Shown here: positions 1-40,290 of the stretch, in pieces
Numbering within the stretch: the stretch's first letter is position 1
Layout: each line of letters starts with the position of its first letter
Origin: Planctomycetaceae bacterium
Lineage (GTDB): Bacteria > Planctomycetota > Planctomycetia > Pirellulales > Pirellulaceae
Assembly (NCBI GenBank): GCA_002724245.1
Contig: PBOG01000158.1
Coordinates: 1 to 40,290, forward strand
Length of the DNA: 40,290 nt
Direction: 5' to 3'
Program-made: the position numbers and the translations under genes
The notes under the pieces: generated by a model
Told to the model about the DNA's origin: nothing
What the model saw: only the letters and a program-made list of their open reading frames with translations
Databases searched by the model: none

Positions 1-133
1 CAAAGAAACCCGGCCGCCGCGCACAGCCGACCAAGAGCACAAAGAAACCCGGCCGCCACGCACAGCCAGCCAAAAGCACAAAGAAACCAGGTCGCCGCGC
101 ACAGCCAGCCAAAAGCACAAAGAAACCAGGCCG
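1..133 (+). repeat. In-frame 39-bp tandem repeat
   Basis: The motif caaagaaacc begins at 1, 40, 79 and 118, giving three full 39-bp units and a partial fourth. Each unit encodes 13 residues (KKPGRRAQPAKST-like) of the basic linker of the protease. The array continues beyond the left edge, so the copy number is unknown. Confidence 0.9.
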
Positions 134-1328
134 TCGGCCTCAAACCCACAAGCACGCGCAATCACAAGTTTCCGCGAGCCAACACCAAAGTACACCGCAC
201 GAACCAATCCTGCCCCCTTCAATTGCCTACAAGGTCACGGCAAGTCATGAGGAAGTCACACTTGACTTCGCGCATACAGGATTCCAATGGCCACAGCCAG
301 AGGGGCCTGGAACAGCAGTCACGATTACTTACAGCTTCAGTAATCTTCTCAACGGTGAACTGAGCGGACTCTCAGCGGAAAACGCAAAACGTGCAGTTGA
401 AGAAGCGCTCACATTATGGTCTGAAGTCGCGCCCATCCATTTTGTTGAAATGGTCGATGACGGACCATTGCCAACGGGAGAAGAACTCACTTACCGAGCA
501 TTGGACCGGCCACAAATTCGCTTTGGCCACCATCCAATCGACGGTGACACTGGGAACGCCCTGGCACACGCCTATCTTCCCTTCTCCACTAGTGAAGGCC
601 TCGCCGGTGATATTCACTTCGACCGAAATGACTCCTGGAATTGGGATGGTGGAGGATTGTTTTTGGAAACGGCACTGCATGAAATAGGCCATGCATTGGG
701 CCTCGACCATAACATCGAAAACGATGCGATTATGAATCCTGTCATCCAGAATCGTTTTGACGGATTAGGAACAGGATACCTTCTCGAAGACGACATCGCC
801 GGAATCCGCAACCTGTACGGAGACGGAAGTGGATCTGTTGCCACGCTCCCCCCCCCTTCCGACACACCTCCAGGCGAAGAGCCTGATAGAGAAAGCAGCA
901 CTCAACCCCCTCCCTCCGAACAGGATACCTTCGGAGTTCTGGCAACTGTGGATTCCAAGAGTCAAACGCTATCTATCTCAGGCGATCACGAGTCCAATTC
1001 AATCATGGTAATTTCAGTACCTTGGTTCGTAGCAGTGATCGGCACCGCGGATACGCCTGTAAATAACCAACCTGGAGCAGTCTTCTTCTTCTCACCGCGT
1101 GGCTCCATTACTTGTGATCTTGGATCGGGAGATGACACGCTAACCTGCTTTCGGCTCAAATCCAGGCTGTTGGAATGTGAACTCGGTGCTGGCGATGACA
1201 CAATGAACCTGTTGTTTTGCTCAGTTCGAAAAGTGCTGGCAAATGGCGCAACGGGTACTGACGCACTGCGACGTTTCGCGAGCCCAATTAAAGACTATAG
1301 TCACGTCGGTTTTGAACAGGTCAAATAG
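1..1328 (+). CDS. Matrixin-type zinc metalloprotease, 5' end outside window
   Basis: The reading frame is open from base 3 to the TAG at 1326-1328, so the start lies upstream of the window. The first ~45 codons are a basic Lys/Pro/Arg-rich linker made of 13-residue repeats. A catalytic domain of the metzincin/matrixin (M10) kind follows. The zinc motif HExxHxxGxxH is encoded at 678-710 (HEIGHALGLDH), and a Met-turn (IMNP) follows at about 729-737. A Pro/Ser-rich linker with a run of C bases near 848-857 leads to a C-terminal part (about 940-1325) with two GxGDDT motifs resembling RTX-type calcium-binding turns. Such proteins are secreted or surface-bound proteases; the signal peptide would be upstream and is not visible. 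The protease family is clear; the substrate is unknown. Confidence 0.85.
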   Translation, partial: KKPGRRAQPTKSTKKPGRHAQPAKSTKKPGRRAQPAKSTKKPGRRPQTHKHAQSQVSASQHQSTPHEPILPPSIAYKVTASHEEVTLDFAHTGFQWPQPEGPGTAVTITYSFSNLLNGELSGLSAENAKRAVEEALTLWSEVAPIHFVEMVDDGPLPTGEELTYRALDRPQIRFGHHPIDGDTGNALAHAYLPFSTSEGLAGDIHFDRNDSWNWDGGGLFLETALHEIGHALGLDHNIENDAIMNPVIQNRFDGLGTGYLLEDDIAGIRNLYGDGSGSVATLPPPSDTPPGEEPDRESSTQPPPSEQDTFGVLATVDSKSQTLSISGDHESNSIMVISVPWFVAVIGTADTPVNNQPGAVFFFSPRGSITCDLGSGDDTLTCFRLKSRLLECELGAGDDTMNLLFCSVRKVLANGATGTDALRRFASPIKDYSHVGFEQVK

Positions 1329-1527
1329 AAAAGTAGATCGATTGGCATTCTGCGTTATTCACACATGCATTTGACGCGGCAAACGCGACCAGAAGTGCAG
1401 CGTACCGTTTCCTCTCTGCCGCTATCGTTGGCGCTTTGGAGGCCATGATATTTACCGCCCAGCAGCAGTACTTGCCAGCGACTCTGAGACCAGCTTTGCC
1501 CGCTATCGACTGATAATTCCTCAGCCC
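1329..1527. other. Intergenic spacer
   Basis: About 200 bases separate the protease from the esterase on the same strand. I see no convincing promoter, terminator or RNA gene. A 71-codon frame runs on the opposite strand but has no recognisable family. Confidence 0.4.
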
Positions 1528-2412
1528 ATGCACCATTTACGCCAGTACCTTGCCATGTCTATCCTGGTCCTGGGCTGCGCACATCTCGACGCCAACGAAC
1601 CTGAACCTGCAAACCCTAACTTTCGCTTCGGTAATGCGACCAAACATCTGTATAAAAGTACTGGCAGTGCACGACTCCATCTGCATTGCTTTTTTCCGCC
1701 CAACCATCGAAGTTCTGACAAACGCGCCGCTATCGTATTCTTTTTTGGTGGTAGCTGGATCAACGGAACCCCACAACAATTTGTGCCCCATTGTCGACAC
1801 CTTGCATCGCGTGGAATGGTGGGAATCACCGCGGAATACCGTGTCAAATCAAGGCACGGCACGTCTCCTTTTGAATGCGTACAAGATGGCAAATCCGCAA
1901 TTCGGTGGTTGCGCCGTCAGGCAACGCACTTGGGGATTGACCAGGGGCGCATTGCGGCAGGCGGAGGATCTGCTGGAGGCCACGTCGCGGCGGTGGCAGG
2001 CAACGTTCGCGGACTTGAAGATCCAAACGAAGACACCTCTATCTCATCACAACCCGACGCGTTAGTGCTATTCAACCCCGTTTACGATAATGGTCCCGGC
2101 GGTTACGGACACCGCCAGATGCAAGACCGGTGGCGCGATATATCTCCATTGCACAACATTCGCCGTGGTGCACCGCCAACGGTCGTTTTTCTGGGTACAA
2201 AGGACCAACTTATCCCCGTAAGCACCGCCGAAAAGTACAAAACCTTAATGGTGAAAGCAGGGAGCCGTTGCGATCTGCATCTCTACGAAAACCAAACACA
2301 CGGGTTCTTCAATTGGGGACGGAAGAACGGTCGATATGCGGAAACATTAATGGCCATGGACGAGTTTCTGGTTTCGCTGGGGTGGTTAACCACTACAGAA
2401 CACTCGGAGTGA
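1528..2412 (+). CDS. Secreted alpha/beta hydrolase (acetyl-esterase/BD-FAE-like)
   Basis: A 294-residue protein with a short N-terminal export signal (hydrophobic stretch at residues 8-16, then CAHLDANE). The VLGC sequence at 14-17 makes a lipoprotein possible, but the lipobox is weak. The fold is the alpha/beta hydrolase of small-ester esterases: an oxyanion FFGGSW at 72-77 in place of HGG, nucleophile Ser148 in GGGSAGGH, a likely acid in GTKDQ (D226) and a catalytic His in THGFF (H258). Members of this group deacylate plant polysaccharides or short acyl esters. The downstream gene encodes a second hydrolase of the same fold, starting 4 bases after this stop, so the two are probably one transcript. 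The substrate cannot be read from sequence. Confidence 0.85.
   Translation: MHHLRQYLAMSILVLGCAHLDANEPEPANPNFRFGNATKHLYKSTGSARLHLHCFFPPNHRSSDKRAAIVFFFGGSWINGTPQQFVPHCRHLASRGMVGITAEYRVKSRHGTSPFECVQDGKSAIRWLRRQATHLGIDQGRIAAGGGSAGGHVAAVAGNVRGLEDPNEDTSISSQPDALVLFNPVYDNGPGGYGHRQMQDRWRDISPLHNIRRGAPPTVVFLGTKDQLIPVSTAEKYKTLMVKAGSRCDLHLYENQTHGFFNWGRKNGRYAETLMAMDEFLVSLGWLTTTEHSE
2406..2409 (+). promoter_or_regulatory. Shine-Dalgarno GGAG for the EF-hand esterase
   Basis: GGAG lies 7 bases before the ATG at 2417, inside the last codons of the upstream esterase. This supports the chosen start and suggests translational coupling. It stands out because most genes here have no visible ribosome-binding site. 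Confidence 0.55.
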
Positions 2413-2416
2413 TCTC

Positions 2417-3583
2417 ATGAAACACCTCATCTGGAAACTGGCTGTCGCCCTGGCGATGTGCCTCTTGATGCCTTGGGAAACTGTGACTGGCCAACCACAA
2501 GGCAATGCGCGCAAGCGAGCCAAAGCCCTCTTCACTCGTTGGGATAAGAACCGCGACGGCAAATTGGTGCCAGCTGAGTTACCTGAAGCCGCGCGTCACA
2601 ACTTCCGCCAAGCTGACAAGAACCAGAACGGTGCGATATCACTCCGCGAGCACACCGAGTACCTGACCCGTAACCCCGCAAGGAGTCAGCGGAGAGACAA
2701 GTTTCAGCAGAAAATTGTGATTCAGCGAAACATTCCCTACGCGGATACACAAAACCCTCGTCAAATGCTTGATCTGATCTTGCCACGTCAGCGCAACGCA
2801 AACCAGCAACCCCTGCCGGTCATTGTCTGGATTCATGGGGGGGCCTGGCTGGGGGGTTCCAAGGATAATGGTGCACAGAGGATCGGCTCCTTTGTCTCAA
2901 CAGGGCAGTTCGCTGGCGTTGCGGTCGGCTATCGTCTAAGTCATGAAGCGAAATGGCCTGCACAAATTCTCGATTGCAAGGCAGCCATACGGTGGATTCG
3001 TGGCAACGCAAAAAAATACCACCTCGATGCAACGAACATCGCAGTTTATGGCACTTCAGCAGGCGGCCATCTCAGTGCAATGCTGGGAGTCTCGGCAGAC
3101 AATCCACAGCTGGAAGGGAGGCTCGGAAAATACACGCATCACACCAGCCGAGTTTCCTGTGTCATTGATTTTTTCGGACCAACAGCTTTATTGATGATGG
3201 ACGACCACCCGGGATCAATTACACACAACGCGCCGGATTCTCCCGAAAGCCGATTGATTGGCAAACCGATCCAGCAAGCTCTTGAACTAAGCCGCCAGGC
3301 CTCGCCCGTCGCACACGTCAGTCAGGGTGATGCACCGCATCTGATTGTTCACGGAACACTTGATCAGCTGGTACCCTTTCATCAATCAACCTTGTTTCAT
3401 ACGGCCCTGAAGCAAGCAGGAGTCCCGTCAACGTTGATCACCGTCCGTGGAGGTCAACACGGTGTAAGCGGACGATTTCTGAATAAACGGATCAAGCAAT
3501 TCTTGCAGCGGCATCTTTACGGTGATGCAATTATTCTTCAAGACGAAGTGCTGGATTCCAAACATCTCCAACACAACCGTTAG
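2417..3583 (+). CDS. EF-hand plus alpha/beta-hydrolase esterase, secreted
   Basis: A 388-residue protein with a signal peptide (about residues 1-25, ending near TVTGQ). Two EF-hand calcium loops follow, at 43-54 (DKNRDGKLVPAE) and 67-78 (DKNQNGAISLRE). The rest is an esterase/lipase domain of the BD-FAE type: oxyanion HGGAW at 140-144, nucleophile Ser214 in GTSAGGH, an acid in HGTLDQLVP and a His in GQHGV. EF-hand/esterase fusions are frequent in planctomycetes and are thought to act on sulfated or acylated polysaccharides outside the cytoplasm. The gene shares its transcript with the preceding esterase. Calcium binding is well supported by the loop residues; the substrate is unknown. Confidence 0.88.
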   Translation: MKHLIWKLAVALAMCLLMPWETVTGQPQGNARKRAKALFTRWDKNRDGKLVPAELPEAARHNFRQADKNQNGAISLREHTEYLTRNPARSQRRDKFQQKIVIQRNIPYADTQNPRQMLDLILPRQRNANQQPLPVIVWIHGGAWLGGSKDNGAQRIGSFVSTGQFAGVAVGYRLSHEAKWPAQILDCKAAIRWIRGNAKKYHLDATNIAVYGTSAGGHLSAMLGVSADNPQLEGRLGKYTHHTSRVSCVIDFFGPTALLMMDDHPGSITHNAPDSPESRLIGKPIQQALELSRQASPVAHVSQGDAPHLIVHGTLDQLVPFHQSTLFHTALKQAGVPSTLITVRGGQHGVSGRFLNKRIKQFLQRHLYGDAIILQDEVLDSKHLQHNR

Positions 3584-3751
3584 CGGCCTCGTTGCCACCA
3601 GCTGTCAGACTAATAGTGACCCACCACTTCTGTATTGACGAGAAGTAAAACCTGGGATGCGCAGATTGCGCCCAATCCGAGGGGAGGGAAACGGTAAAAC
3701 GTTCAGTGTGCAACTGCCGAGGCAGCCCGATCCTGAAACGCCGCTGACAAT
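3584..3751. other. Convergent intergenic spacer
   Basis: This 168-base stretch lies between the stops of the EF-hand esterase (+) and the Gfo/Idh/MocA gene (-). A terminator would be expected here, but I found no strong stem followed by a T-tract on either strand. Confidence 0.4.
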
Positions 3752-4888
3752 TCACCCGAAACGCTTCCTGAACAACGCAAAGGTTGGATCGCCCGGCATA
3801 TTGGGAAGTTCAACTGGGGCATTCCAGTCAGCAGGAACGTCCTCCAACCGGACTGGACGCCCGTCCTCGACTAGAACGCTTCTCCATCCGGCCATAAATG
3901 CCTGGTTCTTGCGAAGAATTTGATCATAAGTTTGCGGCATGTTCCCGGTACGGATCATACGTTCGAATGCCCAAATTGCAGGAGCCCAAAACTCTGTTTT
4001 GTCATAGGGATCTCCCGTTCCTGTCGTCAATGTAAAATCACGACCGTGATTCTCTTTCTCAGTATGAATGTGTAGAGCGCCGATACCAAAACCGCCGGAA
4101 TGAAGGGTACCGTAAAAGGGACGGCCCTGCTTATCGTGATGTTCGTAGGTCAGCAGACTCGGCGCCGCGTGCCAGTGACGAGCTCGGAATGCAACCGATT
4201 GAATCGGATTTCCCGCGTCAGCCACAGCGCGACAAACCATGTAGAGCCCATGAATTCCGTGTGTCGGATAGTCCTCAGCACCAACAGCAGCGTGGTATCC
4301 AACAACATCCGAAGACTCTACAAATTGACGCGCCTGTGAAACCACGTCATTGTGTCCGAGTGCCGAAGGAACCAGAAGGCTCGCTTTGTGGCGTTGTGCC
4401 AACTCGATCAAACGACGTGCCTTACCGACAGAGTTGGCAAATGGGCGATTCACCAGATTCGGTAGTCCCGCCTCCAGATATGGCTCATGCAACAGATGAT
4501 TGTGGGAATGGTTGTAGTAGCCGCCTGAAATCACTGCATCTACCTTTCCGAGCATACCATCAAATTCGGGAACTGCGGTACAGCCGTACCCGTTGGCAAA
4601 ACTACGTGCCCTGTCCGGATCGATATCCCAGCAATGCGTAATACGCATTCCCGTATATGGAATCTCACCAGTGTCGGGTCGCGCATTGATCAAAGCACCC
4701 CACTTCGCCGCCAGATGTGAATAAGCGCCCACATTCAGGGCACCGATCCGAATCGTGCCTGTCACTTCAGGAGTCGCCTCGGTCGACTCTTGTCCAATTG
4801 CTGCGGCACCGCCCCAAAAGGCTCCCGCCGTGGGTGCCTGACGAAGAAAACGCCGTCGAGAAACCTGACTTGTCACGGCCATAACCAT
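3752..4888 (-). CDS. Gfo/Idh/MocA-family oxidoreductase with Tat signal
   Basis: A 378-residue protein that begins with a twin-arginine signal (SRRRFLRQ at residues 10-17, followed by an Ala/Gly-rich hydrophobic stretch), so it is probably exported folded. The body starts with a Rossmann-like strand (IRIGALNVGAYSH, 46-56) and has the N-terminal pattern of the Gfo/Idh/MocA family. The usual EKP motif is replaced by NRPF (147-150), which removes the catalytic-type lysine seen in many members. An alternative start is the Met at codon 3. Family members use NAD(P) to oxidise or reduce sugars and cyclitols; many exported planctomycete paralogues are uncharacterised. The family is well supported, dehydrogenase activity less so. 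The upstream gene on this strand is a sugar-type ABC ATPase, which would fit carbohydrate metabolism. Confidence 0.8.
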   Translation of the reverse strand: MVMAVTSQVSRRRFLRQAPTAGAFWGGAAAIGQESTEATPEVTGTIRIGALNVGAYSHLAAKWGALINARPDTGEIPYTGMRITHCWDIDPDRARSFANGYGCTAVPEFDGMLGKVDAVISGGYYNHSHNHLLHEPYLEAGLPNLVNRPFANSVGKARRLIELAQRHKASLLVPSALGHNDVVSQARQFVESSDVVGYHAAVGAEDYPTHGIHGLYMVCRAVADAGNPIQSVAFRARHWHAAPSLLTYEHHDKQGRPFYGTLHSGGFGIGALHIHTEKENHGRDFTLTTGTGDPYDKTEFWAPAIWAFERMIRTGNMPQTYDQILRKNQAFMAGWRSVLVEDGRPVRLEDVPADWNAPVELPNMPGDPTFALFRKRFG

Positions 4889-5057
4889 CTCTCCTCTAGT
4901 TCATTGGAACCGCACGATTCGACGACAACACCATTCACTTCAGTCGCGAAACGGTGAACCTTTCGCTGCAACCGCGCACGGAACCGGTGTTTTGCAGTCG
5001 CCACAACGATATACCACGACACGTAAGATCGCTGCCCCCCCGCAACAAGCTCCCGAC

Positions 5058-6155
5058 TCACAATCTCCGTCCGGTAATCGCATCAAACCAGTGACCTCGT
5101 CGCGCGGAGAAACACACCTCGATCATCTCACCTGTCCGACAGACATGCCGGGCATCCAGTCTCGCCATGATTACATTTCCTCCGCAGTCCAGCTCAACAA
5201 GAATGTCCGATCCCAACAGCTGGACTACCAACACCTCACACGACACGCTTATCTGAGCCGCCAGGGGTTCTACCTCCGCACTCAAGTGCAAGTCTTCAGG
5301 ACGAATACCTAAATGAATCGGTTGATCAACACGTGTTCGACAGGCCTGCTGGCAGTCGTCCGGAATTGGAAAACGCAAAGAACCCGATACAAATTCCAGC
5401 CCTGAGACCACTCGGGTAATTTGCCCTGGAATAATGTTCATCGGGGGACTTCCAATAAACTCACCTACAAACTGATTCGCAGGCGTTTCATAAACAACAC
5501 GTGGTGTGTCAACCTGCTGGATCTTTCCCTCCCGCATCACGACCAAACGGTCTCCCATCGTCATCGCTTCTACCTGATCGTGCGTTACATAGATCATCGT
5601 CGCGCTCAAATGACGATGCAGCTTGACCAGCTCAGACCTCATCGCGACTCGCAACCGGGCATCAAGGTTGCTCAATGGCTCATCGAGCAGGAACACCTCT
5701 GGGTCCCGGACAATAGCCCGCCCCAGCGCAACGCGTTGGCGTTGACCACCCGATAGCTGAACCGGACGGCGCGTGAGAAGATCCTCAATCCCCAAGGTCT
5801 GCGCGGTATTACGTACACGCTGGTCAATTTCCTCTCGGGACACCTTGCGCATCTGCAAACCAAAAGCCATGTTGCGAAACACATTCATATGCGGGTAGAG
5901 CGCGTAGTTCTGAAATACCATCGCGATATTTCGATCCTTCGCCGCCACACGATTGACCAACCGGTTTCCAATGGTAATCTCACCCGACGTCACATCCGCC
6001 AATCCTGCGATCATGCGCAACATCGTTGACTTCCCGCATCCCGACGGACCGACAAGAACTAACAGTTCCTGGTCCTGCACCTCCAAATCAACAGAGTCGA
6101 CAGCGACGACGTCTGCAAAGTGTTTCGTCAATGATTTCAGCAACACTCGTGACAT
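5058..6155 (-). CDS. ABC transporter ATPase, UgpC/MalK/MsmX-like
   Basis: About 365 residues counted from MSRVLLKSL. Longer starts exist at 6167 and 6191 and no ribosome-binding site decides between them. The nucleotide-binding domain is complete: Walker A GPSGCGKST (36-44), Q-loop Gln82 in FQNY, signature LSGGQRQR (134-141), Walker B VFLLDE (154-159) and switch His192 in THDQ. The C-terminal third resembles the TOBE/MalK regulatory domain (GIRPEDL). This is the ATPase type that energises sugar and glycerol-3-phosphate importers. No permease or binding protein lies beside it, so it may serve importers encoded elsewhere, as multi-purpose ATPases such as MsmX do. The stop is about 170 bases from the Gfo/Idh/MocA start. 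Confidence 0.9.
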   Translation of the reverse strand: MSRVLLKSLTKHFADVVAVDSVDLEVQDQELLVLVGPSGCGKSTMLRMIAGLADVTSGEITIGNRLVNRVAAKDRNIAMVFQNYALYPHMNVFRNMAFGLQMRKVSREEIDQRVRNTAQTLGIEDLLTRRPVQLSGGQRQRVALGRAIVRDPEVFLLDEPLSNLDARLRVAMRSELVKLHRHLSATMIYVTHDQVEAMTMGDRLVVMREGKIQQVDTPRVVYETPANQFVGEFIGSPPMNIIPGQITRVVSGLEFVSGSLRFPIPDDCQQACRTRVDQPIHLGIRPEDLHLSAEVEPLAAQISVSCEVLVVQLLGSDILVELDCGGNVIMARLDARHVCRTGEMIEVCFSARRGHWFDAITGRRL

Positions 6156-6471
6156 GATTGTTACCATAGCTGCTTGCGAATCCGACAACAACTCGCTGCG
6201 CCATCAAGGAACTGGCTCGTTACATATGCCCAGACGCAGTAAGTGTTGATTGCTTGCCGTTCTTTGGCAAAGCACTCCACAGGCTCGCTCCCTACTGGCA
6301 ATCACAACTGGAAATGAGCAGGTTTAGCAAGCCTGCCATTGTGCTTTGAGATGTGCGACTCACTCTGCCGTCGACATTTGGGCACCGACCGAAGAACGCG
6401 TGCCGGGATGCATTCACTGCACTCGAGTCGCCCCACAACAGCGAAACGCACGACACCACCAGGAAAGTGTA
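6156..6471. other. Intergenic spacer with one small hairpin
   Basis: About 316 bases between the phosphodiesterase-like stop and the ABC ATPase start, both on the minus strand. Apart from the stem at 6318-6336 I see no gene or RNA. Confidence 0.4.
6318..6336 (-). terminator. Possible terminator hairpin
   Basis: gcaggttt pairs with aagcctgc around a 3-base loop (8 pairs, one G-U). It lies about 135 bases downstream of the phosphodiesterase-like gene. There is no T-tract, so the call is weak. Confidence 0.3.
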
Positions 6472-7245
6472 TTACTCGAACACGTATTGACGACCTGTCT
6501 CTACCATTTCAATGGCATCGCCCAAAGCGGCTCGGAGTTCATCCCGCACTTCATCAAGCAAGTTGGGCTTTGTGTGGTTGATGATGATACGCGGCATGCT
6601 TCCTTTCCAATCGTGGGCAAACCGCTCGATATCACGAGGAATCATATGCTTGCTTTTCTCGGCGAGCCATTGCATCCGATTAGGAAAGGTGCATTCAAGA
6701 AACAAGCCCGTCAGATGTGGCAGACGTTCCAACGCCTGCACCCAGGACAAACTGTACTCGGTATCAGAAATAAATCCGACCACGGCCTTAGAATCAGCCA
6801 ACAGGAAACCATAAGCAGGAACTGTATGGCTCAATGTCAATGCCGTGATCTCGACCTGATGACAGGTGCGCGAAGAGCCCTCACGAATTGGCTCAAATCG
6901 GCAAAACCGAACCCCTTCCTCCCGCTCGATACGCAACAGGTCAGGCCAAATCAGGTCATTGAAAAAATGGGTCTGTAACGCATCGATGCATGCCTCATGT
7001 GCATAAATCGTCGGCAAAACCTCACTCGCCGGACTGCGTTGTTCCAGAAAAAAAGGAAGCGACGTCACGTGGTCCATGTGGCAGTGCGACAGAAATATAT
7101 CTGACACTCTATCCTGCTCCACCGCCGGCACCATTGTACCTAGCGAGCCCGCATCAATAGCAACGCATTGATTGACAATATATGTCGATAGCAATTGCCC
7201 TTCTTTTGTCACAGCATCGCCGGAACGAATCACATCGACATCCAT
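6472..7245 (-). CDS. Metallo-hydrolase, class II cyclic-nucleotide phosphodiesterase-like
   Basis: A 257-residue metallo-beta-lactamase-fold protein with a full set of metal ligands: H54xH56xD58H59 in SHCHMDHVTSLP, His140 (LSHTVPAYGF), Asp161 (SDTEYS) and His224 (NHTKP). The motif around HxHxDH and the overall length resemble class II cAMP phosphodiesterases (yeast PDE1, bacterial CpdP), which hydrolyse 3',5'-cyclic nucleotides. There is no signal peptide, so it is cytoplasmic. It starts 58 bases downstream of a class III nucleotide cyclase gene on the same strand, which supports a role in degrading that cyclase's product. Other MBL-fold hydrolases (for example RNase Z-like ones) remain possible. 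Confidence 0.75.
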   Translation of the reverse strand: MDVDVIRSGDAVTKEGQLLSTYIVNQCVAIDAGSLGTMVPAVEQDRVSDIFLSHCHMDHVTSLPFFLEQRSPASEVLPTIYAHEACIDALQTHFFNDLIWPDLLRIEREEGVRFCRFEPIREGSSRTCHQVEITALTLSHTVPAYGFLLADSKAVVGFISDTEYSLSWVQALERLPHLTGLFLECTFPNRMQWLAEKSKHMIPRDIERFAHDWKGSMPRIIINHTKPNLLDEVRDELRAALGDAIEMVETGRQYVFE

Positions 7246-7303
7246 AGATCAACTCTCACGGTGTGTGACCTGTCATAGTACGCGCAACTGTAAAGTACGC
7301 ACC

Positions 7304-9139
7304 CTATTTCTTGCTGAGTTGTATTGCGCCCTGCCAACCGTCAGGTGGCCGAGACCCAAATTGCGAGACGTGATCAAACAAGAACCTCGATGGACTGTCT
7401 TTATCCACCCATGGCTGCAGCCTTTGACGCACCTCCTGCCATGCACCTTCCTTGAAGGACCCCAAGGCTTGCTGATAACCTTCAATCACCTCGGGCTCCG
7501 CTGACATACTCTCGTCCTCTGGAGTCACTAACGTGAATACATCGATGACATCTTCCATGCCAGCCGGTTGCAGAGTGGCAAGCTGTCGAACTGGCTTATC
7601 GGAAAACATCTCTGCCCCAGCGAGCTGCTCGGCGGTTTGCTTGTCGAAGCACATTTTACATCCGAATAACTTAGTAATCCCTTCAAGGCGGGCCCCCTGA
7701 TTCACAATAGGCCCAAAGACTCCAATCTTCGCCTGGTGCTTTGTACCAATTTGCCCCGCCAAACCAATTCCCGTGGCAATCCCAATTCCCAAGCTCAACC
7801 CGGCGAATCTTTGCTGCTTAGAAGCGGCTGTCGCATTGGAGAAGTCCTTCAGAATCGACAACGCTGCCACGACGGCAGACATTCCTGGCGCTGTATCGCC
7901 AATCGGCCAACCCCAGAAACCTAACGCCGCATCACCTTGGAAATCTGCAATCGCACCATCCGCATCAATAATGCCACGAGTCATCACCCCTAGAGCGTCC
8001 CGGATTCTCTTGTAGAGTGACATCAGATCGTCTTGATATTCCTCACTAATCCGCGAGAACCCTCGCAAATCGCAAAACAGCACGGCAAGCAGCGACTCAC
8101 ATGGATCGAGCGCAACACCATCAGTCGAAAGAACTTTTTCGGCGATACTTGGCGACAAAAAACTAGACAACGCGGACTTTCGCTCATGGAACGCATTTGC
8201 CGTTGTGATCGATCGCAAGAACTCACCAACAAGCTCAATGAAACGACAATTTGAAGCAAGTTGCTCTTGCTGTTCTATCATTCCGGGTCCCGAAATATAG
8301 ATGCACCAGCAAACCTCTGCTGCCTGGACAGGCACTGCAATTGCCCACCCCAGACCATCGGTGATAGTCGCCTGAAGTCCTGCCTGATCTGACATACCCC
8401 AGCTGTGCACTGTAGTCTGACCCGAATTGAGCGCCGCGGCTGTCACACGTTTGCTAGGGCGGAACTCGCTCGTCAGTGTGGCTCGCACATCAAAAGAAAA
8501 ATGGATCGGAACATAATCACCCCAGGGAGAACCTTCGTTATCGTCACTCGCCTTCTTGTGAAACTCCATGACTGCCGCCGCATCGGCACTCGGCTGTGTC
8601 TGCAGCAGCAACTCTGCCAGACGTTCGGCTAATTCCAGCCCTCCTTTGGCAGATTCCACAAGTGCCGGAATCTTGGCTAGTGCCGTCAGTTGTTTTTCTG
8701 GAGCATCGGGAGCAGCCGCTCGCAGCTGCCGCGCCGTAAACGTGATTTGGCTCGCCAGCTGAGGTTCTTCCTCATTCTCCCCTTGGCCACCAAACATTTC
8801 TGAATGCAACGCTTGGCGCATGAGCGAAAACCGCGTTGCTCCGATCTCAAATTCATCCGTCGAGGAAAGTGTCAACTCTCTTACAACTGAGCCCTGGAAC
8901 ACAATCGAATTTCGCGCATTGGGATTACAGCGAATGGTAACCGAATCACGGTCAGACAATATGGTCCCATGGTGCCGCGAAATGGCACCATCCCATCTGA
9001 GGGCAAGCTCGTTGTCAGGAGATCGTCCAAAGCTGACTGCCTTGCCGACAACCGGACGAGTCTTCGTAACATTACTTCCAGTACCGTCTTTGGCGACAAG
9101 TATAAAACTACTGTGCTCCATAACCTCCCGCCAATTCAC
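7304..9139 (-). CDS. FHA-GAF-like class III adenylate/guanylate cyclase
   Basis: A 611-residue soluble protein (alternative start at codon 7, base 9121). Residues ~10-105 form an FHA phosphothreonine-binding domain (GRSPDN at 38-43, SRHH at 54-57). Residues ~170-315 look like a GAF-type sensor. Residues ~345-500 are a class III cyclase catalytic domain. Both metal-binding aspartates are present (D357 in FCDLRGFS, D403 in QGD), as are the transition-state Asn480 and Arg484 in VNQGARLE. The two positions that normally hold the adenine-selecting Lys and Asp are Asp399 and Pro477, so substrate choice cannot be assumed. The C-terminal ~70 residues look helical. The phosphodiesterase-like gene follows on the same strand. 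FHA suggests control by Ser/Thr kinases. Confidence 0.88.
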   Translation of the reverse strand: MNWREVMEHSSFILVAKDGTGSNVTKTRPVVGKAVSFGRSPDNELALRWDGAISRHHGTILSDRDSVTIRCNPNARNSIVFQGSVVRELTLSSTDEFEIGATRFSLMRQALHSEMFGGQGENEEEPQLASQITFTARQLRAAAPDAPEKQLTALAKIPALVESAKGGLELAERLAELLLQTQPSADAAAVMEFHKKASDDNEGSPWGDYVPIHFSFDVRATLTSEFRPSKRVTAAALNSGQTTVHSWGMSDQAGLQATITDGLGWAIAVPVQAAEVCWCIYISGPGMIEQQEQLASNCRFIELVGEFLRSITTANAFHERKSALSSFLSPSIAEKVLSTDGVALDPCESLLAVLFCDLRGFSRISEEYQDDLMSLYKRIRDALGVMTRGIIDADGAIADFQGDAALGFWGWPIGDTAPGMSAVVAALSILKDFSNATAASKQQRFAGLSLGIGIATGIGLAGQIGTKHQAKIGVFGPIVNQGARLEGITKLFGCKMCFDKQTAEQLAGAEMFSDKPVRQLATLQPAGMEDVIDVFTLVTPEDESMSAEPEVIEGYQQALGSFKEGAWQEVRQRLQPWVDKDSPSRFLFDHVSQFGSRPPDGWQGAIQLSKK

Positions 9140-9167
9140 TCACAAGTTGAACTGTGGTTTCCCAGCT

Positions 9168-9261
9168 GAGTCGTGGACGCTTTACTGGCATCAGCTACCA
9201 ATCACCAGGGCACACGAACAGACAGCTTACAACATACCACATACACCGGCGTCCACGACTC
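9168..9261 (-). repeat. 13-bp perfect inverted repeat in the cyclase leader
   Basis: GAGTCGTGGACGC at 9168-9180 is the exact reverse complement of 9249-9261, with 68 bases between the arms. It lies between the acetolactate-synthase-like stop and the cyclase start, ending about 28 bases before the latter. It may be a terminator or attenuator stem, an operator pair, or the ends of a tiny element. Confidence 0.6.
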
Positions 9262-9383
9262 GCAGTCGATTGGCGGTGCTACCTCTCCAGTGATGCCTGA
9301 ATTCCGTCAACACTCGACAGCAGTGCAACCGACGAAATAGACCGACACTCTGAGACACTCACCGCAGACATGCCCCGCTGGGC

Positions 9384-11024
9384 CTAGAGCGTCTGGCTTA
9401 GCGCCTTGATCTCCCGATTGAGAATCCGGTCGTTATTGGAATAGTCCATGGGCACATCAATGACGTGCACTCCGTTGACATGATTACATTCCTTTACCAG
9501 TGGTAACAAGTCTTCGGTGCGATCAACGCGGTGCCCTTTTGCACCATAGCTGTCTGCGTATGCAACAAAATCCGGATTTCCATAGTCGAGTCCAAAATGC
9601 TCAAATCCCATTTTCGCTTGTTTCCACTTGATCATCCCGTACGCATCGTCGCGGAGGATCAGGATGGTCAAGTCCATGTTCAAACGCACCGCTGTCTCCA
9701 GCTCCTGTGAGTTCATCATGAAACCTCCGTCACCACAGACAGCGATCACTTCGCGTTCAGGAAAAATCAGCTTGGATGCCATCGCTGCCGGCAAACCCGC
9801 ACCCATTGTCGCAAGTGCATTGTCGAGGAGTACCGTATTTGGTTCATGCGCCGGATAATTTCGAGCAAACCAGATTTTATACACACCGTTATCTAGCGAA
9901 AGAATTCCGTCAGAAGGCATCGCAGCACGCACATCGGCAACTAATCTCTGGGGCAGTATCGGGAAATCCGTCGACTCCGCATCTTGCTTGATGTGGTTGT
10001 CGACATGCTGTTTCACTTTCGTGAAGAACGAAAAATCCCACTTCTGTTGTGGCGCAACTGCCTCGTTGATTCGCCAGATACTGTTGGCAATATCACCCAC
10101 CACCTCTACCTGCGGAAAATACACCGGGTCTACCTTGGCGGAAAAAAAGTTAACGTGAATGACTTGCACGCCCCCATCGCGCATAAAGAACGGCGGCTTT
10201 TCTATGACATCGTGACCGACATTGATAATCAGATCGGCGTGATCAGTCGCACGGTGAATGAAGTCCCCGGTCGACAACGCAGCGTTACCAAGAAATGACT
10301 CATCACGTTCATCGACGACACCTTTACCCATTTGTGTCGTCACAACGGGTATCTTGGTATTCGCGACAAATTGCCTCAGCATGCGGCTCGTCAACTTACG
10401 ATTCGCCGCTGCTCCAATCACCAACAGCGGCCGCTCCGCTCGTTCAATCATCTCGACAGCACGTTGAAGTGACTTCAGTTCCGCCACCGGCCGTCGCACC
10501 ATACTCTTGGTGAGTAATGGCGCGTCGCTGTCCTCCGCGGCAATATCTTCCGGCAGTTCAAGGTGGACCGCACCTGGCCGCTCCTCTTCGCCAATGCGAA
10601 ATGCCTCTCGAACCCGAGAGGGAATATTATCCGCACCCGTTAACTGCTCAGTAAATTTCGTGATCGGCTGCATCATATCGACGACATTGATGATCTGGAA
10701 TTGGCCCTGCTTACTCTGCTTGATTGGCTTTTGGCCAGTCAACATAAACATGGGCATGCCTCCCAGTTGCGCATAGGCAGCCGCGGTCACCAGGTTTGTC
10801 GCGCCGGGACCAAGTGTCGCCATACAAACACCCGCCTTCCCGGTCAGTCGCCCATACGTCGCTGCCATAAACCCGGCACCCTGTTCATGACGTGTAAGCA
10901 CGAGTTTGATCGACGAACTGCGCAGGGAGTTGAGAATATCCAAATTCTCTTCGCCAGGGACGCCAAAAATAAACTCAACACCCTCACGTTCCAGGACACG
11001 GACGAACAGGTCTGATGCTTTCAC
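9384..11024 (-). CDS. ThDP enzyme, acetolactate synthase large-subunit type
   Basis: A 546-residue thiamine-diphosphate enzyme. It has the catalytic Glu47 in TRHEQGA, the LGPGATN segment (71-77), and the cofactor motif GDGGF followed about 25 residues later by DDAYGM. The sequence is collinear over its full length with acetolactate synthase (AHAS/AlsS-like) proteins, which join two pyruvates into 2-acetolactate with loss of CO2. No small regulatory subunit (ilvN) is adjacent, so it may be a stand-alone or catabolic type, or a relative with another 2-oxo acid substrate. Its start lies 18 bases after the stop of the 11-haem cytochrome gene, so it is probably the last gene of the redox transcript. 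Why a carboligase belongs with that cluster is not evident. Confidence 0.85.
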   Translation of the reverse strand: MKASDLFVRVLEREGVEFIFGVPGEENLDILNSLRSSSIKLVLTRHEQGAGFMAATYGRLTGKAGVCMATLGPGATNLVTAAAYAQLGGMPMFMLTGQKPIKQSKQGQFQIINVVDMMQPITKFTEQLTGADNIPSRVREAFRIGEEERPGAVHLELPEDIAAEDSDAPLLTKSMVRRPVAELKSLQRAVEMIERAERPLLVIGAAANRKLTSRMLRQFVANTKIPVVTTQMGKGVVDERDESFLGNAALSTGDFIHRATDHADLIINVGHDVIEKPPFFMRDGGVQVIHVNFFSAKVDPVYFPQVEVVGDIANSIWRINEAVAPQQKWDFSFFTKVKQHVDNHIKQDAESTDFPILPQRLVADVRAAMPSDGILSLDNGVYKIWFARNYPAHEPNTVLLDNALATMGAGLPAAMASKLIFPEREVIAVCGDGGFMMNSQELETAVRLNMDLTILILRDDAYGMIKWKQAKMGFEHFGLDYGNPDFVAYADSYGAKGHRVDRTEDLLPLVKECNHVNGVHVIDVPMDYSNNDRILNREIKALSQTL

Positions 11025-11042
11025 GAAACATCGCTTTCTGCC

Positions 11043-13361
11043 TCATGGCAATTCGTGGACATCCATCTGAGGAGAAACACTCGGCGCCACACGACCAACT
11101 TTAGCGGCTGGTTGCACACGCCGCTGACGTACGTGGTATTTGTGGCATGTCAAACAATCGTTACGTGAAACCGAGTTGTTGTGACACTTGGCACAATTCG
11201 ACGTGGGCAAATCACGAAAGTCGCTGGAAAAATGGCCAGAACCAAGCACCGGCGCCCAATCTCGATCAAAGAACTCGGGTCGATAGCGGCCTGACTGGCT
11301 CTTGATCGTATGACACTGCATGCACTCTTCGCCTTCGGTTGCGTGACAAGCATTACAGGCGTCCTGTGCTATTTCCCTCATATGGGGCGAGTGCGTGAAA
11401 TGGGTGAAAGGACGAATGGCAGAGTCATCACGTGTGCTCAACCAGTTGATGACGACATGATCACCTGAAAGGTCAATCGAGTGGCACTTGACGCACCGCC
11501 CACTCGCTATCGGAGACGTGACCTCAGCAAACAACCGGCCAATCGCCTGTTTCACATCCGACTGCTCGCCAGCAGGCAGGGCTGCTGCTGCATTCCTGAT
11601 GTCAATCACCGTCTCCAACCATCTCTTCATCGTGAGATCAGCATGGCCAATCGCACTATAGCGTACAGTCAGATCAGAATTAACGGTGCTCCACCCAGCC
11701 AAGTCATCCGAGATCGACTCGGACACGACCTGTGGCTTGTAGAACTCCTGTACCACAACTTCACCGCTATCCAGTTCATGGCTTAATTCAGGGAACCAGA
11801 CTGCCTCTGCAAACTCTGCTGACTGCCTGGCTTCCAGCAGCAATTCGACCATTTGCTGCACGACAGCTGATGGTGCCACGCGGCCAATCGTCGCATTTAA
11901 CCGTTTCTGCAATCGCCCCTGATCCCCGGTAGCGATTTCATGCAAGACCTGCCTGGTTGCGACTGCCAGACTTGCTACTGACTCCGCTTGTTCAGGCGTC
12001 ATATCTGATAAGTCCAAGAGATCAACCCCTGCCAAGGAATCCCGTCGCTGCAAATACCCCTGGTCAGCCAGCAACAATAAGTTCATTACCGCTGGCATTT
12101 CTCCTTGAGGTCCGAAGCCGTCCTGATTCAAGGGATGCTTGGGCCAAACCCCTAGCGGTAGCTGCTCGTCAGCCAAAGCAACAGAGTCTATTCTAGGAAC
12201 CGCCACAATCGTCATACCCTCAACCAAAGCATCCTTGATTTGACTAGAGTGGCAACTGCTACACGTTTCATCAAATCCAAGAACCAGCATCTTCCGTCCG
12301 GCTGTATCCAATTTGTGGCACGTCAGACAGGAAGCTGGCTTTTTCCCGCCAGGCATGATCCTTGTAAAGGAATCGAAATGCTGGTTGTAGTGTGTGACAT
12401 GGTCAAAATAGATACGTGTCCTCCGCTGGTACGGATAATCTGTAAACTCTGGATGGCCATGCTCTAAACTATGAAACGTGTTTTGATGACAAGATTGACA
12501 TTGCTCATTTGAAATTCCGGTCAAGTCGTGTCCGCGGCCTCTATGTTCCTGGTGGCAGGTGCCACAGGCAAGTTTCTCCACTCCCTGATGTGGCCTGCCA
12601 AAGATCATCTGTGCGGTTCCAATCAGCACCTGGGAACCCGCTGATTCCCTGTCGGTTGCCCGTTTTGTCAGGCTCACAAGATGCGCCTGACGAAGCCCGT
12701 GTGCGTTCAAAGGCTCTGCTCCCAGGTCACCGTGACATGCAAGACATTTTTGTTCGCTCTGCTGATCGCTCCGCTCCGAGGCCGGGCCGCCCGACAATGC
12801 GCGGTGCACCCAATCAGACAAGGTTCCTGCGCCGGCCAGATGACACGCCTTGCAGCTACTGGCGGCATGCGCCGATGTGAGCGCACCGGGCGACACCACG
12901 TCTTCACGTGAGGGACCCGCGATCAAGGCCAGCAAGCCTCCCACCACTAAAGATGTGGTAGTCAATGTCAGGACGCGCCGCTGCGCCCACACGCTCCGCC
13001 GAGGCCGGCATACGTTCTGCTGCTGTGAACACTGTCCGTCAGCCAATGGCCCCACTATACATTGTCCACGTGTGCAGCCCCACGTACCGGCCTTCTTGGC
13101 AGGTGCGCATTGGGCCGGCAAGTGGCAACAATTCCCGTCTGCATCGGGCCCCGCATCACAGCGACTGGAAAGCAACGACGCGTTATTGCAGTAGTACCGA
13201 TCACCTTCCCGATATGGCTGGCATACTGCTCCGCACTTTCCTCCTGCCGACGGCCCTAATGCGCATGCGGTACCTTCGCACGCGCGACCACAAATCCACG
13301 GGTGATTGGGCCGCTCATATTCGCTGCTGTCAAAATCAAAGACCTGCCGCGCTTTGCTCAA
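11043..13361 (-). CDS. Membrane-anchored 11-haem cytochrome c with Cys-rich N-terminus
   Basis: A 772-residue protein. Residues 24-118 contain 14 cysteines and three copies of the pattern C-x2-G-P-x-A-x-G-x-C (33-43, 68-78, 101-111). One membrane helix spans about 130-149, preceded by RPRRSVWAQRR, which predicts the Cys-rich part in the cytoplasm and the rest in the periplasm. Eleven CxxCH haem c sites begin at 170, 206, 266, 288, 345, 367, 623, 669, 680, 723 and 736; the gap 370-620 is haem-free and helical. The start is TTG at 13361, overlapping the upstream TGA as TTGA, with AGGGG seven bases before it. Together with the dihaem b protein and the Fe-S protein upstream it likely forms a membrane electron-transfer complex. 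The electron acceptor is unknown. Confidence 0.88.
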   Translation of the reverse strand: MSKARQVFDFDSSEYERPNHPWICGRACEGTACALGPSAGGKCGAVCQPYREGDRYYCNNASLLSSRCDAGPDADGNCCHLPAQCAPAKKAGTWGCTRGQCIVGPLADGQCSQQQNVCRPRRSVWAQRRVLTLTTTSLVVGGLLALIAGPSREDVVSPGALTSAHAASSCKACHLAGAGTLSDWVHRALSGGPASERSDQQSEQKCLACHGDLGAEPLNAHGLRQAHLVSLTKRATDRESAGSQVLIGTAQMIFGRPHQGVEKLACGTCHQEHRGRGHDLTGISNEQCQSCHQNTFHSLEHGHPEFTDYPYQRRTRIYFDHVTHYNQHFDSFTRIMPGGKKPASCLTCHKLDTAGRKMLVLGFDETCSSCHSSQIKDALVEGMTIVAVPRIDSVALADEQLPLGVWPKHPLNQDGFGPQGEMPAVMNLLLLADQGYLQRRDSLAGVDLLDLSDMTPEQAESVASLAVATRQVLHEIATGDQGRLQKRLNATIGRVAPSAVVQQMVELLLEARQSAEFAEAVWFPELSHELDSGEVVVQEFYKPQVVSESISDDLAGWSTVNSDLTVRYSAIGHADLTMKRWLETVIDIRNAAAALPAGEQSDVKQAIGRLFAEVTSPIASGRCVKCHSIDLSGDHVVINWLSTRDDSAIRPFTHFTHSPHMREIAQDACNACHATEGEECMQCHTIKSQSGRYRPEFFDRDWAPVLGSGHFSSDFRDLPTSNCAKCHNNSVSRNDCLTCHKYHVRQRRVQPAAKVGRVAPSVSPQMDVHELP

Positions 13362-14200
13362 TGAACTGCCCCTGAGAAAGCGTAAACAATCAGAACGTGA
13401 AATATAGCCATCACTACCAATGCGTAAGTCAACGGAACGTGTATGAAAAGCCAGACCTTGAGAACCAGCTGGTGTGAAAAGTGAAAATCCAAATCACTCT
13501 TCACTCTGACATACTCCGCAAGTGAGTTCATCGCCTGCTTTTCTCGTTCGTTCAGGTACCTTCCATGCAGCTCCATTTTCCTTATGAGCTCCAACTCACC
13601 GCGTTGGGACCGGATCATGTGTTGCCAGAAATAGCGATGGCGTTCAAAGAATGTGCGCAGTTCCTCGGAATAAAACTCGGGAATCGCAGTGGATTCCGTC
13701 TCTGTCAGACAGGCAAGAACCTCACGCTCTGCCGCAACTTGTATTCTGCGCAACACTCTTGGAATCCGCGCATAGAACACTTCTTCACCACGTTCCGACA
13801 GTCGCCTTGGAAACACCCGACTTATCCAAAGACCGATCATCCCACTCGCAGCTACGACCAGATAGGCAAATGCAAGCCCCACCTCCAAATATCCGTTTGG
13901 AACGCGCCAGCCGACATGCGTACCGAACACTGCAATGCTCAGCAACCCGAGAAAGACATGAACCTGTAGCCAGGTGGACGACGATCCGAGTGGCAAAAAC
14001 GAAATACGTTTCCGGAGATTGTAGGATGCGAGCACAGCCACCAGTGCAAACAATACCCAGCCTGAGACGAGCGCCGTGCGTTGAAGCGTTATCGACAAGA
14101 GCAAATCGATTGCCCCTGCCAGCAACAGCAGCACAATCAACGCCACACTGTAGCGTCGCCGTCGCACCGAGAACGGAATGAGCGTCATTGATTGTGCCAT
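13358..14200 (-). CDS. b-type dihaem membrane cytochrome
   Basis: A 280-residue integral membrane protein with about five helices (17-37, 43-60, 80-98, 105-126, 247-275). Helix 3 has His81 and His95 and helix 5 has His254 and His268. Both pairs are 14 residues apart, the usual spacing for two stacked b haems in a four-helix bundle. A charged cytoplasmic stretch (~128-240) separates helices 4 and 5. It would pass electrons between the quinone pool and the adjacent Fe-S and multihaem c proteins. An alternative start at codon 5 (base 14188) gives an ATGA overlap with the upstream stop; the downstream gene overlaps by 4 bases too, so expression is tightly coupled. I do not recognise a named family. 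Confidence 0.78.
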   Translation of the reverse strand: MAQSMTLIPFSVRRRRYSVALIVLLLLAGAIDLLLSITLQRTALVSGWVLFALVAVLASYNLRKRISFLPLGSSSTWLQVHVFLGLLSIAVFGTHVGWRVPNGYLEVGLAFAYLVVAASGMIGLWISRVFPRRLSERGEEVFYARIPRVLRRIQVAAEREVLACLTETESTAIPEFYSEELRTFFERHRYFWQHMIRSQRGELELIRKMELHGRYLNEREKQAMNSLAEYVRVKSDLDFHFSHQLVLKVWLFIHVPLTYALVVMAIFHVLIVYAFSGAVH

Positions 14201-15912
14201 TGCGCCAAAGTCTCTACATCATTCATATCGATCCGGATCATCGCATCGTGTGGACATGCTCGCTCACACGCCGGACCACCTTTTTGATCAACACATAAAT
14301 CGCACTTGGTCGCTTTCGTAATGGGCGCTCGCGACGCAACCGTTCGATCGCGCAAGAATTGGCCCCGATGATCACGAATTTCGACCATGCGAATCGCATC
14401 ATACGGACAATGCTTGGAACACGAACTGCAACCGATGCAAGTCTCATCATTGATATCCACTTCACCATCATCAAGCTTGCGACTGATCGCACCCGTGGGG
14501 CACTCGATCATGCAAACGGGATCACGACAATGCATGCAAGCGTTCGCCACCATAATTCCATTATGGATCGGTCCATTGCGCAAGAACCGTGGGTTATTAT
14601 CATGGGACGCAGCGCAGGCTCTCACACAATCATCACACCGAGTACAACGATCCATGTCGATTAACATGGTGGCGGTTCCATTCACGAACCGATTTCCCAC
14701 CAAGAACTCAATAAATCCCTGATCGATATCCCTGTACGCAGCAAGCTTTCGACTCCGCTCCTCGCTGGGCGTCTTGCGATGCCACGGCGAGTTGGGGTGT
14801 TTGAGTATGAACTTCTCTACTAAATGTGCAGGCACCACAACCGCCATCAGAAAACCTATGGCCCGTAGCGAATGTTGAAACGGTACTGGTTGCGAACTAC
14901 CGTGATTGGCAACAATTTCACTCAATCCAAATTCCTGTCCCGGACCTAAGTACGAAATCGTACGTTCGCCATGGTGAAACTGATGGCTAACGCGTGCCAG
15001 CCCACCACGAATGATAATGATCTCGTTGGCGTAGTCTCCTTCGCGCACCATCAGATGTTCATCCGCAAAGCCGTCAGCCGCGGACTCTTCAGCCATCTTC
15101 CTGAACGACTGTGCCCGTCCATAATCACCAAATACCTTTAGTTCAACACCGTCCGCCAATTCACTCAGAGATTCACCCTGCTCCTCCCTTAAATGCTCAA
15201 ACATTGGCGACGCTTCCAGAAACGCTCGCAAAGATCGCTCGCGAAACCTCTGGTCAATCAACGCCTGAATACCCGCGTCGCGGCGCATGATGTCGCGTAG
15301 TCCCTGCCAGCGGACTTCGATCAGGCGCCCGGGCTCTACCGCAAACAGGGTCGCGGTTCGCCGGGTTCGTCCGAGCGCGGCAATCTCTCCGAAAAATTGA
15401 CCCGGCTCAAGAATCGTGTGTGCGTATTTGTCGAGAACTCCAGCGACATCTTGCAAGTAAATCCGTGTCGCACGACCAGAGCCTCGCTGCTTCACCGCAG
15501 ACCTGGATCCTGCGAAACTGAATCGATCCCGAAATTCAGGAAACCGATGATTCATGAACAACTGCGTGAGCGCTTGAAGAAAACCTTTCGGGCGATCTTG
15601 CCGGCGTCCCAGTAGTTCTGGTGGCATACCAGATTCAGGGGGCTCAATTTCCACAGCGATCTGCCCCGACACGATAAAGAAGGCCGAGTTACCCCAGTCT
15701 CCTTCACGCACGACAATATCCCCGCGTTGGACGTCCACAACTCGAGCATGCGCCCGCAGCGTTTTCCGAAAACCTGGTGATTTCCGGTATTTGGGATCTA
15801 ACGTTTCGAACGCGGGCGCGGCCACCAACTCATCAACGATGGCATCATCCATGCCTTCGTCAAAGGCGACATCCGCCTGCGTCTTGCGACGCACATCAGG
15901 ATCGGTTGTCAT
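14185..15912 (-). CDS. Cyclic-nucleotide-binding domains fused to a four-cluster [4Fe-4S] ferredoxin
   Basis: A 575-residue soluble protein. Residues ~40-215 are a cyclic-nucleotide-binding (CNB) domain. It has the phosphate-binding cassette FGEIAAL...RRTAT with Gly175, Glu176 and Arg185, the residues that hold the ribose and cyclic phosphate in CRP/PKA-type pockets; an insertion (~90-150) interrupts the beta roll. Residues ~235-370 form a second CNB-like domain without those residues. Residues 415-560 contain 16 cysteines in four ferredoxin motifs (C423/426/429/433, C459/462/467/471, C492/495/498/502, C537/540/549/553), like HybA/DmsB/NrfC electron-transfer subunits. There is no signal peptide. 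The next gene encodes the dihaem b protein. The natural reading is an Fe-S subunit whose electron flow or assembly is controlled by a cyclic nucleotide. Confidence 0.9.
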   Translation of the reverse strand: MTTDPDVRRKTQADVAFDEGMDDAIVDELVAAPAFETLDPKYRKSPGFRKTLRAHARVVDVQRGDIVVREGDWGNSAFFIVSGQIAVEIEPPESGMPPELLGRRQDRPKGFLQALTQLFMNHRFPEFRDRFSFAGSRSAVKQRGSGRATRIYLQDVAGVLDKYAHTILEPGQFFGEIAALGRTRRTATLFAVEPGRLIEVRWQGLRDIMRRDAGIQALIDQRFRERSLRAFLEASPMFEHLREEQGESLSELADGVELKVFGDYGRAQSFRKMAEESAADGFADEHLMVREGDYANEIIIIRGGLARVSHQFHHGERTISYLGPGQEFGLSEIVANHGSSQPVPFQHSLRAIGFLMAVVVPAHLVEKFILKHPNSPWHRKTPSEERSRKLAAYRDIDQGFIEFLVGNRFVNGTATMLIDMDRCTRCDDCVRACAASHDNNPRFLRNGPIHNGIMVANACMHCRDPVCMIECPTGAISRKLDDGEVDINDETCIGCSSCSKHCPYDAIRMVEIRDHRGQFLRDRTVASRAPITKATKCDLCVDQKGGPACERACPHDAMIRIDMNDVETLAQWHNQ

Positions 15913-15923
15913 TCGCGGTGCAG

Positions 15924-17201
15924 CTATTCGTCATCAGGAACTTCGGGTTCATCCAAGGCATCCAATCGATTGCCATTGTGCTTAGCTACAAACTTCATGG
16001 CGGCCTTCGCGACCGCATCAGCAGCCTCAATACATGCCGTTCGATCGTCTTCTAACACGAGCTCTTCGTCATCCAGCCTGGTGTAGATCTCTTCGAGTTC
16101 TTCCAGCAGTGCCGCAAGCAACGGCAACCCTTCTTCATCTTCATCTTCATCTTCATCTTCATCTTCATCTTCTTCTTCATCCTCTTCTTCATTCTCTTCG
16201 TCGGCTTCATCCTCTTCGTCGGCTTCGACGACGACTTCCAGAACATCTTCGAGCAGCAATTCATAACCATCGACAACACGATCAGACATGCTCTCGAAAA
16301 AATCACCGTCTTCATCTTTCACCTGTGCCAGGTAGCGCAGACTGACTTCCAGATCTGCCATTGCTCCCACGACAAACATCAACCTCTTGTGACCCGCAGT
16401 GGTGCGACCTTTGCCATTCCACAACGGGTCGACCCAGAGTGTGGCCGCCTCGGCGTTAACCTTCTGGTCAAGGTGGAAGTTGTGCCGGACTTCACCAAGT
16501 GATTTGGTTGCAAATTCGAAATTCTGGGTGGCAGCCTTATGACCTCCATCATTCACTAAAGCTTCATCACCAATGATGTGACACGAATAACATGTCTTGG
16601 CAAGTTGATAGAGATGCTCAGAGCGCACCTGCCCCGCCTTGTCACACTTCACTTTCCGTTCCAGGTAATGAATCTCGGTTTCTGCCACACGTGAACTTCC
16701 CTGCTCGCCGTAGACTGCATGTGCATTCAGCCAGCCAGCTGCGCCTCCAGACGCACTGTGACAAGCTTCACATGAAACAGCGGGAAGGACGCGAGCCTCT
16801 CCACTCTCCAGCGTCTGCCGGGTCGCATGGCATTGCACACACAGCGAATTGGGGGCCGTGATGTCAGCCGCCTTGATACCAAGTGCTTCTGCGTATTTTC
16901 TTGCATCCTTGTCAGTACGGAGCGTATCGAAAGCACCTGCAGCATGCTTGGATTTTTTCCAGCGTGCATACTCAGAACGGTGGCAATCCAGACACTGCGT
17001 TTCTCCAACAACCCGCGAGGCAACAGTTTCCTGTAGTTTTCTCCCGTGTTCCCCACGGGTACGATCCCCCTCCGACTGACCTTGAATATCACTTGCTTGC
17101 GTCTCCAATAGCGGAACGCTATTGAGACACACAGAGACAGTGAAAACCACGGCAAGGCAACTGAAAACTGCCAGCAACAACCGGCAAGCGGCAACAACCA
17201 T
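15924..17201 (-). CDS. Tetrahaem cytochrome c (c554-like) with a poly-acidic region
   Basis: About 425 residues from MVVAACRLLL; a longer start at 17270 is possible, but the shorter one begins directly with an export signal. Four CxxCH sites start at 70, 121, 144 and 204 and follow the cytochrome c554/c-prime pattern with spaced extra His ligands (for example WKKSKHAAGAF after haem 1). Residues ~327-357 are nearly all Asp and Glu, encoded by a hexanucleotide repeat. The protein is a clear paralogue of the next gene upstream: both share GWL-x-H-x-x-YG after haem 3 and GEVRHNF further on. It ends 11 bases before the Fe-S gene, within the same operon. Probable role: periplasmic electron shuttle. 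The acidic tail could bind a basic partner. Confidence 0.88.
   Translation of the reverse strand: MVVAACRLLLAVFSCLAVVFTVSVCLNSVPLLETQASDIQGQSEGDRTRGEHGRKLQETVASRVVGETQCLDCHRSEYARWKKSKHAAGAFDTLRTDKDARKYAEALGIKAADITAPNSLCVQCHATRQTLESGEARVLPAVSCEACHSASGGAAGWLNAHAVYGEQGSSRVAETEIHYLERKVKCDKAGQVRSEHLYQLAKTCYSCHIIGDEALVNDGGHKAATQNFEFATKSLGEVRHNFHLDQKVNAEAATLWVDPLWNGKGRTTAGHKRLMFVVGAMADLEVSLRYLAQVKDEDGDFFESMSDRVVDGYELLLEDVLEVVVEADEEDEADEENEEEDEEEDEDEDEDEDEDEEGLPLLAALLEELEEIYTRLDDEELVLEDDRTACIEAADAVAKAAMKFVAKHNGNRLDALDEPEVPDDE
16134..16169 (-). repeat. Hexanucleotide microsatellite coding for Asp-Glu
   Basis: Six perfect copies of ttcatc on the plus strand (Asp-Glu codons on the coding strand), flanked by imperfect ttc-rich copies from about 16130 to 16225. 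Gain or loss of units would keep the frame and change the length of the acidic stretch. Confidence 0.9.
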
Positions 17202-17319
17202 AATCCACCAATCCAATGTTTCAGATTCCGGACACCCAATCTGCCAGGAGTACGGTGCTGTCAACGACAATGGCAGACTAGAAATCTCTGCGATTCAATT
17301 CGGGCAGGTCTCACTTGAA

Positions 17320-18453
17320 TCACCCCCCAAAAGCCTTACCTTTCGCTTTGCGGGGAGGCTTGACACTCGCCGGCAAACCATTGGCATCCTTGTATTTCTC
17401 AACAAACGCGTCTGCGACAGCCTGCACTTCATCAGCTACTCCACTGTAGAGTTTCTTGTCACCAGCCTTCGTCTTCTTGAGCGTGCTCTTCTTGATCTTG
17501 TTTTTCTTCATAATGTCAAGAATGGGTGCCAGGTCGTCGATCTCAGCATCTTCTACCTCGTCGAGGGCATCATCAATGCGATCATTCGCCAGATCACCGA
17601 GCGTACCTCGCTTGGCTGACGTCACGCCTGCCCGAATCCTCAAGCTGAGTACCAAATCCGCAAGCTGGCCAGCCAGGAACATCAGCTGCTTGCGCCCCTT
17701 GGGAGTACGCCCTTCACCAGTGGCCAACCACAGACTGGGAACCTCTGCGTTTTCTTTTGGGTTCAATAGAAAGTTGTGGCGAACTTCCCCCTGCGCCCAT
17801 TCGACAAACTCAAACTTGGTACTACTCGGATGGCCAGCGGCAATGAGCTTCTCATCTGGCACGATATGACACTGCAAACAGTTGCTGGCAATGGCCAACG
17901 CATCTTCTGCACGGTTCATCCCGGCCTTCTGAGTAGCTGCTTTTCGACTTGCCAAATGATCGGCAGACTCGCTTTCACGTTGTTTGAGTAGTGCGGCCAA
18001 AGTGTCCGCTGCGCCCTGTCCGTAGTCACTGTGAACCGCAAGCCAACCGCCGTCTCCGCCAGCTCCACCATGGCACGATTCGCAGGAATTACCTTTGGCA
18101 ATTATCAAATTCCCCGTCGCCTTCTGATGCGTCCCATGGCACCTGGTACAGGTCGATTTTTCGCTCTTGATATCGGCTGCGGAGATTCCTAGTTTCCGGG
18201 CAAAATCGGAGGCCTTGGGATCATCGAGCAAATCCCAGGCCTTTTTCCCATGCGCGGAACCTTGCCAGGCGGTTAACTCAGCCGCGTGACATTTACTGCA
18301 AGCATCACGCCCAATCACTTTTGTCGCATCAATCAGCTGCTGAGAATAAACGGAAGCACCGCCGACCAATGCCCATACCAGGCCGCAACCAGCCAAACAA
18401 ACACCACGTGCTCGCCACCACGCATAGTTGCCGAAAAATCGGATACGTTGCAT
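17320..18453 (-). CDS. Tetrahaem cytochrome c (c554-like) with a basic C-terminal region
   Basis: A 377-residue exported protein with a signal-anchor or signal peptide (~15-37, ending ASVYSQQ). Four CxxCH sites start at 52, 102, 124 and 192, in the same arrangement as the downstream paralogue and like cytochrome c554/c-prime. After the haem domain comes a helical region, then a Lys-rich stretch (KKNKIKKSTLKKTK) and a basic end (PPRKAKGKAFGG). The two paralogues therefore differ mainly in the charge of the tail. The gene lies between the flavoprotein reductase and the acidic cytochrome, with spacers of about 160 and 120 bases. The haem content is certain; the redox partner is inferred from context. 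Confidence 0.88.
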   Translation of the reverse strand: MQRIRFFGNYAWWRARGVCLAGCGLVWALVGGASVYSQQLIDATKVIGRDACSKCHAAELTAWQGSAHGKKAWDLLDDPKASDFARKLGISAADIKSEKSTCTRCHGTHQKATGNLIIAKGNSCESCHGGAGGDGGWLAVHSDYGQGAADTLAALLKQRESESADHLASRKAATQKAGMNRAEDALAIASNCLQCHIVPDEKLIAAGHPSSTKFEFVEWAQGEVRHNFLLNPKENAEVPSLWLATGEGRTPKGRKQLMFLAGQLADLVLSLRIRAGVTSAKRGTLGDLANDRIDDALDEVEDAEIDDLAPILDIMKKNKIKKSTLKKTKAGDKKLYSGVADEVQAVADAFVEKYKDANGLPASVKPPRKAKGKAFGG

Positions 18454-18616
18454 AACAAAAGTCCTCTTAATGATTTATCTCAAAACACCGTTATGTTTAA
18501 CCCAAACACCGCGTGATCTTGAGAAGACGGCTGGCATAGTAACTGCGACAGGCCATCACTCTGCAGATCGACCCCACCGATTCCCAGCGGTGCTATTCGC
18601 GCGTCGTAACGTCCGT

Positions 18617-19909
18617 TTATGCATCAATCACCAAATCTCCATCGGGCCCAGCGACACAGGCCAAGCCACAACCCGACTCGATATCACAATCGGGATCAGA
18701 GCCGTAGCTAACACTCCCCTTTTTGATCGCAACTTTGCACGTGCCACAACCTCCTGTCCGACAACCAGACTCAATCTGTACGTCGTTGGCTTCGGCCAAC
18801 TCAAGTAAACTCAACGCATTGCCTGTCTCCCAGACCACATTTTTCCCAGACCGGGAGAAAAACACTGTGACATTTCCCTCTTTGTCTGGTGCGGACTTGG
18901 AGTCAACCGAGGACATTGACTTCCTGGACTTTAATGACGCCGGACCAAAAGCTTCCGTGAAAATATGCTTCGCAGGGACACCCCAATCACCAAGTTCTGA
19001 CCCAAGGGATCGCATAAATTCAGGTGGCCCACACAAGAAATATCGGTGGTTGCTCGTCTCAACCGTTTTCCTGATTACGTCAATCGTCACACGACCAGCA
19101 ACATCATAATCACGTCCTTTGACATCGTGTCCCGCACGTGGGTTGCTATAGCACGTTACTACTTGAATGTTATCGTGATTCTCTGCCAATTCCTGCAACT
19201 CGGTTTTGAACGCGTGCTCTCTCCCGTTACGAATTCCGTAAAACAATGTCGTCTGCCGGGCACTACCACTAGCCGCAATGGCCTTGAGCATACTAGCCAT
19301 TGGCGTGATCCCCACGCCGCCAGCAATCAAGATAGCCGAAGACTTTGCATGGGGATCAACGAAGAAATGGCCCGACGGCGCTCGCACGTCGAGCAGATCA
19401 CCTTCCCGTATGTGATCATGAAAATAGTTCGACACCAGACCGGGCGGAACGTTTGAAGAATCATCCGGCGCCGGCACACGCTTGATCGACACCCGATAAC
19501 TATCTGGCCTGGGTCCATCTGAGAGCGAATAACACCGAATGGCAGGTTTCTCTAGTCCCGGCACGTCCAACTGAAAAGTCAAAAACTGCCCAGGTTTGAA
19601 TGTCGGCAACGGCTTTCCATCATGTGGCTCTAGACAAAATGAACAAGTTCCCTCGGATTCTTCCACCCGTTGCTTGACAACAAACTTACGGCATCCATTC
19701 CATGCATTTGCACTTTGCAGCTCGCGACGCGCCCTGACAGCTTCAATGCGTTCCAACATGAACAAATCGGAAAGCTTGTTTTGTTTGACCTGACGCGTCA
19801 AAGACAACAGGGACTCGACTATTACGGTGACCAGCTGAACTGCAACCAGAATGACGAGGCCTGAGCCAATATAGATCGCCGCGGTATCCATTACAGGAAT
19901 TGGCTCCAT
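18617..19909 (-). CDS. Membrane-anchored FAD/NAD(P)H and 2Fe-2S reductase
   Basis: About 430 residues from MEPIPVMDTAA; starts at 19981 and 19891 are also open. One N-terminal membrane helix (~10-32) is followed by a ferredoxin-NADP-reductase module: flavin-binding RCYS, an NAD(P)-binding GGVGITPM segment and a late CGPPEFM. The C-terminal ~90 residues are a plant-type [2Fe-2S] ferredoxin with C383-x4-C388-x2-C391 and a fourth Cys near 418. The architecture matches NAD(P)H-oxidising reductases such as the NqrF and phenol-hydroxylase reductase groups. It is the first gene of the redox run, so it could feed NAD(P)H electrons to, or receive them from, the cytochromes downstream. The helix would keep it at the membrane. 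The direction of flow is unknown. Confidence 0.88.
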   Translation of the reverse strand: MEPIPVMDTAAIYIGSGLVILVAVQLVTVIVESLLSLTRQVKQNKLSDLFMLERIEAVRARRELQSANAWNGCRKFVVKQRVEESEGTCSFCLEPHDGKPLPTFKPGQFLTFQLDVPGLEKPAIRCYSLSDGPRPDSYRVSIKRVPAPDDSSNVPPGLVSNYFHDHIREGDLLDVRAPSGHFFVDPHAKSSAILIAGGVGITPMASMLKAIAASGSARQTTLFYGIRNGREHAFKTELQELAENHDNIQVVTCYSNPRAGHDVKGRDYDVAGRVTIDVIRKTVETSNHRYFLCGPPEFMRSLGSELGDWGVPAKHIFTEAFGPASLKSRKSMSSVDSKSAPDKEGNVTVFFSRSGKNVVWETGNALSLLELAEANDVQIESGCRTGGCGTCKVAIKKGSVSYGSDPDCDIESGCGLACVAGPDGDLVIDA

Positions 19910-20330
19910 CTGCAATAACGCAGTGTGGCTGAGACGCTTAACCTGGTGCTGCCACGCTGACTTGGCCGAACGACCAGCCAACGCCGCAAGTCTACGATCT
20001 GTTTGCGGATTTCACGCAGATTGTTGCAGATGGACTAGAGATGTCAATGCAATTCGCTAAAGACCCAGCTTACGCTAGTACTGCTGGCAAACAAGCATTC
20101 TGGGAGCGCCGATCATTGAAAGAAGTCCCAGACTTGCACGGATCGTCTTGCGAAACAAACAAGCAGTCTATGCTAGCCTGACGCGGCTTCAAGTGCCCCT
20201 CTGGTTCGCTCAAGTATTTACGGGTCGATTCCAGTCATGCAGCAGATCGCCAGACGCCTCCTAATGTTCCGTGTGCGGACTTGGATAGAAACTCTGTCGC
20301 CACGGAAGGCCTCCGACCGACAGCAAATGA
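19910..20330. other. Upstream region of the redox operon; possible short coding relic
   Basis: About 420 bases lie between the reductase start (-) and the dehydrogenase relic (+). The promoter of the redox operon should be here, but I cannot point to convincing -35/-10 boxes. On the plus strand 19942-20181 is open for about 80 codons without an early ATG. Its residue usage looks protein-like (for example VYDLFADFTQIVADG), yet I do not recognise a family. It may be another gene relic. Confidence 0.3.
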
Positions 20331-20983
20331 ACACACCACGGCAGCGGCAACATTAATGTAAGGGTTGAACAGCGCAACCCAAGTGAATCTGAATTCCACC
20401 AGGCTGTAGAAAGAGCAGCAAAAACACGGATGCCTTTTGTTCTACAGAACAAAGGGCATCCAGACTCCTGTATTCTGAAACGACTATCTGCCCCCGATCG
20501 TGTGGTCATTTTTCGTGTCTGTTGGGAAGCCGGCCAGGGCAACATCCGAACAACTCGTGCCCGGAGAGTTCAGTTCAACAACTCGATCAGGCGCTGCAAA
20601 GGAGGCATGCGTTTTCACCCCACTGTGACGTGAAGCAAGCTGAACTTTCCAAAATTCGGACACCTCTTCAAAACAGCCTGACTGGCCTGCCAATGGGTGG
20701 AGCCAAGGGTAGTTCCAACTTCAACCCAAACGGGAAAAGCGACCAGATAGTGATGAGATCCTGCCAGCCTCTGCAGGTCAAACATCACCGACACATCGGT
20801 GACAGTACCGATGTACCCGCAGGTGACATCAGCGTTGGAGCAAGAGGAGTCCGTTACTCCTGTGGCTATTACAAACGTCTCGTCAAGTGCTTCACTGGCG
20901 TGCTTACCGGCAAAGACCTTGCCTTTGAAGGCAATCTGGTTGGAACTGCAGTAACTGACTATGGTGCGGTTTATTTCATGTAG
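20331..20983 (+). pseudogene. gdhA: Decayed NADP-type glutamate dehydrogenase fragment
   Basis: Two plus-strand frames together match the N-terminal half of hexameric glutamate dehydrogenase (roughly E. coli GdhA residues 12-207). Frame one (to the TGA at 20631-20633) reads NPSESEFHQAV, APDRVVIFRV, then KGGMRFHPTV. Frame two (to the TAG at 20981-20983) reads LTGLPMGGAKGSSNF, TDVPAGDI, YKRLVKCFTGVLTGK and YGAVYFM. A frameshift near 20634 separates them. The start region, the catalytic context (GGGKGG became GGAKGS) and the whole nucleotide-binding C-terminal domain are lost or altered. This enzyme normally makes glutamate from 2-oxoglutarate and ammonium. The homology is unmistakable to me from memory of the family, and the gene cannot be functional in this form. 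Confidence 0.88.
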
Positions 20984-20997
20984 AACATGTGATCCCA

Positions 20998-21018
20998 CGC
21001 TGGCGCTGCGCGCCAGCG
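20998..21018 (-). terminator. GC-rich hairpin after the porin gene
   Basis: CGCTGGCGC and GCGCCAGCG pair perfectly (9 bp) around the loop TGC. The stem lies about 45 bases downstream of the porin stop and just after the dehydrogenase relic. There is no T-tract, so it may be a terminator or an RNA-stabilising stem. Confidence 0.5.
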
Positions 21019-21062
21019 ATCTGCCATCTCATGATTCTGCCCCGGCGCAAGTTCGTTTCCGC

Positions 21063-22685
21063 TTAGAACCGGACCAAAATCTCAAAGCGAGCCCCCGGAA
21101 CCGCGTTGCGGTGCTCAGGTTTGACAACAAACGCGTCCCATATGACGACAACGTGTTGATTCATCGCTGACTGGTAACGAACAGCACTTCCAATCGCACC
21201 ATCCGAATCACCTTTTGTTTCTTTCTGACCACCAATTTCAAAAATCACTTGCTGCTTCGTGTGGTCAAAAAACATCTGATAACCAAGGCTGGTTCCTGCA
21301 CGATTGTCAGTGCGGATTCCAATCGGCGCTCCAATCCGCCCCAAACCCGGCGCAGAAAACAACACGCCCGTTTGGCCTAACGCGCCTCCCGCCAGTGGCC
21401 CACGCGTGGGTGATGTAAACTGATCAATCGCCCAGAACGAATTAAGGTAAATCAGATCTTCGGTGTGGTGGGGTGTCCAGGAGATTCTGGAAAACAGCAG
21501 TTCGCCCTGATCCGCATAATCTGTTGGAGCAGTGGTCGGATAAGACGCCAGAAAATGGAGTGACGTATTGTACGTGTTGTGAAGCAAATTGTGCCGTTGG
21601 ATCGCACTGACACCAAACGCAATGACATCACCAATGGCCTCATCTTGACTATGGACATAGGCAACATCGAGATTGACCGTTGCTTCACGAAAATCGCTTT
21701 CGGTAAGAAACGCCACCAGCTGTGAAGAATTGTCGAGTTGATTTCCAGCTACGCGAGCGCTGTTGCGATGCAACTGGTCCCAGGCATAAATCCCGCTCAT
21801 GCGCAGATTGAGGTTATCTTCCGTGACAACTGAATTACGCGTCACCGTAAAGGCATCGATTCGATCTTCCGCGATGAGCAATCCCTGCTGAGCTGACAAG
21901 GGCATACGTCCGACCGAAAACCCGATGTCGTTGCCACCGATATCTTCCGGATCGAGGTCAGGAAATAGTTCGCCAAAGTCCCCCTCAAAAAAGAGCGTCT
22001 GCATATCCGCATTCCAGCCATCGATACTGGAAGCACGGAAGTCCTGTGTATTGAAGGTCCGCCCACTGGTGGTCTCTTCATCGAACGGACGCATGCCGAC
22101 CAGTACACGTTCCGTCCCGGTGAGATTGAGTTGTCCGAACAAGTCCAGACGATTGGCCCACTCCGCAACGGGACTTGTGGAATCGGCGTACTGCACCCCA
22201 GAACGCAAGTCACCAAACACCCACAACGCGGGACGCCAAATGGCACCTGTAGGAAGCTCAATTCCCTCGGCTAACGGCCCTGTGCCCAGAAATGCTTCAT
22301 TTAACTCGACCAGAAGTGGCGGACGCTCAGGGACAGGCTGTATTCCAATAGACTCATCAGATAGTGCACTATGCACTTCATCGTGTTCGGCACCAATGAC
22401 GCCTGAAAAGAAGTCCGCGATACCGGGTGCAGGACGTGTTAACATGTCGGGCACTGTTTCAAAGAGACGCGCCACAGGCGGTAGATCCTCATCACCCCCG
22501 CCCCTTCCAGCACTCACCGCAGCGGCATGCTCGGCATCGGACTCGAATAAGCTCGTAGAGCCCGTAGCGGATTGTGAATCAACGACAACCACGTGCTCTT
22601 GCGCTGATCCTTGGTCAACCGTGCAACCAATCAACACCAGAAATACAAGCTGCAATCTGTATCGCTGTTCTAGCTTCTGCCGCAT
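21063..22685 (-). CDS. Outer-membrane beta-barrel protein, porin-like
   Basis: About 540 residues from MRQKLEQRYR (a longer start at 22748 is open). A signal peptide ends near GSAQE; LIGC inside it could act as a lipobox, but a cleaved barrel protein is more likely. The mature part has an N-terminal low-complexity segment, then from about residue 170 alternating polar/aromatic strands typical of barrels, with short turns rich in Gly, Asn and Asp. It ends in FEILVRF, with the terminal Phe that outer-membrane barrels use for insertion. It begins about 70 bases after the stop of the pentahaem cytochrome, probably in one transcript. The role would be to form a pore, or to house a haem wire across the outer membrane. 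No named family is recognised. Confidence 0.68.
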   Translation of the reverse strand: MRQKLEQRYRLQLVFLVLIGCTVDQGSAQEHVVVVDSQSATGSTSLFESDAEHAAAVSAGRGGGDEDLPPVARLFETVPDMLTRPAPGIADFFSGVIGAEHDEVHSALSDESIGIQPVPERPPLLVELNEAFLGTGPLAEGIELPTGAIWRPALWVFGDLRSGVQYADSTSPVAEWANRLDLFGQLNLTGTERVLVGMRPFDEETTSGRTFNTQDFRASSIDGWNADMQTLFFEGDFGELFPDLDPEDIGGNDIGFSVGRMPLSAQQGLLIAEDRIDAFTVTRNSVVTEDNLNLRMSGIYAWDQLHRNSARVAGNQLDNSSQLVAFLTESDFREATVNLDVAYVHSQDEAIGDVIAFGVSAIQRHNLLHNTYNTSLHFLASYPTTAPTDYADQGELLFSRISWTPHHTEDLIYLNSFWAIDQFTSPTRGPLAGGALGQTGVLFSAPGLGRIGAPIGIRTDNRAGTSLGYQMFFDHTKQQVIFEIGGQKETKGDSDGAIGSAVRYQSAMNQHVVVIWDAFVVKPEHRNAVPGARFEILVRF

Positions 22686-22754
22686 TATGAATACCGTCTC
22701 GCTGATTTCGGAATGCAGACACCATCCCAAAATTGGCTGTCGCACCACTTCAGA

Positions 22755-24785
22755 TCAATTATCAAGCTCAATCACTGTCTCACGTAGCTGAATGACCGTG
22801 TGACCAGCTACAACTCGATCAGCCACTTCACGGGCACTCAGGTCGTAGTCAAACCCGTAAGGGGAAATCGCGTGAACCAGATTCACGGGCACCATTCCCG
22901 AAACTAATTCCATCTTGATACGATAAGGTCCATTGCCCGTCAGCGCTCGACCTGAGACCTTGTAGTTGGCCCAGCGAGCACCATTTCGACTGGAAAGATT
23001 CTGCTTGTGCTTCCGCGCCCCGAGTGGTCGCCCGAGCACATTAAACGGCCGTGTTGCAGGCCGAACATACACCAAAGGAGTCAGAGAATACGGGATCGCC
23101 AAGACCTGTTCGCGTTCACCACCAAAGACATTTCGGGTAATGAATTTGGTCTGTAACGAAAACAACTGCCGATCAAGCGGAACCTCTCCATTGTGCACGT
23201 AGACTGAGTGACTGTCGCGCACATCGCCATTCGGATCGAAATCACCCGACACAAACACGACTACTCCTTCGCGATCAATGACCGCGACCCTGACAAACAC
23301 GAGTCTCTCGGCATCAAAGCCTGTCGGCACTCCATGACCATCGGTGCCATTCGACACCAACGCCCGAAAAGAGATTCCGCCTCGACTGCTACCAAGGTCT
23401 TCGATCTCTCCCAGCTTGTAGCCAGCACGCAATACTTGATGGCGCAAGCTCCGGGCCTGTTCGAGTGCTTTGAACTGATCATTGAGAATATCGCGGGCGC
23501 GGAATCGTCGAGCCTGGTTTTTCCAGGGTTCAGGGAACGGATAGTCCTCGGCCACCTCATTCTCAAACTCTACCGTGCCCCATCCAGCTTCATGGTCAAA
23601 CACCAGCCACTCTCGCATCGTGGCAAGCCCTTCAACAACTCGGAATCGAATAAAATCGGGATTCTCTTCTTTGATCGCTTCCGGGTTATGTGGAAACAAA
23701 CCCGGATGGACAATCGAGTAATCAGGACCCGCAAAGGTGTGGTTCGTCCTTTTCCGTGGCGGAGTGCTGACATTGCCAACCTGCGCGGCCGGCCCCACGG
23801 CATATCCCGCAGCTACACCCTGTATTTTCCCCATGTGGCAATCCTGGCATGACTGCCCTTTCTCTCTGGCAGCCGGAGAGTTCTTGAACTCACTGAAGGC
23901 ATCTTCCAAGCGAAAACCTGTGGGTGCCAGTACGTCATGACACGAAGCACACATGGAAGACGTCGACTGAAAAAAACGCGGTGTTACTTCACCGTGGACA
24001 ACCCGTGCGCGAGAGTTGGGTGCCTCAATAGACCCACTCAAGGCACCAAACGTTTCGGGATTCGCGAGAACGTCAGCAAGGATCGCATTTCCTCCAGGGC
24101 CGACAATCGGTGCGGCAACGTCTCCTTCAGTAAGGGCGCGCCTGCCCGCTCCCTTCCCCCAGTTCTGGTCAACACGGTGACAGACAACACACGTGACTCC
24201 CTCGCGGGAAGCGGGACGACGATCCATGTTACTCATGACAACAGGTTCATCGACTGCCATACCAACACCGTTATGACAACGAATGCAAAAATCACCATTG
24301 GTACCATTCGTCAGCCCGTTAATGGCGTTGTTCATGGCACCAAAGACGGGACTCAGTTGCCCATAGGCATGCATGGAAGATGCCCATTCACGGTAGTGAC
24401 CTGGATGACAATTCCGACACTTTTCTGCCGACGGAAAGGGATCGTCAATGAAGGTCGCAGCATGCGCCTGATCGATAGCTTGTTCCTGGCGTGGGTCAAG
24501 GCGCCGCCGATCCTCTGCGGTGCGCGTGGCACTCTGCTCGTCTGGAACAGCCGTGTCAGCTGCAGCCGCTTCGCGGTCGACCACCGAGACAGGAACAGCA
24601 AGTCGCCCCGCAGGCTGTCGAGCCGGACGAGCACGTCTGAACAAGCTCCTTAACCGACTGGAATCTCGCCTCAAACCGGGCGTGCGACCCGTTGACCTCT
24701 GAGCCAAAACCGTGTGGCCACACAACATCACAATGCCAATGATCGCGACGCACAAAACCACTCTACGCAGTTGCTTTGCCATCAT
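22755..24785 (-). CDS. Pentahaem cytochrome c (c554/NrfA-like), exported
   Basis: About 676 residues from MMAKQLRRVV; an upstream start at 24863 is open but lacks the form of a signal peptide. The signal peptide is followed by an Arg-rich linker (~34-56). Five CxxCH sites start at 123 (CRNCH), 167 (CIRCH), 199 (CVVCH), 279 (CASCH) and 313 (CQDCH), in a cytochrome c554-like arrangement with distal His residues such as SSMHAYG. The last ~350 residues are haem-free and beta-rich (GTDGHGVPTGFDAERLVFVRV), a layout seen in long planctomycete multihaem proteins. It lies upstream of a beta-barrel gene on the same strand. It may act as a periplasmic or outer-membrane electron carrier, or a reductase; no substrate can be assigned. 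Confidence 0.85.
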   Translation of the reverse strand: MMAKQLRRVVLCVAIIGIVMLCGHTVLAQRSTGRTPGLRRDSSRLRSLFRRARPARQPAGRLAVPVSVVDREAAAADTAVPDEQSATRTAEDRRRLDPRQEQAIDQAHAATFIDDPFPSAEKCRNCHPGHYREWASSMHAYGQLSPVFGAMNNAINGLTNGTNGDFCIRCHNGVGMAVDEPVVMSNMDRRPASREGVTCVVCHRVDQNWGKGAGRRALTEGDVAAPIVGPGGNAILADVLANPETFGALSGSIEAPNSRARVVHGEVTPRFFQSTSSMCASCHDVLAPTGFRLEDAFSEFKNSPAAREKGQSCQDCHMGKIQGVAAGYAVGPAAQVGNVSTPPRKRTNHTFAGPDYSIVHPGLFPHNPEAIKEENPDFIRFRVVEGLATMREWLVFDHEAGWGTVEFENEVAEDYPFPEPWKNQARRFRARDILNDQFKALEQARSLRHQVLRAGYKLGEIEDLGSSRGGISFRALVSNGTDGHGVPTGFDAERLVFVRVAVIDREGVVVFVSGDFDPNGDVRDSHSVYVHNGEVPLDRQLFSLQTKFITRNVFGGEREQVLAIPYSLTPLVYVRPATRPFNVLGRPLGARKHKQNLSSRNGARWANYKVSGRALTGNGPYRIKMELVSGMVPVNLVHAISPYGFDYDLSAREVADRVVAGHTVIQLRETVIELDN

Positions 24786-25673
24786 CCTGGGTACCACAAG
24801 AACAAGCGCAAACGCGTCTGTCGCTGAAACTGACGCCAAGCCTGCATACGTTCGAAACAACACAACGTAGGGAAAGAGGGTCTCCTGGGTTCAACATCGG
24901 CTGGTGAACGAAAACAAGCCACTCTTAAGGCAATCAGCCCGCATTACTGTCAATAATTCAGAGGAACTAATGCAGATTGGGCGCTCACAGGACCAGCGAC
25001 ACGCCGCACGCAACCCCAATATCCCACAACCCTCCCCCACTTTACCCACTCAACCAAACTGGCTTTTCCGATCTGTGAACCAAAGTTCGCCACGAGCCCG
25101 CCAGTGCTCCTGCATCGCTAGCCTGTGTCTCCGTCCTGCAGCAACCCAATCTTATACCGCGTTGTAATTTGGCACACTCCGCTACACCTCTCGCCTGCAT
25201 CAAATATGGAACAACACTGCACGTGCGATGACTGGTTGGCAAAGAAGCCGCCCAGGCTCGCCATTCTGTACATCGCAAAGAAAACGGTGGACGGTCAAAC
25301 CGACAGTGTAAACACTTGCCAGATTAACACCGTTGCGCAAAAGCTTGCCGCCAATCATGCCAAACCGCACGGGCCACCTCGTCCTTGAACGGCGCGACGG
25401 GGGGCAAACACCAAAGAAGGTTTCTGGGTGCATCTCCGCGATACCATTTAGCGGCACCACCAGGATGACGGCGATAGGGCTGACCTGTCTGAAACCGTGC
25501 CGGTGCCAAGACGTGAGCGCCAGTCGATTAAAAATGACCTGCATCTCGGTCATTCCTACCCTGTGCCCGGACCCTTGCTTTCGCTAACCCAACTTGCCCG
25601 CCGTTTCCTACAGCGGATACGCCTGTCAACCGACTACACCACCACGGTACCTGGCCAAACCAACAACAGGCTG
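24786..25673. other. Long stretch without a recognisable gene
   Basis: Nearly 900 bases between the pentahaem cytochrome start and the DUF1501 stop. Short frames occur on both strands (the longest is about 117 codons, 25200-25553, minus), but none has a signal peptide, a known motif or a plausible start. It may hold the promoter of the cytochrome-porin pair and decayed sequence. Confidence 0.4.
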
Positions 25674-27152
25674 TTATGCGAGGACTTCCTGGACGACATG
25701 CGCTTCAGCCGGCCCAGTCAGACGCTGGTCCAGGCCCTGATAAAAATAGCTGAGCTCCTCGTGATCGAGGCCCATCAGATGGAGGATTGTGGCATGTAAA
25801 TCCCGAACATGCACCGGCTGATCGACGGCAGCGAAACCTAACTCATCGGTGGCCCCGATCGCTTGCCCGCCTTTCACACCGCCACCCGCCAGCCACATCG
25901 TAAACCCATGCCAGTCATGGTCACGCCCCGGCTTGCCAACTCCTTCGCTGGTGGGTGTGCGGCCAAACTCACCGCCCCAGACAAACAACGTTTCGTCCCA
26001 TAAGCCAAGATCTTTCATATCCTGCATCAATGCGGCCATGGGGCGATCCGTCTCTTCTGCATGCAATTTATGGTTGCTGATGCAGTCCGTGTGACCATCC
26101 CAGGTATCCTCGATATGGCCGCCCCCAGAATAGAGCTGAATATATCTGACTCCTCTTTCAAGTAGCCGTTTGGTGATCAGGCACTTGCGACCAAAATCTT
26201 CCGTACGTGGGTTATCCAAACCATAACGTTCGTGTGTCTTCTTACTTTCCCGTGACAAATCGACCACATTCCTGGCGGCAGCCTGCATCCGAAACGCAAG
26301 CTCGTACGATTCGATGCGGGCCTCCAGCTCGGACTCGTTCTGCCGCAACGCGAAATGTTCTTGATTCAAACTCTTGAGCAGATCAAGACTGCTCCGTTGT
26401 CCCTGCAGGCTGACGCCATCCGGGTTGCTGAGATTAAGCACGGGGGATTGACCTGAGCGAAAATGTGTACCCTGGTAGGCTGCCGGGAGATAACCACTAC
26501 TCCAGTTCGATGCGCTGCCGATCGGTCCGCCGCGCGGGTCAATCATGACCACAAAACCTGGAAGTTGCTGATTCTCGGTACCCAATCCATAGTTCACCCA
26601 GGAACCGAGACTCGGACTACCGATACCAACCTTGCCCGTATTCATCTGGATACACCCGGAAGCGTGGGCCGCGGTATCGGTGTGCATCGACCGGATCACG
26701 CACAAGTCATCCGCATGACGCGCGAGGTGTGGATAGAGACTGCTGATTGGCAGTCCACTTTCACCATGCTGCTGGAAGGGAAACGGACTCTTCATCAAGT
26801 AGCCAATTGGACGCCCATTGGAACCAACCTCAATACCACCGTCGTATTTGGTATCGTGATGTTTCTCGAGCATCGGTTTCGGGTCAAAGGTGTCTACCTG
26901 ACTGGGGCCGCCATTCATAAACAGAAACACACACCGCGTAGCGCCAGGTTCAAAATGTGGTTTGCGTGGCGCAAGTAAACCCTGCACTTTCTGCACATCC
27001 TCCGCGCGCAACTGTTCGAAGAAACCATCGCGACTCAACAGGTCCAGCAATGCCAACCCCGTAAACCCGGCGCCCGTTTCCCAGAGAAACTCGCGACGAC
27101 TGTGGCCGCACGCAGTAGGATGTTCTGCTACCCGCCGACGTGGCATGGACAT
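25674..27152 (-). CDS. DUF1501 (sulfatase-like fold) protein with Tat signal
   Basis: About 492 residues from MSMPRRRVAEH; 27194 is an open but less likely start because it would overlap the upstream gene. The Tat signal SRREFLWETGAGFTGLALL lies near residues 18-36. The body has DUF1501 hallmarks: FLFMNGGPSQVDTFDPKP, a HxSGCIQMNTGK-like region, GGGHIEDTWDGH, and FVWGGEFGRTP followed by GRDHDWHGF. DUF1501 proteins share the alkaline phosphatase/sulfatase fold, and their activity is unproven. It starts 20 bases after the DUF1549/1553 stop; the two families are typically encoded side by side in planctomycetes. Export across the inner membrane is well supported; the function is not known. Confidence 0.9.
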   Translation of the reverse strand: MSMPRRRVAEHPTACGHSRREFLWETGAGFTGLALLDLLSRDGFFEQLRAEDVQKVQGLLAPRKPHFEPGATRCVFLFMNGGPSQVDTFDPKPMLEKHHDTKYDGGIEVGSNGRPIGYLMKSPFPFQQHGESGLPISSLYPHLARHADDLCVIRSMHTDTAAHASGCIQMNTGKVGIGSPSLGSWVNYGLGTENQQLPGFVVMIDPRGGPIGSASNWSSGYLPAAYQGTHFRSGQSPVLNLSNPDGVSLQGQRSSLDLLKSLNQEHFALRQNESELEARIESYELAFRMQAAARNVVDLSRESKKTHERYGLDNPRTEDFGRKCLITKRLLERGVRYIQLYSGGGHIEDTWDGHTDCISNHKLHAEETDRPMAALMQDMKDLGLWDETLFVWGGEFGRTPTSEGVGKPGRDHDWHGFTMWLAGGGVKGGQAIGATDELGFAAVDQPVHVRDLHATILHLMGLDHEELSYFYQGLDQRLTGPAEAHVVQEVLA

Positions 27153-27171
27153 GACTGCTCTCCCCACATAC

Positions 27172-29442
27172 TCAGTCCGTGTAAACCAATTCATTAAGAT
27201 TCAAGATGACTCGGCACATCTGCGTTAGTGCGTAGTGACGCGCATCGGCTTCGCTGAGCCCTTCTGTTTCCCCCAACCGACGCGCCGTCTCGCTCTCGAT
27301 AAATTGACGCATCAGGTTTTGTTCGCGAACCGTGGATTCCCGACACAACGCCAGACGATAGGCAAGGCGAATCTGGCCCGTCGCGTCGGTACCAGCTTGT
27401 GCAACCAGTCTGTTCGCAAAATAGCCGGCTTGACGATTTACGAAATCACCGTTCAGCATGGTCAGGGCCTGGGGAGCCACACTCGTGATCAATCTCTCAG
27501 GAGCTGGCCGCGTCGTATCGCAAAGATCCATGACTTCCAGAAAAGGCACGATCATTGACCGTTTGACATAAGCGTAAATCGTTCTCCGATTCGCCTGAGC
27601 TTCATTGAACTTTGGCCAAATCTTCAGTTTGTCGGCATGGCCTTCAAGGATTTCTCCAGGAATAAACGGGTACATACTGGGGCCGTACATCGACCGATCC
27701 AGCTTTCCACTAATCGCCAGCATTGTGTCGCGAATCGCCTCGACTTCCAAGCGTCGGTAAGACCTGCGCCAAAGCAGATTATTTTCGGGGTCGGCAGCCG
27801 CATACTCGTCATTCCACCCTGTTCCCATACGGTAAACATTTGAAGCCAGAATCAGGCGGTGGAGTTTCTTGAGAGACCAGCCACCTTCATGAGTAAACCA
27901 ATGGGCCAACCAGTCCAGTAAATGGGGATGTGTGGGAGGTGTTCCCATCACACCAAAATCACTGGGAGTCCGAACAATACCGCGACCAAAGTGGTGTTGC
28001 CAAACTCGATTTACGATCACTCGGGCCGTGAGGGGGTTGTCCACATCAGTAATCCATTGGGCAAGCGAAAGGCGGCGTTGTGAAGTTGTTGACGATGGCT
28101 CCAGAAAACGAATCGATTCGCGAGTCAGCACCTGCGGCACGCCAGGCTGTACTTCCGGCCCGGGACTGTTGGCTTTGCCACGCAACAAGAGGTGTGTTGG
28201 AGGCGCCTGTGGAGACGACTCGACAAAAAAATAACCTCGCGGCAAATCAGGCGTTTCGCGTTGCAACTTCGCAATCGCACTGAGAGCGGCCTCACAAGCT
28301 TCTCGTTGATTCTGATCAAGCCAGGGAGTCAGTGCTGCCACAATCTTCGACTGGTGGCTACGCACCTGCCGTCGCTGGTCGGTAGTACACTTGTCCCATT
28401 CGACCCGCAAGGCATCTATCACATTCTTGGGCAGTGTCGTCTTCACCTCTTCCGCCGCAACTTTCTCCAGAAAGCTATTTGCTGCACCGCGGCAAAGCGT
28501 GTGGATATGACCGTCCTGCCGGAGAATTGCTGCATCCCGTTGCTCCACCTTGGCGATCTGGAGACGAGATCCCGCGGGAGAATCGAGATCGCTGCGTCCT
28601 GACTGCGGACGCTGTAGTGGGTTGAAGATCGCAACCACCTGGTAGTATTCGCGCTGGGTGTAATCCTCAAACTTGTGGTCGTGGCATCTAGCGCACGCCA
28701 ACGTAATTCCAAGAAAAGTCTGCGAAGTGACATTCAACATGTCGTCGAGCTGGTCAAATCGATCCTCCGCGAAGTCTGCCGGCTCATCGTCCCACGGCCC
28801 TAACCGATAAAACCCGGTTGCAATGAGTGTCTCACTGGTCGCTTCCTCGATCTCATCCCCCGCAAGTTGCTCCCGTACAAACTGATCGTACGGTTTGTCT
28901 GCATTGAAGCTACGAATAACATAGTCACGATAACGCCAAACGTGTGGCTTGAGCGCATCCCTCTCGTAACCGTTCGTCTCCGCAAATCGCACCAGATCGA
29001 GCCAGTGCCTGCCCCAGCGTTCTCCATAGCCATCACGGGCCAACAACTGGTCGACCAACTTGTCAAAACCGCGTGCTGAGACGTCTTCGCTGACTGCCTT
29101 TTGTTCTTGGATCGTGGGAGGCAGGCCTACCAGGTCGAGATAGAGCCGCCGCATTAGCGCCGCAGGACTTGCAGCTGCTGCCGGGGTCCAGCCCCGCTCC
29201 TCGAGTCGGGCAAGCACAAATGCGTCAATGGGATTGCGTACCCACTGCGTTGCACGAACTGCTGGCACCTCGGGGCGGCTCACTGGGCGATACGACCAGT
29301 GTTGACTGTCTGCGGCGCCGTCCGGTACCGATTCCTCCACGGCTGGCTCAATCGCCGAAACCTCGGCAGCTCCCACCACAAAGGCGCCCATCACCATACC
29401 GACAAACACATGGGATAACAGCTTCACGGTGCTCACCAGCAT
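27172..29442 (-). CDS. DUF1549/DUF1553 protein, exported
   Basis: About 756 residues from MLVSTVKLLSHVF, chosen because it begins a signal peptide (AAEVSA); the frame stays open to 29661. Residues ~45-260 are DUF1549 (PIDAFVLARLEERGW, LYLDLVGLPPT, WGRHWLDLVRFAETNGYERD). The domain ends with a CxxCH motif at residue 250 (CARCHDHKFEDYTQREYY), a possible haem c site. Residues ~465-720 are DUF1553 (LAQWITDVDNPLTARVIVNRVWQHHFGRGIV, YRRLEVEAIRDTMLAISG). The N-terminal PSCyt1 haem domain found in many relatives is absent. These proteins are abundant in planctomycetes, and a role in polysaccharide breakdown has been proposed but not shown. The DUF1501 gene follows directly, so the pair probably works together. 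Confidence 0.9.
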   Translation of the reverse strand: MLVSTVKLLSHVFVGMVMGAFVVGAAEVSAIEPAVEESVPDGAADSQHWSYRPVSRPEVPAVRATQWVRNPIDAFVLARLEERGWTPAAAASPAALMRRLYLDLVGLPPTIQEQKAVSEDVSARGFDKLVDQLLARDGYGERWGRHWLDLVRFAETNGYERDALKPHVWRYRDYVIRSFNADKPYDQFVREQLAGDEIEEATSETLIATGFYRLGPWDDEPADFAEDRFDQLDDMLNVTSQTFLGITLACARCHDHKFEDYTQREYYQVVAIFNPLQRPQSGRSDLDSPAGSRLQIAKVEQRDAAILRQDGHIHTLCRGAANSFLEKVAAEEVKTTLPKNVIDALRVEWDKCTTDQRRQVRSHQSKIVAALTPWLDQNQREACEAALSAIAKLQRETPDLPRGYFFVESSPQAPPTHLLLRGKANSPGPEVQPGVPQVLTRESIRFLEPSSTTSQRRLSLAQWITDVDNPLTARVIVNRVWQHHFGRGIVRTPSDFGVMGTPPTHPHLLDWLAHWFTHEGGWSLKKLHRLILASNVYRMGTGWNDEYAAADPENNLLWRRSYRRLEVEAIRDTMLAISGKLDRSMYGPSMYPFIPGEILEGHADKLKIWPKFNEAQANRRTIYAYVKRSMIVPFLEVMDLCDTTRPAPERLITSVAPQALTMLNGDFVNRQAGYFANRLVAQAGTDATGQIRLAYRLALCRESTVREQNLMRQFIESETARRLGETEGLSEADARHYALTQMCRVILNLNELVYTD

Positions 29443-29857
29443 TTCTTCCAGGGTCACGGCACGTGTCAAATTACATCTGCAAGCATGATACCTGTGAAAG
29501 TCAAACGTAACAAACATCCTGGTGGCCACGCGCCGCCAGGGCGCTAACTTATGTCGTACAGCGTGGTTTCTCGGGAACGCCCTCTGGCGATGCTCGCCGC
29601 GCACCTTCAGCAGCGCAACGGGGATCCCAAACAGCACGATTTTTGAACCGGTCAAGAGCACCGGACCAAGGTGCCGTCGGCATCCTCAAAAACATCGGTT
29701 GGTATTGCTGGCATATCTGCGGGGCTGGCAAATCTGTGCGGTAAGGAAACTACTCAACCCCATCGCGCGCTGACCTTCCGGAAAACAGACACCTTCTATT
29801 TCCACAGCTAGCGCGGCATCGATCAAGAAATCTTTACCCTTGCGACCGGTACATTGC
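29443..29857. other. Intergenic spacer without a recognisable gene
   Basis: About 415 bases between the PVC haem protein stop and the DUF1549/1553 start, both on the minus strand. Only short frames without family resemblance and a few 5-6 bp stems are seen. A promoter for the DUF1549/DUF1501 pair may be here. Confidence 0.4.
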
Positions 29858-32800
29858 CTATGGAGACCCACTGGATTCCTCCAGCGGTACCCGGTTGTCC
29901 AGGAACCGCCATTCTTTCAGGAATGCGATCAAATCGGCCATCTGCGTAAGAGAGATATTTTTTTCGAATCCCTCCGGCATGAGCGAAGTCTGGTTGGAAC
30001 GAATCAACTCGATGTCGCGCCGTAATACCGTCTGGCGTTTCCCTTTGGACTGCTGAAGTGTGACGCTGATACCGGTCTCTTGTGCCACGATACCCGTCAA
30101 CACGTTTCCGGCAGTGGTCACAATTGTGTAACTCATATAGTTCGCATCAATGGCGCGATTGGGGTTCAAGATGGATTCCAGAATAACAGACGCGTTATTT
30201 CGCACGTTCGGTTTTTGTGTGAAGTCACCAATATAGGGTCCAACCGCTACTCCCAAGTCGCCAATTCGATGACATTCAGAACAGTTCTTGCTGAAGATCT
30301 TACGACCGCGCTGCACATCTCCTCGAGTTGTTAGTGCGCCCTGATATTCAGCAAGTATCTTTTGACGATTCGCTGGAACCATGTCCCCAAGCACGCGTTT
30401 TGCCAGATCACTTACGTCTGGATCGGGATCCCGCACCAGCTGCTGGACCGCAGCAGGGCTCAATTCAGTAATTGCTATGTTCTTGGCCTCTAATTCTCCA
30501 AGCAATATTCGAACGCGGCCTCGGTTCGACAACATGGCATCAACTACCGCCCGCCGCACCACCGGAGTTTGAGACGCAAAATCGGCCAACAAAACACGAC
30601 TGATTCTGGGATCGTCATAGCTACTGGCAACGTCCATGGCGAGGAGTCGTAATTCCTGGGACACGGTTGACTGCACAATCTCGAGCAAAGTTTCTCCGGC
30701 ACGTGAAAACCCTGCGTACCGCAACACCTCGATACAATGACGTCGCAGTGGCATCGCAGTGTGACTGTCCCGCGCCAGAAATGCGATCTGCTCCAATAAC
30801 TCAGCCAAACGTCGTCCCGTCGATCCGGCGTTATCTATCAGCGCCGCAATCAGCGCCGCAAACGAACGACTTCTCCAGGCCATACCCCGTCCGAGGTTTT
30901 TCAATACGATTAACTGCCGTGCAGACAACTGTGGTGAGGAAGAGGCTTTCAACACAGCGTCTAACACCCGCTCAATCTCGGAGTTCTTGTGACGGGCACC
31001 GACCAAATGTGCCAGACCTCTAATGAAATCCCGGCCTGACTGTCTGGCCACCTGGTTGTCGCGGGGCTGCAGTAGTTTCAACAACATCGGTTCAGCGTAT
31101 TCTCCGGTAGCGCTCAAGACAGCCAGCTGCGTCCAAGCATCAGCCTGTTCGTGCAAGGCAATACGTTCCAGAGCTGTAATCTTCTGCGCGGTATTCTCTG
31201 ACTTGCCCAAAGACAACGCGACCTGGAACCGCACGCGTGCATCTGCATCACTCGCAAGATCAACGACGTGCCGGAGCACGACGGACGAGTCTTCCAGCCA
31301 CCGTTCCGCCAAACGCACCCCTTGTTCGCGAACGCGCGGATGACGATCAGCCATCGCCACCAGAACGTCCTCAAGCGTGAGCCGCTTGATACCATCCAGC
31401 GACCACATTGCATGGCACCGCGCCGTCGCAGTGTCACCACCGCGCAACATCGCTCGCAAAACGCCCTCTACCGTGCCGTCCTGACGCTCGTACAGTAAGC
31501 GTGCCGCCGTCTCGCGCCACCAGGCATTGGAGGCTGTGAGCATTTGAACGAGTTCAGTGGTAGAACGGGACTTCAAACCACCAGGACCAAATCGTTTTCG
31601 CGTCGCGGCTTCAGCGTCAGCCGCAGCGTTTTCTTGGACAACTCGATAAATCCGCCCCCGGTCGTTGCCCGCCTGCAGCGGCAACTTTTGACTCACTTCT
31701 TCAGGGATCCAGTGTGGATGCTCGACCACGGCACGATACATATCAACCACATAAAGAGCACCGTCAGGACCAATCGTGAGATTAACCGGTCGAAACCAAT
31801 CATCCGGGCTCGCCAGGAATTCCACCTTGGGACGGGCTCGACGAGACCGAAATATCACACCATCTGGTTCCAGAATTCGACGGTGGACCAGGTTGCCTGG
31901 GGGCTCGCACACAAAAATGTTATTGAGATATTCAGCGGGCAACGCACTACCACGATACACCGTAACGCCACAAGCGGCTGTGATTTGTCCCGCGTGATCA
32001 GAGTACGCGGTCCAGTTCCTGGAGAGCGAGAAGACCTCGGCTGCTGCGCCCGCTGGAGTCACGTCGTAAGTCAATGCTGGCACTTGCAGCAGTGGCTCGC
32101 GGTCGAGATAGCGACGCTGCAACACAATCTGTTTGGTTGCATTGCGGTTAGTGCAGACAAAACGGTTCCCGAAATTGTCGTAGGTCAAGCCAAACTGCCC
32201 GCTACCAGTTACTGCGCCATAGTCGCCAGTCAACGGATCGAAACGAAAATCACGACCGGAAATAGAAACCGGCCGAGCCGGCGTGCCATCCGCTGCGGGA
32301 CGACCAACAATCGTCCCGTCTCGCAATCCATTGGCGATGTAGATTCGATGATCCGGGCCAAGTGTCGGATGATTGGCACGTAACTGTTCATTTTTCTGTG
32401 CGAATCCAGAGAACCAGGTCTCCCGGGTGTCTGCCTTGCCATCTCCGGTTGTGTCACGGAAATACACGACCTTCCCGGCTAAGGTGACAAATGCCCCACC
32501 TTTCCAGAGTTGCAATCCGGTCGCAAACAGTAACTGGTCGACAAAAGTGCGGCCCGTCTCAAAATGCCCGTCGTGATCTCGATCTTCAAGGATGCGGACT
32601 CGTGACTTCGGTAGCTCATTCGGTCCGGGACCGCGAGGGTAATCACTCATCTCTACGGTCCAGAGGCGACCCTCTTCGTCAAACGCGATTGCTACCGGAT
32701 CGATCACCTGTGGTTCCGCGGCTACCAACTCCACGCGTAGCCCCGGCGCGACTTTGAGGTAACGGAGCGATTCCTCCGGTGAAAGTGGACTCTGAATCGT

Positions 32801-32893
32801 TGCGTTTGCTGTTTTGTCTTCCCCGAACACCATTGGCCCGCAGTATGTCACCGCCAAAACAATGATGGGACACATCAAGTACAGTCGTGTCAT
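29858..32893 (-). CDS. PVC-type CxxCH haem protein with dehydrogenase-like propeller and HEAT-like repeats
   Basis: About 1011 residues from MTRLYLMCPIIVL (signal peptide; the frame extends to 33013 without one). Residues ~40-430 form a beta-propeller like the PVC membrane-bound dehydrogenase domain (PEESLRYLKVAPGLRVELVAAEP, AFDEEGRLWTVEMSDYP, TIGPDGALYVVDMYRAVVEHP). Residues ~450-830 are helical, HEAT-like repeats (for example HPRVREQGVRLAERWL, DADARVRFQVALSLGKSENT). A single haem c domain begins with CSECH at residue 871 (base 30283) and ends with the usual late Met region. These giant proteins are typical of Planctomycetota and are thought to oxidise sugars outside the cytoplasm, handing electrons to their own haem; this is inference from fold. 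Neighbours (LamG/glycosidase-like, DUF1501/1549) fit carbohydrate use. Confidence 0.88.
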   Translation of the reverse strand: MTRLYLMCPIIVLAVTYCGPMVFGEDKTANATIQSPLSPEESLRYLKVAPGLRVELVAAEPQVIDPVAIAFDEEGRLWTVEMSDYPRGPGPNELPKSRVRILEDRDHDGHFETGRTFVDQLLFATGLQLWKGGAFVTLAGKVVYFRDTTGDGKADTRETWFSGFAQKNEQLRANHPTLGPDHRIYIANGLRDGTIVGRPAADGTPARPVSISGRDFRFDPLTGDYGAVTGSGQFGLTYDNFGNRFVCTNRNATKQIVLQRRYLDREPLLQVPALTYDVTPAGAAAEVFSLSRNWTAYSDHAGQITAACGVTVYRGSALPAEYLNNIFVCEPPGNLVHRRILEPDGVIFRSRRARPKVEFLASPDDWFRPVNLTIGPDGALYVVDMYRAVVEHPHWIPEEVSQKLPLQAGNDRGRIYRVVQENAAADAEAATRKRFGPGGLKSRSTTELVQMLTASNAWWRETAARLLYERQDGTVEGVLRAMLRGGDTATARCHAMWSLDGIKRLTLEDVLVAMADRHPRVREQGVRLAERWLEDSSVVLRHVVDLASDADARVRFQVALSLGKSENTAQKITALERIALHEQADAWTQLAVLSATGEYAEPMLLKLLQPRDNQVARQSGRDFIRGLAHLVGARHKNSEIERVLDAVLKASSSPQLSARQLIVLKNLGRGMAWRSRSFAALIAALIDNAGSTGRRLAELLEQIAFLARDSHTAMPLRRHCIEVLRYAGFSRAGETLLEIVQSTVSQELRLLAMDVASSYDDPRISRVLLADFASQTPVVRRAVVDAMLSNRGRVRILLGELEAKNIAITELSPAAVQQLVRDPDPDVSDLAKRVLGDMVPANRQKILAEYQGALTTRGDVQRGRKIFSKNCSECHRIGDLGVAVGPYIGDFTQKPNVRNNASVILESILNPNRAIDANYMSYTIVTTAGNVLTGIVAQETGISVTLQQSKGKRQTVLRRDIELIRSNQTSLMPEGFEKNISLTQMADLIAFLKEWRFLDNRVPLEESSGSP

Positions 32894-33056
32894 GATTGCT
32901 CCTGGAACTGGACCCATCCGATGCTGGTGTCCACACTCTGCTTGCGTGTTTCCCAACAACATAACTTTGCAGAAAGTAAGGCTCACGTGGTCCAGCAGAG
33001 TTTTCCCTGCCACCCACTTTGCTCACTCACACCAACAACACTTTCAGTGATGTGCT

Positions 33057-35057
33057 CTACCTGGTCGCGGTAATCTCGATCTGATCGATGACTCCATGAA
33101 ACCCGTTGGACACGCGACTCTCTCGCCATCTCCCACCAACCGTATTGCGTATTTCCCAATCTGGCTGCGTACCCTGGTTAAAGGCAATAGGCTGGCCATC
33201 ACTCGCATCGGTAATCCAGGCTTCATGTTGACCGTCCAGAATGAGCCCAATCTGCATTACTTCCGGGTCCTGACTGGGACGCCGGACGAGCGCCACGTGA
33301 TGAAATTTGCCGTCGGCTACCAGCTGTGGCAACTGCAGACGCTGTCTTTCGCTGCTGCCTCCCATCACGTTGCACCATTCAGCAGCAACACGCCCAGAAG
33401 AACTGACGGACATACCCGCGACGTTGGGTAATTGGCCATCACGGTAACAGTGTGCCCGCGACCAACTCGAAAGACGCAGGATCGTACCTGATTGCGAAAC
33501 GCCGTGCGCAGCACCACGTTCCGATACGTCACGCGCAAGCTTGAACCATGCGTCCAAGGTGAACGTCGTCCAAGGGCCCAGGTCCGCTGACCGGTCGGAA
33601 AATTGCAGTGCCTCCTGTCCAGTAAATCGCACCGCTTTCTGGTTTCCCGGGACGAACGCTGGTACGTCTCTTGTATAAGACGGCCATTGATTGGACACGG
33701 ACGTGAGCCAGTCCCACGACTGACCGCCGTACGACTCTTCACGTACCTTATCCCAGGCCAGTTCATAGGTCATTTTGTAGCGAGTCCCGTCAAACAACCT
33801 GCCCCTCCCATCCTGTCTAGCGGGTTGCCTGTCTGATTCAAAATCGAAACGCACGACCGCACGGTCGGTTGGCAATTCTCCTACCTCGTACAGGTGTACA
33901 GCCATGGGAGCGAAATCATCGACAATCTGGCCTTCAACAATCTGCGCCTCTCGCCCTTCAGAAAGAACACGTGCGACACCGCCAGCTACACGGGGATGCA
34001 GTGGAATTTTCACCTGATCAAACCGAGTCAAACTGCCGCTGTTAACAGCGATAATGTAACTTTTCTTCTGTCCAGGAAGATATTTCTGCATCACGTGGAC
34101 ACCCACATCATAAGGTCGCCCCCAACCAGGATGAGGTTCGGTAACGAGTGGTGTTACGACCTGTGTACCGTTTTCCTCGGGCAAACTGAGTACAGGCTGG
34201 AGCCGCGCGATCTCCAAACACACCTGACGAATGCTTTCTGCCAGGTCGGGTGCCGATTCGTGAATGAAATCTCGTCCTCTTCCATTCTGGTATCGAAACC
34301 ACTGGACACCACGTGCGCCCTCAACAATGGCCAGGAACGCCGTCGCCCGGTTTTCCCGAGGTGTGGGATAGATAAACCTTCGACCTGGTTGCATGCCCGT
34401 TGCGTCGCTGGAATCGAATCCTTGTAACAAACACCACACCGGTCTCTCGGGACGATTGGATTTCGCTACCGCCACCATCATCTGACGCACATAGTCCTGA
34501 ACCCAGGCAACCGGCTTGCGCCTCAGGATATTGGCTGAAGCACCGACGTAGGGATCAACAACCCAAATATCAATTTCATTGACAGCTCCAATAAACTCAG
34601 TCCAGTGGCGCGGCGAAGGCTCAGCGGGTGCCAACACGGTTAGCGCCAGACACCCCGGGTGCTTCTTTTTGTAGTTGCGCGCCGTAACATTGAGATCGAT
34701 CGCGCCTTGTTTGCGGGCGGCATCAGTGCGGAGATTCATCAACGGCTCATCGTCTACATTGCGAGCGAACTCCTTCATTACATTAACATCAGGCTGCCCC
34801 GTAACATCGCCGTAGTCCCGCAAATAAAAGAAAGGGTTCACACCGCTACGATTAACGATACGACACCCCGTGAGGTAAGAATAAAACTGCCCCACATAGA
34901 CTTCCTGGGCAGCCCACCAGCCCGCTGCAAACACAGGCTTCCCATCAAATACCAGGTTCCCTTGTTTGTCGATCCGGACCTCCGAGAACACCTGGCACTG
35001 CGCTGAACGAATCGACAGGGCAAGCAGGATAAGTACCAGTAGAGATCTGGAAGTCAT
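33057..35057 (-). CDS. Secreted glycosidase-like protein with C-terminal LamG domain
   Basis: About 666 residues from MTSRSLLVLILLAL, a clear signal peptide (cleavage near SAQCQ); the frame is open to 35102. The N-terminal ~370 residues look like a TIM-barrel of the glycoside-hydrolase superfamily: FDGKPVFAAGWW, then NPFFYLRDYGD, WVVDPYVG, PVWCLLQGFD and GARGVQWFRYQNGRG near strand ends. I cannot assign a GH family or name catalytic acids. A beta-sandwich linker follows, then from ~455 a LamG/concanavalin-like domain (AVRFTGQEALQFSDRS, TFTLDAWFKL, FHHVALVRR, GVIDQIEITATR). The LamG part probably binds sugar. It lies 90 bases after the ThDP enzyme stop and upstream of the PVC haem gene, suggesting one polysaccharide-linked unit. 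Confidence 0.75.
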   Translation of the reverse strand: MTSRSLLVLILLALSIRSAQCQVFSEVRIDKQGNLVFDGKPVFAAGWWAAQEVYVGQFYSYLTGCRIVNRSGVNPFFYLRDYGDVTGQPDVNVMKEFARNVDDEPLMNLRTDAARKQGAIDLNVTARNYKKKHPGCLALTVLAPAEPSPRHWTEFIGAVNEIDIWVVDPYVGASANILRRKPVAWVQDYVRQMMVAVAKSNRPERPVWCLLQGFDSSDATGMQPGRRFIYPTPRENRATAFLAIVEGARGVQWFRYQNGRGRDFIHESAPDLAESIRQVCLEIARLQPVLSLPEENGTQVVTPLVTEPHPGWGRPYDVGVHVMQKYLPGQKKSYIIAVNSGSLTRFDQVKIPLHPRVAGGVARVLSEGREAQIVEGQIVDDFAPMAVHLYEVGELPTDRAVVRFDFESDRQPARQDGRGRLFDGTRYKMTYELAWDKVREESYGGQSWDWLTSVSNQWPSYTRDVPAFVPGNQKAVRFTGQEALQFSDRSADLGPWTTFTLDAWFKLARDVSERGAAHGVSQSGTILRLSSWSRAHCYRDGQLPNVAGMSVSSSGRVAAEWCNVMGGSSERQRLQLPQLVADGKFHHVALVRRPSQDPEVMQIGLILDGQHEAWITDASDGQPIAFNQGTQPDWEIRNTVGGRWRESRVSNGFHGVIDQIEITATR

Positions 35058-35149
35058 TTGCATCATCAAGATTATAACCGCCTTTACAGGGGAGCCCGCC
35101 AAACGCGTGAGCTTGCTGGTAATCCCACCGGCAAGCTTTCCTGGTCAAA

Positions 35150-36796
35150 TTAGCTGCTACTTTCAAGCGAGTCCATGCTGGGCCGGATCCCCGTCGTCGG
35201 CATGAAGCTATCGCAATACGCCTGCGGGTCTATACGGCAATCGATCAACGTCGCACTCTGAGCATCCCAGGACTGCCGCAGCGCTACTGCATACTCTTCC
35301 GGTGTTTCAACAACGACTCCATTGAGACCAAGTGTTCTAGCGATGCTGGCAAAATCTACCCGCTGTAGCTGCAAGCCGTAACTCGGCAGGCCTTGAAACC
35401 GCTGCTGCGCCTGGATCGTACCCAGGGCCCCGTCATTCATCACAATCAATGGCGCCACAACACCAACGCGGGAAAACACTTCCAGCTCTCCGAGTCGCAT
35501 CAACGCGCTACCATCTGTAGTAAAACCAACCATCGGTCGCAGTGGGCAGGCCAGCTTTGCGCCCAACAACGCAGGAATCGTTAAACCCATCGTACGACCG
35601 ACGGTAGAACCAAAGAACGTATCCGGAACCACCACTGGCCAGAGGTGCTCCAGCATCGATTGAAACACGCCCGTCTCCGCAAACAACAGACCATCGACCG
35701 GAAGTTGTTCGCGTGTGATTGCAATCACATCCTGAACGGCAAATTGTGCTACTGGGGGCCGGGCAAATCGTGGTGCGGCCGCAGTACGCAACTCGGCAAT
35801 TCGAGATATCGGGAAGCCCTCCCGGCTCTGCCTTTGGAAAAGACGCTCCACGGTTGGCCTCAGACGTCCGTCCACCCGCCATTGTGGGGCATCACTGAGC
35901 GCTGCAAACTTTGGGCAGGTGACCAACTCACAAACTGGTACATCACTATCCCAACGCGCTTCCTTCATGCGCCCATCTGCACCAATCACAAGCACTCCAT
36001 CAGCCTCCTCCAGGAACGACCGATAGAGCGTGTGCGGCGGCGCGGTACCAATGTAAACACACCCAAAACGAGGATGTATTTCGGGAAACACACCACGTCC
36101 GTCCATCGTAACCAGCACCACTGCCTGGAGCGTGTCCGCCAGTTCGACCAGTGCGGTCGTCAGTCCTTCCTGGCGCACATCATCTCCCGCAATAATGACG
36201 GGTCTTTGAAACGAAGCCACCGCGTTGCAGAGCGCCTCCACTTTATCAGGGGCAGGCTCTGGCAACCCTGGCGTGGCAACTGCAACAACATCCGGATCTG
36301 CCACAGAAGTCCCCAGATTGCGAGGAAGCTCTAGTAGTACCGGACCCAAGCGGGTACCAGAAGCAATCCGAAATGCATCGTGTACGGTTTGCGCCGCGGC
36401 CTGTGGCTTGATGCGCAAACAGGCTCCAGCCGTACTCTTGAAAAGTCCTGGATGGTCCGCCTGCTGACCCCAGTTTCCAAAGTCGCCAGCTGCAGGACAC
36501 TCACAGACGCAAACCACAGGTTTGCGTTCAAACTTTACATTCACTGCACCACTCACCATATTTCCCGCGCCCGGACCTTGAATTCCTATCGCCAGTCCAG
36601 CGCTACCAGAAAAATAGCCGTTGTAGGCAGCCGCAATCACCGCGCTGGATTCATGCGCTGTGCTCACGAACTCGACGCCACGGCGACGTCCTGCTTCTAG
36701 TACGTGCAAGAGGACACCGCTACTGGGTAACCCGAAGAAATGCCGGACCCCTTCCTCCCATGCTCGGTCGACGAGTATTTCAGGAACTGTCGTCAT
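35150..36796 (-). CDS. ThDP-dependent enzyme (2-oxo acid decarboxylase/carboligase type)
   Basis: A 548-residue cytoplasmic protein of the acetolactate synthase/benzoylformate decarboxylase superfamily. The catalytic Glu49 (TAHESSAV), IQGPGAGNM (72-80) and GPVLLELPRN are present. The cofactor-binding region reads TTDGSALMRLGEL followed by VMNDGALG, so the canonical GDG...NN signature is altered to TDG...ND. It differs strongly from the other ThDP enzyme in this window and is not its recent copy. The substrate is unknown; candidates are 2-oxo acids from sugar or aromatic breakdown, or phosphonopyruvate-like compounds. It is the first gene of the minus-strand run that leads into the LamG and PVC haem genes, and the start at 36796 faces the divergent membrane-protein gene. 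Confidence 0.8.
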   Translation of the reverse strand: MTTVPEILVDRAWEEGVRHFFGLPSSGVLLHVLEAGRRRGVEFVSTAHESSAVIAAAYNGYFSGSAGLAIGIQGPGAGNMVSGAVNVKFERKPVVCVCECPAAGDFGNWGQQADHPGLFKSTAGACLRIKPQAAAQTVHDAFRIASGTRLGPVLLELPRNLGTSVADPDVVAVATPGLPEPAPDKVEALCNAVASFQRPVIIAGDDVRQEGLTTALVELADTLQAVVLVTMDGRGVFPEIHPRFGCVYIGTAPPHTLYRSFLEEADGVLVIGADGRMKEARWDSDVPVCELVTCPKFAALSDAPQWRVDGRLRPTVERLFQRQSREGFPISRIAELRTAAAPRFARPPVAQFAVQDVIAITREQLPVDGLLFAETGVFQSMLEHLWPVVVPDTFFGSTVGRTMGLTIPALLGAKLACPLRPMVGFTTDGSALMRLGELEVFSRVGVVAPLIVMNDGALGTIQAQQRFQGLPSYGLQLQRVDFASIARTLGLNGVVVETPEEYAVALRQSWDAQSATLIDCRIDPQAYCDSFMPTTGIRPSMDSLESSS

Positions 36797-37107
36797 TTAC
36801 ACTCGCTCCAATTGGTTACCACGCTGCATGGCAGGACTCAGGCAGGTTTGCCAGTGCAGCATTGCCACGCGCAGTTCACAATTGGACTCGTTCGGCTCCC
36901 GCAGTGCTGTCATCGCAGCTGGAACATCCAAATTACAAGGCGCGGCATTAGTTTCGACGATAACTGTGGACTGTGAGCACCAAACCCACAACAATTTTGT
37001 GGTATTGTGCCTGGCTCAGATATTTTGGCACAACACCAGAGAAACTGCGTAAGATCAGACCACACGCAACTCCATCGACTCTAACAATCTTTCACCCTGC
37101 AGAAATT
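36797..37107. promoter_or_regulatory. Divergent promoter region
   Basis: This 311-base stretch separates the ThDP gene (-) from the small membrane-protein gene (+) and must hold promoters for both. A weak TTGTGG-18-TATTTT pair near 36993-37022 points toward the plus-strand gene. I see no clear operator. An upstream in-frame start for the plus gene (36973) exists but would add residues that do not look like protein. Confidence 0.35.
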
Positions 37108-37587
37108 ATGGACTGGGTACATCTTCATCTGGCTCTCAACCACATTCCCGTGCTGGGTACGCTGTTTGTCGGTCTTCTACTGGCAACAGCACTCGTCAAG
37201 AAAAACCGCGAATTGATGCGACTCAGTCTGATCTGGTTCGTAGCCCTGACGCTCGTGTCGGTCCCAATCAAGTTTACGGGTGACTTTGCACAACAGGCAA
37301 CCGCCGACAGCGAATGGCACTCTGCTGAACTCGTCGCAAACCACGAGCAAGCGGCGGACCAGGCAACCAGTGCGATCTTCTTGCTAGGTCTTTTCGCCGC
37401 CTATGGTCTCTTCCAGTGCCGCGCCAACCGCCCCATCCCGGTCTGGCTGACTGCCGCAATCGCCATTCTCACACTCGTTACCTTTGCACTAATGGCGCGC
37501 ACCGCAAATCTTGGCGGTCAACTGCGCCACGAAGAAATCCGCCCAACAGCACATCGCACTGAATCACGGACAAATACAGTGTCCTGA
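37108..37587 (+). CDS. Small four-helix membrane protein (DUF2231-like)
   Basis: About 159 residues from MDWVHLHLALNHIPVLG. Four hydrophobic segments (~5-26, 37-55, 84-104, 112-130) make it an inner-membrane protein. The N-terminal HLHLALNHIPVLGTLFVGLLL and a later LxxNHEQAADQATS resemble DUF2231-type membrane proteins, some of which carry His residues suited to haem or quinone contact. The Met at codon 46 of the longer frame was chosen because the upstream residues are polar and unlike the family. The tail is short and Arg/Glu/Thr-rich. It faces the lipoprotein gene convergently. Function unknown. Confidence 0.75.
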   Translation: MDWVHLHLALNHIPVLGTLFVGLLLATALVKKNRELMRLSLIWFVALTLVSVPIKFTGDFAQQATADSEWHSAELVANHEQAADQATSAIFLLGLFAAYGLFQCRANRPIPVWLTAAIAILTLVTFALMARTANLGGQLRHEEIRPTAHRTESRTNTVS

Positions 37588-37594
37588 CGCAATC

Positions 37595-37650
37595 CGTTCC
37601 CCGCCAGGTTCAACACTTTGGTATGACGCCAAGTCGGACCTGACGGAACG
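37595..37650. terminator. Possible bidirectional terminator
   Basis: An imperfect long hairpin between convergent genes. CGTTCC..CAGGT (37595-37609) pairs with ACCTG..GGAACG (37638-37650), and an inner stem ACTTTGG/CCAAGT extends it. There is no clear T-tract. Its position just after the plus-strand stop and before the minus-strand stop fits termination from both sides. Confidence 0.45.
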
Positions 37651-37685
37651 CAAACACACCGCTTTGGTGCCTCTGCCAATGCCCG

Positions 37686-38678
37686 CTACTGTGGCGTTTC
37701 TGGTTTGGCACCCTGCAACTTCTGCCGGCGATAGTCAGCCAGGAATCGTTGCGTACCCTGCCCGGTCTTGAACTCCTCAGGGAAATCTTTGCCAGCCAAG
37801 TCGTAGCAGATGCGGAGCACACCGCCCTCCGTAATTTCGTAGATCGCAAACTGGCTTTTCCCCTTATTCGCACCATTTGTACTCGTAATCGTAAGCCGTT
37901 TCGGATTTGCCTGTTCGTCAACCTTATAGGTTCCGCTATCCGATCCTGGGCCACCCTTAATTTGGGTTGCATAGGTGTCGGCAGTCAGGGTCAATGTCAT
38001 CGCCTGCATAATCGCCTCTGGCAAATCCTCCCCCCCCAGTTCCGCCTTGAATGGTTTCCAAACCCCCACTCGCGGTGGCGACTGCGGAGCACTACCTTTC
38101 TCCTCCGCTACCGACTCCGTTGCCGGTGCTGTATTTTCCTGCGGCGGCAAAAAGAACATACCCGCGATTTTGTGCTCTTGATCAAACGCCAACCGAAATA
38201 CCAAGGGCGACTTCTCAAACGTGCAGTCCACATCAATCACCATGTGAGCCCCACTCTGACTACGGCGCACTGCTGTCTGCTCTTGCAGCGCGCCCACCTG
38301 TGTCGTGACAGCTTCCCAGGTTTGTTTGAGTTTCTCGGGCGGCATGGCCTGGCTGACCTGGGTATCAAAGTCCTTCGTCGCCTCTTCATATTTCCCGGCG
38401 ACCATTAATTGCAGCACTTGCCCAGCGGCTTGCTCCAGGTCACCGGCAGGCGCTTCAGCAACCGCCGCTGGTGGTTGGCCAGCATTGCCACCCGCTACTC
38501 TGTCAGCGGACTTGCCCACATCAGCTGGCGCTGTCTCCTGCTCTGCCCCCGTCGAGCGTTCCACTGTGCCCGGTACCACCGGGTTGCTTCTTTCCGTCGA
38601 CGACGTCTGTGGGGTTTGAGGTTGAGAACCACAACCGAGCGCAGCAAGTAGTAACAATGCGGAGATCGAAGTCTTCAT
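37686..38678 (-). CDS. Lipoprotein with DUF3887-like and TIGR03067-like domains
   Basis: A 330-residue protein starting with a lipoprotein signal (LLLLAALGC; Cys16 would be lipidated). A Ser/Thr/Pro-rich linker (~18-75) is followed by a DUF3887-like domain (~80-178: AAGQVLQLMVAGKYEEATKDF, LAFDQEHKIAGMFFLPP). The C-terminal part (~205-320) resembles the planctomycete TIGR03067 domain (SGTYKVDEQANPKRLTITST, GVLRICYDLAGKDFPEEF). Both are found in secreted or envelope proteins of unknown activity; DUF3887 occurs near serine hydrolases. The gene is monocistronic as far as can be seen and divergent from the FG-GAP gene. Confidence 0.82.
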   Translation of the reverse strand: MKTSISALLLLAALGCGSQPQTPQTSSTERSNPVVPGTVERSTGAEQETAPADVGKSADRVAGGNAGQPPAAVAEAPAGDLEQAAGQVLQLMVAGKYEEATKDFDTQVSQAMPPEKLKQTWEAVTTQVGALQEQTAVRRSQSGAHMVIDVDCTFEKSPLVFRLAFDQEHKIAGMFFLPPQENTAPATESVAEEKGSAPQSPPRVGVWKPFKAELGGEDLPEAIMQAMTLTLTADTYATQIKGGPGSDSGTYKVDEQANPKRLTITSTNGANKGKSQFAIYEITEGGVLRICYDLAGKDFPEEFKTGQGTQRFLADYRRQKLQGAKPETPQ

Positions 38679-38836
38679 GCCAGGTCCTGTTCTCGCGAGT
38701 GCTCTAAACGCAAATCGTCTGATGGCTCTTCATTCTATAGCAATGTCGGGACAGAATGGCACACCTGCCAGATCTCTTGTTCGTACCGCAAGACAGTAAC
38801 ACCGTCGGTCTCGCAGCCGACAGGACCTGGTGTTGT

Positions 38837-38866
38837 TTCACAGACTTCGCACCGGTGTCATAGAAT
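38837..38866 (+). promoter_or_regulatory. Candidate sigma-70-type promoter for the FG-GAP gene
   Basis: TTCACA (38837-38842, five of six to TTGACA), an 18-base spacer, and TAGAAT (38861-38866, five of six to TATAAT). It lies about 95 bases before the ATG at 38962. Confidence 0.4.
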
Positions 38867-38891
38867 AGAGGTGACATTACGGCAACCTCTA
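38866..38891 (+). repeat. Inverted repeat at the predicted transcription start
   Basis: TAGAGGT (38866-38872) and ACCTCTA (38885-38891) are perfect arms with a 12-base spacer. They overlap the predicted start point of the FG-GAP transcript, so the repeat could be an operator or a leader stem. It could also be chance. Confidence 0.3.
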
Positions 38892-38961
38892 ATCGCCGAG
38901 TTCGTTCTTGACGCCAGAACTGCCGCGGAATCCACCAGAGTCCAAGTGGAAAGCAATCGGT

Positions 38962-40290
38962 ATGCGACACCTGCCCCAATTGTTTTGCCTGTCGGTGTGT
39001 GTGGCATGCTTTGCCCAGCAGGACATTGTGGGCGGCGAACCTCATTTCACCAACATTACCAACCTGGCTGGCACCGGTGGCCCGACCAGTCCGCACACTG
39101 GTGGTCATGGAGTCCTGTTTGCCGACGTCAATGCCGACCGACTTCCCGATCTGTATATCACCATGATTTTCCGCCAACCGATGGCCGATTTGTTCTTTCA
39201 CAACATCGACGGACGGCTGTTTATCGAAGACGGAAAACGGCGCGGAATCGCAGACTTCGATGGAGGGTCCCACGGCGCCTGCTTCGCGGACCTGGACAAC
39301 GATGGCGACTTTGACTTGTTCAACGGCACAACCTGGGACTATCCCCGCCACCCCGCACACAATAATTTGTTTCGTAATGACGGTATCGGCCATTTCACCG
39401 AACTGTCCAGCCAGGCGGGTATCCCCCGAGAGCGACGTTGGCCAACCCGTGGAGTCCTGACTTTCGACATGGACCAAGACGGCGACCTGGATCTGTTCTG
39501 CGTGACGAATTACCTGGGTTCAGAGGACCCGCCAGCGGAACGAAACGAGATCTACCGGAACAACAGCAACTGGAACTTCTCATCCATCACAGATGGCCCT
39601 CTGTCCACAGCACCCTGCGGACAGGGCGCGATTGACACCGACTTTGATGGTGATGGAGATATCGATATCATCGCCGCCAATCGTACCGGCCAGGTCAACA
39701 TTCTGAAGAACGACGGACTGGGAAACATGGTCCTTCTCGACGCCAGTGCGATTGGCATTCGGCATCGTGCTGGTGATGGCATCAGCATGGCGGACATCGA
39801 TAATGACGGTGACCTGGATGCACTCTTTGCCAGCGATGACCAGGGGCATCTCTACGTGAACCAAGGGGCGGGGATTTTTTCGTTCCAACGCACATTTAAA
39901 GAAACAAACGGATACATGGGTGGATTTGCCGATCTGGACAACGACAGCGACCTCGACCTGGTCTTTGCCGGTGACGAAGTCTGCTGGTTGAACGCCGGTA
40001 ATGGACGCTTTCAACCAGGGCCCGCGATCCCCGTGGGCAAGATTGACGATCCCCGCGGAATCGCTTTTGCTGACATCGACAACGATGGCGACATGGACTT
40101 CGCAATTGCGTGCAAACGATCGCAAAACGCGTTAATACGGAACAACTGCAGCACTGGAAACTGGCTTAAGGTCGAGTTGATTTCACCACAAGGACAAATC
40201 GGCGCCTTCGGTGCTGTTACCAGAGTCTACCGGGCAGGAAAAATCGGAGAGCAGTTGATCGGCTACCGTGAATCCCGCAGCAACAATGGG
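38962..40290 (+). CDS. FG-GAP/VCBS repeat protein with ASPIC/UnbV C-terminus, 3' end outside window
   Basis: 443 codons are visible and the frame runs off the right edge. A signal peptide (CLSVCVACFAQQ) precedes about seven calcium-binding FG-GAP-type repeats: FADVNADRLPDLY, FADLDNDGDFDLF, FDMDQDGDLDLF, TDFDGDGDIDII, ADIDNDGDLDAL, ADLDNDSDLDLV and ADIDNDGDMDFA. Together they should form a beta-propeller. The last visible part (NWLKVELISPQGQIGAFGAVTRVY...) is the start of an ASPIC/UnbV domain. Such proteins are secreted or surface-exposed and very common in planctomycetes; adhesion or ligand binding is the usual suggestion. The start is supported by the signal peptide and a promoter-like sequence upstream. 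Confidence 0.9.
   Translation, partial: MRHLPQLFCLSVCVACFAQQDIVGGEPHFTNITNLAGTGGPTSPHTGGHGVLFADVNADRLPDLYITMIFRQPMADLFFHNIDGRLFIEDGKRRGIADFDGGSHGACFADLDNDGDFDLFNGTTWDYPRHPAHNNLFRNDGIGHFTELSSQAGIPRERRWPTRGVLTFDMDQDGDLDLFCVTNYLGSEDPPAERNEIYRNNSNWNFSSITDGPLSTAPCGQGAIDTDFDGDGDIDIIAANRTGQVNILKNDGLGNMVLLDASAIGIRHRAGDGISMADIDNDGDLDALFASDDQGHLYVNQGAGIFSFQRTFKETNGYMGGFADLDNDSDLDLVFAGDEVCWLNAGNGRFQPGPAIPVGKIDDPRGIAFADIDNDGDMDFAIACKRSQNALIRNNCSTGNWLKVELISPQGQIGAFGAVTRVYRAGKIGEQLIGYRESRSNNG

Follow-up and report, generated by a model that had tools for sequence, protein, structure and literature searches.

The stretch of planctomycete DNA analysed here (40,290 nucleotides, referred to as the window) carries a run of electron-transport genes that continues on the same strand into a nucleotidyl cyclase and then a phosphodiesterase-like gene:

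6472 to 7245, minus strand: class II cyclic-nucleotide phosphodiesterase-like metallo-hydrolase (PDEase_II profile, HCHMDH motif)
7304 to 9139, minus strand: FHA domain plus class III nucleotidyl cyclase (metal Asp 357 and 403, Asn480, Arg484)
11043 to 13361, minus strand: cytochrome with 11 CxxCH motifs, one predicted helix (130-148) after a Cys-rich, presumably cytoplasmic region
13358 to 14200, minus strand: cytochrome b-like membrane protein, 280 aa, five hydropathy-predicted helices, conserved His 81/95/254/268
14185 to 15912, minus strand: CNB-CNB-4x[4Fe-4S] protein (P0001), 575 aa, open reading frame with ATG start
15924 to 17270, minus strand: cytochrome c554 family, 4 CxxCH, acidic tail
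17320 to 18453, minus strand: cytochrome c554 family, 4 CxxCH
18617 to 19981, minus strand: FAD/NAD(P)/2Fe-2S reductase (Pfam NAD_binding_1, FAD_binding_6, Fer2)
21063 to 22748, minus strand: predicted outer-membrane porin, OprD fold at residues about 170-561 (AlphaFold model)
22755 to 24863, minus strand: cytochrome with 5 CxxCH motifs

The reductase, porin, cyclase and phosphodiesterase genes of this strand went unmentioned in an earlier, sequence-only reading of the same DNA. The 575-aa protein is built from the following parts:

15223 to 15861, minus strand: first CNB domain (CNB-A), residues 18-230 (Pfam, structure model, VIA-align)
15421 to 15642, minus strand: insertion of about 70 residues in CNB-A, at 91-164
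15349 to 15393, minus strand: phosphate-binding cassette FGEIAALGRTRRTAT, residues 174-188 (conservation over non-redundant rows)
14773 to 15222, minus strand: second CNB domain (CNB-B), residues 231-380, degenerate cassette (structure matches; cassette Arg absent)
14227 to 14670, minus strand: polyferredoxin, 16 Cys, residues 415-562

The Pfam profile cNMP_binding (PF00027), with a cut-off of 27.5 bits, scored 80.2 bits over two stretches of this protein, and several Fer4 families matched as well; this bears out the sequence-only claim of a single chain with a pair of CNB domains and 16 cysteines of ferredoxin type. The sequence FFGEIAALGRTRRTAT places Gly175, Glu176 and Arg185 in the cassette of CNB-A, where they had been said to lie. 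Among 77 non-redundant rows (the window included, rows of more than 80% identity removed, and homologues below 350 bits handled separately as long variants or fragments), G175, E176 and R182 are present in 77/77 and R185 in 76/77, the exception being a His in one homologue (L017); the loss of Glu and Arg, named beforehand as evidence against a receptor, was not seen. This conservation counts for a receptor; the patterns used to search for loci did not span the cassette residues. CNB-B had been called degenerate, and so it is: the Arg is absent and the Glu displaced by two positions (FGLSE), such that CNB-B of the short form lacks the Gly-Glu...Arg cassette that CNB-A possesses, with Gly329 and Glu332 each conserved in 75 of the 77 rows. 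None of the 16 ferredoxin cysteines, which fall into four groups, is missing from any of the 99 aligned rows, a set that includes some duplicates, and an E-x-R-W-Q-G-x-R stretch at residues 199-206 is also conserved.

In the VIA-align list, which covers mainly residues 18-396, the CNB-A model matched the M. loti channel CNBD with cGMP (3cl1) over model range 18-227 (Z 13.3, rmsd 1.9 Å over 130 residues), while CNB-B matched the CNB-B of PKG and PKA with Z up to 15.6. The fold and cassette are thus common to the PKA regulatory subunit, PKG and the M. loti channel, and the tandem arrangement of PKA-R and PKG is that of the 575-aa protein; in those systems, however, the effector is a kinase or a channel, whereas here it is a four-cluster ferredoxin, joined to a short-form CNB-B that has lost its cassette. 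A role as transcription regulator was ruled out, the Pfam scan of the 575-aa protein having returned no DNA-binding domain. As for the Fe-S part, its earlier description as HybA/DmsB-like holds in the broad sense of four [4Fe-4S] motifs, yet HydN scored best (73.4 bits against a cut-off of 260; DmsB, 62.8 against 214.1), and each of the best 25 of the 58 NCBIfam families matched fell under its curated cut-off. Membership of the HydN, DmsB and Hmc families was ruled out by these cut-offs (HmcA, 36.5 bits against 400; HmcB, 34.6 against 420). The HydN/HycB/DmsB-type subunits are the closest sequence relatives among the matches listed; unlike them, the protein described here has as partners a four-His cytochrome b and multihaem cytochromes.

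The genes around it form a conserved cassette, consisting of the flavin/2Fe-2S reductase, the c554 cytochromes, the CNB-FeS protein, the four-His cytochrome b and the 11-CxxCH cytochrome, sometimes with one more cytochrome and a porin of OprD fold besides. The cytochrome b gene overlaps the CNB-FeS gene, as the sequence-only reading had noted, the overlap being 16 nt; at 91 of the 95 distinct loci where it would fit, it follows the CNB-FeS gene directly, with no change of strand, which is more often than chance would give. Its product had no match in Pfam or NCBIfam, and the description of it as a dihaem cytochrome b fits the four conserved histidines (81, 95, 254 and 268, over 91 rows). In the 96 distinct loci (duplicates L146, L147 and L119 dropped), the reductase family was found at 74, the 5-CxxCH cytochrome family at 39 and the porin family at 37. 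Loci that carry the gene, mostly metagenome-assembled, come by record title from Planctomycetota, Verrucomicrobia, Alpha- and Gammaproteobacteria, Nitrospinota, SAR324, Zixiibacteriota, Poribacteria, Myxococcota, Holophagae and Hydrogenedentota, among others. The porin model (mean pLDDT 74.7) aligned with OpdQ (3t24) at Z 28.9, 2.7 Å over 321 residues, and the 11-haem protein has a stretch matching the Mtrc-MtrF domain (41.9 bits against a cut-off of 30); no molybdenum or hydrogenase catalytic subunit was found among the operon genes scanned with Pfam and NCBIfam. With the reductase as the presumed electron input, the cassette has the look of a route by which electrons could cross both membranes. 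In architecture it has in common with the Mtr-type porin-cytochrome conduits an inner-membrane entry, multihaem cytochromes and an outer-membrane porin, the predicted OprD-like model providing the barrel; unlike them, it would receive its electrons by way of a flavin reductase and a CNB ferredoxin, and its porin has an OprD fold.

Class III cyclases are defined by two metal-binding Asp residues and a transition-state Asn and Arg, and those of adenylate type carry a specificity pair of Lys and Thr/Asp. The window cyclase has the catalytic set (D357, D403, N480, R484) but not the adenylate-type pair, in place of which it carries Asp399/Gly473. Its neighbour matched PDEase_II (49.7 bits against a cut-off of 23.7), its HCHMDH agrees with the motif HxHxDH, and its best PDB sequence match was the yeast-type PDE1 4ojv (E 1.9e-8); six NCBIfam matches were all under cut-off, the best being RNase Z (41.1 bits against 292.95).

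Such pairing recurs in other genomes. A search with PF00211 in 20 gene-bearing relatives found 56 cyclases in 142 Mb. At 10 of 21 loci (the 21 include L136 of genome G035, a contig-edge fragment) no more than 10 kb separates the gene from a class III cyclase, against a Poisson expectation of 0.17 (P about 4e-15); by genus the figures are 7 of 18 against 0.14 (P about 2e-10), statistics that ignore kinship among the genomes. These genomes were chosen by presence of the gene, but after the linkage was first noticed. In the wider set, a cyclase is present in the flanking DNA at 16 of the 96 distinct loci; the other 80 have none in flanks that mostly reach 8-9 kb per side at most, many contigs ending sooner. 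Outside Planctomycetota only SAR324 (L037), Verrucomicrobia (L058) and, weakly, Alphaproteobacteria (L099; 119.7 bits) contribute, and the last may be a chance neighbour. A phosphodiesterase family occurs at 7 of the 96 loci, strongly at 5. Since the linked cyclases are spread over separate branches of a midpoint-rooted FastTree topology, and vary in place and strand relative to the gene, their distribution suggests that the pairing arose more than once. Of the 22 cyclase rows that these loci supplied, 19 carry the Asp/Gly pair (17 of 20 once the duplicates L146 and L147 are set aside); the pair is closer to the Glu/Gly of 2w01, which we take to be the guanylyl cyclase Cya2, than to the Lys/Thr of 1wc0. 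The structure match listing labels 2w01 an adenylate cyclase. Catalytic residues have been lost from three of the linked cyclases (L120, L123, L132). As an exclusive marker of gene-bearing genomes the Asp/Gly type was rejected, being present as well in relatives that have no main-type copy. Of the 20 genomes with the gene, 5 (G012, G013, G025, G027, G031) had no Gly-type cyclase among their PF00211 hits.

Some longer variants extend the chain by an electron-input module. In Sphingobium herbicidovorans a single chain reads Pyr_redox-CNB-CNB-Fer4, with a cytochrome b-like protein, a cytochrome c3 and, downstream of the cytochrome, a SpdA/CpdA-related phosphoesterase as neighbours, and in two planctomycete variants (L137, L145) NuoG-type Fer2_4 and Fer4 modules are fused to CNB-CNB-Fer4. 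No cyclase was seen close to the gene in two carriers that seem to be in culture, S. herbicidovorans MH (B6S01_RS18455) and Planctomycetales bacterium ZRK34 (CP050848, L031). Both CNBs have a full cassette in the 8 of 8 longer variants examined. Scans of the 575-aa protein and of variants showed electron-transfer modules in fusion, and turned up neither a kinase nor a DNA-binding nor a cyclase domain.

Taken together, we consider it on balance probable that the 575-aa protein serves a membrane complex for electron export as its cytoplasmic relay subunit and carries its own receptor for a cyclic nucleotide. The best reading of the sequences is that a locally made cyclic purine nucleotide would bind CNB-A and control electron passage to cytochrome b, with cGMP somewhat favoured over cAMP as the putative ligand. 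Electrons would pass from NAD(P)H through the FAD/2Fe-2S reductase and the four [4Fe-4S] clusters to the two-haem cytochrome b, and would leave it through the 11-haem cytochrome, the c554 and 5-haem cytochromes and the porin. The nucleotide would come from the cyclase, which the window encodes downstream on the shared strand and which has an FHA domain as its own input, and would be removed by the class II phosphodiesterase-like enzyme encoded next to it; binding to the CNB-A cassette would cause a movement, relayed via CNB-B and the insertion, that sets reductase docking or the gap to the first cluster, and hence electron passage. The observed basis is the domain anatomy, the near-invariant cassette, the invariant cysteines, the gene order, the above-chance cyclase linkage and the fusions to input modules; from it we infer ligand binding, ligand identity, the direction of electron flow and gating. 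Carried further, a kinase signal would reach the FHA-cyclase, and the cGMP made would bind the Fe-S subunit and open or close a two-membrane electron wire, placing writer, eraser and receptor at one locus, in a pairing re-invented with different classes of cyclase and phosphodiesterase; this joint reading is plausible, though we put it somewhat short of an even chance.

The sequence-only reading had left two roles for the nucleotide, electron flow and complex assembly. Conserved cassette, nearby cyclases and phosphodiesterases and domain fusions partly sustain its claim of direct control of electron flow by a cyclic nucleotide, while flow gating and assembly control cannot be separated by sequence. 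We regard it as unlikely, if credible, that the nucleotide binds CNB-A but governs complex assembly, membrane docking or stability. The CNB domains of PKA, which act by releasing or holding a partner, are the precedent, and both the insertion and the E-x-R-W-Q-G-x-R stretch could be docking surfaces; yet in the fusion variants a flavin or NuoG-like input module on the far side puts the CNB pair inside a one-chain electron path, so that docking need not be regulated. Sensing of metabolism through another anionic ligand, such as c-di-GMP or a linear nucleotide, is rather improbable: CNB relatives with changed ligands do exist, the fold matches including Trypanosoma cruzi PKA-R with guanosine (6hyq) and with an inosine-type ligand (6hyi), but Gly, Glu and Arg are retained in nearly all homologues, and the neighbourhood holds cyclases and phosphodiesterases.

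The direction of coupling is not readable from sequence, and cluster redox state might instead alter nucleotide binding, the electron chain being the input and the protein a reporter or buffer; against this, the fusions found add electron-transfer modules and no signalling output of the kinase, DNA-binding or cyclase kind, and we think it very unlikely. Hardly to be believed is a ligand-free structural relic with incidental cyclase linkage. The lost cassette of CNB-B and the 80 loci with cyclase-free flanks would agree with it, as would L139, a fusion of FHA and Fer4 in which Pfam finds no CNB, such that the ferredoxin can do without one; the near-invariance of the CNB-A cassette over 77 rows, the full cassettes of the longer variants and the linkage probabilities, overall and by genus, argue against it.

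No description of a CNB-Fe-S electron-transfer protein was recognised among the matches listed from the open-licence PMC literature, which is weak evidence of absence, nor is there one in passages of PMC1858693 and PMC5459824.

If our preferred reading, of a receptor controlling electron passage, is correct, a receptor domain within an electron-relay subunit would let a second messenger alter electron flow directly and fast, and the effect could be broad, since the gene family is spread over many phyla. It would also offer a role for the planctomycete cyclases that bear a non-adenylate specificity pair, and it makes of the gene cluster a defined electron chain for which cyclic-nucleotide control is now proposed. 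Cyclic nucleotides in bacteria are best known to act via transcription factors. Bacterial CNB domains with a non-transcriptional effector are found in Rv0998 of M. tuberculosis (4ava) and its M. smegmatis counterpart (4orf), both cAMP-binding acetyltransferases, and in the EAL enzyme Bd1971 (6hq3); their effectors are, however, other kinds of enzyme, whereas here the effector would be the electron relay of a membrane complex. In the CNB-thioredoxin reductase fusions a CNB is joined to a flavin oxidoreductase, in a soluble protein with no polyferredoxin; compared with these, the Sphingobium variant looks like a flavin module and CNB pair extended by a polyferredoxin.

The 575-residue chain encoded on the minus strand of the window (14185-15912) joins two cyclic-nucleotide-binding (CNB) domains to a polyferredoxin, an architecture that we regard as secure. 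The sequence-only reading had named these parts, and the ORF, Pfam and the sequence bear it out: two stretches match cNMP_binding (80.2 bits against a cut-off of 27.5), several 4Fe-4S families are matched as well, residues 423-553 carry 16 cysteines in four ferredoxin groups, and the gene overlaps the adjoining one (13358-14200) by 16 nt. The first domain, CNB-A, contains FFGEIAALGRTRRTAT, including the phosphate-binding cassette residues Gly175, Glu176 and Arg185; the second, CNB-B, has FGLSE and lacks the cassette Arg. The tandem CNBs of PKA-R and PKG are the top Foldseek matches of an AlphaFold2 model built from 55 sequences (mean pLDDT 79.2, pTM 0.75). When this model was compared with VIA-align, CNB-A (18-227) matched 3cl1, the M. 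loti channel domain with cGMP bound (Z 13.3, 1.9 Å over 130 residues, 26% identity), and CNB-B matched CNB-B of PKG/PKA. An insertion of about 70 residues in CNB-A (91-164) is less conserved than the flanking domain, with a mean majority share of 0.43 versus 0.59 and 0.65 for the surrounding CNB-A.

Scanning a single genome for each species gave 172 stretches encoding a relative of this protein (CNB-FeS), the best 80 of which were used; 60 relatives of the host were searched as well and added further copies. The alignment has 99 rows, made up of the window and 98 homologues, some of them duplicates, and all 16 cysteines are present in every row. Removal of rows above 80% identity left 77, window included. 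Conservation of the cassette, whose loss in homologues would have counted against the sequence-only reading, is nearly complete in these, with Gly175 and Glu176 in all 77 and Arg185 in 76; the six peptide patterns used to find the loci leave the cassette outside, although the 80 loci used are the most similar ones. Arg182 and Glu199 are likewise found in 77/77, while position 186 is Thr in 56 and Ser in 9. Both CNBs have the full cassette in all eight of the longer and more distant variants that were inspected. We consider it quite probable that CNB-A binds a cyclic nucleotide.

The genes assigned to one putative transcription unit, which runs from 24863 down to 6472, share the minus strand:

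Genes assigned with the CNB-FeS gene to the putative unit
22755-24863, minus: cytochrome with five CxxCH, upstream of CNB-FeS
21063-22748, minus: barrel (predicted structure), upstream
18617-19981, minus: FAD/NAD(P)/2Fe-2S reductase, upstream
upstream of CNB-FeS, minus: two c554 cytochromes, four CxxCH each
13358-14200, minus: cytochrome b-like protein, four His conserved, downstream, overlapping CNB-FeS
11043-13361, minus: cytochrome with 11 CxxCH, a Cys-rich N-terminal region and then a single predicted helix, downstream
9384-11024, minus: large subunit of acetolactate synthase (PRK08322, 894.5 bits against a cut-off of 509), flanked by the 11-haem cytochrome and cyclase genes
7304-9139, minus: FHA-class III cyclase, downstream
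6472-7245, minus: class II phosphodiesterase-like protein, downstream

Across 96 distinct loci with main-type copies (80 from the species scan and 16 others, three duplicates removed), iterated profiles find the cytochrome b family at 95, the 11-haem family at 91, c554 at 84, the reductase at 74, the 5-haem family at 39 and the barrel at 37, all lower bounds given the many contig ends. The sequence-only reading had proposed a search for conservation beside cytochrome b genes. Of the 95 loci that extend far enough, 91 have the cytochrome b gene directly next on the same strand, and it overlaps in 76. The barrel model (28 sequences; mean pLDDT 74.7, with the first 140 residues poorly modelled) matches OprD-family porins (OpdQ 3t24, Z 28.9, 2.7 Å over 321 residues). 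The gene set reads as a putative conduit that would link NAD(P)H in the cytoplasm with the outer membrane, for which we infer the direction of electron flow and the terminal acceptor.

Fusions place the receptor more closely. Plasmid pMSHV of Sphingobium herbicidovorans encodes an 825-residue Pyr_redox-CNB-CNB-Fer4 chain with Gly-Glu-Arg, judged by eye, in each CNB; next comes a cytochrome b-like protein, which matches Ni_hydr_CYTB weakly (22.1 bits against a cut-off of 30.1), then a member of the cytochrome c3 family and a metallophosphoesterase whose relatives are the cyclic-nucleotide phosphodiesterases SpdA (132.6 bits, below the cut-off of 400) and CpdA (78 bits, below 225). In two planctomycete variants (loci L137 and L145), NuoG-like Fer2_4 and Fer4 modules precede the CNB pair. 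Thus three electron-input modules (the separate reductase, a pyridine-nucleotide oxidoreductase and a NuoG-like module) meet the same type of CNB-ferredoxin, which places the receptor between electron source and wire, the position expected of a gate. An odd fusion at L139 (7992-10874, genome G021) joins FHA to the same polyferredoxin type; Pfam found no CNB in it, and here the nucleotide receptor may have given way to a reader of phosphopeptides.

A candidate source of such a nucleotide often lies nearby. In 20 relatives with a main-type copy, a PF00211 search found 56 cyclases in 142 Mb. At 10 of 21 CNB-FeS loci a cyclase lies no more than 10 kb away, where 0.17 such loci would be expected (Poisson P about 4e-15); counted by genus, the figures are 7/18 and 0.14 (P about 2e-10). 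These values treat genomes or genera as independent, which is not fully so, and the linkage had been noticed before the count was made. The loci lie in the host (G000) and in relatives G001, G002, G014 (twice), G019, G029, G035, G036 and G042. Over the 96 main loci, a cyclase is found at 16 and a phosphodiesterase relative at 7, 5 of them strong. The linked cyclases spread over different branches of a tree without support values and differ in place and strand, which points to repeated association. Three of them (L120, L123, L132) have lost catalytic residues.

In the window, the cyclase keeps its metal Asp, Asn and Arg, and its specificity pair, Asp399/Gly473, is nearer to the Glu/Gly of 2w01 than to the Lys/Thr of 1wc0. 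Among PDB sequences it matches 2w01 best; this entry bears the label adenylate cyclase, and we take it to be the Synechocystis guanylyl cyclase Cya2. Asp/Gly occurs in 19 of 22 cyclase rows from CNB-FeS loci (17/20 without duplicates), a set that takes in the long-variant loci L137 and L138 and the fragment locus L136. Among unlinked cyclases of the same genomes, 7 of 42 rows have it (Asp/Thr 16, Lys/Thr 10); relatives without a main-type copy also have Asp/Gly cyclases. A Thr directly after the cassette Arg is a feature of cGMP-selective CNBs. Because of this Thr and the resemblance of the cyclase pair to that of 2w01, cGMP is mildly favoured as the putative ligand, neither point being decisive. 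The phosphodiesterase-like product exceeds the Pfam class II cut-off, its best PDB sequence match being 4ojv, 3',5'-cyclic-nucleotide phosphodiesterase 1.

The sequence-only reading had the nucleotide gate electron flow or complex assembly. With a receptor at the junction of source and wire, we lean somewhat towards the former, in which binding to CNB-A would change electron passage; that the nucleotide acts instead on assembly or docking is rather unlikely. A putative second-messenger-gated respiratory complex is kept as the bolder and more novel reading. A CNB domain of known kind would here drive a new sort of effector, and we recognised no account of the CNB-Fe-S architecture in the full text of open-licence PMC papers.

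Some further features deserve mention. Arg182 and the stretch E-x-R-W-Q-G-x-R (residues 199-206) are almost invariant, outside the usual cassette signature, and might form a contact surface for the reductase or for cytochrome b. Residues 1-128 of the 11-haem cytochrome, presumably cytoplasmic, are Cys-rich, with repeated C..GP...G.C units ahead of the membrane helix, and could hold metal or clusters. The c554-type cytochrome at 15924-17270 (minus) ends in a long Asp/Glu-rich tail. The acetolactate synthase family lies near the CNB-FeS gene at 7 of 80 loci, alphaproteobacterial ones included. A second FHA-cyclase-like protein of the host (L148, G000:C203) has Asp/Thr at the specificity positions. 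Upstream of the cluster (25674-33013, minus) lie DUF1501, PSCyt2/PSD1 and DUF7133/HEAT/cytochrome c genes, which we take to be a common planctomycete set.
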